Part shown: in pieces, positions 1 to 54,984 of the stretch
How positions within the stretch are numbered: the first letter of the stretch is position 1
Layout of the letters: each line of letters opens with the position of its first letter
Source of the DNA: Halioglobus sp.
Lineage (GTDB): Bacteria > Pseudomonadota > Gammaproteobacteria > Pseudomonadales > Halieaceae
Length of the DNA stretch: 54,984 nt
Assembly (NCBI GenBank): GCA_020443425.1
Contig: JAGRIE010000026.1
Coordinates: forward strand, 1-54,984
Direction of reading: 5' to 3'
Translations under genes and position numbers: made by a program
The notes under the pieces: generated by a model
The model's database searches: none
What the model was told of the DNA's origin: nothing
What the model saw: the letters and a program-made list of their open reading frames with translations, nothing else

Positions 1-28
1 TATAAAAAAATCCCTTATTTTAAAAAAA

Positions 29-112
29 TGGTGGAGGGGGGCAGATTCGAACTGCCGAACCCGAAGGAGCGGATTTACAGTCCGCCGCGTTTAGCCACTT
101 CGCTACCCCTCC
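29..112 (-). tRNA. tRNA-Tyr (GTA)
   Basis: Class II tRNA read on the minus strand. The acceptor arm GGAGGGG pairs fully with CCCCTCC, the anticodon loop CTGTAAA carries GTA, there is a long variable arm with a TTCG loop, a normal T arm, and an encoded CCA at 29-31. It is the last gene of a four-tRNA operon. By memory its sequence resembles Firmicutes tRNA-Tyr more than the usual enterobacterial one; that similarity was not computed. Confidence 0.95.
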
Positions 113-124
113 GCTATTAAAAAA

Positions 125-243
125 TGGTGGCCTGGGACAGAATCGAACTGCCGACACCTTGAGCTTCAATCAAGGTGGGACAGAATCGAACTGCCGACAC
201 CTTGAGCTTCAATCAAGTGCTCTACCAACTGAGCTACCAGGCC
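125..243 (-). tRNA. tRNA-Phe (GAA) containing an internal 43-nt tandem duplication
   Basis: On the minus strand the 5' part (acceptor GGCCTGG, D arm) and the 3' part (T arm, CCAGGCC, A73, encoded CCA) make a normal 76-nt tRNA with anticodon loop TTGAAGC (GAA, Phe). A second copy of the anticodon arm, variable region and T arm is inserted, giving 119 nt. A 41-nt stretch is exactly repeated at 134-174 and 177-217 (period 43). As written, the transcript would carry two anticodon arms and two T arms and should not be a functional tRNA. Either this is a broken gene, with another Phe gene elsewhere, or it is an assembly or replication-slippage error. G37 next to the GAA anticodon is also unusual, since bacterial tRNA-Phe normally has A37. 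Confidence 0.85.
134..219. repeat. Direct tandem duplication inside tRNA-Phe
   Basis: Two adjacent 43-bp units, identical over 41 bp (134-174 and 177-217), cover the anticodon arm, variable loop and T arm of tRNA-Phe. The sharp boundaries and near-perfect identity point to a recent slippage event or an assembly artefact rather than an old duplication. Confidence 0.9.
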
Positions 244-257
244 TTAATTTGTTGCAA

Positions 258-330
258 CGGTCTCGACGGGAATCGAACCCGCGATCTTCTGCGTGACAGG
301 CAGACATGTTAACCCCTACACCACGAGACC
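258..330 (-). tRNA. tRNA-Asp (GTC), CCA not encoded
   Basis: Minus-strand tRNA with acceptor GGTCTCG/CGAGACC, discriminator G, anticodon loop CTGTCAC (GTC, Asp) with stem TCTGC/GCAGA, and a complete T arm. The three bases after the discriminator are TTG rather than CCA, so the 3' end would need the CCA-adding enzyme. Gammaproteobacterial tRNA genes almost always encode CCA, so this is atypical. Confidence 0.93.
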
Positions 331-345
331 TTTAAATTTTAGACA

Positions 346-418
346 TGGAGGTTGACGGGATCGAACCGCCGACCCTCTGCTTGTAAGGCAGATGCTCTCC
401 CAGCTGAGCTAACCACCC
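346..418 (-). tRNA. tRNA-Val (TAC), imperfect acceptor stem, CCA not encoded
   Basis: First gene of the tRNA operon on the minus strand. The anticodon loop CTTACAA gives TAC (Val), and the D and T arms are canonical. The acceptor strands GGGTGGT and AACCTCC leave two mismatches (positions 4-69 and 6-67) and one G-U pair, and no CCA follows the discriminator A. The body resembles tRNA-Val of several bacterial phyla. The weak acceptor stem raises doubt about function or about sequence accuracy. Confidence 0.88.
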
Positions 419-436
419 CAAAAACCGAGAACGCGC

Positions 437-464
437 ATTATAGAGATTCTGAATGGGTGGTCAA
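437..464 (-). promoter_or_regulatory. Sigma70 promoter of the tRNA operon
   Basis: On the minus strand TTGACC (464-459) is followed after 16 bp by a perfect TATAAT (442-437) and then a GC-rich GCGCG discriminator, about 20 bp before tRNA-Val. A GC discriminator next to a near-consensus promoter is typical of stringently controlled stable-RNA operons. It suggests the whole Val-Asp-Phe-Tyr cluster is one strongly expressed unit. Confidence 0.8.
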
Positions 465-622
465 TCCCTCTATGACGAATTTCGAAAAAAAATAGAAATA
501 TTAAAAGCCTTTGATTTTAGTAGTAAAATCCACGCCACAAACTTGCGCGAAAGCGCCAGGCTGATGGCGACAACCGCCGCCAATTCTGTTATTAGCACCG
601 CACAACATCAGGCACCCCTTTT

Positions 623-979
623 ATGGAAATCTACAAAGAGTTTCACTTTGAAGCAGCCCATCGCCTGCCCAACGTCCCCGAGGGGCACAAGTGCGCACGG
701 CTGCACGGGCACTCGTTTCATGTGCGGCTGGTCGTCGAGGGCGACGCGCCGGAGCCCAGTGGCTGGGTCATGGACTTCGGGGAACTGAAGGCGAGTTTCA
801 AACCACTGTACGAGCAACTGGATCATCGCTACCTGAACGACATTCCCGGCCTGGAGAATCCCACCAGCGAGAATATTGCCCGCTGGATATGGGACAACCT
901 GAAACCGCAGGTGCCGCAGTTGAGCAAGGTGGAGATCCGGGAGACCTGCACCAGCGGCTGTATCTACCGGGGCAACTGA
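623..979 (+). CDS. queD: 6-carboxy-5,6,7,8-tetrahydropterin synthase (QueD)
   Basis: 118 aa, the usual length for QueD of the PTPS/QueD (T-fold) family. QueD converts 7,8-dihydroneopterin triphosphate to 6-carboxytetrahydropterin, the first committed step of queuosine/7-deazaguanine synthesis. Visible hallmarks are His13 plus the Cys24-x3-His28-Gly-His30 motif (zinc ligands and catalytic Cys), the LDHRYLND segment carrying the catalytic Asp/His pair, and the C-terminal EIRET glutamate that anchors the pterin. It sits alone between the tRNA operon and a long gap, and no other que gene is nearby. Queuosine modifies GUN-anticodon tRNAs (Tyr, Asp, His, Asn). Two of these, Tyr(GTA) and Asp(GTC), are encoded just upstream, which may be coincidence. 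Confidence 0.93.
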
Positions 980-1186
980 GCTGCGCGGTCACATTATGAC
1001 GGCGACAGCACCCGGGAGCGGAACTTTGTCACAGATCGGTAACACACCGAAAAATACTTGACGAATTCCAATAGCCTACGCAACCCGTACTTTTACGCTT
1101 TGCAGCGGTAACGTTCGCGCTTAGCGGTTCCCATACTGTTTCCAAAATAGTTGCGAAAGTTACTTGAGGTAGCACTACCACAAATG

Positions 1187-1398
1187 TTATGCACACCGCA
1201 CCGAGCAGATGACGCTTTTGCGAAGTTAGCTTTTTCTTTGCATTTAGTTACTCAGGTAGTTGTCATAACTATATGTTTTATATATATTTATTGCTTTTGT
1301 ATGATTTTTAACCAATCTGTAACAAAGTGCTGTACCACCGCCCTGGAGGGCTGGCTAAACAATTTACTCACTGACTTATCCACAGATTCTGTGGAAAA
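1187..1398. promoter_or_regulatory. Cluster of DnaA-box-like sequences flanking an AT-rich stretch
   Basis: TTATGCACA (1187-1195) and TTATCCACA (1376-1384) both fit the DnaA box TTATNCACA exactly. TGTGGAAAA (1390-1398) is an inverted one-mismatch box five bases after the second. Between them lies a long A/T tract at about 1266-1312. This resembles replication-origin architecture, but no dnaA, dnaN, mnmG or rpmH is nearby and GATC sites are scarce. The function is therefore uncertain (cryptic origin, DnaA-titration or regulatory site, or chance). Confidence 0.4.
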
Positions 1399-1465
1399 AT
1401 GATGGGGCCAACAAGTGTTACAGAAACTCTCGAATACACAACCAGACTTCCTGTTGCCGCACCTT

Positions 1466-1491
1466 CCCGGGGCGCAATACAGCGCCCCGGG
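1466..1491. terminator. Strong GC hairpin downstream of tetR
   Basis: CCCGGGGCGC and GCGCCCCGGG form a perfect 10-bp stem around a 6-nt loop, 16 bp past the tetR stop codon. There is no U-tract on the tetR side, so it is a terminator-like or mRNA-stabilising hairpin rather than a textbook intrinsic terminator. Confidence 0.5.
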
Positions 1492-1506
1492 CGGCGCCGG
1501 ACTGCG

Positions 1507-2100
1507 TCAAGCCGGACCGAGCTTCAACATCTGCTGCAGGTACTGCCGCAGCGCTTTACGCGTTTTCAGTTGCACCCCCATCCTGGGAACCATGACCAGC
1601 GACGCTGCCAAACGCACCACCATATCGGCCACCAGGTCCACATCCAGTTCGGCATCGATCTCACCGGCGGCCTGTGCCATGCGGATATGCTGGGGCCAGA
1701 ACGACAGGCTGCGCCGGTAGAAACGGGGATCGAGGAACATCATGGCCAGGGTCTCAGGCTCGATCTCGGCCAGCGAGCCGAACATCCCCTCCTGCATATC
1801 CTTGCGACCGACCAGTATCGCCAGTGTCACCTTATCGGCGAGACTGGACTCCTGCTCGAGTTTCGCCTCCGTGCGATTGAGAAAATCCTGCTGCTGCCGC
1901 CTGATGATGCCCTCAACCAGCGCCTCCTTGGTACCGAAGTAACGGTAGATAGAGCCGCGTGACAGCTTGCCCACGCGCGCGATCTCTCCCATCGAAGTGC
2001 GGCGGATACCGAAACGCCGAATACACTGCTCCCCGGCATCCAGTATTCGAACCAGCATCGGATCGCTGTAGTCCAGCGCATTGAACTGCCTTCTGGGCAT
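1507..2100 (-). CDS. TetR/AcrR family transcriptional regulator
   Basis: About 197 aa from the chosen start (MPRRQF). The frame stays open 16 codons further to 2148, but that extension does not look like a TetR N-terminus. The N-terminal helix-turn-helix lies around residues 15-60 (RFGIRRTSMGEIARVGKLSRGSIYRYF, split here as RFGIRRTSMG and GSIYRYF), followed by a variable ligand-binding half. It is divergent from the GMC oxidoreductase/aldehyde dehydrogenase pair, and a promoter overlapping an imperfect palindrome lies between them. It most likely represses that pair in response to an alcohol, aldehyde or related substrate; the ligand is unknown. Confidence 0.88.
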   Translation of the reverse strand: MPRRQFNALDYSDPMLVRILDAGEQCIRRFGIRRTSMGEIARVGKLSRGSIYRYFGTKEALVEGIIRRQQQDFLNRTEAKLEQESSLADKVTLAILVGRKDMQEGMFGSLAEIEPETLAMMFLDPRFYRRSLSFWPQHIRMAQAAGEIDAELDVDLVADMVVRLAASLVMVPRMGVQLKTRKALRQYLQQMLKLGPA

Positions 2101-2116
2101 TGTTGATACCGCGACC

Positions 2117-2147
2117 TTGACCACCTGATAATATTGAACAATAATCA
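2117..2147 (+). promoter_or_regulatory. Putative promoter/operator between tetR and the GMC oxidoreductase gene
   Basis: TTGACC (2117-2122) and AATAAT (2140-2145) are spaced by 17 bp on the plus strand. The -10 region overlaps an imperfect inverted repeat centred on ATTGAACAAT at about 2132-2141. A repressor bound there would block the promoter, as expected for the divergent TetR protein. This is predicted from pattern only. Confidence 0.45.
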
Positions 2148-2240
2148 TTTTTTGTACATTTGTCTATTTACGCCCGCCGCGACAGCGACTGCCGTTGGCG
2201 TGAACCCCACTCACCAATACAGACAAGAAGGTGGCGACCC

Positions 2241-3953
2241 ATGGCCGAATCCATAAATAGCTACGACTACATTATTGTCGGCGCCGGCTCCGCTGGCTGC
2301 GCGCTGGCCTACCGACTCTCCCGCGAAGCCAGCCGCAAGGTTTTGCTGCTGGAGGCCGGGGGCAAGGACAACTCACCGATCATCCACATGCCGCTGGGTT
2401 TTGCGTTCCTGATGAAAAACCCCAAGGCCAACTGGTGCTACGAGACGGAACCCGAGCCCAATATGCACCACCGTCGCATTTCCTGGCCGCGCGGCAAGGT
2501 GCTCGGCGGCACCAGCAGCATCAATGGCATGGTCTATATTCGCGGACAGCGCGAGGATTACGATCACTGGGCCGACCTGGGAAATGAAGGCTGGTCCTAT
2601 GACGATGTACTGCCGTATTTCAAACGCTCTGAACACAAAGCCGAGGGTGCCAACGAATACCATGGCTACGGCGGCCCGCTGTGGGTGGAGGAAGTGGCCG
2701 ACGAACAGAAACTCGATCTCGCCGACATCTATATACAGGCGGCTATACAGAGCGACCTGCCCTTCAACGACGACTTCAACGGCGCCAGCCAGGAAGGCGC
2801 CGGCTATTACCAGACCAATATTCGCAAAGGGAGGCGCCAGAGTACTGCCCAGACTTACCTGAAAGCGTGCCAAAGCCGCCCCAATCTCACCATTGTCACC
2901 AGCGCACTGTGCGAGAAAATCCTGATCGAAGACGGCGCTGCCGTCGGTGTGGAGTACCGCGTCACTGGCAAGAAAGACAAGGATACGCAGCTCGTTCGCG
3001 CCTATGCCAAAGGCGAAGTGGTACTCTGCGGCGGCGTCATCAACACCCCGCAGTTGCTGGAGTTGTCGGGAATCGGCAATGAAGAACACCTGGAGAAACT
3101 GGGCATCCCCTTACAGCACCACCTGCCGGGCGTGGGCGAGAACCTGCAGGATCACCTGACCATCAACGTGCAGCAGGCGCTGCACGGCGTACCGACATTC
3201 TACGAGGAGACCCGTCCACTGGGGTTGGTCAAAAACCTGTTCAAGTACCTGCTCAAAGGCCGTGGCCTGCTGACACACCCGGCGTCACAGGTCGGGGTGT
3301 TTTTCCGGATCAACAAGAAATCAACGCGGCCGGACGCCCAGATCCACTTCGCACCCGCCGCCAGCCAACCGGATGCCAAGGGCAACCTGAAACCCATCAA
3401 GGGCACCACCGCGACGGTGTGCTTCCTGCGGCCGGAGAGTCGCGGCAGTGTGCATATACGCAGTGTGGACCCCACCGTGCATCCCTCCATCCGCGCCAAC
3501 TACCTCGATACCGAAAACGATCGCAACGCCATGGTCGAGGCCATGCAGCGGGTGCGGGAGATCTTCCGCGCACCGGCGCTGGAAAAGCACCTCGGCACGG
3601 AAATCAAGCCGGGGCCGCTGGTGGACAGTGATGAACAAGTTCTGGACTATATCCGTTCCGGTGCCGAATCCGTCTATCACCCCGTAGGCACCTGCAAAAT
3701 GGGTTCTGACGATATGGCCGTGGTCGATGAGCGGCTGCGTGTCCGCGGTGTACAGCGCCTGCGTGTGGCAGATGCCTCCATTATGCCGACACTCATCTCC
3801 GGTAACACCAATGCGCCGACTATCATGATTGCCGAGAAATGTGCGGATATGCTGTTACAGGACGCCGGCGTCCAGATCACCGTGCCCGAGCCGAAAGTCG
3901 CTCAAGCGAAGCCCAGAAAGCGCAAAACCGCCAAACCCGCCGTCACTGCGTAA
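2241..3953 (+). CDS. GMC family FAD-dependent alcohol/choline dehydrogenase-like oxidoreductase
   Basis: 570 aa, the normal GMC length, starting at the ATG preceded by AAGAAGGTGG; an upstream frame extension was rejected. The Rossmann FAD site GAGSAG lies near residues 14-19, the GMC signature region [15 protein letters not shown] follows at about 85-100, and the C-terminal catalytic segment HPVGTCKMG has His at about 480 with the conserved Asn in GNTNAPT about 40 residues on. It oxidises a primary alcohol to an aldehyde with FAD. The adjacent aldehyde dehydrogenase (21-bp gap) suggests a two-step alcohol-to-acid pathway under the divergent TetR regulator. The substrate cannot be told; choline is one possibility, but the betaine-specific partner genes are absent. 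The last 25 residues form an odd Lys/Arg/Ala-rich tail. Confidence 0.9.
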
Positions 3954-3974
3954 CCGCATACCGAGGAACCCGAC

Positions 3975-5423
3975 ATGAATGCATCAGTAAAAGACACCTC
4001 CGCCGCTACCGAACTGCAACAGTTGCTCGACATCCAGCGCCGGGCCTTTCGCGCAGAGGGCCCCGTTGCCCTCGCGACACGTATCGATCGCATCGATCGC
4101 TGTATCGCCCTGCTCGTGGACAATAAAGAAGCCATCTGCGAGGCGGTCAACCAGGACTTTGGCAACCGCTCCAAATACGTGACGCTGATGACGGACGTGA
4201 TGAACTCCGTCGGCAGCCTCAAGTTCGTCAAAAAGAACGTGAAGAAGTGGATGAAGCCGGAAAAGCGCACCCCCTTCATGCCGATGAATTTCCTCGGCGC
4301 CAAAGCGCATGTGCATTACCAGCCGAAGGGCGTAGTCGGCATCATGACGCCCTGGAATGTGCCGGTGAACATGATTTTCAGCCCACTGGCCGATGTACTC
4401 GGTGCCGGCAACCGGGCGATGATCAAGCCCTCCGAGTTCACGCCCAACACTGCCGAGCTGATGAAAAGCCTGTTCGCACAGTACTTTGAACCTTCAGAGA
4501 TCACAGTGATCACCGGTGGCCCGGAAGTGGGGGCGGCGTTTTCAGCGCTGCCGCTGGATCACCTGATATTCACCGGTGCCACCAGCATCGGCCGTCTCGT
4601 GATGCGTGCAGCGGCGGAGAATATGGTGCCGGTGACACTGGAACTGGGCGGCAAGTCGCCGGTGATTGTCAGCGAGAACTGCGATATCCATGTGGCAGCG
4701 GAACGAATTATCAGCGGCAAAGCCATGAACGGCGGCCAGTTGTGCATCAGCCCGGACTACTGCTTTGTGCCACAGAACCGGCTGGAAGCTTTTATCAACC
4801 GCTGCAAGGCCGTGATCGCCGAGCAGTACCCGACGGTACAGGGCAACCCTGATTTCGTATCCTGTATCAACGAGCGCCACTTCGAGCGCGTAAAAGGTTA
4901 TATCGAGGAGGCATCGGAAAAAGGGGCTCGTGTGATACCGCTGTGCCCGCCGGGCGAAGAGTTCTCCAGCAAGAAAGAACACAAGATCGCACTGCACCTG
5001 ATAGTCAGTCCCGAGGATGAACTGACCTGTATGCAGGACGAGATATTCGGCGCAATCCTGAACATCAAGACCTATGAGAACCTGCAGGATGTGCTCGACT
5101 TCATCAACGCGCGCGAACGCCCCCTGGCATTGTATTTCTTCGGCAAGGACAAGGCCGAGCAGGACAAGGTGATCAGGGAAACGCACTCTGGCGGCGTGGC
5201 TGTGAACGCCATCGCGCTGCACGTGGCCTGTGATGACCTGCCCTTCGGCGGCAGTGGGCACAGCGGCATGGGCAACTACCGGGGTCGCGACGGCTTCCGC
5301 ACATTCAGTCACGCTCGCGGTGTCTACCGCGAGGGTTTCCTGGACATGGCCAAGCTGGCCGGCACCCTGCCCCCCTACGGCCAGAAAGTGGGGGATATGC
5401 TGGAGTCGCAGATCAAGAAGTAG
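3975..5423 (+). CDS. NAD(P)-dependent aldehyde dehydrogenase (coniferyl aldehyde dehydrogenase-like)
   Basis: 482 aa in the short class 3-like subfamily of the aldehyde dehydrogenases, which includes coniferyl aldehyde dehydrogenases. Seen in the sequence: the TPWNVPVN segment, the general-base motif LELGGKSP with Glu223, the nucleophile Cys257 in NGGQLCISPDY, and the C-terminal PFGGSGHSGMGNYRG motif. It would oxidise the aldehyde made by the upstream GMC enzyme to the carboxylate. The two genes are 21 bp apart and surely co-transcribed. A C-terminal aromatic-rich stretch (residues about 430-470) is typical of this subfamily. Confidence 0.92.
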   Translation: MNASVKDTSAATELQQLLDIQRRAFRAEGPVALATRIDRIDRCIALLVDNKEAICEAVNQDFGNRSKYVTLMTDVMNSVGSLKFVKKNVKKWMKPEKRTPFMPMNFLGAKAHVHYQPKGVVGIMTPWNVPVNMIFSPLADVLGAGNRAMIKPSEFTPNTAELMKSLFAQYFEPSEITVITGGPEVGAAFSALPLDHLIFTGATSIGRLVMRAAAENMVPVTLELGGKSPVIVSENCDIHVAAERIISGKAMNGGQLCISPDYCFVPQNRLEAFINRCKAVIAEQYPTVQGNPDFVSCINERHFERVKGYIEEASEKGARVIPLCPPGEEFSSKKEHKIALHLIVSPEDELTCMQDEIFGAILNIKTYENLQDVLDFINARERPLALYFFGKDKAEQDKVIRETHSGGVAVNAIALHVACDDLPFGGSGHSGMGNYRGRDGFRTFSHARGVYREGFLDMAKLAGTLPPYGQKVGDMLESQIKK

Positions 5424-5437
5424 GCCTGGCGTCCGGG

Positions 5438-5764
5438 CTAGTGCAGGGTCGGCGCTCGCTCGGACACCACCACTGACTGTAACTGCTTGCCCAGCATGAT
5501 CACAAAACCCTGGCGGCGCTCGACGCCGTCATAGCTGTAATCGAAGCGGTACTGCCGCCAGATTCGCCAGCGCCGGGTGTCGTCGCGGCTCATCGAGAGA
5601 CGCTGGATATGCACGGACTGGTCGAGCAACTGGAAATCATCGCGCTCACTGGCGCGCATCACCGCCTGCACTGCCAACTCCCGCACCCGCACAGCACCCA
5701 GCACATGCAGGCACAGCGCACCGAGCGCAAACAGTGCGACCACGTCTCCCAGCGTAAAATACAC
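5438..5764 (-). CDS. DUF3301 family protein, single membrane anchor
   Basis: 108 aa. One hydrophobic segment at residues 1-25 is followed by a soluble domain with the RLSMSRDDTRRWRIWRQYRF stretch and FDYSYDGVERRQGFV, which match what I know of the DUF3301 family of gammaproteobacteria. No biochemical role is known to me. It lies 6 bp downstream of the alpha/beta hydrolase and on the same strand, so the two are probably co-transcribed. It is convergent with the aldehyde dehydrogenase gene. Confidence 0.8.
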   Translation of the reverse strand: MYFTLGDVVALFALGALCLHVLGAVRVRELAVQAVMRASERDDFQLLDQSVHIQRLSMSRDDTRRWRIWRQYRFDYSYDGVERRQGFVIMLGKQLQSVVVSERAPTLH

Positions 5765-5770
5765 GGCGCC

Positions 5771-6589
5771 CTATCTCTCGTCTCTGAGGCTGTCGATGGC
5801 GCCCAGCTTACGTGTTTCGACCGAGGCAAGGAAGCGCGACACGATGCTGGCAAATAGTGCCGGTTTCTCGGCGTGTAGCCAGTGCCCACAGCCGGGCATG
5901 ACCTTCGCGGTGGCGGCGGGAAAAAGGGCCAGGATCGCCGGCCAGTACTGATCCTGGATATAGTCAGACGCACCGCCCTTTATGAACAGCACCGGCCCCT
6001 GGTAGCAGCGCCCGGACGCGGGCGCATCCAGCAGGGCGGCGTACCCGTCTCGCAGCCCCGCGAGATCAAAACGCCAGCGATAGCCGCCCTGCTGGTCGCG
6101 CTCAAGGCTGCTCAAGAGGAACTGGATCACGCCGTCCTCTTCCAGCAGCGCAGCCATGCGGGCCGCCGCCTCCTCCCTGCTGTGGCAGGGCGTAGCGGCC
6201 ACGGCGTCCAGCGCGGCAAACACGGCACTGTGACGCCCCGCATAGACAACCGGGGCGATGTCTGCCACTGCCAGTGACAACACCCGCTGCGGTCGCTGCA
6301 GTGCCAACTCCATCGCCACCTTGCCCCCCAGAGAGTGTCCCAGGAAATGTGCCTGCGCGATCCCCTGGTCATCCATCCAGCCGAGCACACTCGCCGCCAT
6401 CGCCGGCAGCGACGGCCGGGCCAGCCACGCTGAGCGACCGTGGCCGGGGAGATCGACACTGTACACGGTATACTGTGCCTGCAGTGCGCGCGCCACGCCG
6501 CCCAGATTCGCTCCGGCACCGAATAAACCGTGCAGTAAAATGACTGCCTCGCCCTCCCCGGCACGCCTGACATACAACTCTGTGGTCAT
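5771..6589 (-). CDS. Alpha/beta-fold hydrolase (YbfF-like esterase)
   Basis: 272 aa, a compact alpha/beta hydrolase. HG20 and the LLHGLFGAG oxyanion-loop region come first, then the nucleophile elbow GHSLGG with Ser86, an Asp region near IKGGASDYI, and the C-terminal GCGHWLHAEKP histidine. The order and spacing resemble the YbfF acyl-CoA/short-ester hydrolase group; the actual substrate is unknown. It is divergent from the lipoprotein gene, with a short shared promoter region, and upstream of the DUF3301 gene on the same strand. Confidence 0.88.
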   Translation of the reverse strand: MTTELYVRRAGEGEAVILLHGLFGAGANLGGVARALQAQYTVYSVDLPGHGRSAWLARPSLPAMAASVLGWMDDQGIAQAHFLGHSLGGKVAMELALQRPQRVLSLAVADIAPVVYAGRHSAVFAALDAVAATPCHSREEAAARMAALLEEDGVIQFLLSSLERDQQGGYRWRFDLAGLRDGYAALLDAPASGRCYQGPVLFIKGGASDYIQDQYWPAILALFPAATAKVMPGCGHWLHAEKPALFASIVSRFLASVETRKLGAIDSLRDER

Positions 6590-6654
6590 TTACCGCTGTG
6601 TCCCCCGACAGATTTTGCTAACATGTGCTGCACTATAAAGGATTGGAACCCCGC

Positions 6655-7443
6655 ATGCGCCGCTTTAAATCCCAGTGTCAACTCGCTCTCCTCCTCGCTC
6701 TGGCTGCCACTCTGCTGGCCTGTAGTGGTACACCCACCTACAACGCCACCACCTTCCCCTACCAGATCGACCAGGCCGCACTGGATGCGCACCCGATAAA
6801 AACCGTAGTGATCGCCCATGTTAATCTCGGCGGCCCATCGCGTAATTATCTCGACAAAGAGGCACCCCGCATCGACGGCCGGATAGCCAGCTACCTGAAG
6901 GAAAACGGCTTCAAGGTATTGCCTCAGCGCCAGTTCGAACAGTACTGGAATATCGCGGAACGCGCCTACGGCAACCCGGTGGACCCGACCACCGGCAAAG
7001 TGAATCGTAAAACCTTCGCCCTGATCATGCACCAGGTACGCGATGAAATGAGCGAGGCCGCGGAGCTGGATGCCATCATATTCACGGATCTGGTGGAGTT
7101 TGAAGTGGCCTTCAGCGGCGGCCTCAAGCACGTGGCGCGCTGGGATGGCGTCACTCGCACACCGACCATGCAGGGGCCCGGCGACGGCGTCAGCACAGAG
7201 TTTGACTGGAATATGCTCGCGGCTGTAGCCTCCCTGCAGGTCAGCATCTACAACATGGAACTGCAACCGGTGTTCTCAAGCCGCGGCGGGCTTGATGCCA
7301 CCGAGGCGATCGACAGTCGCTCCTCATCGGGCCGCTACATCCGCCGGCGCAATATCCTGGAGAATGAGAGCAATATCGATGAGGGCATCCGTCTCGCATT
7401 CTACCCTTTTATCCCCACGGATGACTGGCCGGGTAATCCCTAG
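6655..7443 (+). CDS. Putative outer-membrane or periplasmic lipoprotein
   Basis: 262 aa from the ATG at 6655, which gives a clean lipoprotein signal peptide: MRRFK, a hydrophobic core, then the lipobox ending LLA-Cys23. An AAGGA sequence lies upstream. The mature part has no domain I recognise. It has several acidic and aromatic stretches (VVIAHVNLGGPSRNYLDKEA and VEFEVAFSGG) and is probably a periplasmic, membrane-tethered protein. It lies 33 bp before the carboxylesterase gene on the same strand and may share its transcript. Confidence 0.75.
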   Translation: MRRFKSQCQLALLLALAATLLACSGTPTYNATTFPYQIDQAALDAHPIKTVVIAHVNLGGPSRNYLDKEAPRIDGRIASYLKENGFKVLPQRQFEQYWNIAERAYGNPVDPTTGKVNRKTFALIMHQVRDEMSEAAELDAIIFTDLVEFEVAFSGGLKHVARWDGVTRTPTMQGPGDGVSTEFDWNMLAAVASLQVSIYNMELQPVFSSRGGLDATEAIDSRSSSGRYIRRRNILENESNIDEGIRLAFYPFIPTDDWPGNP

Positions 7444-7476
7444 CGCGGCACAGCACCCGGCAACAGGAATACGACC

Positions 7477-9321
7477 GTGAGCAAAGGCATCGCTATTCTG
7501 GCAGTGGTTGCGGCGGCAGTACTCGTTGCCTATCTCTGGCTATCACCGGCAGGCGACCCGGTGGTGCGCACCGCTGACCCGCTTACCCAGCGCGCCACCA
7601 GCGCAGGCCCGGTAGTCGGGGCTGTCGATGCCGACAATACCTTTGCCTGGCTGGGCATTCCATTCGCGGCACCGCCGGTGGGTGAACTGCGCTGGCGCGC
7701 GCCGCAAGCGGTCACCCCCTGGGAAGCCGTGCGCGAGACCGTCGCGTTCCGCGAACCCTGTGTGCAGCTGCCGGGCCCGCTCGACGGCCTGCCCGACGAC
7801 AGCGGCGCCGTTGTCGGCAGCGAGGACTGCCTCTACCTCAACATCTGGACGCCCCGTGCGCACAGCAGCCCGGACGCGGGAAAGCTGCCCGTGATGTTCT
7901 GGATACACGGCGGCGGCAACACGATCGGCACCGCCAATACCTACCCCGGCAACAAGTTGGCCGCCGGTGAACAGGTGGTTGTGGTCACTATCAATTACCG
8001 GCTGGGATTTTTCGGCTGGATGAGCCACCCGGCGCTGCGCGGCAAGGGCCGCGACGCACTCGACGCCAGCGGTAACTACGCCAATCTGGATATGATCGCC
8101 GCACTGCAATGGGTGCAGGACAATATCGCCAACTTCGGCGGAGACCCGGACAACGTCACGATTTTCGGCGAGTCAGCCGGCGGTCGCAATGTGTACGGGC
8201 TAATGGCTTCACCGCTGGCCAGGGGGCTGTTTCACCGCGCTATCGCACAGAGCGGCTCGGTGGGCACGACGCCACGGTGGCGGGCCGAGAACTTTCGGGA
8301 CCAGCCAAATCCCGGCATGGCACTGAGTTCCCGCGAGTGGTTGTCGCTGCAATTACAAAATGCCGGGCGTGCTACCGACAGCGATGCCGCCAGGGCCGCA
8401 CAACTGTTGATGTCCAACGCTGATGTGCGCACCTTCATGTACTCGCGCAGCGCCGAGCAGGTTCTTGAAGGCGTCAGTGGCAGTGCCGGTATGTATGCGG
8501 CGCCCCAGAGTTTCCGCGATGGCACCGTACTCCCGAGGGAGACGCTGTACAGGGTGTTCAGCGACCCGCAACGCTACAACAGTGTACCGCTGATCACCGG
8601 CAGCAATCGCGACGAGATGAAACTGTTCCTGGCCCAGAGCCCGGCGTTTGTCGAACGCAAGCTGGGCTTCATCCCCCAGATCAGGGATCCGCAGGCCTAT
8701 CACTCGCTCGCGGCGTATCTCAGCGACAACTGGAAAGCACTGGCGGTGGATACGACCGCCGACATCATCGCCGCCAACAGTACGCAGCCGGTGTTCGCCT
8801 ACCGCTGGGACTGGGATGAGGGTGGCAACAACCTGCTGGTGGACTACAGCGAATTGCTGGGCGCCGCGCACGGCCTTGAAGTCGCCTATATCTTCAATGA
8901 CTTTGACCAGGGCATCTCGGTGCCGGGCCTGTACAACAGTGACAATATCCCGGGGCGAGACCTGCTGGGGGCCCAGATGCGCAGCTACTGGTCTGAGTTC
9001 GCCCGCAATGGCGCACCGGGACGCGGGCGCAGCGGCGCACTGCCGCTGTGGCGGCCCTGGAGCAGCCCCGGCCCCAACCTGATGGTGCTGGACACGGCCG
9101 CCGATGGCGGGCCGCATATGGTGAGGGAGCCAATGACCGTCGCAATGCTCAAACAGCGTGTGGCGGAGGACCCCGATATTCCGGATCTGCGCACGCGCTG
9201 CGCCCTGTATGTGCAACTCTTCCTGCTCGCCAATTCCGGTGCGGATGTGTGGAACAGGAAGGAGTACAACGCGTTGGGCTGCGCCGGGTTCAATCCCTGG
9301 TCGCTGGAAATCCCCCGCTAG
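7477..9321 (+). CDS. Carboxylesterase type B
   Basis: 614 aa. An N-terminal hydrophobic segment (residues about 3-24) makes it a membrane-anchored or exported enzyme. It has the type-B carboxylesterase signature: FAWLGIPFAAPPVGELRW near residue 57, the EDCLYLNIW motif, the oxyanion hole HGGGN, and the nucleophile elbow FGESAGG with Ser233. An acidic residue and a His in GAAHGLEVAYIF complete the triad. It hydrolyses carboxylic esters, substrate unknown. It may work with the preceding lipoprotein or the neighbouring hydrolase. It is convergent with the MDR oxidoreductase gene, with only 7 bp between stop codons. Confidence 0.92.
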   Translation: MSKGIAILAVVAAAVLVAYLWLSPAGDPVVRTADPLTQRATSAGPVVGAVDADNTFAWLGIPFAAPPVGELRWRAPQAVTPWEAVRETVAFREPCVQLPGPLDGLPDDSGAVVGSEDCLYLNIWTPRAHSSPDAGKLPVMFWIHGGGNTIGTANTYPGNKLAAGEQVVVVTINYRLGFFGWMSHPALRGKGRDALDASGNYANLDMIAALQWVQDNIANFGGDPDNVTIFGESAGGRNVYGLMASPLARGLFHRAIAQSGSVGTTPRWRAENFRDQPNPGMALSSREWLSLQLQNAGRATDSDAARAAQLLMSNADVRTFMYSRSAEQVLEGVSGSAGMYAAPQSFRDGTVLPRETLYRVFSDPQRYNSVPLITGSNRDEMKLFLAQSPAFVERKLGFIPQIRDPQAYHSLAAYLSDNWKALAVDTTADIIAANSTQPVFAYRWDWDEGGNNLLVDYSELLGAAHGLEVAYIFNDFDQGISVPGLYNSDNIPGRDLLGAQMRSYWSEFARNGAPGRGRSGALPLWRPWSSPGPNLMVLDTAADGGPHMVREPMTVAMLKQRVAEDPDIPDLRTRCALYVQLFLLANSGADVWNRKEYNALGCAGFNPWSLEIPR

Positions 9322-9327
9322 GCGGCC

Positions 9328-9346
9328 ATCACGCCTGTGGCGTGAT
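9328..9346. terminator. Hairpin between convergent stop codons
   Basis: ATCACGCC and GGCGTGAT form a perfect 8-bp stem with a 3-nt loop. It begins at the edge of the stop codon of the MDR gene and 7 bp after the carboxylesterase stop. No U-tract is present, so its role as a bidirectional terminator is a guess. Confidence 0.35.
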
Positions 9347-10456
9347 CAGGTACTTCTCGCCGGTGGCCTGCTTGCCGTATACGGCGATGGCCTCCGGTGA
9401 CAGCGCTTCGGCCAGCGAGACCTCGCGCGTGTAGTGACTGGCGAAGGTGGTTTTGATTTCTGCCGCCACCCTGGCGCGCATTTCCATACTTTTCTCCATC
9501 CCCACTTTCTGCAGGAACGGCGTCAGCAGGAAGCCGGACAAACTCCAGCTGAAACCGAAATTGCGGTTCAGTATGGTCGGGCTGCGATCGAGCCCACCGT
9601 AAATGTACACCTGCTTGAACACGTCGCTGCCATAACCGTTGTAGCCGGTCATATCGCGCAGCGCCGCGGCCTCCATGCAGCTGAAAATCTGGCTGGCGAG
9701 TTTGCCGCCACCGGTGGCGTCAAACGCCAGCGTCGCGCCGGTCTCAGCGAGTGCATCCGTGAGGTCGTCGTAAAAGCTGTCGCTGCTGGAATTGATGACG
9801 TATTTGGCACCCAGTTCCCGCAGCACCGCTTCCTGCTCCACCTTGCGCACGATATTGACCAGCGCGATGCCCTCATTGATACAGATGCGGTTCAACATCT
9901 GCCCGAGATTGGATGCGGCCGCAGTGTGCACCAGTGCGCTGTGATTCTCCCGCCGCATGGTCTCTACCATGGCCAGCGCCGTGAGCGGGTTGACGAAACA
10001 GGACGCGCCTTCTGCGGCCGTGGTGCCCTCCTGCAGTTCCAGGCACATGAAGGCGTTGACACAGCGGTACTGGCCGTACATCGCACCGCCGATAATACCC
10101 ACCCGTTTGCCGAGCAACGCCTGGGCGACATCGGAATCTCCGGCGGCGACCACCGTGCCGCAACCCTCGTTACCGACCGGCATCGACTGCCCGATACGCG
10201 CGGACACCAGCTTCATCATGCCGGCCGGAATATCCGCGGTCACCACCGGGCGATCCGTCGTTCCGGACACCCTGATCGTGCTCAGGTCTGCGGGGCCGAA
10301 CAGCAGCGCGAGGTCTGAGGGGTTCAGCGGGGTCGCCTCGACCCGCACCAGCACCTCATCGGGGCCGGGTTGCGGAATCGGGACATCGACCAGCGTCAGC
10401 TCCAGGGTATTGTCGTCCTTCACGGTGGAACGGAGTTGTAGTGCGGTATCGGCCAT
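9329..10456 (-). CDS. MDR family NAD(P)H-dependent oxidoreductase (zinc-free alcohol dehydrogenase/quinone reductase-like)
   Basis: 375 aa. A GroES-like N-terminal domain (PIPQPGPDEVLVRVEATPLN) is followed by a Rossmann domain (LVHTAAASNLGQML as the nucleotide-binding turn, then LAFDATGGGK). The classical catalytic zinc ligands of alcohol dehydrogenase are not evident, which favours a quinone-oxidoreductase or enoyl-reductase type. It reduces or oxidises an unknown substrate with NAD(P)H. It stands alone on the minus strand, convergent with the carboxylesterase. Confidence 0.85.
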   Translation of the reverse strand: MADTALQLRSTVKDDNTLELTLVDVPIPQPGPDEVLVRVEATPLNPSDLALLFGPADLSTIRVSGTTDRPVVTADIPAGMMKLVSARIGQSMPVGNEGCGTVVAAGDSDVAQALLGKRVGIIGGAMYGQYRCVNAFMCLELQEGTTAAEGASCFVNPLTALAMVETMRRENHSALVHTAAASNLGQMLNRICINEGIALVNIVRKVEQEAVLRELGAKYVINSSSDSFYDDLTDALAETGATLAFDATGGGKLASQIFSCMEAAALRDMTGYNGYGSDVFKQVYIYGGLDRSPTILNRNFGFSWSLSGFLLTPFLQKVGMEKSMEMRARVAAEIKTTFASHYTREVSLAEALSPEAIAVYGKQATGEKYLITPQA

Positions 10457-10561
10457 TGCGACGCCCTCGGTCAGTTATCGTTGAAATCCGTCGCTATCCT
10501 ACCGCTTCCCGGTCGAAAATGCGCGCGTCCATGGCTTCACCGCGCACACTGGCACTAAGCC

Positions 10562-12346
10562 CTAGTGGAACGGCCAGATCAGCGGCGCCAGGAGCACAGT
10601 GACCAGGCCCAACAGGATGTTCAGGGGCACTCCGATACGCAGGTAATCAGTAAAGCGGTAGCCGCCTGGCCCGTAGACCATCAGATTGGTCTGGTAACCT
10701 ATCGGTGTGGCGAAGCTGGCGGAGGCGGCCATCATCAGGCAGACAATAAACGGCCAGAAAGATACATCGAGCGAGGATGCCGTGGACTGGGCGATCGGGA
10801 ACATCAGCACCGCTGCCGCATTGTTGGTGATGACTTCCGTCAGCAGTGTGGTGAGAGCGTAGATCACCAGCAGTACCAGCCAGGGATTCTCGCCCACCAG
10901 CGACAGCCCGGCGCTGGCAATTGCGCTCGCAGCACCGCTGACCTCCAGTGCGCTGCCCAGCCCCAGCGACGCGCCGATCATAACCAGCACCGACCAGTCG
11001 ATACTGGCGCGCGCTGACACCGCGCTGGTGCAGCGCGTGACAAGCATCGCGCCACCGGCGAGCAGGGCCGCCTCCAACATCGACAACCAGCCGCCGGTGG
11101 CCAGCGCAACCATCGCCAACAGAATGCAGGTAGAGAGCCAGGCGCGGTCGTGGCGCGGCACCGCCTCTCCCTGCAGCGGGTGTACCAGCAGGAAGTCACG
11201 GTTGTGCTGCTGCTGTTGTACGAAGGACGGGCGGGCCTCCAACAGCAGGGTGTCGCCGGTGTGCAGCACGATATCGCCGATCCGGCCCTCGATGCGCTCG
11301 CCGTTGCGCGCTACCGCTATCACCACGGCATCGTATTGCGAGCGGAACCTGGCATCGCGAATGGTGTGGCCGACCAGCGGGCAGGTCGCCGAGATCACCA
11401 CTTCTATCAGTTGCCTGTTGCTGCGCGGCGTGGCGAGGTCAAACAGGTTTTCCGAGGCGGGCACCAGTCCGGGCTGCCGCACCAGGTCCACCACGGAATT
11501 GACCGCGCCGACAAAGACCAGACGGTCGCCGGCGAGCAGCACCTCGGCGGGTGACACCGCGACGATAACCCTGTCGTTGCGCCAGATGCCGGACAGGAAT
11601 ACGCCCGGCAGGTGACGCAGTCCCGCGCGCTCGATACTCTTGCCGATAAACGGGCTGTCGCTGCTGACCATGAACTCGATCGTGTACTCGCGCACGCTGT
11701 CACCCTGCAGCAGCGGTGGAATCCGCTCTGGCAGCAGCCAGCGTTGCGTAGTGATCAGGTAGAGAAAGCCGAGCAGCGCCACCGGCGCTCCGACTGCGGC
11801 GATCTCGAAGAAGCCCATCGGGCCCAGGGTGGTGTTCTCCAGCACCAGCCCGTGAATAATCAGGTTGGTGCTGGTACCGATCAATGTGCAGCAACCGCCG
11901 AGGATTGCCGCATAACTCAACGGCAACATCAGCTTGGACACCGACAGCTGATGGCGCCGGCACCACTCCTCCACCACCGGCACCAGCATTGCGACCACGG
12001 GGGTGTTATTGAGGAACGCACTCAGGCCCATCACCGGCAGCATCAATCGCGACTGCGCGCCGACGATGCCCCGCGGCCGGCCCAACAAACGCGCACCGAA
12101 CGCCTGCACTGCGCCGGTGTCGACCAGCCCCGCCACCACCACGTACAGCACGGCGACCGTGACAAGGCCGGGGTTGGCGAAGCCCGCCAGCGCCTGGCTG
12201 GTGTCCAGCACACCGGCCAGCAACAGCGTCGTCAGCGCGGCGACCAGTATAATCTCAGGGGGAAAACGATTGCTGACCAGCAGGCCGAGACTGGAAAGCA
12301 CGACCAGCAGGGTAACCCAGGCGTCTGCCGACATGAACGCTTCCAT
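10562..12346 (-). CDS. SLC13-family permease with two RCK_C (TrkA_C) domains
   Basis: 594 aa. It has hydrophobic helices at both ends and a soluble middle part of about 200 residues (roughly 205-400) holding two RCK_C-type repeats (the segments IEFMVSSDSPFIGKSIERAG and EVVISATCPLVGHTIRDARF). This split architecture is typical of SLC13/DASS-like anion transporters annotated as sulfate, phosphate or di-carboxylate permeases with TrkA_C inserts. The NTP motif LNNTPVVAML near residue 95 and TNNAAAVLMFP near residue 520 are the paired SNT-like signatures of the superfamily. It moves an anion with Na+ or H+; the substrate is unknown, and the RCK domains suggest ligand control. There are two in-frame ATGs 12 bp apart, and the second (12334) has the better-placed GGAAG. 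Confidence 0.9.
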   Translation of the reverse strand: MEAFMSADAWVTLLVVLSSLGLLVSNRFPPEIILVAALTTLLLAGVLDTSQALAGFANPGLVTVAVLYVVVAGLVDTGAVQAFGARLLGRPRGIVGAQSRLMLPVMGLSAFLNNTPVVAMLVPVVEEWCRRHQLSVSKLMLPLSYAAILGGCCTLIGTSTNLIIHGLVLENTTLGPMGFFEIAAVGAPVALLGFLYLITTQRWLLPERIPPLLQGDSVREYTIEFMVSSDSPFIGKSIERAGLRHLPGVFLSGIWRNDRVIVAVSPAEVLLAGDRLVFVGAVNSVVDLVRQPGLVPASENLFDLATPRSNRQLIEVVISATCPLVGHTIRDARFRSQYDAVVIAVARNGERIEGRIGDIVLHTGDTLLLEARPSFVQQQQHNRDFLLVHPLQGEAVPRHDRAWLSTCILLAMVALATGGWLSMLEAALLAGGAMLVTRCTSAVSARASIDWSVLVMIGASLGLGSALEVSGAASAIASAGLSLVGENPWLVLLVIYALTTLLTEVITNNAAAVLMFPIAQSTASSLDVSFWPFIVCLMMAASASFATPIGYQTNLMVYGPGGYRFTDYLRIGVPLNILLGLVTVLLAPLIWPFH

Positions 12347-12523
12347 GATCTGGTGTCCCCTCTGGTGGACTGGCTTGCCCTACTGGAGAGCGCCTGGCTG
12401 GCGACATCGCCCCGATGCGCGGCATCATATAGCCGGCAAATTGCACTGACAACGCCTGCCAATCGCGATTGCACACAATTTGGCCGATCTGTGAAATATA
12501 CCGACTTTTGCGAGCGGCTTACC

Positions 12524-13480
12524 TCAACTGCGCTGTATCACATAGACCATATAGGCGATGTATACGCAGACAAACACGGCGCCCCAGGCGCGCGAAATGG
12601 TCGCCGCGCGGCTGCTCACGACCGCCAGCAGAATCAGCATGGTCGCGACAATGACCATAATGATATCGACATTGCTGATCGCATCGAACGGCAGCTTCTG
12701 GATACTGGCGGTCACACCCAGAATCCAGAGGATATTGAAGATATTGGAACCCACCACATTGCCCACGGCGATATCCGCCTCGCGGCGGTAGGCCGCCATT
12801 GCAGACGCCATCAGTTCGGGCAGCGAGGTACCGATCGCAATAATGGTCAAGCCGATCAGGGCATCGTCAACGCCCCAGTCCCGGGCGAGCGCAACGGCGC
12901 CCTGTACCGCCCATTCACCGCCGAGATAAAGCCCGGCGATACCGGCAACAATGAACGCGACGGACTGCGAAACCGCCCGCGTCGCGACTGCCGGCGACTC
13001 ATCGGCATCGCCCGCGCTGGAGATCGCAAAAATATAGAGCATGAAAAGCAGGAAGAACAGCAACAGAATGCCGCCATCGAGGCGGCTGATGCTCAGTTCC
13101 GGCTTGCTGGCGAACAGCGCAGCATTCGCCAGGAAGCCCAGCAGGATGGCCGCGCTCAGTGAAAAGGGAATTTCAGACACAACGGTTGAACTCTGCACAC
13201 GCAGCGGGTAGATCATCGCCGCGACACCCAGCACAACGAGAATATTGAACAGGTTGCTGCCGAGCACATTGGCCACCGCCAGATCCGCGCTGCCCTTCAA
13301 TCCGGCTGTGACGCTGACCAGCATCTCCGGCATGGAGGTCCCGAACGACACCACTGTGAGGCCAATCATCAGTGGGGAGACGCCGTACCGGGAGGCGATG
13401 GAGGATGCGCCTTTTACAAGCAGATCGGCGGCCGCAATCAGCAGAGCCAGGCCCGCAACAGTTTGCGCTATATCCAGCAT
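12524..13480 (-). CDS. Calcium/sodium antiporter (CaCA family, YrbG-like)
   Basis: 318 aa from the ATG with AAGGGGGC upstream; a TTG seven codons earlier is in frame but has no ribosome site. It contains two inverted alpha-repeats with the family motifs: GLTVVSFGTSMPEMLVS near residue 40 and GLTIIAIGTSLPELMAS near residue 215, each holding an ion-coordinating Glu. The pore stretches NVLGSNLFNIL and NVVGSNIFNIL follow. It sits in the inner membrane and exchanges Na+ for Ca2+. No tight operon partner is seen. Confidence 0.93.
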   Translation of the reverse strand: MLDIAQTVAGLALLIAAADLLVKGASSIASRYGVSPLMIGLTVVSFGTSMPEMLVSVTAGLKGSADLAVANVLGSNLFNILVVLGVAAMIYPLRVQSSTVVSEIPFSLSAAILLGFLANAALFASKPELSISRLDGGILLLFFLLFMLYIFAISSAGDADESPAVATRAVSQSVAFIVAGIAGLYLGGEWAVQGAVALARDWGVDDALIGLTIIAIGTSLPELMASAMAAYRREADIAVGNVVGSNIFNILWILGVTASIQKLPFDAISNVDIIMVIVATMLILLAVVSSRAATISRAWGAVFVCVYIAYMVYVIQRS

Positions 13481-13522
13481 AGTCAGTTCGCCCCCTTGCA
13501 ACAGTGGCGGCGATTGTCCTAC

Positions 13523-14377
13523 TCAATACCTTTCAGGTATATAGGTCACCGGGTGAATTGTTTCGGTATTCTTGCCTACTCTGCGCTTGCCGAGTTTGAC
13601 CTTCGGCAGCGGCAGGTCCTTGTAGGGAATCTGGTGCAACAGGTGGCTGATGACGTTCAGTCGCACCCGCCGCTTGTCCTCTGAGCGGGCGACAAACCAC
13701 GGCGCCCACGGTGCATCGCTGGCACTGAACATCTCATCCCGCGCCCGTGTATAGGCGTCCCAGCGGTGGTAGGACTTGATATCCATCGGCGACAGCTTCC
13801 AGGTCTTGCGCCCGTCGTCCACGCGATCCTCCAGCCGCCGCTGTTGCTCCTGCGGACTGACCTCGAGCCAGTACTTGAGGAGGATGATGCCGGAATCCAC
13901 CATGGCGCGCTCCATCAAGGGCGCCTGGGTGAGAAAATGCTCGGCCTCGGATTCAGTGCAGAATTTCATCACCCGCTCAATGCCGGCGCGGTTATACCAG
14001 CTGCGGTCGAAGATTACGATCTCACCCGCAGCGGGAAAGTGCTTGATGTAGCGCTGGAAATACAGCTGGGTTTTCTCGCGCTCCGTCGGCGCAGGCAGGG
14101 CGACCACTCGAAAAACGCGCGGACTGACACGCTCGGTGATCGCCTTTATAACGCCCCCTTTACCGGCGCCGTCGCGCCCCTCGAAGACGATACAGACTTT
14201 CAGCCCCTTGTGTACGACCCAGCGCTGCAGCTTCACCAGCTCGACATGCAGGCACTCCAGTTCGCTTTCATACACTTTGCGCTTGAGGGTCTCCGGGTTG
14301 GCCGGTACCGCGGGCTTGTTCCGCGCCTTCGCAGCGCGCTTTGCCGGCTTCGTCGCTCTCTTCGTTTTCGTGGTCAT
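13523..14377 (-). CDS. ppk2: Polyphosphate kinase 2 (PPK2 family)
   Basis: 284 aa, one PPK2 domain, with a Lys/Ala-rich N-terminal tail (residues 1-30) that may bind polyanions. Walker A FEGRDGAGKGG at about residues 66-76, Walker B IVIFDRSWYNRAG at about 120-132, and the lid region KTWKLSPMDIKSYHRW are as in class I PPK2. It transfers phosphate between polyphosphate and nucleoside diphosphates (GDP or ADP to the triphosphate). AAAGGAGA precedes the ATG. It lies just 42 bp from the exchanger gene on the same strand. Confidence 0.93.
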   Translation of the reverse strand: MTTKTKRATKPAKRAAKARNKPAVPANPETLKRKVYESELECLHVELVKLQRWVVHKGLKVCIVFEGRDGAGKGGVIKAITERVSPRVFRVVALPAPTEREKTQLYFQRYIKHFPAAGEIVIFDRSWYNRAGIERVMKFCTESEAEHFLTQAPLMERAMVDSGIILLKYWLEVSPQEQQRRLEDRVDDGRKTWKLSPMDIKSYHRWDAYTRARDEMFSASDAPWAPWFVARSEDKRRVRLNVISHLLHQIPYKDLPLPKVKLGKRRVGKNTETIHPVTYIPERY

Positions 14378-14452
14378 CGCAATCTCCTTTGGGGCACACC
14401 CAAACGCGGGTCGGGGCCGTGTTTGCCAGGCACAGCGGCGGGGGCTGGCCGC

Positions 14453-15457
14453 CTAGGCCGTCAGCGCCGCAAGGCCCCGCTCGATACACCACATCGCTGA
14501 CAGCGCACCGAGCACATAGACAGGCAGGGGCAACAGGCGGTCACGCCACGGCGCCAGTGGCCGTCTCACCATAAACCAGACGGCCCACGCCAACAGGATA
14601 AACGCAATCTGCCCTATTTCGATACCCACGTTGAAAAACAGCAGGGCCAGCGGCACGTTGTCCTGGGGCAAACCGGTCTCAGCCAGAGCGCCTGCAAAGC
14701 CCATGCCGTGCAGCAGGCCGAAGCCGACGGCGAGCCACCAGGGGTTGCGCCACAGCGCATCGTGCTTGTCGACGCGCGTCAACTCCACCGCGAGGATGAA
14801 AATACTCAGCGCGATGGCGAATTCGACCAACGCGACCGGGTAGTTGAAGTAGCCCAGGGTCACCAGTGACAGGGTAATGCTGTGGCCGACAGTGAACGCC
14901 GTGATAGTCCAGAACAGGCGCCTGCCCCCGCCCACCAGCAGCAGCAGGCCGAACACAAACAGCAGGTGATCGAAGCCGCCCCAGATGTGTTCCATGCCCA
15001 GCCAGGTATAGCTGCTGGCGACATCCCCGGCCGTCGATTCCTCGGGCACAGTGAACGACACCTGCTCCGTATTGAGGACCTGCTGGTACTGGCGGCCGTC
15101 GAGCAGGCTGACCATGACCATCGCTGAGGCCTGGTTGGCGCCCAGCCCGGACACACCGAGGGTTTCGCCCACCAAGCCGTCATCGCCCAGTTGCTCGCAC
15201 TGCAGTTGCCAGCTGGTCACAACGCCCGTGTCCTCCAGTTGCGGCTCGCTGGCGCTCGTGACTTCGCAGGACTGAGGCCACAGCGGCTGCAGCGGCACAC
15301 TGCTGACGCCCTGTGCCGGCGTCTTCCAGACAAAATTGTAATGCAGTGGCGAAATCTCCTGCACATTCAATAGCGAGGGCGCAAAGCGATGCGCGTGGGC
15401 GCTGTGGACCAGGCAGGCCGCGAATAGAAGGGCAAACAGGATACGCAAACGCTTCAT
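14453..15457 (-). CDS. HupE/UreJ_2 family membrane protein
   Basis: 334 aa. The signal peptide ends at about residue 22 (HSAHAH). A soluble periplasmic domain of about 130 residues is followed by about six membrane helices that carry the family motif GMEHIWGGFDHLLFVFGLLLL, split here as GMEHIWGG and FDHLLFVF, and HGMGFAGALAETGLP. HupE/UreJ proteins are linked to nickel (or cobalt) import for hydrogenase or urease, but the HupE_2 branch with a periplasmic head is also widespread near parvulins with no metal link shown. The stop overlaps the start context of the upstream parvulin gene by 4 bp (15454-15457), so the two are translationally coupled. A nickel role would suit the urease genes about 33 kb away, though this is speculation. 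Confidence 0.85.
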   Translation of the reverse strand: MKRLRILFALLFAACLVHSAHAHRFAPSLLNVQEISPLHYNFVWKTPAQGVSSVPLQPLWPQSCEVTSASEPQLEDTGVVTSWQLQCEQLGDDGLVGETLGVSGLGANQASAMVMVSLLDGRQYQQVLNTEQVSFTVPEESTAGDVASSYTWLGMEHIWGGFDHLLFVFGLLLLVGGGRRLFWTITAFTVGHSITLSLVTLGYFNYPVALVEFAIALSIFILAVELTRVDKHDALWRNPWWLAVGFGLLHGMGFAGALAETGLPQDNVPLALLFFNVGIEIGQIAFILLAWAVWFMVRRPLAPWRDRLLPLPVYVLGALSAMWCIERGLAALTA

Positions 15458-16386
15458 TGTCTGATCTCGTAGTGTTGGCGCATGGCCTCGATACTCTCGC
15501 GCAGGGCCGCATCCTTGGCGCGGGCCTCGAGGTCCCGCTGCAACGGCTGGCGAACCTCGTCGACGGTGGCGTCCCTGGCCGGTTCCAGCGCCTCGACCCA
15601 GACATAGTGCAGGCCGTAGGTGGAGCGCACCGGACCGACCCAGTGTCCTGCCTCGGGGCCGGCCTGCTGCAGATTTTCCACGAATGAGCTGCCGAAATGA
15701 CGCGCCAGTTGATCGGGGGTTTGCGCGGTGAACTGGTAGCCCGGCAGGAACGGGGAACTCAACTCCCGCGCCTGCGCCGGTGTCAGCTTGTCACGCTGTA
15801 TTTTTTCGATCACCGCTGCGGCATCCGCTTCGCGTTCGCTGTTGAAGTAAATATGTTCGATGGAATAGCGCGGCGGCCTGCGCAGTTCCTGCCGACGCTG
15901 CTCGAACTCCGCCTCGATCTGTGCCTCCGTGGGGATCTCAGGCGGATTGCTGGCCAACAGCAGCTGTTCCATGACCTGGATCATGCGGCGCTTGATCACC
16001 TCGTCGCTGAGGTGCAGGCGCATGTCCAGTGCGGTCTGGTACAGTTCCTCGTCAGACTTGCCCTCGCCCAGCTGCAAAAACCGCATATTCATCAGCAGCC
16101 GCTGGTACACCACGCTATCGTAGCGGTACAACTCCAGTTCAATCGCGCGCTGGAACAGCATATCGCGATCGAGTTCGGACTGGACCATGCGCGCCAACTG
16201 CGCATCCGTGGGCGCCCGCCCGACACTCGCGAACCACTGCTGTTTCAGCGCTTCCAGACGCGCTTCACCGAGCGGCCCCAGCACCGGTTTCGGCTCCGGG
16301 AACAGCGTCACTTGCAGGTAGAACAGCACACTGCCCAGCACAATAAAATGAAGCCACGGCCGGTTGAGCCGGGATAGGAATGTCAT
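15454..16386 (-). CDS. Peptidyl-prolyl cis-trans isomerase, parvulin type, membrane-anchored
   Basis: 310 aa. One N-terminal transmembrane anchor (residues 8-28) is followed by a SurA/PpiD-like helical chaperone region and a PpiC-like rotamase domain in the last 120 residues (HIYFNSER to GPVRSTYGLHYVWVEALEPA). It probably folds or assembles exported proteins. It overlaps the HupE-like gene by 4 bp and lies upstream of it, an arrangement seen in many marine gammaproteobacteria. Confidence 0.88.
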   Translation of the reverse strand: MTFLSRLNRPWLHFIVLGSVLFYLQVTLFPEPKPVLGPLGEARLEALKQQWFASVGRAPTDAQLARMVQSELDRDMLFQRAIELELYRYDSVVYQRLLMNMRFLQLGEGKSDEELYQTALDMRLHLSDEVIKRRMIQVMEQLLLASNPPEIPTEAQIEAEFEQRRQELRRPPRYSIEHIYFNSEREADAAAVIEKIQRDKLTPAQARELSSPFLPGYQFTAQTPDQLARHFGSSFVENLQQAGPEAGHWVGPVRSTYGLHYVWVEALEPARDATVDEVRQPLQRDLEARAKDAALRESIEAMRQHYEIRQ

Positions 16387-16463
16387 TGATTACTCTCCAG
16401 AAAGCAGCTGCCCACCGGCCTGCGATTGGGGCGGCGGCCACGCGCCGTTATTATTCCATCACC

Positions 16464-17276
16464 CTAGTCTTCGTACACTGCCCTGGCTTTTGTCATCTGC
16501 GCTTCAATGCCGCGCTGCAGATCGACCTGGCTGAACATGCCCGCATTCCATGTGGCGATATAGTTCAGGCCCTCGGCGACACTGTGATCACGGGTGTACA
16601 GCAACATCTCCTTGCTGCCGCGCACCGCCAGCGGCGATTTGTCAGCGATAGACCTGGCGATGGCGGTCACCTCACGCATCATGGTCTCACGGTTCTCGAA
16701 TACCCTGTTGATGAAACCCACCTCACGCGCCTCCTCTGCATCCATATCGCGGCCGGTGTAGGCCAGCTCCCGCGCGACACCGTCGGGAATAATTTTGGGC
16801 AGGCGCTGCAGGGTGCCGACATCCGCCGTCATGCCTATGTCGATCTCCCTGATGGAAAAGTACGCATCTTCAGTGGCGTAGCGCATATCCGCGCAGCAGG
16901 TCATGTCCACCGCTCCGCCGATACAGGTGTTGTGGATCGCCGCCAGCACCGGCACCCGGCAGCGCTCGATTGCGCTGAGGTTACCCTGCAAGCGCAGCAC
17001 CGTGCGCCGGAACTGCTCGGCACGACGCGCGGGATCAACCGATGCATCCTGCGCCTCTGCGAACACGGCCAGATCCATGCCGGCGCAAAAGTGCTTGCCG
17101 TTGCCTGCTAGAATGACCGCGCGCACTGATGGCTCCTGGTCCAGCCATTCAAAGCACTGTTGCAATTCATCCCACATCGGCCCGTTCATCGCGTTGGCCT
17201 TGTCCGGACGGTTCAGTGACACTGTCGCCACATGCTCATCTATCGTTACTTCAAGGGTCTCAAAACTTTGGCTCAT
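16464..17276 (-). CDS. Crotonase family, dienoyl-CoA isomerase-like (enoyl-CoA hydratase/isomerase)
   Basis: 270 aa, a single crotonase fold. Oxyanion-hole segments GNGKHFCAGMDL (residues about 60-70) and HNTCIGGAVDMTCC (about 110-125) are present. The motif REIDIGMTADVGTLQRLPK matches the Glu and Asp pair used by delta3,5-delta2,4-dienoyl-CoA isomerases (ECH1 type) rather than the classical Glu144/Glu164 hydratase arrangement. It would move double bonds during beta-oxidation of unsaturated fatty acids. It lies apart from the thiolase gene at 21.9 kb. The specific activity is an inference from motif alone. Confidence 0.82.
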   Translation of the reverse strand: MSQSFETLEVTIDEHVATVSLNRPDKANAMNGPMWDELQQCFEWLDQEPSVRAVILAGNGKHFCAGMDLAVFAEAQDASVDPARRAEQFRRTVLRLQGNLSAIERCRVPVLAAIHNTCIGGAVDMTCCADMRYATEDAYFSIREIDIGMTADVGTLQRLPKIIPDGVARELAYTGRDMDAEEAREVGFINRVFENRETMMREVTAIARSIADKSPLAVRGSKEMLLYTRDHSVAEGLNYIATWNAGMFSQVDLQRGIEAQMTKARAVYED

Positions 17277-17312
17277 GATGTGTTATCTCACAGTGATTGC
17301 GGTGAATAATTG

Positions 17313-17870
17313 CTACCAGCCTGACACAAAGTCAGCGGTATCCAGCTGCGGAAGGGTCTTCGCGGGGCCCTGCCGCGAACCGATGTACAGGAAACCGATC
17401 ACTTCCTCTTCCGCGGTGAGTCCCAGCCCTGTCATCACGTCGCGATCAAACGCCGGTGCGCCGGTGCGCCAGATCCCGGCATAGCCACTGGCCTCTGTGG
17501 CCAGCAGCAGGGCATGGGCCGCACAGGCCGCAGAATAGCGCTGCTCCTGCGGCGGGACTTTCGGGTGTTCCGAGAGTTTCGCCACCACCACCACCAGTAA
17601 CGGCGCCCGCAGCGGCGCATTGCGCGCTTTGCTGCGCGCCGCCTCATCGGCATCGGGGGTACGCGACAGCAGGGCGGCCTCCAGCAGTTCGCCGAAGGCG
17701 GCGCGACGCTCGCCGGCGATGGTGATGAAGCGCCAGGGACGCAACCAGGCGTGATCGGGGGCGCGCAATGCCGCCCGGAAAATCTCCGACATCTGCGCCG
17801 GTGATGGCGCCGGATCGGTCAGTTTCGGCGAGGAACTACGCTGTTGAAGAAAACGCAGGATATCGTTCAT
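17313..17870 (-). CDS. Nitroreductase family protein (YdjA-like)
   Basis: 185 aa, the compact single-domain FMN nitroreductase type. The N-terminal basic segment FLQQRSSSPKL, HAWLRPWRF (FMN contact) and the C-terminal GFLYIG strand fit the YdjA/NfnB-like group. It would reduce nitro or quinone compounds with NAD(P)H; the natural substrate is unknown. It lies 37 bp from the crotonase gene on the same strand. Confidence 0.85.
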   Translation of the reverse strand: MNDILRFLQQRSSSPKLTDPAPSPAQMSEIFRAALRAPDHAWLRPWRFITIAGERRAAFGELLEAALLSRTPDADEAARSKARNAPLRAPLLVVVVAKLSEHPKVPPQEQRYSAACAAHALLLATEASGYAGIWRTGAPAFDRDVMTGLGLTAEEEVIGFLYIGSRQGPAKTLPQLDTADFVSGW

Positions 17871-17947
17871 GAGGCAGTACTGCTGGCAAATGTGACCGCA
17901 ATCATACCAGCATTTTCAGGCCGTGTTGCACACGCCCAACACCGAGT

Positions 17948-18784
17948 TCAGTCCATCCGGCCGACCAGGATATTCATAAAACCCCGGTTCTGCGGCACCT
18001 GCTCCCAGTTGTCACACCACACCGCCAGTTCCTCGGCAGTCGTGGCATAGAGGCGGTGTTCAATATGATCCACAATCCACATCGGCTGCTCCAGTTGCGC
18101 CAGCAGCTCGATCAGTTCACGACCGCTGGCACCGGCCTGGCGCAATGCATGCGGTGTCAACTCGATGAGTATTCGGGGCCGGTCTTGCAGCGTTGAAAGC
18201 AGCGGCATCAAGCCAGCGATAACCTGGTATTCAGACCCCTGGGTGTCGACCTTCAGCAGATCCAGCCGCCGCAGTTCCCGCAGGTACTCGCTACCCTGGA
18301 GCAGTGCAATCGCCAGGCTGGGCCGCTCCTCCTCACCGGCGTAGACCTGGTGGTCACCGAGATTGTCCGCCGCCAGGAACAGCCGGCCCTCGCCGCTGGT
18401 GTCGGACAGCGCCGCCGCCACCGGCGTGATGCGCTGTTGTTGGCCGTTGAGCGCGGCATTGGCCTGTAACAGGCGGAAATTGTCCGGGTCTGGCTCAAAC
18501 GCAAACACCGCGCCGTCATCGCCGACCACACTGGCGGCCACCACGGAGAAGTAGCCGATATTCGCGCCCACATCGACGAACACGTCACCGGCTTGCAACA
18601 GTTGCAGCACCAGCTCGGTTTCGTAGGGCTCCCACACGCCCTCTTCCCGGATCCGACGCGACACGAACTGGTCGCGCTCACCGTGGACATACAGTTGCAG
18701 CGGCCGTGGCAGGTCGGGAATGTGCAGTGCGACTGCGCTGGATGAACTCAAGAGAGACCCCGCATGGCTGGTGGGTTTAATCAA
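17948..18784 (-). CDS. FkbM family SAM-dependent methyltransferase
   Basis: 278 aa. The SAM-binding motif DVFVDVGANIGYFSVVAA is near residues 70-87, the acidic FEPDPDNFRLL loop follows, and LLKVDTQGSEYQVIAGL is the FkbM signature at about 178-194. FkbM enzymes O-methylate sugars, polyketides or lipids; the substrate is unknown here. The start codon overlaps the end of the ketosynthase gene by 8 bp, so the two are coupled and may modify the same product. Confidence 0.85.
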   Translation of the reverse strand: MIKPTSHAGSLLSSSSAVALHIPDLPRPLQLYVHGERDQFVSRRIREEGVWEPYETELVLQLLQAGDVFVDVGANIGYFSVVAASVVGDDGAVFAFEPDPDNFRLLQANAALNGQQQRITPVAAALSDTSGEGRLFLAADNLGDHQVYAGEEERPSLAIALLQGSEYLRELRRLDLLKVDTQGSEYQVIAGLMPLLSTLQDRPRILIELTPHALRQAGASGRELIELLAQLEQPMWIVDHIEHRLYATTAEELAVWCDNWEQVPQNRGFMNILVGRMD

Positions 18785-20636
18785 TAATCATATCGTCGTA
18801 CGGCGATACGCCGTCCAGACGGACCTCCTGTCCTCCAACCGTCAGCGACGAGGTGCCCATCTCAATATCACTGTCGTGCAGTACGCCGTGATCGAACTTG
18901 TAGACGGGCGCAATGGTACCCGCAATCATACCGTCATCGTAAGCCTGTTGGCGCTCGCGCACTGCCTCATTGGCGCGTTCCCAGGCCTGCCATTCAGCCG
19001 CCGAGTAACGCGCCTGCAGCATACGTCGCGTGGTGACCGGACTCAGCAGGGTTGCGGACGCGTTGTTGCCGCCGAAGCCCTTGGCGTTGATGATCGCATA
19101 GTAGTGCTGCGCGGGATCAACCTGCCGGTGACTGTGGCTGATCGACAGGTGCGCGCGGTGTACATCGTCGGCGATACTGTCCGCCGTGGTGATGCCGGGC
19201 AGGATGCCGTGCTGCCAGATGCCCAGTGTGGTACTGAGCTGGTCGCCAGCGGCGGCACCGATCGAGTGTCCGAGGAAACACTTGGCGGCGATCACCGGCC
19301 AGCCATCGATACCGAAGGCCGCGGCCGTTCGACTGAGAATCTCTGATTCCGTGACGCGGTTCTGCGGGGTGCCCGTGCCATGCGCCTGCACCAGTCCACC
19401 GCGCCGCAGTAATTTGTCACCGACGATGGCGCGCGCTGCGGCGGTCGCCCTGGCCATGGTGATGTAGTTGCCGACGCCGGGGCCGGAGATCGACTTCTTG
19501 TGGCCATCCGCATTCACGAAGACGTCGGTGGCGGCGCCGAACAGGGTCGCTCCCATCTCCATCGCCAGTTCATCGTCGAACAGCACCACCATCTGCGCCG
19601 ACTCGGCGATGGTAAAGCCACAGTTGGGTGCGAACGGGCGACAGGCGCGGCGGAAATCCGGCTCCTGGTCCGCGTCGAGACCGTCCAGTTGGCGCAGCCC
19701 TTTCTCCGTCGCCAGCGCCCCCATCGCGGCGTATCCCTCCATGATTTCCGGGGTCACCGGCGCTTCAGCCGCACCGACAAAGGCGACCCGCGCGCGACCG
19801 CTGCGGATATCGTCAATCCCGTGCCGCAGGTTGTACAGGAAAGAGGCACAGGCGCCGAGGCTGGCACCGGTGGCGCCGAGACTGCCCAGCACATAGGCGT
19901 TGATAAAATCCGCCGGCATCTCCGCGAAGCTGAGCGGGCAGTATTTGGACGTGACGCGCTGCCCGTTGTAGCGTGACTTCAGCATGCCGCCCGCCCCGGC
20001 GGCATCGAGTTGCCCCATCGCGCTGCCGGCGTAGACGCTGATCTGGTCCACCGGCACACGCGCGGTGACATCCTCCCAATCCAGGCCGAGACTGCCCAGT
20101 GCATCGGAGGCCGCATAGACCGTCATCTGCAGGCCGCGCGGATGATTGCGCGAGGGGTACAGCTTGCCGGGGTCAAAGCCAGTGGGCAGCTGACCGGCCG
20201 ATTTCACATCGAACTCCCGCACCGTGGGCAACAGGAAATCCTGGCGACCGTTGATCTGCACGTTGACGTGGGTCACCGAAGTGCCGGTCACCACCCAGTG
20301 TGGCGGCACGATGTCCGGCAGGTGTTTGCGTTCGAGGTCGAAACTCACCGGCTGCTCATCGCTCTGTACTGGCAGCCGTTGATTCCAGCGCACGGCATCG
20401 ACGTCGAAATGCTCTGTGCCGATGCGCCGGACCAGCGTGTTGTCCAGTATGTACTGTGCCGGTGCAGCGTCGGCCGGCAGCCCCATCAGGGTTGCCAGCG
20501 ACGCCAGCGTGCGCTCGCGCCGGGACGCCGCCTGCGCCGCGTGGGTCATTCGGGCAAAGGCGTGATGCCCGGAACTTCTCCCGGCGGCGTTGACGCCCCC
20601 AAACCCCACGATTACCGGTAAACGCTGCCTTGTCAT
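18777..20636 (-). CDS. Large beta-ketoacyl synthase (KAS I/II-like)
   Basis: 619 aa from the ATG at 20636; the frame continues upstream to 21293 without plausible protein sequence and overlaps the divergent regulator, so that extension was rejected. The core thiolase-fold domain has catalytic Cys in LGACASFLYN, His in VQAHGTGTPQN and the Lys-His pair in AAKCFLGHSIGAAAG, giving the Cys-His-His triad of condensing enzymes. It is longer than FabB/FabF (about 410 aa), with an extra 170-residue N-terminal region and a C-terminal tail of about 80 residues. It condenses an acyl chain with malonyl-ACP; whether it serves fatty-acid or a special lipid synthesis is unknown. It is co-transcribed with the FkbM gene by overlap. 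Confidence 0.88.
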   Translation of the reverse strand: MTRQRLPVIVGFGGVNAAGRSSGHHAFARMTHAAQAASRRERTLASLATLMGLPADAAPAQYILDNTLVRRIGTEHFDVDAVRWNQRLPVQSDEQPVSFDLERKHLPDIVPPHWVVTGTSVTHVNVQINGRQDFLLPTVREFDVKSAGQLPTGFDPGKLYPSRNHPRGLQMTVYAASDALGSLGLDWEDVTARVPVDQISVYAGSAMGQLDAAGAGGMLKSRYNGQRVTSKYCPLSFAEMPADFINAYVLGSLGATGASLGACASFLYNLRHGIDDIRSGRARVAFVGAAEAPVTPEIMEGYAAMGALATEKGLRQLDGLDADQEPDFRRACRPFAPNCGFTIAESAQMVVLFDDELAMEMGATLFGAATDVFVNADGHKKSISGPGVGNYITMARATAAARAIVGDKLLRRGGLVQAHGTGTPQNRVTESEILSRTAAAFGIDGWPVIAAKCFLGHSIGAAAGDQLSTTLGIWQHGILPGITTADSIADDVHRAHLSISHSHRQVDPAQHYYAIINAKGFGGNNASATLLSPVTTRRMLQARYSAAEWQAWERANEAVRERQQAYDDGMIAGTIAPVYKFDHGVLHDSDIEMGTSSLTVGGQEVRLDGVSPYDDMIID

Positions 20637-20765
20637 ATGTCCCCTGATTGTTGTGCTGACCCCACCTGACAGCAGTGTACGGCGACGGAGTATCATCAAG
20701 CATGTCGTTTGCGCCAGTTTTTGTGGTATTTTTGACACACCCTCAACAAAAGGTGCCATTTCAGC

Positions 20766-21767
20766 ATGCACTCCGTCGCCGCCGTACTCTACCCACAGGC
20801 CCTGGCCACCAGCATCACGCTGCCGATGGAGATCCTGCAGGCCGCCAGCCAGATGGCCCGTGCGGCTGATCGCGGCGCCGCGAAAGTGCGTTTCCTGCTC
20901 GCCGCACCGCAGCGCCAGCCGCTGACGCTGGCCAGCGGCATCGCACTGCAGCCCGACATCGCGCTGGCCGACCTGCCCCCGCTGAACCTGTTGCTGCTGC
21001 CCGCGATCTGGCGCAATCCGCTGGCCGCGGTGACACCTGCGCAAGCGTGGCAGGGAATGTTGCAAGAGCAGGCGGCCAGAGGCACCCGTATCTGCAGCGT
21101 TGGCACCGGCAGCTACCTGCTGGCTGAGGCCGGACTGCTCGATGGCAAGGCCGCGACCACGCACTGGAACTACTTCGAGGCCTTCAGTCGCCGCTACCCG
21201 GCGGTTGACCTCAAAACGCGGCACCTGATCACGCAGAGCGGTAACATCTACTGCGTCGGCAGCGTTAACTCCATTGCCGACCTGATGGTGCACATCGTCG
21301 AGGAGTGGTATGGCAGCAGTATCGCCAGGGCTATCGAGAACCAGTTTTCACCGGAGATCCGGCGCAGCTTCCGCGCTGCCGCCTACCAGAATGAGGCGGA
21401 CAGTTCGCACCACGATGAGGTAGTGGCACAGGCACAGCAGTGGCTGCAGATGCATCTGGCAGCACCGGTATCGATGGCGCAACTGGCCGCAGAGACGCAG
21501 TTGAGTGCGCGCACCCTGCTCCGCCGCTTCAAACGCGCTACCGGTATGACACCCCTGAATTACCTGCAGAGCCTGCGCATTGCCGGCGCCAAGGACCTGT
21601 TGCGACACAGCAACCTGACAGTCGGCGACATCGCCTGGCAACAGGGCATTCAGGATGTCAGCTATTTTTCCCAGTTGTTCCGGCGCCACGCTGGCATGAG
21701 CCCGCTGCAATACCGCAACGCGGTGCGGGGCAAGCTGTTCACCGCGGGCTCCAGCGCTGAACCTTGA
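20766..21767 (+). CDS. GlxA-type transcriptional regulator (DJ-1/PfpI-like domain plus AraC HTH)
   Basis: 333 aa. The N-terminal glutamine amidotransferase-like domain (residues about 1-180) carries GTRICSVGTGSYLLAEAGLLDGK. The C-terminal AraC/XylS pair of HTH motifs lies at about 230-325 (MAQLAAETQLSARTLLRRFK and VGDIAWQQGIQDVSYFSQLF). It is divergent from the ketosynthase-FkbM unit and upstream of thiolase, so it could control either. In GlxA proteins the amidotransferase-like domain is thought to sense a ligand rather than act as an enzyme. Confidence 0.9.
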   Translation: MHSVAAVLYPQALATSITLPMEILQAASQMARAADRGAAKVRFLLAAPQRQPLTLASGIALQPDIALADLPPLNLLLLPAIWRNPLAAVTPAQAWQGMLQEQAARGTRICSVGTGSYLLAEAGLLDGKAATTHWNYFEAFSRRYPAVDLKTRHLITQSGNIYCVGSVNSIADLMVHIVEEWYGSSIARAIENQFSPEIRRSFRAAAYQNEADSSHHDEVVAQAQQWLQMHLAAPVSMAQLAAETQLSARTLLRRFKRATGMTPLNYLQSLRIAGAKDLLRHSNLTVGDIAWQQGIQDVSYFSQLFRRHAGMSPLQYRNAVRGKLFTAGSSAEP

Positions 21768-21872
21768 GAAAACAGCCCGTGTGTGGCTAAATTGGCGCCC
21801 TTTCCAATCGACAACCACGCGGTATTTTGCCCGTCATCGGCAAAATCACCTGCCACCCCCCGGAGCGCTACT

Positions 21873-23054
21873 ATGAGCAAAGATTCAGTCGTTATCGTCG
21901 CGGGTGCCCGCACCCCTATGGGCGGATTGCTGGGCTCGCTGTCCGCCGTACCGGCACCCGAACTGGCCGCCACTGCTATCGCCGCCACGCTGGAGCGCAG
22001 TGGCATCAGCGCTGGCGACATCAATGAAGTCTTTATGGGCTGCGTGCTGCCGGCCGGACTGAAACAGTGCCCGGCCCGCCAGGCAGCCATCGGCGCCGGC
22101 ATCCCGAAGTCGGCTGGCGCGGTCACGGTGAACAAAGCCTGCGGCAGCGGCATGCAGGCTGCGATCTTCGCCTATGACAGCATTATTGCCGGCACCAATA
22201 CCGCAGTGATTGCCGGGGGTATGGAAAGCATGAGCCGTGCCCCGCATATGCTGCCCGGCGCCCGTGGCGGTGTCGGTTCAGGCCACAAGAGCATGGTAGA
22301 CCACATGTTTACCGACGGTCTCGAGGACGCCTACACCGGCAAGGCCATGGGCAGCTTCGCGCAGGCGACAGCCGATGAGCGCGGCATCACGCGCGAACAG
22401 ATGGACGCGTTTGCAATCGAGTCGCTGACGCGCGCCAAGCGCGCCATTGAAGACGGCTCATTGAAAGCGGAAACTGCAGCCGTCACCGTCAAGACCCGCA
22501 AAGGCGAGACCGTCGTCACCGACGATGAGCAACCGCACAAGGCCGCCGTCGATAAAATCCCCACCCTGCGCGCCGCTTTCGCCGCCGATGGCACCATTAC
22601 CGCCGCCAACTCGAGTTCCATCTCCGACGGAGCCAGCGCGCTGCTGCTGATGAGTGGCTCGCAGGCTGAGTCCAGCGGCCTGAAACCGATGGCGCGAATG
22701 CTGGCGCACAGCCGCCACAGCCAGGAACCGGGTGAATTCACCACCGCACCGATCGGGGCGATACAGAAACTGTTCGAGAAGACCGGCTGGACGGTCGACG
22801 ATGTCGATCTGTTCGAGATCAACGAGGCCTTTGCGATGGTCACCATGATGGCGATCGATGACCTCAAACTGGACCCGAAAAAAGTCAATGTGAACGGCGG
22901 CGCCTGTGCCCAGGGCCACCCCATCGGCTCCACTGGCTCGCGCATCATGGTCACGCTGATGTACGCCCTGCAGCAGCGCGGCCTCAAGCGCGGTGTCGCG
23001 GCGCTGTGTATCGGTGGTGGCGAAGCCACCGCCGTCGCTATCGAAATGCTATAG
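21873..23054 (+). CDS. Acetyl-CoA acetyltransferase (thiolase)
   Basis: 393 aa from the ATG preceded by CGGAGCG; an upstream in-frame extension to 21783 was rejected. The acylated nucleophile is Cys90 in VNKACGSGMQ, the catalytic His is in GGACAQGHPIGSTGSR, and the second Cys is in CIGGGEATAVAI. Full length and motifs fit an AtoB/PhaA-type biosynthetic or degradative thiolase. It joins or splits acetoacetyl-CoA (or longer 3-ketoacyl-CoA). It is downstream of the GlxA-type regulator, and the dienoyl-CoA isomerase-like gene at 16.5 kb could act in the same beta-oxidation process. Confidence 0.93.
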   Translation: MSKDSVVIVAGARTPMGGLLGSLSAVPAPELAATAIAATLERSGISAGDINEVFMGCVLPAGLKQCPARQAAIGAGIPKSAGAVTVNKACGSGMQAAIFAYDSIIAGTNTAVIAGGMESMSRAPHMLPGARGGVGSGHKSMVDHMFTDGLEDAYTGKAMGSFAQATADERGITREQMDAFAIESLTRAKRAIEDGSLKAETAAVTVKTRKGETVVTDDEQPHKAAVDKIPTLRAAFAADGTITAANSSSISDGASALLLMSGSQAESSGLKPMARMLAHSRHSQEPGEFTTAPIGAIQKLFEKTGWTVDDVDLFEINEAFAMVTMMAIDDLKLDPKKVNVNGGACAQGHPIGSTGSRIMVTLMYALQQRGLKRGVAALCIGGGEATAVAIEML

Positions 23055-23121
23055 TCGCTCACCGCGACAACTCACTTTACGGCGCAGAATACCCTGCGCC
23101 GCGCCCACTGGAGGCAGCAAC

Positions 23122-24234
23122 ATGGCACTGAGTAGCGTCCCGGATATCCTCGATGATATCCGCGCTGGAAAAATGGTTATCCTGATGGACGACGAGGACC
23201 GCGAGAACGAGGGTGACCTCATTGTCGCCGCCGAGGCCGTCACACCGGAGATCATCACCTTCTTCTCCAGTGAAGCCTGCGGCCTCATCTGTATGCCGAT
23301 CACTGTGGAGCGCGCCAGGCAGTTGCAACTGCCGCTGATGGTGCGCGACAACCGCTCGCAGCACGAGACCAATTTCACAGTGTCGATCGATGCGGCACAG
23401 CGCAAGGGCCCGGGCATCAGCTCTGTGCAGCGCGCGCATACCGTATTGCAGGCCGTTGCCGCGGACGCCAAGCCCTCCGACATTGTGCAGCCCGGTCATA
23501 TTTTCCCGCTGGTTGCCAAACCCGGCGGCGTGTTGCGACGCGCCGGCCACACCGAGGCCGGTGTCGACCTCGCGCGCATGGCGGGTTTTGAGCCCGCAGC
23601 GCTGATCGTCGAGATCATGAATGAAGACGGCACCATGGCCAGGCGCCCGGAACTGGAAGTGTTTGCCGAAAAACACCAGCTGCGCATGGGCACCATCGCC
23701 GACCTGATCCAGTACCGCGCGCTGCACGAACAGTCGGTCGAACTGCGCGACAGCAAACGCGTGCAGACCGAGTTTGGCGAATTCGAGTTGCACACCTTCC
23801 TCGACCTGATCGATGACACCGTGCACTACGCGCTCACGCGCGGCACCCTGGATGAAGATATCGACACGCTGGTGCGGGTGCAGACCATCAACACGCTGCG
23901 CGATGTGCTGGGCACCTGCATCGAGGGCGAACAGGGCTGGTCCTATCGCCGTGCAATGCAGCTGATTGCAGAGGAAGGTCGTGGCGCGGTGGTCCTCATC
24001 GGGCAGCATTTGAGCGCGAACCAGCAACTGGATGAAGTGCTGCAGTTTCCCGAACCCGCCAGCGTCGCCGGCACCGGTGACTCTAGCGGCGTGCAGAATT
24101 ACCGCGTGATTGGCACCGGCTCGCAGATACTCAAGCGACTGGGCGTGGGCAAGATGCGCCTGATGTCAGCACCCATCCATTTCAATGCGCTGTCCGGGTT
24201 CAATCTTGAAGTGACTGATTTTGTGCAACCGTGA
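23122..24234 (+). CDS. ribB: 3,4-dihydroxy-2-butanone-4-phosphate synthase with degenerate GTP cyclohydrolase II domain (RibB/RibBA-like)
   Basis: 370 aa, starting at the ATG after GGAGGCAGC. Residues 1-200 form the DHBP synthase domain, with DDEDRENEGDLIVAAE and HTEAGVDLARMAG as the catalytic acidic loop and substrate-binding motifs. This domain makes the four-carbon riboflavin precursor from ribulose-5-phosphate. The C-terminal 165 residues have the RibA fold, but the zinc motif GECxxGDxxxSxRCDC has become GTCIEGEQGWSYRRAM, losing the last two Cys ligands. It is therefore expected to lack cyclohydrolase activity, as in other gammaproteobacterial RibBA variants. A real RibA should exist elsewhere in the genome. 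Confidence 0.9.
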   Translation: MALSSVPDILDDIRAGKMVILMDDEDRENEGDLIVAAEAVTPEIITFFSSEACGLICMPITVERARQLQLPLMVRDNRSQHETNFTVSIDAAQRKGPGISSVQRAHTVLQAVAADAKPSDIVQPGHIFPLVAKPGGVLRRAGHTEAGVDLARMAGFEPAALIVEIMNEDGTMARRPELEVFAEKHQLRMGTIADLIQYRALHEQSVELRDSKRVQTEFGEFELHTFLDLIDDTVHYALTRGTLDEDIDTLVRVQTINTLRDVLGTCIEGEQGWSYRRAMQLIAEEGRGAVVLIGQHLSANQQLDEVLQFPEPASVAGTGDSSGVQNYRVIGTGSQILKRLGVGKMRLMSAPIHFNALSGFNLEVTDFVQP

Positions 24235-24359
24235 ATGACAGAATTTTCACCGTAAAATGCTACTGAGTATTCGCATAACGCCGGCAAAAATGTAAGAATC
24301 CAGAGACACGCGCTACTCGCCACGGGTAGGTATTTTTCCGACAAAACCAGGTACTCAGT

Positions 24360-25463
24360 GTGTCTTTCTCCTCCTCTCGCTCAACAAACCGGGCCGGTGC
24401 CGCGCTATTGGTACTGTGCGGCCTGTTCACTGCGCCCCCCGTTATGACGCAACCGGAGACAGGTGTCCCGATCAGGGTCGAGACGGTCAAGCAACAGCCG
24501 ATACAGCGCAGTATCACCCTGACCGGTACCGTAACCTCGCCGCGCTCGTCCAGGCTCTCGGCGGCGACCGCCGGACGGGTCACAGCGCTGCACGTCGATG
24601 AGGGCAGCCAGGTAACGACCGGCGATATACTGCTGGAACTCGACCCGGTGCTCGCGCAAAGCCAGTGGCAGAGTTCCAGTGCCGCCGCCGATGTCGCCCG
24701 CCTCGCCGCCGCCGATTCAAAACGTCGCCTCGAGGAAGCGCGGGTGCTGATTCCCCAGAAAAGTATTGCCGAATCGGCCGTGCGGGACCTGGAGGCGGAA
24801 GTGGCGCAGGACAGCGCCGACCTGCAGCGCGCGCAAGCCGAAGCCAGTTACGCCAAGGGCATACTGGAACGACATGTCGTGCGGGCACCATTCAGTGGCG
24901 TAGTGAGCGCCAAACAGACAGAGCTCGGCGAGTGGGTCACACCGGGGCAGCCGGTGCTGACCCTGGTGGCGACGGAGTCGCTGCGCATGGACTTCCCGGT
25001 GTCGGAGGATTACCTGGCCGATGTCACAGTGGAGACACCGGTGACCTACACCCTCGGCGACAACTCACACCATGCGAGGCCGGGCGTTATCTCCACCGTA
25101 GTGCCCGTCACCAACCCCGGGGCCCGGACGTTCCTGCTGCATGTGCAACCGGCGCAGGCGGATGCGCGCATGATCCCCGGCATGTCGGCGCGCGCCGAGC
25201 TGACGCTGGCCACCGGTCGCAGCGGTCTGACAGTGCCGCGCGACGCCATATTGAACTATTCCGACGGCCGCGTAGTGGTCTGGGTTGTAGACAGCGGTGA
25301 GGACGGTCGCCGGGTGCGCGAAACGCTGGTGACCACCGGCGTGGTATTCGATGGCAGTGTGGAGATTCTCGACGGCCTCAGCATCGGCGACACCGTCGTG
25401 GTACAGGGCAACGAAGCCCTGCAGAATGGACAGCGCGTGTCTGTCCTCGACGCACGGTCCTAG
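24360..25463 (+). CDS. RND efflux membrane-fusion (periplasmic adaptor) protein
   Basis: 367 aa from a GTG. The N-terminal hydrophobic segment (residues 11-25) is followed by a lipoyl/barrel-sandwich half (GRVTALHVDEGSQVTTGDIL), a coiled-coil hairpin (about 95-150), the second half-motif (VVRAPFSGVVSAKQTELGEWV) and a beta-barrel domain. It links an inner-membrane RND pump to an outer-membrane channel. It is followed after 4 bp by the pump gene. No TolC-like gene is present in the window. Confidence 0.92.
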   Translation: MSFSSSRSTNRAGAALLVLCGLFTAPPVMTQPETGVPIRVETVKQQPIQRSITLTGTVTSPRSSRLSAATAGRVTALHVDEGSQVTTGDILLELDPVLAQSQWQSSSAAADVARLAAADSKRRLEEARVLIPQKSIAESAVRDLEAEVAQDSADLQRAQAEASYAKGILERHVVRAPFSGVVSAKQTELGEWVTPGQPVLTLVATESLRMDFPVSEDYLADVTVETPVTYTLGDNSHHARPGVISTVVPVTNPGARTFLLHVQPAQADARMIPGMSARAELTLATGRSGLTVPRDAILNYSDGRVVVWVVDSGEDGRRVRETLVTTGVVFDGSVEILDGLSIGDTVVVQGNEALQNGQRVSVLDARS

Positions 25464-25467
25464 CAGC

Positions 25468-28400
25468 ATGTTCGAGGGACTGATAAAGCGCGGCACACTG
25501 ATGACGGTGACAGTGTTGATCGTATGCGTGCTGGGCATCGTCGCCGCGCTGCGGATACCGGTGCAGATGATCCCTGACCTGGATGTGCGGGTGATCAGCA
25601 TCCGCACCACCTGGCCCGGCGCCACGCCGCAGGATGTCGAGAAAGAGATCCTGGTGGAGCAGGAGGAGTACCTGCGCAACCTGCCCAACCTGTCGCGTAT
25701 CGTGGCGACCGCCAACAGCGGCAGCGCCGAGATCGAGCTGGAGTTCCCGCTGGGCACCGATGTCACCCAGATGCTGATACAGGTGAACAATGCACTCAGC
25801 CAGGTGCCCTCCTACCCCGAGGCTGTTGACGAACCTCGCATCTACGCCAACTCCTTCTCCAGCAATGCCTTCATGTTCTTCAGTGTCACGCCGTTGCCGG
25901 GCAACCCGCGCCAGCTCGACATGGGACTGTCGCTGGATTTTGTCGAGGACACCGTCAAGCCGCGGCTGGGCAGTGTCGCCGGCATCTCTGAAGTCAATGT
26001 CTACGGCGGTGTCGAGCGGCAGATACAGATTCTTGTGGACCCGGCGCGACTGGCGCAGCGCGGGCTGTCCCTGATCGATGTGCGCGAGGCGCTGCGCAGT
26101 CGCAACCGCGATCGCTCGGGCGGCACCATTGACGCAGGTAAGCGCCAGTACCTGCTGCGCACCGTCGGCCGCTTCGCCGATCTCGACGAACTGTCGTCAC
26201 TGGTGCTGGCGCGACGCGGCGATACCGTGATCCGGCTGTCGGATGTCGCCACCGTGCAACTGGATCACTTTGAAGAGAGCATGATGGCCTCCTTCAATGG
26301 CAAGCCGCACCTGTTCATCACACTGCGCAAGGAATCCGGCGCCAACGTGATCGACACCAAGCGCGCCATCAGCCAGGAGATCATCGGCATCAACCGCGAG
26401 GTGCTGGAGCCCGCCGGCCTGCGCATCCAGCGCATGGCGGACGACGTGGTGTATGTGGAGGAGTCGGTCGCCAATGTCTGGCAGAACCTGATTCTCGGGG
26501 CGCTGTTGGCGACCGGCGTGATGTACCTGTTCCTGCGCTCGTTCCGCGCCACGCTGGCCGGTGTGCTGGGGATACCGATCTGTGTCATCGTCGCCTTCCT
26601 GGGCCTGCTGCTGGCAGGGCGCACCATCAACGTGATTTCGCTCGCCGGTGTCGCATTCGCCATCGGTATGACGCTGGACAACAGTATTGTGGTACTCGAG
26701 AGTATCGCGCTGGAGCGGCGCAAGGGCGCCGAACGCTTTCGCGCCGCAATAGACGGGGTGCGGCAGGTGTGGCCAGCTGTGTTTGCCTCAACCATGACCA
26801 CGGTACTGGTGTTCGTGCCCGTCGCCTTCGTGGAACAGGAAGCCGGGCAGCTGTACTCCGATATTGCCATCGCTATCTCTGCCGCCATTCTCGCCTCCAT
26901 GCTGGTGGCCATCACAGTGCTGCCCACAGCGGCGGCACGCCTCAACTTTGCCCTGCCCGACGATGGCAGCGCACCCGCCGCCGGAGTCCATCTGGGCCGG
27001 CGCGCCCACAATGCCACCATGCGCATGGTGTCGTCGGTGCTGGCCACCGGCCGCAGCAGGCTGCTGTGTGTGGGTGCGACGGCGCTGATCAGCGCCGCCG
27101 TGATCGGCTGGCTGACACCCGCCGCTGAATACCTGCCGGAGGGGGAAGAGCCCAAGGTGTTCGCCTCGATGAACGCACCGCCTGGCTACAGCCTGGCTGC
27201 CATGACCGAAATCGCCAGGGATATCGAGGCCTGGTTGCTGCCGCACGTGGACGCGGACCGCAGCGCGTTTGAGCGCGGTGAGACCCCGATGCCCCCAATC
27301 GCGTACTTCAACCTGCGGGTGGGCGCGGACTCCATGCGGGTGATCTCGGAGCCACTGGATGCGGGCGATATCGATGCACTGATGGACGCACTCACCGCCA
27401 AGTACAGCGAGTACCCCGGCATGCGTGCCTTCGCTGCGCGCGGCTCCATCATCACCAGCAACGACGGCGGCACCCGCAGCATCAACCTCGATATCGCCGG
27501 CACCGATCTCGGCACGCTCTATGCGGTGGCGCAGTCCGCCTACCAGCGCGCCGGCGAGATATTCGAGCAGCCGCGTATCCAGAGCCAACCCGCTTCACTG
27601 TCGCTGGCGCAGCCGATGATAGAGATCCGGCCCCGCTGGGAGCGCGTCGCGGAGTTGGGCCTGTCCGGTGAGGATCTCGGTTTTATCGTCGCCGCACTGA
27701 CAGATGGCAGCTATGTGGACGAGTTCTTCATGGCTGACGACAAGATCGATATCTATCTCTACAGCGAGGCCGGCAACAATGTCGCGCTGGACACGCTGTC
27801 GCAGTTACCGGTGTACACGCCCAACGGCGAGGTGCTGCCGCTGGGTGCGCTGGCCGACATCCAGGAAAGTGTGGATACCAATTCACTGCGTCGCGTGAAC
27901 GGGCGACGCACCGTGTCACTGAATATCATCCCACCGCGCGAGATCGCGCTGGAGACCGGGGTCGAGAAAGTGCGGGAAGAACTGGTGGCGTACCTGCGCG
28001 AGAAAGGCGAGATACCGGCCAATGTGGATGTGGTGATCTCCGGTGCAGCCGACCAGCTGGATGCGACCCGCGAGACACTGGTCAGCAACTACCTGGTAGC
28101 GCTACTGGTGATCTACCTGCTGATGGTGGCGATCTTCAGCCACTGGGGCTACCCACTGCTCATCATGACCTCGATTCCGCTGGGTATCGCCGGCGGTATT
28201 GTCGGGCTGGCGCTGCTGAACGGTGTGGGTGCGCTACTGCCATGGATCGGGCTGAGCGCCATCGTGCAACCGTTCGACATGATTTCCATGCTCGGCTTCC
28301 TGATCCTGATGGGCACCGTGGTCAACAACCCCATCCTGGTGGTGCACCGGGCGGTGCAAAATGTCGAGGAGAACGGCATGGACGCGGTGGCCGCCGTCAA

Positions 28401-28641
28401 AGAGGCGGTCGAGGTGCGGCTGCGGCCGATCGCGATGTCGACCATCACCACACTGGTGGGATTGGCGCCACTGGTGCTCATCCCCGGGGCGGGCACGGAG
28501 CTCTACCGGGGCGTGGGCGCCATCGTCATGTTCGGCATACTCGGCGCGGCGCTGGTGACGCTCACCATGCTGCCCGCGCTAACCGTTATTGTCCTGCAGC
28601 TGCGCGATAGGGCTGTATCACATTCTCCGCGTACCAGTTGA
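25468..28641 (+). CDS. RND family efflux permease
   Basis: 1057 aa from the ATG at 25468; a frame extension into the adaptor gene was rejected. It shows the two-repeat RND layout: TM1 near residues 10-32, a large periplasmic loop, a TM2-6 bundle with GVAFAIGMTLDNSIVVLESI (TM4 region with the acidic proton-relay residues), a second loop, and a TM8-12 bundle. It exports drugs, lipids or toxic compounds using proton flow with the adaptor just upstream. The last 56 bp overlap the 3' end of the convergent LLM gene. Confidence 0.93.
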   Translation: MFEGLIKRGTLMTVTVLIVCVLGIVAALRIPVQMIPDLDVRVISIRTTWPGATPQDVEKEILVEQEEYLRNLPNLSRIVATANSGSAEIELEFPLGTDVTQMLIQVNNALSQVPSYPEAVDEPRIYANSFSSNAFMFFSVTPLPGNPRQLDMGLSLDFVEDTVKPRLGSVAGISEVNVYGGVERQIQILVDPARLAQRGLSLIDVREALRSRNRDRSGGTIDAGKRQYLLRTVGRFADLDELSSLVLARRGDTVIRLSDVATVQLDHFEESMMASFNGKPHLFITLRKESGANVIDTKRAISQEIIGINREVLEPAGLRIQRMADDVVYVEESVANVWQNLILGALLATGVMYLFLRSFRATLAGVLGIPICVIVAFLGLLLAGRTINVISLAGVAFAIGMTLDNSIVVLESIALERRKGAERFRAAIDGVRQVWPAVFASTMTTVLVFVPVAFVEQEAGQLYSDIAIAISAAILASMLVAITVLPTAAARLNFALPDDGSAPAAGVHLGRRAHNATMRMVSSVLATGRSRLLCVGATALISAAVIGWLTPAAEYLPEGEEPKVFASMNAPPGYSLAAMTEIARDIEAWLLPHVDADRSAFERGETPMPPIAYFNLRVGADSMRVISEPLDAGDIDALMDALTAKYSEYPGMRAFAARGSIITSNDGGTRSINLDIAGTDLGTLYAVAQSAYQRAGEIFEQPRIQSQPASLSLAQPMIEIRPRWERVAELGLSGEDLGFIVAALTDGSYVDEFFMADDKIDIYLYSEAGNNVALDTLSQLPVYTPNGEVLPLGALADIQESVDTNSLRRVNGRRTVSLNIIPPREIALETGVEKVREELVAYLREKGEIPANVDVVISGAADQLDATRETLVSNYLVALLVIYLLMVAIFSHWGYPLLIMTSIPLGIAGGIVGLALLNGVGALLPWIGLSAIVQPFDMISMLGFLILMGTVVNNPILVVHRAVQNVEENGMDAVAAVKEAVEVRLRPIAMSTITTLVGLAPLVLIPGAGTELYRGVGAIVMFGILGAALVTLTMLPALTVIVLQLRDRAVSHSPRTS

Positions 28642-29476
28642 TCATGCCGATTTTCTCCTCGACAGTCTGCGTGTCGGGCTCGGCGTCGTAGGGGTTGCGG
28701 AAGGCGATGATCACCTCGGTCACACCGGCGTCGACCAGGTTCTTCAGGCCGTCGACGGAGTACGCCGCCTCCGTCATCGCGTGGTACTCGAAGGGCAGTT
28801 GATCCCGACCACAGTCCTTGCGCAGGGTTTCGATCTGGCCAATCATGCGCTGCAGGTCCGCGATGGACGAACCAGCGGAGATCCAGCCGTCGCCCAACTG
28901 GGCCGCGCGGCGCAGTGCAGGCTTGGCGTGTCCCCCCACCAGCAGCGGGATGTGGTGACCCGGCACCGGCGTGAGCTTGATCTCGTCCAGCTGGAAAATC
29001 TCCCCGTCGTAGCCGAAGTACTCGCCGCTCATCAGTCCGTTAATAATCTCCATCATTTCATCCATGCGCTTGCCGCGCTTCTCCCACGGGATCTGCGAGG
29101 CGAGAAAATCTTCCGGCCAGGGGCTGATGCCGACACCGAAGCCGAAGCGGTCACCGATCAGGACACCGAGGCTGGACAACTGCTTGGCGACGATCACCGG
29201 CTGCCGAATGGCCAGTTTCACCACCGAGGTGGTGAAACGCAGTTTCTCGGTTTTGGCCGCCAGGTAGGGAATGGCGATGAAAGGTTCCAGGAAGGGTACA
29301 CCATCGAGGAAATCCCGCGTGCCGTCATCGTTGTAGGGATACACGTCAGACCCCTCTTTCGGATAGCAGATACTGTCCGGGAACGTGAAGGTATCGAAAC
29401 CGGCGCTCTCCGCAGCAATGGCGAGCGGGAGGTATTGGTCAGGCGGGCACATGGTGGCGTGGTAGGCAAATTTCAT
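28586..29476 (-). CDS. LLM class flavin-dependent oxidoreductase (luciferase-like)
   Basis: 296 aa starting at MKFAYHATMC, the typical LLM start; the frame is open a further 60 codons but into the divergent gene's promoter region. It is a luciferase-like (beta/alpha)8 barrel with GDRFGFGVGISPWPEDF, LVGGHAKPALRRAAQLGDGW and VDAGVTEVIIAFRNPYD near the C-terminus, as in the F420- or FMN-using TIGR03619-like groups. The cofactor and substrate are unknown. It is divergent from the molybdopterin oxidoreductase, with 218 bp between starts, and overlaps the RND pump gene by 56 bp at the convergent ends. Confidence 0.88.
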   Translation of the reverse strand: MKFAYHATMCPPDQYLPLAIAAESAGFDTFTFPDSICYPKEGSDVYPYNDDGTRDFLDGVPFLEPFIAIPYLAAKTEKLRFTTSVVKLAIRQPVIVAKQLSSLGVLIGDRFGFGVGISPWPEDFLASQIPWEKRGKRMDEMMEIINGLMSGEYFGYDGEIFQLDEIKLTPVPGHHIPLLVGGHAKPALRRAAQLGDGWISAGSSIADLQRMIGQIETLRKDCGRDQLPFEYHAMTEAAYSVDGLKNLVDAGVTEVIIAFRNPYDAEPDTQTVEEKIGMINWYAENVIQPYRAAAGQ

Positions 29477-29694
29477 CGTTATTCTTCCGTAGGCTGTTAG
29501 GGTTCGCTGCCGGGGTATACGCCAGCGGGCCGGGTACGGATCACACATTACGCCTTCCCCCTGCCAGAAGCACGGGCAGCCGGGACAGTTTGTTGTACTT
29601 CGGCGGCTCTTTACCGGGGCACGGCCCGCTCCCGACAGCAATTCAGCTATCATCACAGCAGATTTTCACCAATAAGAAAACGCCGAGGTTCGCC

Positions 29695-31914
29695 ATGAGC
29701 ACTGAGACAATCCACCGCAGCTGCCCCACCTGCGAGGCCAGTTGCGGACTGGTGATGGAGGTGGACCGCGAGGCGAGGCAGGTCATCTCCATCAAGGGCG
29801 ACCCCGACAATCACCGCTCGCGCGGCTATGTCTGCGCCAAGTCACAGGCGTTTCGCTATATCTATGAAGACCCGGAGCGCCTGACCCGGCCGGTCAGGAA
29901 AGTGAATGGCCAGTGGCAGGAGATCAGCTGGGAAGAAGCGCTGTCTGAAACCGCACAGCGGCTGGCGGATATTCGCGACCAGTACGGCAAAGACGCCATC
30001 GCGATGTATTACGGCAACCCCAACGGACACAACTTCAGCACCCAGATCTACACGCAGATGTTTATCAGCCTGCTGGACACCGAGCGTTTTTTCTCGGCGG
30101 GCTCGGTGGACCAGCAGCCGAAAAACCTCAGCTGTGAACTGATGTACGGCAATGGCTGGGTGTTCCCGATCCCCGACATCGACCACAGCGATTTCTTTGT
30201 GTGTATGGGCGGCAATCCGATGGTATCGCAGGGCTCGTTGATGTCGGCACCGGATATCGAAAGCCGCCTGAAAGGCTTGCAGCAGCGCGGTGGCAAGGTG
30301 GTGGTGATTGATCCACGGCGCACCGAGACAGCGGACATCGCCGACCAGCATCTATTCGTGCGACCGGGTACCGACGCCTTCCTGCTGATGGCGTTCGTCA
30401 ACGAGCTGTTCGCCACCGGCCGCGTCGCCCCCGGCAGGCTGCAGGACTTCACCGACGGCATCGAGACACTCGAGTCCCTGAGCGCGCCTTACACGCCCGA
30501 GGCGGTCGCAGCCATCACCGGCGTACCCGCTGCGCAGCTGCGGCAGTTGGTGAACGAGTTCTGCAGCGCCAGCGCCCCGGTGCTGTACGGCCGCATCGGG
30601 TTGTGTACCCAGCAGTTCGGCACCCTCGCCTCCTGGTTGGTGGATGTAGTGAACATCCTGACGGGGCGCCTCGATGCGCGCGGTGGCGCCATGTTCGCCC
30701 GCCCCGCCACCGCCCACAACGACCCGGCCTCGGCGCCACCTGCACTGGGCTATAACCGATGGCAGTCGAGGGCGCGCGGCTTCCCGGAGTATATGGGTAT
30801 GCTGCCCGCCTCGCTGATGGCAGAGGAGATGGAGCTGCAGGGCGAACACCAGGTGCGCGCGCTCATTACCGTGGCCGGCAACCCGGTGCTCAGCGTACCC
30901 AACGGCAAGCGCATTCACGCCGCGATGGAGCAGCTGGATTTTATCGTCGCATTTGACTTCTATATCAATGAAACCACCAGCGCTGCCGACATCATCATTC
31001 CGTCTACCACCCAGCTGGAACACAGCAACTACGACTTCCTGTTCAGCTCGACCTGCGTGCGCAATTTCGCGCAGTACTCACCGCAGACCTTTGCGCCGGA
31101 CCCGGGTGCGCTGGACCAGTACCAGATACTGAACGAGGTCACCGCGCGTATGAACGGCATGAGCGCCAGCGACCTGGAAGCGATGATGCTGGACGGGCTG
31201 ATCGGGCAACTGCTGGCCAATGCGCCGGCGCTCTCCCACCTCTCGGTCGATGACATCAAACTGAAAACGGCGGGACACCAGGGCCCGGAAAGACTGTTGG
31301 ATATCATGCTGCGGGCAGGCCCCTACGGCGACAAGTTTGCCGGTGACGGCCTGACCCTGGCACAGCTGAAGGAACTGCCCCACGGCATTGACCTGGGCCC
31401 GCTGGAACCGCGCCTGCCCGAACTGCTGGCGACGGCGAATAAACGTATCAATATCGTGCCCGATGTCATCACACGCGACATCCCGCGCTTGCAAGCTGCG
31501 CTCGACACAGGCCCCGGTGACGACATGCTGCTGATCGGACGCCGCCATATCCGCGATATGAACTCCTGGCTGCACAACCTGAACAATTACGCGCGTGGCA
31601 AGAACCGCTGCACACTGCTGATCAACCCGCAGGACGCCGAGCGCATCGGGCTGGTGGATGCAGGAATGGCGAAAATCACCTCACGCGTGGGCGCCTTTGA
31701 AGCCGAAGTGCATACCAGTGACAGCATCATGCCCGGCGTGGTCAGCCTGCCGCACGGCTTTGGTCACACCTACCGCGACACCCGGCAATCCGTCGCCACC
31801 ACCCTCACTCCCGGCGTGTCCGCCAACGACCTGGTGGACGACAACGAAATGGACCTGCCCTCCGGCACCAGCGTCGTCAACGGCGTCCCCGTAACCATCA
31901 CCCCGGCCTTGTAA
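29695..31914 (+). CDS. Molybdopterin-dependent oxidoreductase (DMSO-reductase superfamily)
   Basis: 739 aa from the ATG at 29695. An N-terminal [4Fe-4S] domain with Cys10-x2-Cys13-x3-Cys17 and Cys47 (RGYVCAKSQ) is followed by molybdopterin-binding domains (VVVIDPRRTETADIADQHL, RPGTDAFLLMAFVNELF) and the C-terminal molydopterin dinucleotide domain (GMAKITSRVGAFEAEV). It transfers electrons or oxygen to or from a small substrate. The paralogue group resembles formate dehydrogenase- or acetylene-hydratase-like enzymes, but the exact reaction cannot be told. No small subunit or chaperone is adjacent; the divergent LLM protein could be its redox partner by position only. Confidence 0.9.
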   Translation: MSTETIHRSCPTCEASCGLVMEVDREARQVISIKGDPDNHRSRGYVCAKSQAFRYIYEDPERLTRPVRKVNGQWQEISWEEALSETAQRLADIRDQYGKDAIAMYYGNPNGHNFSTQIYTQMFISLLDTERFFSAGSVDQQPKNLSCELMYGNGWVFPIPDIDHSDFFVCMGGNPMVSQGSLMSAPDIESRLKGLQQRGGKVVVIDPRRTETADIADQHLFVRPGTDAFLLMAFVNELFATGRVAPGRLQDFTDGIETLESLSAPYTPEAVAAITGVPAAQLRQLVNEFCSASAPVLYGRIGLCTQQFGTLASWLVDVVNILTGRLDARGGAMFARPATAHNDPASAPPALGYNRWQSRARGFPEYMGMLPASLMAEEMELQGEHQVRALITVAGNPVLSVPNGKRIHAAMEQLDFIVAFDFYINETTSAADIIIPSTTQLEHSNYDFLFSSTCVRNFAQYSPQTFAPDPGALDQYQILNEVTARMNGMSASDLEAMMLDGLIGQLLANAPALSHLSVDDIKLKTAGHQGPERLLDIMLRAGPYGDKFAGDGLTLAQLKELPHGIDLGPLEPRLPELLATANKRINIVPDVITRDIPRLQAALDTGPGDDMLLIGRRHIRDMNSWLHNLNNYARGKNRCTLLINPQDAERIGLVDAGMAKITSRVGAFEAEVHTSDSIMPGVVSLPHGFGHTYRDTRQSVATTLTPGVSANDLVDDNEMDLPSGTSVVNGVPVTITPAL

Positions 31915-31961
31915 AGGCCGCGAAGCGTACGGCGCCCCGGTACCGCTGTGCCCTCCCCTTG

Positions 31962-32885
31962 CTACCGCCGGGAGCCGTGCTCAAACAACTGGGCATCCGC
32001 CAGCGCGCGCTCGGCGATAAAGTCGAACACGGTGCGGATACGGGCGCTGTACCGCAGCTCTTCGTGGGTGACCAGCCACAGGTCGATGGCGGCGGCATTG
32101 TAATCCGGCAATACACGGACCAGCTTTCCAGCCATAGAGGCCCATCGGTGCGACAGTACGCCGATACCAAACCCCGCCTGTACGGCCACCATCTGCGCCG
32201 TCGGGCTGTTGCTCACATAGGTATAGGTGCCCGGCAGCGGATCAGTGAAGGGCAGGGATTCAAACAACTGCTCGCGATTACCCGGCGTACGCAACCCCAC
32301 GCGTTGATGATTCGCCAGATCCTCCAGCGATTCCAGCGCGGGCGCACTGTCAAGGTAGGCCTGGCTGGCGTAGAGCCCGAACCCCACGGTGACCAGTCGA
32401 CGGGCGATCAGTTCCGCTTGTTCTGGCTGGTTCAGGCGCAGTGCGATATCGGCCTCCCGGTGGATCAGGTCCACCGCGCGGCTCTGGATCTGCACATTGA
32501 GCATGATCTCCGGGTACTCGCGATGGAAGTCCATCAGTACCGGGGCCAGCCACTCCGTGCCGGTTCCCTCGGTCGCCGAGATCGTCACCTCACCGCAGAG
32601 CGCCGTGGACTGGGCTTCGAGATTGCGCTCGATGGCGAGCATCTCGGTCTCCATGCGCCGCGCACTGTCCAGGATGGCCTTGCCTGCATCCGTCAGCTGC
32701 ATACGCCGCCCGGCCCGCACAAACAGCGGCGTCCCGAAGCGCGTTTCCATCATCGCCAGCCGCCGACCCACGGTAGGCTGGGTGAGGCCGAGGTAGTCCG
32801 CAGCGCCAATCAGGCTGCCCTGATCAAGGATCGCGAGGAACAGGCGAATATCCGCCCAGTCACGTAAAGGGTCGTTTCCATGCAT
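31962..32885 (-). CDS. LysR-family transcriptional regulator
   Basis: 307 aa starting at MHGNDPLRDW; an in-frame ATG 12 codons upstream adds a hydrophobic leader (MEMLFIYSYY) unlike LysR proteins and was rejected. The N-terminal winged HTH (DIRLFLAILDQGSLIGAADY, LGLTQPTVGRRLAMME) is followed by a two-lobe co-inducer-binding domain. It is divergent from the small TPR-like gene, with an AT-rich intergenic segment and a palindrome next to its start (separate entry). The target is likely that divergent gene and/or the molybdopterin gene it converges with. Confidence 0.92.
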   Translation of the reverse strand: MHGNDPLRDWADIRLFLAILDQGSLIGAADYLGLTQPTVGRRLAMMETRFGTPLFVRAGRRMQLTDAGKAILDSARRMETEMLAIERNLEAQSTALCGEVTISATEGTGTEWLAPVLMDFHREYPEIMLNVQIQSRAVDLIHREADIALRLNQPEQAELIARRLVTVGFGLYASQAYLDSAPALESLEDLANHQRVGLRTPGNREQLFESLPFTDPLPGTYTYVSNSPTAQMVAVQAGFGIGVLSHRWASMAGKLVRVLPDYNAAAIDLWLVTHEELRYSARIRTVFDFIAERALADAQLFEHGSRR

Positions 32886-32915
32886 TAACGCATAGTAACT
32901 ATATATAAATAGCAT

Positions 32916-32933
32916 TTCCATACATTTATGGAA
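32916..32933. promoter_or_regulatory. Palindrome in the LysR/TPR intergenic region
   Basis: TTCCAT and ATGGAA flank six bases (ACATTT), a perfect 6-6-6 inverted repeat 31 bp from the LysR start and 51 bp from the divergent gene. LysR boxes are T-N11-A with dyad symmetry, which this fits, so it is a plausible operator. It was not tested against any known site. Confidence 0.4.
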
Positions 32934-32983
32934 GGAGTACTGTGGCCTCTACGAATCCTGGTAAGGATGAAGGAGGAAGCACA

Positions 32984-33439
32984 ATGCGAACCCAACGGAT
33001 GATGATTGCTGTAATAGCCGTGACGGCAATGCTCGCCCTGCTGTGGCAGGCGCGGGCCAATGCGGACACGCTGGGCGTATACCAGCCACCCATCGTCAGG
33101 CAGGCCCAGTGGGCACTGCAGCAGGGCCACCCCGAACACGCCCTGGCACTGCTGGCCAGGCGCGATGCTGAACTGCGCCGCTGGCAGGCACTGGCCCAGG
33201 GTAACACGCTGCTCTGCCAGGCCTATTTCCAGACCGGTGACTATGTCCGCGCGGAACAGGCCTGCGATTTAGCGGTACGCGCGTCGGCAGAGAGCAACGG
33301 ACAGTACCTGCACAACCGCGCGGTGATGCGTCTGTTACTCGGCCGCATCGATGAGGCCGTTGCCGATCTCAACAAAATCGCGGCCCTGGACGCACAGCAG
33401 GCGGTATCGAGCACCGGGCTTTCGGTGGCGGGCCGATAG
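32984..33439 (+). CDS. Small exported tetratricopeptide-like protein
   Basis: 151 aa from the ATG at 32984, well placed after AAGGAGGAAG. A signal peptide or anchor is at residues 5-25 (MIAVIAVTAMLALLWQARA). The rest is rich in helix pairs of TPR type: QAQWALQQGHPEHALALLAR, LLCQAYFQTGDYVRAEQACD and NRAVMRLLLGRIDEAVADLN at about 34-residue steps. It probably makes protein contacts in the periplasm. It is divergent from the LysR gene. The function is unknown. Confidence 0.75.
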   Translation: MRTQRMMIAVIAVTAMLALLWQARANADTLGVYQPPIVRQAQWALQQGHPEHALALLARRDAELRRWQALAQGNTLLCQAYFQTGDYVRAEQACDLAVRASAESNGQYLHNRAVMRLLLGRIDEAVADLNKIAALDAQQAVSSTGLSVAGR

Positions 33440-33545
33440 CCCAGCGGCGGATCGCCCGCAGCTGCCGGCAGCGCAGATTCGACTCTGCAGGGAAGATCGG
33501 CGACACTCTCACTCCTGCAACCACATCCCGAGAGTCCGCTGACAG

Positions 33546-34400
33546 ATGGCAATAAACTGGTATCCCGGCCACATGCACAAGGCCAACAAGGAGATGACCA
33601 AGATCCTGCCCGAGGTGGACCTGGTGATCGAACTGCTGGATTGCCGCCTGCCCTTCAGCAGCCAGAACCCTTCCATCGCCCGGCTTGCCCGAAACAAGCC
33701 CTGCATCAAGATACTCAGTAAATCCGACCTGGCCGACCCGGTTGTAACGGCGCAGTGGCAGGACTATCTTGAACGCAACGAGTCGGTCAAAACCCTGCTC
33801 ACCACACAGGAGAGCGCCGGCAAAGCACACAGCCTGCTGCAGTTGGTGCACAAACTGGTCCCGAAGAAATCGAAATCTCGCTCGCACATCCTGGCCATGA
33901 TTACCGGCATCCCCAATGTGGGGAAATCCACACTGATCAACGCCGTGGCCGGCCGCAAAGTCGCCAGGACAGGCGACGAACCGGCGATCACCAAAGGCCT
34001 GCAGAAAATTCGCATCAATGACGACCTCATCTTCCTCGATACCCCCGGCATCCTGTGGCCCAAAATCCACAACGAGAACAGCGGCTATCGGCTCGCGGTC
34101 TCCGGCGCCATCAGGGATACCGCGACCGAGGTTGAAGACCTGGCACTGTTCCTGGCCGGCTATCTGCTGCAACAGTACCCACAGACGCTGCTGGCGCGCT
34201 ACAAGCTGGATGCCCTCCCCGCCACAGAGACAGCGCTGCTGGAGCAACTGGGCGCCAAGCGCGGCTGTTTGCGCGGCGGCGGCCGTGTTGACCTGGAGAA
34301 GGCTTCCACCATTCTGGTGAATGAGTTTCGCGCCGGGGTGTTGGGACGGATTACGCTGGAGACTGTGGCGATGATTCAGGATGAAGAAAAAGCGCGGTAA
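33546..34400 (+). CDS. ylqF: Ribosome biogenesis GTPase YlqF/RbgA-like
   Basis: 284 aa, a circularly permuted GTPase: the G4 motif (LSKSDLAD) is near residue 58, before G1 (GIPNVGKSTLINAV, about 120) and G3 (DTPGILWPK, about 172). The N-terminal INWYPGHMHKANKEM is the family signature. It acts in late 50S ribosome assembly. It stands alone, with a terminator-like hairpin downstream shared with the convergent porin gene. Confidence 0.95.
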   Translation: MAINWYPGHMHKANKEMTKILPEVDLVIELLDCRLPFSSQNPSIARLARNKPCIKILSKSDLADPVVTAQWQDYLERNESVKTLLTTQESAGKAHSLLQLVHKLVPKKSKSRSHILAMITGIPNVGKSTLINAVAGRKVARTGDEPAITKGLQKIRINDDLIFLDTPGILWPKIHNENSGYRLAVSGAIRDTATEVEDLALFLAGYLLQQYPQTLLARYKLDALPATETALLEQLGAKRGCLRGGGRVDLEKASTILVNEFRAGVLGRITLETVAMIQDEEKAR

Positions 34401-34457
34401 TGCTGCGCGCTGGCAGCAGGCCCTGCAGGGCTAAGCGCCACTTACGAGCAATAGTTG

Positions 34458-34483
34458 AAGGGGCACAGCGAAGTGCCCCCCTT
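34458..34483. terminator. Hairpin between convergent ylqF and the porin gene
   Basis: GGGGCAC (34460-34466) and GTGCCCC (34473-34479) form a 7-bp GC stem with a 6-nt loop, flanked by A/T-rich bases (AA before, CCTTCT after). It lies 60 bp past the ylqF stop and 38 bp past the porin stop, so it could stop transcription from both sides. The U-tract is short, making it a moderate prediction. Confidence 0.5.
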
Positions 34484-34520
34484 CTATTGCGAAGCCTGAC
34501 GGGCTTTCCCGGTCACCTGC

Positions 34521-35645
34521 CTAAAACTGGAGCTGTAACTGCACGATGAACTGGCCCTGGTTGGACTCGTCGGTGACTTCCAGGTTTCTGTAGGTCGTGG
34601 CGATCTGGGCATTGTAACTGTCGATAATATAGTTGACGCCAAAGTCCCATCGCTCTGTAGTAATACCATCGTCAGCATCAAAGCTCTGGAAGTGTACTAT
34701 CGGCATGATCTGGCCCCAGCCTACCTTCTCTTTGAATATAAAACCCAGACCCACTGCGTACGCGTCACCTTGCTCACTGGTGAACACATCGTCAGTGTCA
34801 TAGTCGTAATAAGCTGCCTCAAGCGACACAGCGCCGGGCCCGAGCATCTTTTCGATCAGCAAATCGACGGCCACCTGGCTGTAATCACCCACCGCTGTGG
34901 TGGAAGCAGCGCCATCAGCTTTGTAACGCCCAGCAACACCGATAGTGAAAATATCCTTTTTACCCAGGTAATTCGCGGTGCCGTAATAACCCGTTTCCTT
35001 GTCCCAGAAGCTGTATTGCAAGCGGCTTGCAAACATCGGGTCATCACTCTGGTCGGGGTTAGTAGTAGAGACATCTGGCAGGCCGCTGAAATGAAAGATC
35101 CTGTCACCTTCGAATGCGCCGAATGAATAGGCGAAACGTTGGTCAAATGCCAGCGCTACCAGTGCGAGACCGTCGTCGCGCCCGATGTACCCACCATTCC
35201 AACCGTATCGGGCTGCAATGTTCTGCCAGTAACCATCGCCTGAGGTGTAGTACGGCCCGGCCATATTCGCCCGGCTGCTGGGTGAAAGAAAGCGACCGGC
35301 CCAAACCGAAATATCGGGTGTGACTTCGAAAATGCCTGCCGCATCGATCACCTGCATCGTGGAGTCGTTACCCGATTTTTCAGTATTGAATATGCCTTTG
35401 ATGTATTTGTTAAGCCCGCCGGCGATGTACAACCGCGCACTATCCAGCTCGAAATCGTGGGTATTGTCGCCATTGTTGGCTGCGTCTTCAACTGAGCTGT
35501 AACTGCCACGCATACCAAAACCGACACTGATGTAGCGGTCTTCACCGAAAGTGATAGTGCCGGCAGCATGTGATGCGACAGGAACAACGGTTGCAGCCGT
35601 TGCCAAGGATACTGCATAGGTAAGATGCTTCAATTTGGTTTTCAT
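34521..35645 (-). CDS. Outer-membrane porin, probable urea/short-chain amide porin
   Basis: 374 aa. The signal peptide ends at ASHA (residue about 27), followed by alternating beta strands and a C-terminal aromatic residue (QLQLQF), as in a beta-barrel outer-membrane protein. Its position next to a urea uptake and amide hydrolysis regulon matches FmdC-type porins for short-chain amides and urea described in Methylophilus, though sequence similarity to FmdC was not computed here. The ATG follows AGGGGTAACAC. It is divergent from the lipoprotein gene, across an intergenic segment that carries the motif shared with the urtA upstream region. Confidence 0.8.
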   Translation of the reverse strand: MKTKLKHLTYAVSLATAATVVPVASHAAGTITFGEDRYISVGFGMRGSYSSVEDAANNGDNTHDFELDSARLYIAGGLNKYIKGIFNTEKSGNDSTMQVIDAAGIFEVTPDISVWAGRFLSPSSRANMAGPYYTSGDGYWQNIAARYGWNGGYIGRDDGLALVALAFDQRFAYSFGAFEGDRIFHFSGLPDVSTTNPDQSDDPMFASRLQYSFWDKETGYYGTANYLGKKDIFTIGVAGRYKADGAASTTAVGDYSQVAVDLLIEKMLGPGAVSLEAAYYDYDTDDVFTSEQGDAYAVGLGFIFKEKVGWGQIMPIVHFQSFDADDGITTERWDFGVNYIIDSYNAQIATTYRNLEVTDESNQGQFIVQLQLQF

Positions 35646-35755
35646 GTGTTACCCCTGTGAGACTCAAGATTGAAAAAATGTAGGTCTATTCAAATTTTCG
35701 TTCGTAAAGCTGGACGTTCAGGGGCCATACTAATGAGCAACAAACTTCGCTTGAA

Positions 35756-35771
35756 TACGTCAAATAGCGTA
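35756..35771. promoter_or_regulatory. Half-palindromic motif upstream of the porin gene
   Basis: TACGTCAAATAGCGTA lies in the 193-bp segment between the divergent porin and lipoprotein starts. It matches 13 of 16 positions of the near-palindrome TGCGTCAAATGACGTA at 40840-40855 in the kinase/urtA intergenic region. Both sites sit in promoter segments of the urea regulon, which suggests an operator of the nearby two-component response regulator. Inference only. Confidence 0.45.
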
Positions 35772-35838
35772 GGAACAATATCGAGGTTTTCAGGTATTCT
35801 TGACGCCATCATCTAGCATTAACGGACGGGATCAATTC

Positions 35839-36339
35839 ATGCCAGAACAGAGAAGAATACCTATATTTAAAGCATTTTTACTGATTGCCTCGGTTACACT
35901 CGGCAGTGGCTGCGGCGGCGAATTCAGCTATAAGCGCGGCGCGAACATGACTGATTTTCAGAGTAAAAAAGAAAGCTGCGCCGAGCAGAATGCAACAGAG
36001 AGCGACATTGACACATGCCTGGAGAAAAGCGGATGGGTCGTAGTTACCTTTGATAAACCGCTGGTGAAATCACAGCCCAAGGCTGGGAAAAATCCGGATG
36101 ACAGCACTGCACCGATCGAGCAACCCGAAGTCACAGAGACAGTGAACCCGCTGGATAAAGTACATATCAGTTCGTGGTGGAAGGTCGGGGCAGGAGCGGA
36201 CCAGCTACTGGCTGATGGTGAAAGCTGTACTTCGGAACTGGGCGCTGCATATCAACCGGAGGAAAACATGAGCCTGGTCACATACGGTTTCATCCAGTGC
36301 ATGAAAGAAACAGGCTGGTTCGCGCTGCAGGAGAAATAA
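35839..36339 (+). CDS. Small lipoprotein of unknown function
   Basis: 166 aa from the ATG preceded by ACGGGA. The signal sequence ends in the lipobox LGSG-Cys (Cys25 or so), making it a membrane-anchored lipoprotein. The mature part has four further Cys (ESCAEQN, DTCLEKS, ESCTSEL, IQCMKET) that could form two disulfides in the periplasm, plus a Pro-rich linker. Each Cys pair frames a similar helix-like segment (about 40 and 130), suggesting two related repeats. No domain is recognised. It is divergent from the porin, with the shared operator-like motif between, so it is probably part of the same regulon. It is convergent with the response-regulator gene. Confidence 0.7.
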   Translation: MPEQRRIPIFKAFLLIASVTLGSGCGGEFSYKRGANMTDFQSKKESCAEQNATESDIDTCLEKSGWVVVTFDKPLVKSQPKAGKNPDDSTAPIEQPEVTETVNPLDKVHISSWWKVGAGADQLLADGESCTSELGAAYQPEENMSLVTYGFIQCMKETGWFALQEK

Positions 36340-36371
36340 GCGCCGTCGCGTCTTCGTCGATACCCTCCACG

Positions 36372-37274
36372 CTAGTCCACTCGCTGCTTATGCAGGCATT
36401 GTATTGCCATGGCCGCCGCAGAGGTACGATTATCCACATCCAGCTTTTTGAACAGCTGCTCCAGGTGTTTGTTCACCGTGCGCGGACTTACCTCAAGTAC
36501 CAAGGCGATTTCCCTATTGGTTTTCCCCCTGGCCAGCCACAGGAAGACATCAGCCTCACGTGGGGTAATAGAAAACTGTGACCTTAGCAGCTCCACTTCA
36601 TCCACTGCGTCATCGTCTATCAGCCGGACCATATGTTCGTTACTGCTCGACAAACCGAAATAGACTACAGTGAGATTCTTTTCGCCGCTGTTAAAATGCA
36701 TCTTGTCACCCTCCACCGGCCCCCGCGTAAGCCAGATCGAAAGGCTTCGTTCGAGTGAAGCAAGAGTGTTGCTCCGGGTTACCAGCTCCAGCAATTCGTT
36801 AACCTGAGGTGTCGCCCAGGTTTTCTTACCATCATCGGTAATCGCAAATATACTCTGGCCGGCGCTGTCCAGTGCGGCCTGTGCGCTGAGCGTGGCCCGG
36901 GCATTCAGCAGGTGTACATTGATGCGTGCAATCAGCTCAAGGGGGTTTATCGGTTTAGTGAGATAATCTACACCACCGACTTCAAAACCTTTCACTATAC
37001 TTTCGGTATCGCTCAACCCGGTCATAAAAATAACCGGGATATTCTTCAGGCTGGCATCCGCTTTCAAGCGTCGACAGGTTTCAAACCCATCCATTCGCGG
37101 CATGATCGCATCCAGCAGAATCACGTCTGGCATCATTTTCTTTGAAATATTGAGTGCCTGTGTTCCCTCCAGTGCGACCAGAGTTGTCATGTTGGCTTGC
37201 TCCAGGGCAGTACTCAGCATACCCAGCGTGTCAGGTGAATCGTCCACCACAAGCACCAAATTACTATAGGACAT
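36372..37274 (-). CDS. LuxR-type response regulator (REC plus HTH)
   Basis: 300 aa. The N-terminal receiver domain has acidic pair DD11-12, phospho-acceptor Asp55 in LLDAIMPRMDGF, and the conserved Lys in DYLTKPINP. A linker of about 90 residues is followed by a LuxR/NarL-type HTH at about 230-290 (ITPREADVFLWLARGKTNRE and VSPRTVNKHLEQLF). The start lies inside the hybrid kinase gene (11-bp overlap) after GAGGAAAG, so the two are translationally coupled and form a two-component system. It should activate the urea regulon (porin, urt, fmd, ure). The unusually long linker may hold a small input domain. Confidence 0.92.
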   Translation of the reverse strand: MSYSNLVLVVDDSPDTLGMLSTALEQANMTTLVALEGTQALNISKKMMPDVILLDAIMPRMDGFETCRRLKADASLKNIPVIFMTGLSDTESIVKGFEVGGVDYLTKPINPLELIARINVHLLNARATLSAQAALDSAGQSIFAITDDGKKTWATPQVNELLELVTRSNTLASLERSLSIWLTRGPVEGDKMHFNSGEKNLTVVYFGLSSSNEHMVRLIDDDAVDEVELLRSQFSITPREADVFLWLARGKTNREIALVLEVSPRTVNKHLEQLFKKLDVDNRTSAAAMAIQCLHKQRVD

Positions 37275-40200
37275 TGTTACTTTCCTCGGCTTTAGGCTTT
37301 ACCAGGTCAATAATCTGATTGAACTTAACCGCCTTGATAAGGCCCTCGAATGTATCAATAAACGCGTCACTTGCATCACCCGAGGACTTCAGATGTGCCG
37401 CAATTGCGGTGAGCTTGCTCAAATATCCGATCTCAGCGTATCGAACAATGCTCTGGCAGATATTCGCCGCGGGAAATTCATCCTGGGCAACGTCCGATAG
37501 AGACGACAGAGTGGCGGCGCTCTCGACAGGGTTGTGATGCCACGAGAGCTTCATATGGAAGGCAAGGCGTTCCAACAGGTTTTCCAGGCGGATAGGTTTT
37601 ACCAGGTAATCATTGTAGGCGACGTCGTTATCGCGCTCAGGGGTATCCTCGCTGGCGTTGGCAGAGACAATCAGGATTGGCACGGTGAAGCCCAACTCAC
37701 GCAGTTGCCTGGCCAACGTCGGGCCGTCAATACCGGGCATCAGGCGATCTACAAGAAAAAGGTCAGGCGTAAAGCTACCCACCATCTCCAGGCAATCCTC
37801 CGCATGGCGGGCCTCAACGACACTGAATCCCAGAGGCGTCAGCAGGTCACCTGCCAACCCCCGGTGAGTCGGGTCGTCGTCCACCACCATGATAGTTTTT
37901 CTACTGCCCAGATAACCGTAGATTTGCTTTGACCTCGGCATTTCCTCGACCGGTCTCTGCACATGGGAGAGCATTAGCCACAGTGTAAAGGTGACGCCGC
38001 CGTCCGGATTGTTCTCCGCCAGGATGTCACCGCCCATGATGTCGGCAAGTAGACGCGTGATCGCCAGTCCCAGGCCGGTTCCGGGAACGGCCGGAGCACC
38101 AGGGCGTCGCACCCTCTCGAACGGTCTGAAGATACGCTCCAGCTCATTTTCAGGAATGCCGATACCGGTGTCTTTCACTTTGAAAACAGCCACCTGGTTG
38201 CGGTAGAACACTGACAATTTGACATCCCCGCTCTCCGTGAACTTGATTGCATTGGACAGTAGATTGATCAGAATCTGGCGCAGACGCTTTTCATCACCCA
38301 TCACTATCTCCGGCATCACCGAATGACAGATATAGGAAAACTCCAGGCCTTTTTCCTTTGCCTGTAGACGGAACATATTGACCAGCTGGTTCATCAGGTC
38401 ATTGAAGCGAATCTGGTCGCGCTGGATATCCAGGCGGCCGGCTTCTATCTTGGAAATATCCAGCAGCCCCTCGATGAGATCAGCCAGATGCTTCCCACTG
38501 CGCTTGATCACTGAGGCTTGCTCACGAAATCGCTCAGGGATACTTTGATCCATTTCCATGAGCTGGGCATACCCGAGCACGGTGTTCAGGGGAGAGCGAA
38601 GCTCGTGACTGATACCTGTCAGGTAGCGACTTTTTGCACTATTGGCGGCTTCGGCCTGCTCTTTGGCAGCCTGCAACTGCAGGTCTGTCCGTTTGTGTGC
38701 GTTGATTTCTGAGACCAGACGGCGGTTCTGTCGCTGGGACTCCTCCTGTGCCAGTAATTGGCTCTCGTGAGTGAGGACAAACAACCAGGAAATGACTCCT
38801 GCGATGATAAGCAGAATGGAAAACACTTTCCAAAGCGCGCCCTGTACCAGTGCGCCCACAGCGCTGTCGTCGATGTCGATATTGGCATAGACCAGTGCAA
38901 GCAGAAGCCCGGTAAGCAATGTCGTCAGTGAGAACAGGCCGATGAAGCGTATAAGACGCAGATTGAAGTAGTCTCCTGGAAGCCGGGGAAACCACCTGCG
39001 AGCCGCATCCAGTACGCGCTCGCTGATTTTCTGGTCCTGCTTACACATATCCTGGCAGCGGGCATCCAGGGAACAGCACAGCGAACAGATCGCCCCCTCG
39101 TAGGCTGGGCAATAGGCCATGTCCTCGCTCTCGTAGTCATTCTGGCATACACAGCACTGCATGGATTGCTGCCTGTCAGTGAAAATCAGGGGTTCACGAG
39201 CGAGGTAGTATTTCCCTTTGGTGGCAAAGGCAATGCAGGGCGCGATCACAAAAGCACTGCCCAGTGCGATGAAATGTGCCAGCGCGTGGCCGTAATCGCC
39301 AAACAGCCCCAGATAGGATGCCAATCCAAGCAGTGAGGCTGCCAGCATTGCCCCGACACCCACCGGGTTTATATCGTAGAGATGTGCGCGCTTGAATTCG
39401 ATATGCCGGGGGCTCAGACCGAGTGGCTTGTTTACCACCAGATCCGCAACCAGCGCACCGACCCAACTGATGGCAACCAACGCGTAGATACTGAGCATGC
39501 TTTCAAACGCCTGGTATATCCCCAACTCCATCAGCAACAGCGCAATGGCGACATTGAATACCAGCCAAACCACCCGGCCCGGGTGGTTGTGGGTAAGGCG
39601 GGAGAAGAAATTCGACCAGGCGATCGACCCGGCGTAAGCGTTGGTCACATTGATCTTTAGCTGGGACACAACCACAAACACACCGGCCAACATCAGCGCA
39701 AGGTCCTTGTTGCCGGTAAAGAAACCATAAGCCGTGGTGTACATTATGGTGGGGTCGACAGCGTCCGCGCTGGGAATGCCCTGGCCGATGGCGACCACCG
39801 CCAGAAACGATCCTATCAGGATTTTCACGGCGCCGATGATAATCCAGCCCGGCCCCGCGAGAAGCAGGCCCGCCCACCAGGACACTGTATTGGCAGCGCT
39901 TTTCTCGGGCAGGAAACGCAGGAAATCCACCTGCTCACCTATCTGCGCCACTAACGCGAAAATCACAGATGCCGCTGCACCAAACAGCAACAGGTTGGCA
40001 CCTGCCCCGTCCTGTTTACTGCCCTGGTAGACGCGCCATTCCGATGCCAGGCCGGCATCGTTCATCAGAATAAATATCAGCGGCAGCACCTGCAGCACCA
40101 CCCATACCGGCTGGGTCCAGAGCTGGAAGCGGCTTACAAATGTGATGCCGTAAAATACCATTGGAATCACGATAACAGAGCTGACGATGTAACCCAGGGC

Positions 40201-40659
40201 CAGTGGCAGGCCGAGCACCAACTCCAGTGCCTTGGCCATGATCACCGCCTCCAGAGCAAAGAATATGAAGGTAAACGTGGCGTAGATCAGGGACGTTACC
40301 GTCGATCCCAGATAGCCAAATCCCGCGCCCCGTGTCAGCAGATCAATGTCTACGCCGTACTTGGCGGCGTAATAGCAGATCGGCAAACCGGCAAGAAGAA
40401 TCAGCGTCCCCACCACCAGCACCGCTGCCAGCGTGTTATCAAAGCCATAGCTTATCGTAATCGCTGCACCGATCGCCTCCAGCGCCAGAAACGAGATGGC
40501 TCCTGTTGCAGTATTGGCGACACGGGCGATAGACCATCGGCGTGAACGTTTTGCAGTAAAGCGCAGCGCATAATCTTCCAGGGTCTGGTTGTTCACCCAT
40601 TGGTTGTAGCGCCGACTTACGCCGTATACCCGTTGCTTGGCAGACATGGACTCACTCAT
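37264..40659 (-). CDS. Hybrid sensor histidine kinase with NCS1 permease input domain
   Basis: 1131 aa with, in order: (1) an NCS1 nucleobase/cation symporter-like domain of about 12 helices (residues 1-490; YAAKYGVDIDLLTRGAGFGY and INVTNAYAGSIAWSNFFSRL are typical); (2) a Cys-rich segment with nine Cys in about 42 residues (500-545), probably zinc-binding; (3) two more helices (about 560-640); (4) a coiled linker; (5) a HisKA domain with phospho-acceptor His at about 685 (GISHELRSPLNTVLGYAQ); (6) a HATPase with N, G1 and G2 boxes (GTGLGLAITRLLADIMGGD); (7) a receiver domain with Asp at about 969 (LFLVDRLMPG); (8) a C-terminal helical tail, perhaps Hpt-like. The transporter half could sense or carry urea, an amide, allantoin or a nucleobase and signal through the coupled LuxR regulator. 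It lies next to and divergent from urtABCDE. Signal specificity is inferred from context. Confidence 0.92.
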   Translation of the reverse strand: MSESMSAKQRVYGVSRRYNQWVNNQTLEDYALRFTAKRSRRWSIARVANTATGAISFLALEAIGAAITISYGFDNTLAAVLVVGTLILLAGLPICYYAAKYGVDIDLLTRGAGFGYLGSTVTSLIYATFTFIFFALEAVIMAKALELVLGLPLALGYIVSSVIVIPMVFYGITFVSRFQLWTQPVWVVLQVLPLIFILMNDAGLASEWRVYQGSKQDGAGANLLLFGAAASVIFALVAQIGEQVDFLRFLPEKSAANTVSWWAGLLLAGPGWIIIGAVKILIGSFLAVVAIGQGIPSADAVDPTIMYTTAYGFFTGNKDLALMLAGVFVVVSQLKINVTNAYAGSIAWSNFFSRLTHNHPGRVVWLVFNVAIALLLMELGIYQAFESMLSIYALVAISWVGALVADLVVNKPLGLSPRHIEFKRAHLYDINPVGVGAMLAASLLGLASYLGLFGDYGHALAHFIALGSAFVIAPCIAFATKGKYYLAREPLIFTDRQQSMQCCVCQNDYESEDMAYCPAYEGAICSLCCSLDARCQDMCKQDQKISERVLDAARRWFPRLPGDYFNLRLIRFIGLFSLTTLLTGLLLALVYANIDIDDSAVGALVQGALWKVFSILLIIAGVISWLFVLTHESQLLAQEESQRQNRRLVSEINAHKRTDLQLQAAKEQAEAANSAKSRYLTGISHELRSPLNTVLGYAQLMEMDQSIPERFREQASVIKRSGKHLADLIEGLLDISKIEAGRLDIQRDQIRFNDLMNQLVNMFRLQAKEKGLEFSYICHSVMPEIVMGDEKRLRQILINLLSNAIKFTESGDVKLSVFYRNQVAVFKVKDTGIGIPENELERIFRPFERVRRPGAPAVPGTGLGLAITRLLADIMGGDILAENNPDGGVTFTLWLMLSHVQRPVEEMPRSKQIYGYLGSRKTIMVVDDDPTHRGLAGDLLTPLGFSVVEARHAEDCLEMVGSFTPDLFLVDRLMPGIDGPTLARQLRELGFTVPILIVSANASEDTPERDNDVAYNDYLVKPIRLENLLERLAFHMKLSWHHNPVESAATLSSLSDVAQDEFPAANICQSIVRYAEIGYLSKLTAIAAHLKSSGDASDAFIDTFEGLIKAVKFNQIIDLVKPKAEESNNVL

Positions 40660-40839
40660 TTTGGGCTCATATGGTGCATGCGCGCCCTATCAGTGCGCAC
40701 GGTGCACAAGACCTGATGCTGTGCGCATCAGTAAAAGGACTACAGGAACGTAACGGTGAAATGCACTCAAGAATCAAGCCAACTCGATGCCGGGTAGAAA
40801 GCCAGCCCCTTTATTAACACCGACCGCTGTTTCCCGATA

Positions 40840-40855
40840 TGCGTCAAATGACGTA
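40840..40855. promoter_or_regulatory. Near-palindromic motif in the kinase/urtA intergenic region
   Basis: TGCGTCAAATGACGTA has 7-bp arms (one mismatch) around a two-base centre. It is 166 bp before urtA and 181 bp from the kinase start, within the 346-bp divergent promoter region, where no gene was found. The same motif, degenerate on one side, lies before the porin. It is the best candidate for binding by the dimeric LuxR-type regulator. Confidence 0.5.
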
Positions 40856-41005
40856 ACACCGGCGAGCATTTAGCTCATGGCCTGCGGCGGCTGCTTTGGT
40901 AACAATCTCCTCGCAAGTTTCAATACGACGGTTGGTACTGAAAGTTCATCGACGATCGGTTCAACCAGATTGCTTCAACAAAGTTATGAAACCAAAGGAC
41001 TCACT

Positions 41006-42274
41006 ATGACTCTTACGCACAAGTTTACATCCAGGACGCATGCGTCTGCTCCCAAGAGGGGATTCTTGTCCACCTTGGGCATGGGCGCACTGATTATGGC
41101 TTCCGCCACGTTGTTTTCCTCAGCTGCGATTGCTGATGATGTCAACACAACGGGGTTGGCGGTAACCGATGACACGGTGACGGTTGGCATCCTCCACTCG
41201 CTGACAGGGACTATGGCGATCAGTGAGACCGGTGCACAAGAGGCCGAGAAGCTCGCCATCGCGCAGATCAATGAATCGGGTGGGATCCTCGGTCGTCAGA
41301 TCAAGATCATACAGGAGGACGGCGCCAGCGATTGGCCGACTTTCGCCGAGAAAGCCCGGAAGCTGTTGGTAAGCGACAAAGTGGCCGCCGTGTTCGGTTG
41401 CTGGACATCCGCCTCTCGAAAAGCAGCACTGCCGGTATTCGAGAAGGAGAACGGGCTGCTGTACTACCCCACCTTCTACGAAGGGCTGGAGCAGTCAAAG
41501 AACGTGATCTACACGGGCCAGGAAGCCACCCAGCAGATTATCGACGGACTGAACTGGGTAGCCAAGGAAAAAGGTGCCAAAACATTCTACCTGATCGGGT
41601 CTGATTACATCTGGCCACGCACTTCAATGAAAATTGCTCGCAAGCACATTGAAGATGTGCTGGGAGGCACCGTGGTCGGCGAGGAGTACAAGCCGCTCGG
41701 TGATACCCAGTTCGGATCAGTGATCAACAAAATCCGACTGAAAAAGCCGGATGTCATCTACGCCGCAGTGGTGGGCGGAAGCAATGTGGCCTGGTTCAAA
41801 CAGCTCAAATCAGCCGGTATCACCGCTGATAAGCAAACCCTCCTGACAATCTCTGTGACAGAGGACGAAGTGCTTGGCATCGGTGGTGAAAACCTCGAAG
41901 GCTTCTACTCCATCATGAAATATTTCCAAAGCCAGGACAACGAGAATAACAAGGCATTCGTTGCCGCATTCAAGGAAATGTGGGGCGACGACAGCGTCAT
42001 CGGTGACGTAACCCAGGCTGCCTATCTCGGTCCCTGGCTGTGGAAGGCCGCTGTTGAAAAGGCCGGCTCATTCGACGTAGACAAAGTTGTCGCGGCATCA
42101 GAAGAGGGAGATATCGAGCTGACGACTGCACCTGAGGGCTACGTGAAACTGCATCCCAACCACCACCTTTGGAGCGTCGCTCGCGTCGGGCAATGGAACA
42201 AGGACGGCCAGGCGACTGTCGTCTACGAGTCTGAACTGATCGAGCCGGATCCTTTCCCCGAAGGCTACCAGTAG
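41006..42274 (+). CDS. urtA: Urea ABC transporter substrate-binding protein UrtA
   Basis: 422 aa with a signal peptide ending at about residue 45 (SSAAIA-DD), so periplasmic. This is a type I periplasmic binding protein of the branched-chain amino acid/urea/amide group: VTVGILHSLTGTMAISETG near 60, GAQEAEKLAIAQINESGGIL, and VAAVFGCWTSASRKAALPVF. It delivers urea (and possibly short amides) to UrtBC. It starts the urtABCDE operon and is followed by a 211-bp gap with hairpins that could raise its mRNA level relative to urtB. An upstream extension to 40877 was rejected as lacking a signal peptide. Confidence 0.93.
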   Translation: MTLTHKFTSRTHASAPKRGFLSTLGMGALIMASATLFSSAAIADDVNTTGLAVTDDTVTVGILHSLTGTMAISETGAQEAEKLAIAQINESGGILGRQIKIIQEDGASDWPTFAEKARKLLVSDKVAAVFGCWTSASRKAALPVFEKENGLLYYPTFYEGLEQSKNVIYTGQEATQQIIDGLNWVAKEKGAKTFYLIGSDYIWPRTSMKIARKHIEDVLGGTVVGEEYKPLGDTQFGSVINKIRLKKPDVIYAAVVGGSNVAWFKQLKSAGITADKQTLLTISVTEDEVLGIGGENLEGFYSIMKYFQSQDNENNKAFVAAFKEMWGDDSVIGDVTQAAYLGPWLWKAAVEKAGSFDVDKVVAASEEGDIELTTAPEGYVKLHPNHHLWSVARVGQWNKDGQATVVYESELIEPDPFPEGYQ

Positions 42275-42333
42275 GTCCTGGCGGCTGCGCTAGGACAGGT
42301 AGCCCAATGCGAAAGTGAACACGGATGTTCACT
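42275..42333 (+). other. Two hairpins between urtA and urtB
   Basis: Directly after the urtA stop, GTCCTGGCG and CGCTAGGAC make a 9-bp stem (one G-T pair) with a 4-nt loop (42275-42296). AGTGAACA (42314-42321) and TGTTCACT (42326-42333) form a perfect 8-bp stem with a 4-nt loop. Neither is followed by a U-tract. Such structures after a binding-protein gene often stabilise its 3' end and set the protein ratio within an ABC operon. The second could also be an operator. The rest of the 211-bp gap up to 42485 shows no gene. Confidence 0.5.
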
Positions 42334-42485
42334 AGCGGTAAACAGAGACGGAGTTCGAGATTTGATCACTAGTACCGCTCTGGAAACACAACACCTTCAT
42401 GAGTGTCTGGACACGTTCTCCAACTAACGTTCACTCACTGTTCCAGGGCGAAAGGACATTCTTACACCAGCGGAGATGAGACTCA

Positions 42486-43409
42486 ATGGACGGATATACC
42501 TACAGTGAACTGGGGTCCATACTGGCGATGCAGGGCTTCGCCGGATTCAGCCTCTTCAGTGTGCTGTTACTGATGGCGCTGGGACTTGCAATCATATTTG
42601 GACAGATGGGCGTTATCAATATGGCCCATGGTGAGTTTATGGCGGTGGGCGCCTATACGACCTACATGCTCTCCACCCTGACAGAGACCTACGCCCCCAG
42701 CTTGATGCCCTATTACTTCTTCGTCGCAATTGTAGCGGCGTTCCTCATCGCAGGGCTGCTCGGATATATCGCGGAGTTTGTACTCATCCGCCACCTGTAC
42801 AAGAGGCCGCTGGACACCTTGCTGGCAACCTGGGGCCTGAGCCTGATAATGCAGCAGTCATTCCGCTCAATATTTGGCGCCCGGGAAGTAAGCCCCGCCC
42901 TCCCCGACTGGCTGCTGGGTTCATACCAGCCGACAGACACCATCGACATCCCGTTGAATGGGATGTTTGTACTCGGCCTGACTACCGTCGTCACTCTCGG
43001 CGTGTACTACCTGATGTTCAGGTCGCGCTGGGGCCTTCGTGTCCGGGCGACGACCCAGAACCGGGTAATGAGTGGTGCGGTCGGCATCAACACCACTAAA
43101 GTCGACCGCTATACCTTCGCGCTGGGCTGCGGGATTGCCGGGATAGCGGGCGCAGCATTCACCACGATAGCGTCGACGGGCCCCACCACCGGCACACTGT
43201 ACATTGTGGATACATTCATGGTCGTCGTATTCGGCGGTGCAGCCAGCCTGCTGGGCACCATTCTGTCTGCCTTCACGATTGCGCAAGCGCAATCCATTCT
43301 TGAATTCTTCATTAGCGGCTCTATGGCAAAAGTCTACACATTACTCGCCCTGGTACTGATCCTCATGTTCAAGCCGGAAGGCTTATTCGCGAGCAAGATC
43401 CGTCGTTGA
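42486..43409 (+). CDS. urtB: Urea ABC transporter permease UrtB
   Basis: 307 aa, about eight membrane helices, a LivH-type permease. Signature stretches are MALGLAIIFGQMGVINMAHGEF near residue 30, DTLLATWGLSLIMQQSFRSI near 115, and YTFALGCGIAGIAGAAFTTI near 205. It makes the inner-membrane channel with UrtC. It lies 211 bp after urtA and is followed by urtC. An unusually weak Shine-Dalgarno (GGAGATG) lies 8 bp upstream. Confidence 0.94.
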   Translation: MDGYTYSELGSILAMQGFAGFSLFSVLLLMALGLAIIFGQMGVINMAHGEFMAVGAYTTYMLSTLTETYAPSLMPYYFFVAIVAAFLIAGLLGYIAEFVLIRHLYKRPLDTLLATWGLSLIMQQSFRSIFGAREVSPALPDWLLGSYQPTDTIDIPLNGMFVLGLTTVVTLGVYYLMFRSRWGLRVRATTQNRVMSGAVGINTTKVDRYTFALGCGIAGIAGAAFTTIASTGPTTGTLYIVDTFMVVVFGGAASLLGTILSAFTIAQAQSILEFFISGSMAKVYTLLALVLILMFKPEGLFASKIRR

Positions 43410-43454
43410 GCACGGGGTTTCTGCATCGACTATAAGCAATTTTTGGAGACAGGT

Positions 43455-44606
43455 ATGACCTTTGTTTATGAAAGATTGATGGGCGGGAAAAGCGGGCTTA
43501 GCGGGTTTTTGATACTGGCCCTATTCATCCTCATTGTATTGCCGCTGAGCCTCGATCTGTTTCGACTCAACCTGGTGGGAAAATATCTCACCTACGCCTT
43601 TGCCGCCATCAGCCTGGTGCTGCTGTGGGGCTACGGGGGGATACTGAGCCTGGGACAGGGCATATTTTTCGGTCTGGGTGGCTATGGCATGGCGATGTTT
43701 CTCAAGCTCGAAGCGTCTTCTCCCGAGAATACCGCCATTCAATCAACACCGGGAATTCCCGACTTCATGGACTGGAACCAGCTCACGGAACTGCCGTGGT
43801 TCTGGGTTCCGTTCAACAGTTTCACCCTCACCATCATTGCGATTCTCATACTGCCGGCCGCGTTTGCCTACCTGATAGGCGCCGCCATGTTCAAGCGTCG
43901 GGTGGGAGGGGTGTATTTCGCCATCATCACCCAGGTTATTGCAGTCATACTCACGGTACTGATTGTCGGACAGCAGGGCTTCACCGGCGGCATCAACGGA
44001 ATTACCGACCTTAGAACACTGAATGGCTGGGACATCACTTCCAACAGTGCCAAATACATTTTCTACTTCATAAACTGCGCACTGCTGCTCACCGTGATTA
44101 TGGCTTCACGGTTCATTCTCACCAGCAAGTTCGGCAGCCTGCTGCTGGCGATCCGGGATAAAGAAGATCGTGTCCGGTTCTCTGGCTATGACGTTTCCAA
44201 TTTCAAGATATTCGTCTTCTGCTTCGCCGCACTGATCTCAGCGATCGGCGGCGCGATGTTCACCCTGCAGGTCGGGTTCATGTCGCCCTCTTTCGTGGGC
44301 ATCGTCCCATCGATTGAAATGGTGATATTCGCTGCGGTCGGTGGCCGCATGTCACTGGTGGGCGTGGTATACGGGACACTGCTGATTAACTTCGGAAAGA
44401 CCGCATTCTCCGAGTCCTTTCCCGAACTCTGGCTGTTCCTGATGGGTGGCTTGTTCATTGCAGTCGTTATGTTCTTCCCGAATGGGTTGGCCGGGATCTG
44501 GAAGGACTACGGCCATCACCTGACCAACAGGCTGAGTGGGTTGAGGAACTGGGTTCAGAACTCTCCGGCCGGTGCGACCAACAAGAAGATGGTAGACAAC
44601 ACATAG
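43455..44606 (+). CDS. urtC: Urea ABC transporter permease UrtC
   Basis: 383 aa, a LivM-type permease with about nine helices. LLWGYGGILSLGQGIFFGLGGYGMAM at about 55-80 (split as WGYGGILSLGQG and GLGGYGMAM) and QQGFTGGINGITDLRTLNGW at about 170 are UrtC hallmarks. The ATG follows TTTGGAGACAGGT. Together with UrtB it forms the transmembrane core. It is cotranscribed with urtB, D and E. Confidence 0.94.
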   Translation: MTFVYERLMGGKSGLSGFLILALFILIVLPLSLDLFRLNLVGKYLTYAFAAISLVLLWGYGGILSLGQGIFFGLGGYGMAMFLKLEASSPENTAIQSTPGIPDFMDWNQLTELPWFWVPFNSFTLTIIAILILPAAFAYLIGAAMFKRRVGGVYFAIITQVIAVILTVLIVGQQGFTGGINGITDLRTLNGWDITSNSAKYIFYFINCALLLTVIMASRFILTSKFGSLLLAIRDKEDRVRFSGYDVSNFKIFVFCFAALISAIGGAMFTLQVGFMSPSFVGIVPSIEMVIFAAVGGRMSLVGVVYGTLLINFGKTAFSESFPELWLFLMGGLFIAVVMFFPNGLAGIWKDYGHHLTNRLSGLRNWVQNSPAGATNKKMVDNT

Positions 44607-44646
44607 CGCGCTGACCGCCGTTTATCCCAGGATTGAGGAGCAGGAA

Positions 44647-45399
44647 ATGATCGCAGCTGGCAACACGGATTTCACCCTGGCTATCGAGGATCTCACCGTT
44701 TCATTTGACGGTTTCAAGGCCGTGGACGGGTTGAATTTCTACCTTGAAAAGAACGAGCTTCACGTTGTGATAGGGCCGAATGGTGCCGGGAAAACCACGG
44801 TTCTTGACCTGATCTGCGGGAAAACCAGGTCGACCTCCGGCAGCATCAGGTTTCTCAACCAGGAACTGACCAAAATGGCCGAACACGAGATTGTCAGGGC
44901 CGGTGTCGGTCGCAAATTCCAAACACCGTCCATTTATGAAAACCTGACGGTGTTTGAGAACCTGGAGGTCTCCTACCCTGCCGGACGCGGTGTATTCGGC
45001 TCCATCATGTTCAAGCGCAGCGAAGAGGTCAAAAAGAAAATTGAGGAAGTTGCGCAAGACATCAACCTGGGGGATGCCCTGGACACTGAATCTGGCCTGC
45101 TCAGCCATGGCCAGAAGCAGTGGCTGGAGATCGGCATGTTGCTGATTCAGGACCCACAGCTGCTGATGTTGGACGAACCGGTTGCCGGCATGAGCGTCAA
45201 TGAGCGCAACCAGACAGCAGAGCTGCTGAAGCGTATCAGTAAAGGCCGATCCGTGCTGGTTATCGAACACGATATGCCCTTCGTGAAGCAGATCGCACAC
45301 AAAGTCACCGTACTTCATCAAGGAAAAATACTGGCAGAGGGCAATATGGAGAAGATACAGCACGATCCGAAAGTCATCGATGTCTACTTAGGTCACTAA
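44647..45399 (+). CDS. urtD: Urea ABC transporter ATP-binding protein UrtD
   Basis: 250 aa. Walker A GPNGAGKTT is near residues 48-56, the signature LSHGQKQWLEIG is near 155 (the LSHGQ form is usual for UrtD), and Walker B LLMLDEPVAGM follows. It energises urea uptake with UrtE. It lies 40 bp after urtC. Confidence 0.95.
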   Translation: MIAAGNTDFTLAIEDLTVSFDGFKAVDGLNFYLEKNELHVVIGPNGAGKTTVLDLICGKTRSTSGSIRFLNQELTKMAEHEIVRAGVGRKFQTPSIYENLTVFENLEVSYPAGRGVFGSIMFKRSEEVKKKIEEVAQDINLGDALDTESGLLSHGQKQWLEIGMLLIQDPQLLMLDEPVAGMSVNERNQTAELLKRISKGRSVLVIEHDMPFVKQIAHKVTVLHQGKILAEGNMEKIQHDPKVIDVYLGH

Positions 45400-45431
45400 C
45401 CCGCTCGGCGCCACCAGTTGAAGGAATTGTT

Positions 45432-46121
45432 ATGCTAGAAGTCTCCAACCTGAAAGTCTGCTACGGCCAGAGTGAAGTTATTCGCGGCCTGAATTTCACT
45501 GTCCCCAAAAACGAGACACTGGCCATTATGGGCCGCAATGGTATGGGCAAGACAACCCTTTTCAAATCGCTGATAGGCATCCTGCCGTCGACAGAGGGCG
45601 AAATCAGCGTCGACGGCACCGATGTCACCAACAAGGACAGCTATCTGCGGGTCGCAAACGGGATCGCCTATGTACCCCAGGGCCGCATGATATTCCCGAA
45701 CCTGACGGTACTGGAAAATATTGAAACCGGCATGGAGGTATCCAGGCAGAAAACTGTCCCGGAAGACATATTCGCCCTGTTTCCGGTGCTGTGGGAAATG
45801 CGCAAGCGCAAAGGTGGAAACCTGTCCGGCGGCCAGCAACAACAGCTTGCAATAGCGCGCGCCCTCGTCACGAACCCGAAAGTACTGCTTCTCGACGAGC
45901 CCACCGAAGGTATCCAGCCTTCGATAATAAAAGACATCGCGAAAATTCTTAACGAGATCAAGAAGCTTCGCGAGATCACCATTATCGTCTCGGAACAGGT
46001 GCTCAGTTTCACTATGTCGATAGCGGATCGAATCATTGTGATCGACAAAGGTGAATTTGTGCACGAGGACATGCGCAGCGATGTGGATGCCGACAAGATC
46101 GCGAAATATTTATCCGTATAG
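45432..46121 (+). CDS. urtE: Urea ABC transporter ATP-binding protein UrtE
   Basis: 229 aa. Walker A GRNGMGKTT is near residues 34-42, the ABC signature LSGGQQQQLAIARAL is near 135, and Walker B VLLLDEPTEGIQPS follows. It is the second nucleotide-binding subunit of the urea transporter. It lies 32 bp after urtD and 94 bp before fmdA, and the whole set looks like one operon. Confidence 0.95.
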   Translation: MLEVSNLKVCYGQSEVIRGLNFTVPKNETLAIMGRNGMGKTTLFKSLIGILPSTEGEISVDGTDVTNKDSYLRVANGIAYVPQGRMIFPNLTVLENIETGMEVSRQKTVPEDIFALFPVLWEMRKRKGGNLSGGQQQQLAIARALVTNPKVLLLDEPTEGIQPSIIKDIAKILNEIKKLREITIIVSEQVLSFTMSIADRIIVIDKGEFVHEDMRSDVDADKIAKYLSV

Positions 46122-46215
46122 AACTGACAACGGGAGGGACCTGTTTTGCCGTTAGACATTGCTACTGGGCACACACAGAAAATACACCACTCTTTATTCA
46201 CAACAGGAGCTTGAA

Positions 46216-47448
46216 ATGACTGAGACCATTATTAAGATTGATCTGAATGAGTCACCTCTCACTAACGAGAAAATCCATAATCGCTGGCACCCGGACATTC
46301 CGATGGCGGTTACCGTTAAGCCGGGCGACGATTTCAAAATTGAGTGCTACGACTGGACCGGCGGCCAGATTGAGAACAATGACGATGCGGCTGACGTACG
46401 CGATGTCGATTTAACGCAGGTGCATTACCTGTCCGGCCCCGTGGGAGTTGAAGGTGCTGAACCCGGCGACCTGCTGGTAGTCGATATCCTGGATATCGGA
46501 ACCTTTGACGAGAGTCTATGGGGCTTCAACGGGTTTTTCTCCAAGAAAAATGGTGGCGGCTTCCTCACGGATCACTTCCCGGAAGCACAAAAGTCGATAT
46601 GGGACATCAACGGTATGTTCACCAAGTCACGGCATGTGCCCGGGGTTGAATATGCGGGATTGATCCACCCGGGGCTGATCGGCTGCTTACCTTCAAAGGA
46701 GCTACTGGACGAGTGGAACACCCGTGAGAAAGCTCTGGTCGACACTGATCCAACAAGAGTGCCGGAGCTGGCCACACTGCCCTATGGCGATACGGCCCAT
46801 ATGGGCAAACTGCAGGGCGAGGAGAAAGCGAAGGCGGCCGCTGAAGGTGCGCGGACTGTTCCTCCCCGGGAGCACGGCGGCAACTGCGATATCAAGGACC
46901 TGTCGCGGGGATCAAAAATCTACTTCCCTGTGTATGTCAAAGGCGCCGGCCTCTCCGTAGGCGACTTGCACTTCAGCCAGGGCGATGGCGAGATCACCTT
47001 CTGCGGCGCCATTGAAATGGCAGGTTGGATTCATTTACGTGTGAACCTGATCAAGGGTGGTATGGAGAAGTACGCGATCAAGAACCCGATCTTCAAACCG
47101 AGCCCCATCGCCCCCAAGTACGACGACTACCTCATCTTTGAAGGTATCTCAGTGGATGAAGGCGGTAAGCAGCATTACCTGGATGTGCACATCGCCTATC
47201 GACAAGCCTGTTTGAACGCCATCAACTACCTGGAGAAGTTCGGTTACTCGCGGGCGCAATCCTATGCAATTCTCGGCACGGCACCGGTGCAAGGGCATAT
47301 CAGTGGCGTGGTAGACATACCCAATGCCTGTGCCACCCTGTGGCTACCCACTGATATCTTTGAGTTTGATGTGCAGCCCGGCAGTGACGGCCCCACCAGG
47401 TATCTGGACGGCTCTGTCGATGTGCCGCTCGCCCCGGACCTTGAGTAG
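46216..47448 (+). CDS. fmdA: Formamidase/acetamidase FmdA
   Basis: 410 aa from the ATG after CAGGAGCTTGAA; an upstream extension was rejected. Family FmdA/AmdA: WHPDIPMAVTVKPGDDF near residue 25, VHYLSGPVGVEGAEPGDLL near 75, REHGGNCDIKDLSRGSKIYF near 218, and SQGDGEITFCGAIEMAG near 255, the last three lining the metal site. It hydrolyses formamide or acetamide to ammonia and the acid. With the Urt transporter in the same operon it gives an amide-to-ammonia route beside the urease. A clear intrinsic terminator follows. Confidence 0.95.
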   Translation: MTETIIKIDLNESPLTNEKIHNRWHPDIPMAVTVKPGDDFKIECYDWTGGQIENNDDAADVRDVDLTQVHYLSGPVGVEGAEPGDLLVVDILDIGTFDESLWGFNGFFSKKNGGGFLTDHFPEAQKSIWDINGMFTKSRHVPGVEYAGLIHPGLIGCLPSKELLDEWNTREKALVDTDPTRVPELATLPYGDTAHMGKLQGEEKAKAAAEGARTVPPREHGGNCDIKDLSRGSKIYFPVYVKGAGLSVGDLHFSQGDGEITFCGAIEMAGWIHLRVNLIKGGMEKYAIKNPIFKPSPIAPKYDDYLIFEGISVDEGGKQHYLDVHIAYRQACLNAINYLEKFGYSRAQSYAILGTAPVQGHISGVVDIPNACATLWLPTDIFEFDVQPGSDGPTRYLDGSVDVPLAPDLE

Positions 47449-47468
47449 CAATGACCCAATGTCTCTTT

Positions 47469-47496
47469 GTGTGCGGGTAAAACCGCACACTTTTTT
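47469..47496 (+). terminator. Intrinsic terminator after fmdA
   Basis: GTGTGCGG (47469-47476) and CCGCACAC (47483-47490) form a perfect 8-bp stem with a 6-nt loop, followed directly by TTTTTT. It is a classical rho-independent terminator 20 bp after fmdA. It ends the urtABCDE-fmdA unit and separates it from the fmdB-ure genes, which therefore need their own promoter or read-through. Confidence 0.88.
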
Positions 47497-47558
47497 CAAA
47501 CCAATTATCTCAGGACTCAGGATGTTGAATCCTGGTACGCCTATCAGGGAGACCCCCA

Positions 47559-47909
47559 ATGCCCGTTTACGACTACAAATGCAAGGAACACGGTGTGTTC
47601 TTCGAATTGGCCACTATTGAGGAAAGCGGCAACCCCATCGCGTGCCCCAGCTGCGGGACCCTGTCTGCGCGCGTTATTCTGCTTTCGCCGGAGACCTTCC
47701 GCATGGACAAGGACAAAAAGAAAGCGCATGAGCTGAACGAGCGCAATCAGCATGAGCCCGCCTTTTCAACCCGCGCGCGGCGCGCGGACGACGAGCGACA
47801 CAGCAAAGGCTGCGGCTGCACAGCCAAGATCGGTAAATCCAAAATGTTATTGACCGCACGGGGTGAAAAGATATTTCCCTCGATGAGACCCTGGATGATA
47901 AGCCACTGA
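47559..47909 (+). CDS. fmdB: FmdB family zinc-ribbon protein
   Basis: 116 aa. The MPVYDYKCKEHG start, the second Cys pair CPSCG at about 31-34, and a C-terminal CGC at about 92 are seen in the FmdB zinc-ribbon family. FmdB proteins were first described as regulators of amide use, and the domain is otherwise widespread with unclear function. It starts after GGGAG and is 10 bp before ureD, so it is likely in the urease operon. Confidence 0.9.
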   Translation: MPVYDYKCKEHGVFFELATIEESGNPIACPSCGTLSARVILLSPETFRMDKDKKKAHELNERNQHEPAFSTRARRADDERHSKGCGCTAKIGKSKMLLTARGEKIFPSMRPWMISH

Positions 47910-47918
47910 GAACGCCTT

Positions 47919-48860
47919 ATGTGGAAGGGACCAGAAGCGACTGCGCTGGAAATTGCGCATGCGACGAGCTCACACCCTGCTCCGCCTGCCGCACCTGTCG
48001 GCGTTGACCCAACGCCGGAGATGGGCACGGCACCGGGCTGGCGCGCCCGGCTCACTCTGGACTACGGTCTCAGGGGCAGCCGGACGCGCCTGGTCGGCAA
48101 GTCCCAAAGCGGCCCGCTGACCGTACAGCGCGCTTTCTATCCCGAGGGCGCTACTTGCCACAACTACATACTGCATCCCCCGGGCGGCGTGGTGGGCGGT
48201 GATTCACTGGAAATAGCCGTCCACACCGGCACCGGCGCCCACTGCCTTCTGACGACCCCCGGTGCCACCAAGTTCTATCGCAGCAGTGCGCTGTTGCCAG
48301 GACGTCAGGTCCAGCGATTCCATGTAGATGAGGGTGCGGTCACTGAGTGGTTGCCGCAGCAGAACATCTACTTTTCCGGTGCTCACGCCGAGCTTGAGAC
48401 GCACATCGATATCGCCCGTGGTGGACGTTTTTTGGGCTGGGAACTGCACTGTTTTGGACGCCCCTCCAATGACGAGACCTTTTCCTGCGGCTCACTGCAC
48501 AGCTGTACCCGGGTGAGTGTCGGCGGCGAGCTGCGCTTGCTGGAGCAACTTCATCACAGCCAGGCTGCTGATATGTTGTTCTCCGCCACGGGCCTGCGCG
48601 GCATGGCAATGCAGGGGAGCTTTATCGCCGCGCCCTGTAGCGAGGCACAGCGAGACCTGCTGGCACAGATACTGCATGCAGACACGGGGGAGAACTACCC
48701 ACACCCGGTAGGACTGACACTGGTGGATGACGTGCTCATCGTCAGGGCTCTGGGCGGCCAGGCAGAACCGATGGTCCGGCTGTTTACCCGTTGTTGGTCC
48801 GGCCTGCGGCAGCAGTGGCTAAACAAGGCCCCCTGCGTACCGCGCATCTGGGCTACTTAA
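47919..48860 (+). CDS. ureD: Urease accessory protein UreD
   Basis: 313 aa. It has the UreD/UreH hallmarks: [26 protein letters not shown] near residue 70 (split as [17 protein letters not shown] and VVGGDSL), [12 protein letters not shown] near 110, and [13 protein letters not shown] near 145. The N-terminus has about 34 extra Pro/Ala-rich residues; an in-frame ATG at 48021 would give the usual length. It acts as a scaffold for UreF-UreG on the apo-urease during nickel insertion. It leads the ure structural genes. Confidence 0.93.
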
Positions 48861-48885
48861 GCAAACAAAGGTACCGGCAGACCCC

Positions 48886-49188
48886 ATGGAACTGACACCC
48901 AGAGAAAAAGACAAACTGCTGCTTTTCACGGCGGCCCTGCTGGCGGAACGTCGCAAGGCGCGCGGCGTGAAGCTCAATTACCCCGAGTCTGTCGCTTACA
49001 TCAGCGCGGCGATCCTGGAGGGGGCCAGGGACGGTCGCACTGTGGCCCAGTTGATGGACTACGGCCGCACGCTGCTGTGTGCGGATGACGTTATGCCAGG
49101 TGTTCCTGAACTGATCCCCGAGGTGCAGGTAGAGGCCACTTTTCCCGACGGGACCAAGCTGGTCACAGTACATGACCCCATTGTCTAG
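48886..49188 (+). CDS. ureA: Urease subunit gamma (UreA)
   Basis: 100 aa, the exact size of bacterial UreA. Starts [20 protein letters not shown] and contains [22 protein letters not shown] (split as [14 protein letters not shown] and ILEGARDG) and [20 protein letters not shown]. It is the smallest subunit of the urease trimer. It lies 25 bp after ureD and 9 bp before ureB. Confidence 0.97.
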
Positions 49189-49197
49189 GAGAGAGCG

Positions 49198-49518
49198 ATG
49201 CCAGAGAAGCCGTTAGTACCGGGCGAGTTGCGTGTCGCTGCAGGCGATATCGAACTGAATGCGGGACGCAAAACCGTCCGTGTGGCCGTCGCGAACGTCG
49301 GTGACCGACCGATACAGATCGGTTCCCACTATCATTTCTATGAAGTGAACGATGCCCTGGTTTTCGAGCGCCAGCAGGCACTCGGGTTCCGGCTGAACAT
49401 TGCATCGGGTACCGCCGTACGTTTTGAGCCGGGCCAGGAGAGGACTGTGGAGCTGGTGGAATATGCCGGCGCGCGAAGAATCTATGGCTTCCAGGGCAAA
49501 GTAATGGGCCAATTATAG
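49198..49518 (+). CDS. ureB: Urease subunit beta (UreB)
   Basis: 106 aa, standard UreB length. Visible motifs: [20 protein letters not shown] near residue 36, [20 protein letters not shown] near 60, and [20 protein letters not shown] near 83. It joins UreA and UreC into the apo-enzyme. It starts after GAGAGCG, 9 bp from ureA. Confidence 0.97.
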
Positions 49519-49527
49519 GGGACAGGT

Positions 49528-51234
49528 ATGGCGCTGAGAATATCCAGACAGGCTTACGCTGAAATGTTCGGCCCCACCACCGGAGACCGGCTGCGTCTGG
49601 CTGACACACAGTTGTGGTTGGAAGTAGAGAAGGATTTCACCACTTACGGCGATGAGGTCAAGTTCGGCGGTGGCAAGGTTATCCGCGACGGCATGGGACA
49701 GAGCCAGCTACCCAGTGCGGAAACCGTTGACCTTGTCATTACCAACGCGTTGATTATTGACCACTGGGGCATTGTGAAAGCCGATGTGGGAGTAAAGCAC
49801 GGGCGCATCGCGCGCATCGGCAAAGCGGGCAATCCGGACACCCAGCCCAACGTCGATATTGTCATCGGGCCGGGCACAGAGGTGATCGCCGGCGAGGGCC
49901 AGATCCTCACCGCCGGCGGGGTTGATTCACATATACACTTCATCTGCCCCCAGCAGATTGACGAGGCGTTGACATCCGGGGTCACGACCATGATCGGTGG
50001 CGGCACCGGCCCTGCAACCGGCACCAACGCCACCACCTGCACATCCGGGCCGTGGAATATCCATCGCATGCTGGAGGCGGTCGATGCCTCACCGATGAAT
50101 ATCGGTTTACTGGGCAAGGGCAACGCCAGCCTGCCCGAAGCGCTGCGCGAGCAGATCGCCGCCGGGGCCATCGGCCTCAAGCTGCATGAGGATTGGGGCA
50201 CCACACCTGCGGCAATCAACCAGTGCCTGGAAGTTGCCGATGCCACCGATGTACAAGTGGCGATTCATACAGACACCCTCAATGAATCCGGCTTTGTAGA
50301 GGCGACCCTGGCAGCGATCGCGGGCCGCACCATTCACACGTATCACACTGAAGGAGCGGGTGGTGGCCATGCACCGGATATCATCAAAGCCGCAGGCGAA
50401 GCCAATATACTGCCCTCCTCCACCAATCCCACACGACCTTACACAGTGAACACTGTGGACGAACACCTCGACATGCTGATGGTATGCCATCACCTGGACC
50501 CCGGCATTGCCGAGGATGTGGCCTTTGCCGAGTCGAGAATTCGCCGCGAAACCATCGCCGCCGAGGACATCCTGCACGATCTCGGCGCGTTCTCCATGAT
50601 TGCTTCGGATTCACAGGCCATGGGTCGGGTCGGGGAGGTGATTACCCGAACCTGGCAAACCGCGCACAAGATGAAAGTTCAACGGGGCGCACTGGCCGAA
50701 GACAGCAGCGCAAACGACAATGAGCGTATCAAACGCTACATCGCAAAGTACACCATCAACCCTGCCATCACGCATGGCATTTCGCATGAAGTTGGCTCTG
50801 TGGAGGCCGGCAAGCTGGCTGACCTGGTACTCTGGAAGCCGGCCTTTTTTGGGGTTAAACCTGCCCTTATCATCAAAGGTGGACTCATTGCCGCTGCGCC
50901 CATGGGGGATCCCAATGCGTCTATTCCCACGCCGCAGCCCGTCCACTATCGGCCGATGTTCGGGGCCATGGGGCGCGCCTGCTTCAGCACCTCAATGCTG
51001 TTCCTGTCGAAAGCCGGGACCGACGCGGATATCGCCGGACAACTGAATTTGCAAAGCCTGGTCGGCACGGTGCAGGGCTGCCGCGCGATCAGCAAGAATG
51101 ACATGGTACGCAACAGCTACCAGCCCATCATCGAAGTCGATTCACAAACGTATGAAGTTCGCGCCGACGGTGAACTGCTGGTCTGTGAGCCGGCGCTGGA
51201 ACTGCCCTTGACCCAACGTTACTTCCTGTTCTGA
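49528..51234 (+). CDS. ureC: Urease subunit alpha (UreC), catalytic
   Basis: 568 aa, full length. The nickel site is complete: His135 and His137 in [10 protein letters not shown], the carbamylated Lys218 in [10 protein letters not shown], the [10 protein letters not shown] region (His220/His247-type ligands), [15 protein letters not shown], and the flap [20 protein letters not shown] with its Cys. An Asp in [14 protein letters not shown] completes the site. It hydrolyses urea to ammonia and carbamate in the cytoplasm. No internal break is seen. Confidence 0.98.
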
Positions 51235-51243
51235 GAACTGCAT

Positions 51244-51693
51244 ATGATTCGTATCGAAAAAATCCTGGCGGTCTCACAGCAACACAGCGCCTGCGTGAGC
51301 CTGCCCATCGACCAGCGGGTGAAGAGTCGGCTGAAGGTAACGCTGGATGACGGCCGCGAGGCCGGCCTGTTCCTGCCACGGGGCCAGATACTGCGCGGCG
51401 GAGATTTGCTGCAGAGCACTGATGGCCTGGTCATCAAGGTCGAGGCGGCCTGTGAGACAGTCTCCACCGTGCACAGCGACAATGCGCATGCACTGGCGCG
51501 GGCCTGCTATCACCTGGGAAACCGGCATGTACCCCTGCAGATTACAGCAACCTGGATACGCTATCAGCATGATCATGTGCTGGACAGCATGGTGGCTGGG
51601 CTGGGGCTGTCGGTAGCAGTGGAGCAGGCACCCTTCGAACCGGAGGCTGGCGCCTACCAAAACACAGCTCACAGCAATCAGCATCACCACTAG
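51244..51693 (+). CDS. ureE: Urease accessory protein UreE
   Basis: 149 aa. It has an N-terminal peptide-binding domain and a C-terminal metal-binding domain with the conserved His in LGNRHVPLQI (about residue 97) and the HDHVLD motif (about 110-115), plus a short terminal His cluster (HSNQHHH). It carries nickel to the UreDFG complex. It is 9 bp after ureC. Confidence 0.93.
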   Translation: MIRIEKILAVSQQHSACVSLPIDQRVKSRLKVTLDDGREAGLFLPRGQILRGGDLLQSTDGLVIKVEAACETVSTVHSDNAHALARACYHLGNRHVPLQITATWIRYQHDHVLDSMVAGLGLSVAVEQAPFEPEAGAYQNTAHSNQHHH

Positions 51694-51719
51694 CTTTTTA
51701 GCCAAACCGAGGATTCACT

Positions 51720-51941
51720 ATGATGACAACGACTTTAAAGCTCGCGTTTACTGGCACACTGCTGGGCTCATGCACTGCCGCGCGGGCGCATCCGGGACAC
51801 CACAATGCGGTATCGGTTTACCACTATCTCACCAATCCCGATCATGCAGTGATATTCGTCCTGCTGGGACTGAGCGCCGCAAGCGCGTTTATTTATGTCA
51901 TCCGCAGGAACCGCGGCGCTGCGAAACAGAGGCGAGACTGA
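51720..51941 (+). CDS. Small membrane protein of the urease operon, unknown
   Basis: 73 aa. A hydrophobic N-terminus ending at ARA (residues 1-23) looks like a signal peptide. It is followed by the His cluster HPGHHNAVSVYHYLTNPDH, a second hydrophobic helix (residues about 45-62, AVIFVLLGLSAASAFIYVI) and a basic tail. The motif HPGHH...PDH resembles the His/Asp nickel ligands at the start of HupE/UreJ proteins, but only one or two helices are present, so it is not a full transporter. Its stop overlaps the ureF start (4 bp), showing it is translated with urease genes. A nickel-related role is inferred from position and His content. Confidence 0.7.
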   Translation: MMTTTLKLAFTGTLLGSCTAARAHPGHHNAVSVYHYLTNPDHAVIFVLLGLSAASAFIYVIRRNRGAAKQRRD

Positions 51942-52609
51942 TCAATCTCTGCGACCTGCGTCTCTACCAACTGATCAGCCCCACGCTGCCGGTGGGAGGG
52001 TTTACCTACTCGCAGGGTTTGGAATGGGCGGTAGAGGCGAGTTGGGTCCACGACCGGGAGAGCCTGGAACAGTGGCTGCAGGGTCTACTCCGGCACAGTA
52101 TAACCACGCTGGAACTGCCCATACTCCTGCGCCTGATAGCGGCCTTCGACAGGGGCTGTGAGCAAGCCGTCATCCGCTGGTGTCACTGCCTGGTGGCCAG
52201 CCGGGAAACTCTCGAACTGCGCAAGGAGGAGCGGCAGCGTGGCGCGGCCCTGGCAAAACTGCTGCCCAGCTTGGGGGTTGTGGTACCCGATGAACTGGCA
52301 AGCGCCATCGCAAGCACACAACTGGCCGGTATTGCGCTGGCTGTGCATACCTGGGCGATTCCGGCACAGCAGGCATGTGGCGGCTACGCCTGGAGTTGGC
52401 TGGAGAACAATGTGATGGCGGGCGTGAAACTGATCCCCCTGGGGCAGACCCAGGGGCAACAAATATTGCTCAGTATTGCCGGGGACATCCCGATAGCGGT
52501 CGAAGCCGCCGGTCAGCTGGACGATCATGCAATCGGCAGTTCCACGCCGGCGCTCGCTATCGCCAGCAGCGGCCACGAAACCCAATACACCCGGCTGTTT
52601 CGATCCTAG
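51938..52609 (+). CDS. ureF: Urease accessory protein UreF, apparently starting at CTG
   Basis: 223 aa if translation starts at CTG 51938, which overlaps the stop of the small protein (CTGA) and lies about 4 bp after AGAGGCGA. The frame is open further upstream only through sequence belonging to the small protein, so no ATG, GTG or TTG gives a normal N-terminus. From there the protein is normal: LYQLISPTLPVGGFTYSQGLEWAVE (split as LISPTLPVGGFTYSQGLE), the LLRHSITTLELPILLRL region, and WSWLENNVMAGVKLIPLGQT at the UreD-contacting C-terminal part. It helps UreG and UreD load nickel. A single C-to-A change would create the usual ATGA overlap, so a sequencing error is also possible. Confidence 0.88.
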   Translation: MINLCDLRLYQLISPTLPVGGFTYSQGLEWAVEASWVHDRESLEQWLQGLLRHSITTLELPILLRLIAAFDRGCEQAVIRWCHCLVASRETLELRKEERQRGAALAKLLPSLGVVVPDELASAIASTQLAGIALAVHTWAIPAQQACGGYAWSWLENNVMAGVKLIPLGQTQGQQILLSIAGDIPIAVEAAGQLDDHAIGSSTPALAIASSGHETQYTRLFRS

Positions 52610-52642
52610 GCAATTGACGGCACAGACAAAAGGATGACGACA

Positions 52643-53260
<618 letters not shown>

Positions 53261-53519
53261 AGCCGGCTGCGCTTCGAGAGTAAAACCACAGACACTCATT
53301 AGGATTCAGGTCTGAGTTCTGTCACTGTAGTCCATGCTTCTTTAATGATTCAAATCAGTGCTTGTAGCTCTACAATCACGAACTTCCCGCCAAGGGCCGT
53401 TCGCGGCAGACCAGCATTGAAGGTTCCACAACCAACAATGCTGGTGAAGCTTATAAATGGGTCAATCATCTATGCTCCTTACGGAAGTGCCGCCAGTGAC
53501 CGATTCAGGGGATGACCCG
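53261..53519. other. Region between ureG and the CRISPR array, with a 10-bp inverted repeat
   Basis: 259 bp without a convincing gene. ACCAGCATTG (53410-53419) and CAATGCTGGT (53436-53445) are a perfect 10-bp inverted repeat with a 16-nt loop; no U-tract follows. Short frames across it (for example one reading SIEGSTTNAGEAYKW) could be a relic of a longer gene, but none could be assigned. If the array is read on the plus strand this would be the leader, yet it is not strongly AT-rich. Confidence 0.6.
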
Positions 53520-54629
53520 GTTTCAGTTGCAGGTTTCTTGGGATAGGATCTGTAGGGTCAGCCGCATGTGATGACCAGTCATGCTCAGGCCCAGTTTCAG
53601 TTGCAGGTTTCTTGGGATAGGATCTGTAGGACCCAACATGCAGCTCTTGCCAGCGAAGTAACCAGTTTCAGTTGCAGGTTTCTTGGGATAGGATCTGTAG
53701 GAAGGTCAGGGGCAACCCAGTTCTGCTCGGCGTCAGTTTCAGTTGCAGGTTTCTTGGGATAGGATCTGTAGGCAAGTATACCTCCCATGTTATCTTGTAC
53801 TCTTGCGTTTCAGTTGCAGGTTTCTTGGGATAGGATCTGTAGGCGCATCTAATAACGCTGCTATGATCGAGCTCGACGTTTCAGTTGCAGGTTTCTTGGG
53901 ATAGGATCTGTAGGAGGTCGCATGAAGTCACACGATGAGCTAACGCAGGTTTCAGTTGCAGGTTTCTTGGGATAGGATCTGTAGGCCACTGCGGCGCGTC
54001 GCTTGATTTCAACTACTGCTGTTTCAGTTGCAGGTTTCTTGGGATAGGATCTGTAGGGTTCTTGAGCCAACCCAGATAGGATTGAGCAGCGTTTCAGTTG
54101 CAGGTTTCTTGGGATAGGATCTGTAGGGCAGCACCCTGCAACATCCTACGTTTACGCATTGTTTCAGTTGCAGGTTTCTTGGGATAGGATCTGTAGGACC
54201 ATTGTTGAGGCGTTTGTAGATGGCGTATCCAAGTTTCAGTTGCAGGTTTCTTGGGATAGGATCTGTAGGCCAGGTACTACTACTGGACGCCGGGGGAACT
54301 GCTCGGTTTCAGTTGCAGGTTTCTTGGGATAGGATCTGTAGGCGCAATCGTATTTCTGGCCGTCGCAAACGTTGGGGTTTCAGTTGCAGGTTTCTTGGGA
54401 TAGGATCTGTAGGGCAATTATGGAACAGTTATACTATTGGGCGTTTTTTTGTTTCAGTTGCAGGTTTCTTGGGATAGGATCTGTAGGCAGGTGCGGCCTG
54501 TACGTCTGTCGCCACTGGTCGGTTTCAGTTGCAGGTTTCTTGGGATAGGATCTGTAGGCGCGCACGAATATCCAGAAATGTACTCATGCCCAGTTTCAGT
54601 TGCAGGTTTCTTGGGATAGGATCTGTAGG
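53520..54629. CRISPR. CRISPR array, 16 repeats and 15 spacers, no cas genes in window
   Basis: Sixteen apparently identical 37-nt repeats start at 53520, 53594, 53665, 53736, 53807, 53878, 53949, 54021, 54091, 54161, 54233, 54306, 54377, 54451, 54522 and 54593. On the plus strand each begins GTTTCAGTTGCAGG and ends GGATAGGATCTGTAGG. Spacers are 33-37 nt (mode 34) and all different. On the minus strand the repeat ends in CAACTGAAAC, similar to the GAAAC ends of many type I and III repeats, so the crRNA strand may be minus with the leader to the right; there is no strong internal palindrome. No degenerate terminal repeat was seen. The type cannot be assigned without cas genes. Confidence 0.97.
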
Positions 54630-54812
54630 TTCGGCAGGCGTCATGCTGTCAAGCACATCAAACGGCCTGTGATCCCAGCAGCAAGCCGCAGTTACCGTAA
54701 CGCTCGCATCTGTGCGCGTGCCAGGCTCTGCAGGCTGGTAGTCGAATTCAGCGCGTAACTCTGTGTACTCGCCTGCCACGTCTGCCCATGTGTCGATGAA
54801 TTTCGGGATCAT
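54630..54812 (-). CDS. Phage-like protein, 3' end truncated against the CRISPR repeat
   Basis: The reading frame begins at the ATG of 54812 (MIPKFIDTWADVAGEY) and stays open to the last repeat at 54629, about 61 codons. Beyond that it would read repeat sequence (PTDPIPRNLQLK), so the genuine protein is cut here. It is short, acidic and unlike any domain I recognise. The ATGA overlap with the preceding gene is a compact, phage-like arrangement. It may belong to a prophage or plasmid next to the array, or to a foreign contig joined to it. Confidence 0.5.
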
Positions 54813-54982
54813 TTCGTAGCCCCCGCCAGTGCTTCGGCAATGGCTCGCGTGACTTGCTTGCTAATACTTGCGTACCGGCTGCACTCCTTGGACTGGCGTT
54901 TTGTGCCATTCGCCACAGTGCAGTTTTTGTGGCCCCACTTGCAGCCGTGGACTACGCAGCAGTTTTCGGTGTGTACGTCTTT
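54809..54982 (-). CDS. Cys-rich small phage-like protein, 5' end beyond window
   Basis: 57 residues are visible to the TGA at 54811-54809, open to the window edge. The peptide includes TENCCVVHGCKWGHKNC and later RQSKEC, with five Cys and two His in about 27 residues, which suggests a small zinc-binding protein. By memory, proteins with a HGCKxxxxxC core occur in bacteriophage genomes, though this was not searched. The start is outside the window. Its stop overlaps the ATG of the next gene. Confidence 0.5.
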   Translation of the reverse strand, partial: KDVHTENCCVVHGCKWGHKNCTVANGTKRQSKECSRYASISKQVTRAIAEALAGATK

Positions 54983-54984
54983 AG

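Follow-up and report, generated by a model that had tools for sequence, protein, structure and literature searches.

Urea and formamide serve many bacteria as nitrogen sources, yet to our knowledge their sensing in heterotrophic bacteria is poorly defined. A locus on a 54,984 bp stretch of Halioglobus sp. DNA (hereafter the window) raises the question of whether a carrier protein fused to a histidine kinase could perform this task. The preliminary description had noted one uninterrupted 1131-aa frame carrying HisKA, HATPase and REC domains, coupled by an 11-bp overlap to a LuxR-type response regulator and divergent from urtABCDE. ORF and Pfam analysis bore this out: the hybrid kinase (HK) is a single ORF with an ATG start (37264-40659, minus strand), it shares positions 37264-37274 with the regulator ORF, which contains REC and GerE domains, and UrtA, like FmdA, scored over its model cut-off on the opposite strand. 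The window UrtA is close to solved urea-binding proteins, whilst the urease genes other than ureC were compared only with relatives. The features of the locus are collected in Table 1.

Table 1. Features of the kinase locus and its neighbourhood (window coordinates)
Feature	Position	Strand	Basis
Porin, ExtI/FmdC kind	34521..35645	-	NF040900, 74.5 bits (cut-off 150)
Second palindrome ATACGTCAAATAGCGTAG, ~110 bp upstream of porin gene	35755..35772		Motif search
LuxR-type response regulator, REC + GerE, Asp55	36372..37274	-	ORF reading, Pfam, alignment
HK tail, residues 1033-1131	37267..37563	-	Alignment of 128 full-length relatives
HK receiver domain (REC), Response_reg 923-1032, Asp971	37564..37893	-	PF00072, E 7e-22
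HK HATPase_c, residues 788-897	37969..38298	-	PF02518, E 7e-26
HK HisKA, residues 675-741, phospho-acceptor His685	38437..38637	-	PF00512, E 6e-16
HK two-helix hairpin, residues ~567-630, inferred membrane placement	38770..38961	-	Model secondary structure
HK 8-Cys (+ one extra Cys) zinc-finger-like module, residues 502-539	39043..39156	-	Alignment and model
HK NCS1-fold permease module, residues 1-490	39190..40659	-	AlphaFold, Foldseek, hhalign
Palindrome ATGCGTCAAATGACGTAA, predicted regulator site between HK and urtA	40839..40856		Motif search
urtA, start inferred (longest ORF from 40877)	41006..42274	+	TIGR03407, 518.6 bits (cut-off 492.75)
urtBCDE	42486..46121	+	Reading; same-order annotated operons on two plasmids
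fmdA, formamidase	46159..47448	+	NF045496, 782 bits (cut-off 500)
RPWMISH/FmdB-type zinc-ribbon protein	47559..47909	+	NF053663 and TIGR02605, each above its cut-off
Urease genes ureD to ureG	47919..53260	+	D, E, F, G named by reading
UreC	49528-51234	+	PF00449

The kinase half of HK is conventional, with the motifs ISHEL and LFLVD at residues 683 and 967 in the alignment of full-length relatives. An HPt domain in the tail was ruled out because no His is conserved there among 128 sequences. Upstream of residue 675 no Pfam match was returned at E≤10, so the NCS1 nature of this region rests on structural and profile comparisons. Residues 1-680 were modelled by AlphaFold with a pLDDT of 87.4, and Foldseek ranks 1-5 for the front module were all Mhp1 or CodB (E 6e-10 to 5e-8), with the next LeuT-fold families starting at E 6.5e-6, thereby placing NCS1 before SLC5-type folds. 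Comparison with an NCS1 profile gave an hhalign value of 99.75 %, with an E-value of 1.9e-26 calculated against one target. The window HK did not match PF02133, and one of 20 relatives did; the cut-off of 23.5 was exceeded by the stand-alone carriers L160 (36.4 bits) and L038 (31.8 bits), whilst a third, L029, fell below it. As the window HK has no PF02133 match over cut-off, we refer to residues 1-490 as an NCS1-derived module and not as a Pfam-certified NCS1 member.

We take the Na2-site residues of Mhp1 to be Ser312/Thr313 and its substrate residues to be Trp117, Gln121, Trp220 and Asn318. In a single profile alignment, which carries a one-residue doubt in TM6, the Na2 positions correspond to Lys335/Ile336 in 132/132 kinases, the Lys lying at the S312 position in TM8. 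The module therefore resembles Mhp1 and CodB in its fold and in retaining Asn318 (as N340), the one substrate residue kept of the four, but differs in its fusion to a kinase, in the loss of the Na2 Ser/Thr, in Glu137 (invariant in 132/132 kinases) at the Gln121 position and in the replacement of both pocket tryptophans, by Phe133 and Leu236/Val237. The earlier view of a complete NCS1-like permease thus holds for fold and profile match but not for completeness, as the Na2 side-chain ligands are lost and the Pfam cut-off is failed by the module alone; the comparison of ligand residues that it had proposed gave a mixed picture, with Asn318 kept and the remaining positions changed. The pocket-region residues E137, Q239, N337 and N340 are invariant in all 132 kinases and kept in 4/4 stand-alone carriers. 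E61, in contrast, is present in 132/132 kinases and 0/4 stand-alones, three of which display Asp60 with Phe or Gln at position 61.

The preliminary description had also placed nine Cys in about 42 residues; all nine are present, within a span of 38 (residues 502-539), and eight of them (502, 505, 517, 525, 528, 529, 535 and 539) are invariant in 132/132 kinases. This Cys module is predicted to form short strands and one helix. No known zinc-finger family gave a supported Pfam match, PDB profile matches were short partial overlaps, mostly with C2H2 fingers (best E 0.0011), and a fold search against the PDB returned nothing under E 0.1; one finger comparison took in 39 of 99 fingers. Two predicted helices follow (567-593 and 599-679), the second running on into HisKA, in agreement with the two further helices described previously. 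Urease needs nickel, and the strict conservation of eight Cys could be read to mean that the Cys module is the true input, responding to oxidation or to how much zinc or nickel is available for urease. We regard such a metal or redox sensor as very unlikely, given that a four-Cys finger form is found on the stand-alone carriers L038 and Moraxella, and that kinases adjoining formamidase, with urease absent within 10.5 kb, keep the same eight Cys.

Among 398 genomes sampled from the phylum, 52 (the window's genome included), or approximately one in eight, had relatives of the module. A urt, fmdA or urease gene was present within 10.5 kb of 12/19 copies in the class set, 52/55 in the phylum set and 72/80 among the nearest relatives (the best 80 of at least 578, from at least 597 stretches in named genomes), with none seen for 7, 3 and 8 copies, respectively, some of them on short contigs and one, L160, beside amidase-type genes. 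The three sets share species, and Bradyrhizobium is heavily represented in them. The phylum set represents 55 of 58 places, the others being the window itself, G107 (counted in the class set) and G741; L040, which adjoins urease genes, had too little permease sequence to enter the linkage count, and one alignment took in 80 of 98 relatives listed. With 136/154 copies linked across the three overlapping sets, the possibility raised earlier that homologues always lie far from urea or amide genes does not hold. The gene order of the window recurs widely among relatives and the kinase-urea gene arrangement is therefore not a product of chance. In many bacteria HK adjoins genes for the uptake and breakdown of urea and small amides, and a role as the sensor that activates them is therefore probable. 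On a tree of 132 kinases and three stand-alones (20 of 155 sequences with no or mixed operon label or a short frame were left out), the operon label changed seven times, compared with a mean of 26.6 in shuffles. One sensor family thus sits beside two urt types, and its signal should therefore suit urea and formamide operons alike.

The stand-alone carriers were found in related company: L038 adjoins ureG, L029 and the Moraxella plasmid carrier adjoin fmdA, and L160 adjoins a CN-hydrolase/AmiC-like/AmiR cluster (amidase-type genes). NCS1 stand-alones in L246 and L247 were, by reading, ordinary nucleobase permeases and not close kin. Elsewhere the module is fused to several outputs, comprising HK only, PAS-PAS-HK-REC and PAS-GGDEF-EAL. 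Laboratory strains carry it too, among them Sinorhizobium meliloti 1021 (pSymB, 1,622,165-1,623,847), and in Alcanivorax and Marinobacter isolates (L046, L050) it accompanies the urtABCDE-fmdA order.

The preliminary description had suggested that the signal may be a ureide breakdown product upstream of urea. Our data point elsewhere. Of 68 module-bearing genomes, 66 were searched (G574 and G741 were left out); urease was present in 62 and urea carboxylase scored over cut-off in three of the other four, although the latter model may also match guanidine carboxylases. The baseline for urease was 31/94 genomes (29 over cut-off), seven of these 94 being module-bearing. Allantoinase, of the one type searched and in the module-bearing set only, scored over its curated cut-off in 2/66 genomes. 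Urea or a short amide is hence the likelier signal, with urease or urea carboxylase in 65/66 genomes versus allantoinase in two. A ureide, hydantoin or nucleobase ligand, as in classical NCS1 carriers and one step upstream of urea, would fit the NCS1 homology of the module and the annotation of the Moraxella stand-alone as an allantoin permease. We nevertheless consider it highly improbable, the least likely of the alternatives weighed here: the Mhp1 pocket tryptophans are replaced, the four stand-alone relatives adjoin urease, formamidase (two) and amidase-type genes instead, and the recognised neighbours of the kinases are urea and amide genes (clustering of other neighbouring ORFs was obscured by spurious antisense frames).

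A candidate site for the regulator was provided by the palindrome ATACGTCA-NN-TGACGTAT, which recurs in HK/urtA promoters and is also found before the window porin gene. The site between HK and urtA was the sole one with at most one mismatch in the 4.33-Mb draft genome; matches with two mismatches in the same genome were attributed to chance (19, versus 40 for a control pattern). The dyad was present in 51/76 dereplicated promoters, and at least 12 of 16 positions were matched in 85/100 regions versus 10/2000 random regions, the consensus having been derived from the same promoters in which it was counted. Matches occurred at 0.84 per kb upstream of type I kinases and 0.010 per kb elsewhere. 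At a strict PWM threshold, a site lay 0-700 bp upstream of HK in 54/102 type I, 8/30 type II, 2/4 fmdA-only and 2/18 unlabelled loci. The palindrome was missing upstream of urtA in 7/7 genomes lacking HK, and in one of five HK-bearing loci compared alongside them; it was present in both HK plasmid loci examined, neither of which was used to derive the consensus. By number, the two window sites at ≤3 mismatches are unremarkable (34/100 shuffles have as many), and it is their quality and place that carry weight. Binding of the palindrome by this LuxR-type regulator is predicted from these sequence patterns. With regard to the porin, it matches the ExtI model; the nearest characterised porin to ExtI is reported to be FmdC (19 %), making the link to FmdC of Methylophilus methylotrophus indirect and below the model cut-off.

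Taken as a complete mechanism, we think it rather likely that HK is a sensor kinase for urea or short-chain amides that switches urea and amide genes through the LuxR-type regulator. The NCS1 fold and homology, invariant residues, linkage and palindrome constitute its computed support; we infer the identity of the ligand, the role of the NCS1-derived module as sensor, the presence of zinc and the direction of the response. A branch of NCS1 carriers, with stand-alone members beside urease, formamidase and amidase genes, would have been fused via a metal-finger-like module and hairpin to a hybrid kinase. Urea or a small amide, bound in or passing the central pocket, would change the conformation of the carrier, and the finger at its C-terminal end, together with the hairpin, would relay this change to the helix entering HisKA. 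Altered autophosphorylation of H685 would then alter phosphorylation of D55 in the regulator, which may act on 40839-40856 and 35755-35772 and turn on urtABCDE-fmdA-urease, the HK/regulator operon and the porin.

Comparable architectures are known. The SLC5/STAC kinases CbrA, CrbS and RpuS likewise join a LeuT-fold carrier to a HisKA kinase, and CrbS and RpuS are described as hybrids with REC paired with a LuxR-type regulator, CrbR acting via an imperfect palindrome (PMC5715377, PMC9100948). A Lys in the Na2 site is also reported for CbrA (PMC13022988), as at the Na2 position of HK, although the HK Lys is not on the helix bearing CbrA K196. HK differs from these kinases in that its carrier is NCS1 and not SLC5, its regulon is for urea and amides, and an 8-Cys finger and two-helix hairpin stand where they have the STAC four-helix bundle and PAS; models showed short strands and the Cys finger after the HK carrier, and neither they nor a Pfam search revealed a STAC bundle. 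Ks-Amt5 also uses a nitrogen-compound carrier as the sensor domain of a kinase and reportedly binds its ion with poor translocation (PMC8534201, PMC5764959), but its carrier domain is Amt and the parts described include neither Cys finger nor REC. In Ectopseudomonas guguanensis, a hybrid kinase and LuxR regulator are reported beside urtABCDE (PMC13296017), with a transporter domain unmentioned in the excerpt concerned. A full-text literature search, with most subscription journals outside its scope, returned no paper on an NCS1-fused kinase.

These precedents also suggest a different division of labour, whereby the module is a working urea or amide transporter that only sets the tone of the kinase. 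The actual cue would then arise in the cytoplasm and might act via the finger, the REC/tail or nitrogen status; a similar case has been made for CbrA. CbrA deprived of its SLC5 domain still signalled and activated its target, according to one report (PMC7096432), so by analogy a fused carrier may only tune its kinase, and sensing by SLC5 kinases is elsewhere placed, with probability, in the cytoplasm (PMC9100948). Stand-alone carriers moreover share the pocket residues and the positively charged residue of the Na2 position, and transport may therefore be retained. We judge this alternative unlikely, though the likeliest of the three weighed here. Unlike CbrA, the window HK displayed neither PAS nor another known cytoplasmic input domain in the Pfam search, the module occurs with several outputs, a pattern that a sensor unit would be expected to show, and E61 separates the kinases from the stand-alones.

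Reading all parts of HK jointly, we tentatively suggest, at less than even confidence, a second, independent invention of a bacterial transceptor, here from an NCS1 urea/amide carrier. In this reading, a carrier whose Na2 position holds an invariant Lys would have become a receptor through a change in TM1 (Glu61), and a Cys finger binding two metals would act as a clutch that couples carrier motion to the kinase; the two four-Cys stand-alones, one linked to urease and the other to formamidase, would lack the second metal site, and the module would be used with kinase and GGDEF-EAL outputs. HK and its relatives would constitute a sizeable unnamed receptor family, present in about one-eighth of sampled genomes of the phylum and, in the window, with an input module that has no Pfam match. 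Stand-alone carriers, fused kinases, two operon types, different outputs and a predicted DNA site offer natural controls, and whether carrier-kinase fusions read occupancy or flux would therefore be directly testable in this family.

The preliminary description held the hybrid histidine kinase gene (37264-40659, minus strand) to be a single uninterrupted frame of 1131 aa, coupled by an 11-bp overlap to a LuxR-type regulator gene, and both points were borne out, the former by an ORF check. Phospho-sites were present at H685 and D971 of the kinase and D55 of the regulator. Pfam returned no match before kinase residue 675, even at E≤10. A structure of residues 1-680 predicted from 81 sequences (mean pLDDT 87.4, pTM 0.86) gave Mhp1 and CodB as its top five PDB matches (E 6e-10 to 5e-8, target TM 0.68-0.79), with LeuT-fold families other than NCS1 appearing from E 6.5e-6. 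Similarly, a profile of eight NCS1 sequences headed by Mhp1 aligned with the front module (residues 1-490) over 447 columns at 99.75 % probability. Predicted fold and profile similarity thus identify this module as NCS1-derived. Two stand-alone relatives, L160 (36.4 bits) and L038 (31.8), exceeded the Pfam NCS1 cut-off of 23.5 bits; the window sequence and 19/20 relatives fell below it. The original reading of a complete NCS1-like permease therefore stands for fold and profile, but not for the Pfam cut-off or the Na2 side chains, which are lost.

Features of the kinase locus and its predicted regulator sites
Feature	Position	Remarks
HisKA	kinase residues 675-741	Pfam
HATPase_c	kinase residues 788-897	Pfam
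Receiver domain	kinase residues 923-1032	Pfam
Regulator gene	36372-37274	11-bp overlap with kinase gene; REC and GerE domains
urtA		opposite strand to kinase; TIGR03407
urtBCDE		opposite strand to kinase
fmdA		opposite strand to kinase; NF045496
RPWMISH/FmdB-type protein gene		opposite strand to kinase
Urease genes		opposite strand to kinase
Predicted site 1	40839-40856	
Predicted site 2	35755-35772	before porin gene

Mhp1 residues with presumed functional roles were mapped onto the kinase through the NCS1 profile alignment. Pocket residues W117 and Q121 corresponded to F133 and E137, W220 to L236 or V237 (a one-residue doubt in the alignment), and S312, T313, N314 and N318 to K335, I336, N337 and N340. 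E137, Q239, K335, I336, N337, N340 and Y342 were invariant in every one of the 132 kinases whose operon type had been assigned; the four stand-alone permeases all retained E137, Q239, N337 and N340 and carried K, K, K and R at position 335. The mapping of S312 and T313, the invariance of K335 and I336, and the K/R in the stand-alones together argue that the Na2 side chains are absent and that a positive residue stands there instead. The Na2 site of CbrA also holds a lysine (PMC13022988), yet the two residues stem from separate helices. E61 (TM1) was found in 132/132 kinases versus 0/4 stand-alones, three of which carried Asp60, with Phe or Gln at position 61; given only four stand-alones, this apparent contrast is a lead rather than proof. 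Residues 502-539 contained the pattern CxxC-x11-C-x7-CxxCC-x5-C-x3-C, with all eight cysteines invariant in the same 132 kinases. Stand-alone L029 retained all eight and L160 none, whilst L038 and a Moraxella plasmid permease retained only Cys 502, 505, 525 and 528. Because the cysteines divide cleanly 4+4, they suggest two putative metal sites of the cross-brace kind; RING, PHD and FYVE were among the weak matches in a fold comparison, none of them significant.

Relatives of the module were present in 18/369 genomes of the class and 52/398 of the phylum, presumed from the named relatives to be Pseudomonadota, counting the window's own genome in each, and a further scan yielded at least 578 among the 597 candidate stretches listed, of which the best 80 were retained. 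The arrangement beside urt genes recurred elsewhere: 12/19 class, 52/55 phylum and 72/80 best-80 copies had a urt, fmdA or ure gene no more than 10.5 kb away. Divergent UrtA lay within 1.5 kb of 7/19, 37/55 and 67/80 copies, respectively, and a window-like regulator encoded on the kinase strand was no further than 3 kb from 13/19, 48/55 and 68/80. Of the three unlinked phylum copies, two were on truncated contigs. The third, L160, is a stand-alone NCS1 permease, only distantly related, that adjoins CN-hydrolase, AmiC-like and AmiR genes (L160:9949-14984) and is possibly an amide carrier. UrtA of the window (40877-42274) and its relatives fell into two types: type I operons (UrtA about 65-91 % identical to that of the window) were mostly linked to fmdA, type II (about 34-47 %) often to urease genes. 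The type I importer may be for amide/urea rather than pure urea. Operon type changed 7 times on the kinase tree versus a mean of 26.6 (minimum 21) in 500 shuffles. One genome (G509) carried two kinases, one per operon type, and one locus (L180) combined type-I-like urtCDE with urease. The window has both fmdA and urease, a combination seen within 10.5 kb of 0/154 relative copies. The module also occurred in 524 plasmid records, 342 of them from Klebsiella; the single Klebsiella record examined, an IncFIB plasmid (L294), carried urtABCDE-formamidase and the kinase, with the palindrome at 11878 between urtA and kinase. On the Moraxella osloensis plasmid (L295:9914-11557), the stand-alone relative, annotated as allantoin permease, pointed away from fmdA and a gene of the FmdB type. 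Roughly 9 kb away were hut genes, among them hutG, whose annotation gives breakdown of histidine to glutamate and formamide.

Ten variant chains were scanned for domains. Six joined the module to a kinase without REC, and one each to PAS-PAS-kinase-REC, kinase-REC-REC-GerE as a single chain, and PAS-GGDEF-EAL (L039:7849-11520), the last having no urt, fmdA or ure genes in the 20 kb examined around it; the tenth (L041) was a broken frame. Kinase and LuxR-type regulator were fused in a 1551-aa frame in L096 (9980-14302), as expected if the two are partners.

We surveyed 100 kinase/urtA intergenic regions (76 once dereplicated). The dyad TACG-N8-CGTA occurred in 51/76; in a single shuffled set, the commonest dyad, whatever its sequence, reached 11. 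A best match to ATACGTCANNTGACGTAT of at least 12/16 was found in 85/100 regions versus 10/2000 random regions, though this consensus derives from the very regions counted, so further checks carry weight. PWM hits upstream of type I kinases numbered 0.84 per kb (54/102 loci) versus 0.010 elsewhere, and 0.38 (8/30 loci) versus 0.009 for type II. Both plasmid kinase loci kept out of model building had the site (2/2). It was absent from urtA of seven kinase-less genomes (0/7), where the highest PWM score was 7.0 against a threshold of about 18.7 and one gene reached 12/16 on the plain consensus. In the same comparison it was also absent from one of five kinase-bearing loci, which speaks against the prediction. 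The two window sites at ≤3 mismatches are ordinary by count alone (shuffles averaged 1.27, with at least two in 34/100); at the PWM threshold 0/5 random windows had any site, and the 4.33-Mb draft genome had a ≤1-mismatch match at 40840 only. Porin genes of related loci had a site within 350 bp upstream in 4/7 cases, all four sites being common to the adjacent kinase gene. A 179-aa ORF (35800-36339), lipoprotein-like by reading and without match in Pfam or NCBIfam, is divergent from the window porin gene, with the second palindrome between them. CrbR, partner of an SLC5 kinase, likewise acts via an imperfect palindrome (PMC5715377), as predicted for the window regulator.

Urease was present in 62/66 module-bearing genomes versus 31/94 of the class sample. 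Three of the four lacking it had urea carboxylase-family proteins over cut-off, and the module copies of the fourth (G137) were all outside urea loci. Allantoinase exceeded its curated cut-off in 2/66. With urease or urea carboxylase frequent and allantoinase rare, our best guess for the ligand is urea or a short amide, in preference to the ureide signal upstream of urea first proposed; which of the two may differ between operon types. In the likeliest chain, ligand would enter the NCS1 pocket and move the carrier, and this movement would pass through the Cys finger and two-helix hairpin to H685, thence to regulator D55 and the palindrome, from which the bound regulator would act on urt/fmdA/ure and porin genes; the supported parts are anatomy, linkage and site. 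The main doubt about sensing by the NCS1 module comes from CbrA, where signalling persisted without the SLC5 domain (PMC7096432). In Ks-Amt5, by contrast, the Amt carrier domain acts as a sensor of its ion (PMC8534201). We found no description of an NCS1-fused kinase family in the open literature searched. The family is real and widespread, and it is set apart from known transporter-fused kinases by the family to which its carrier belongs and by a coupling module that is new.
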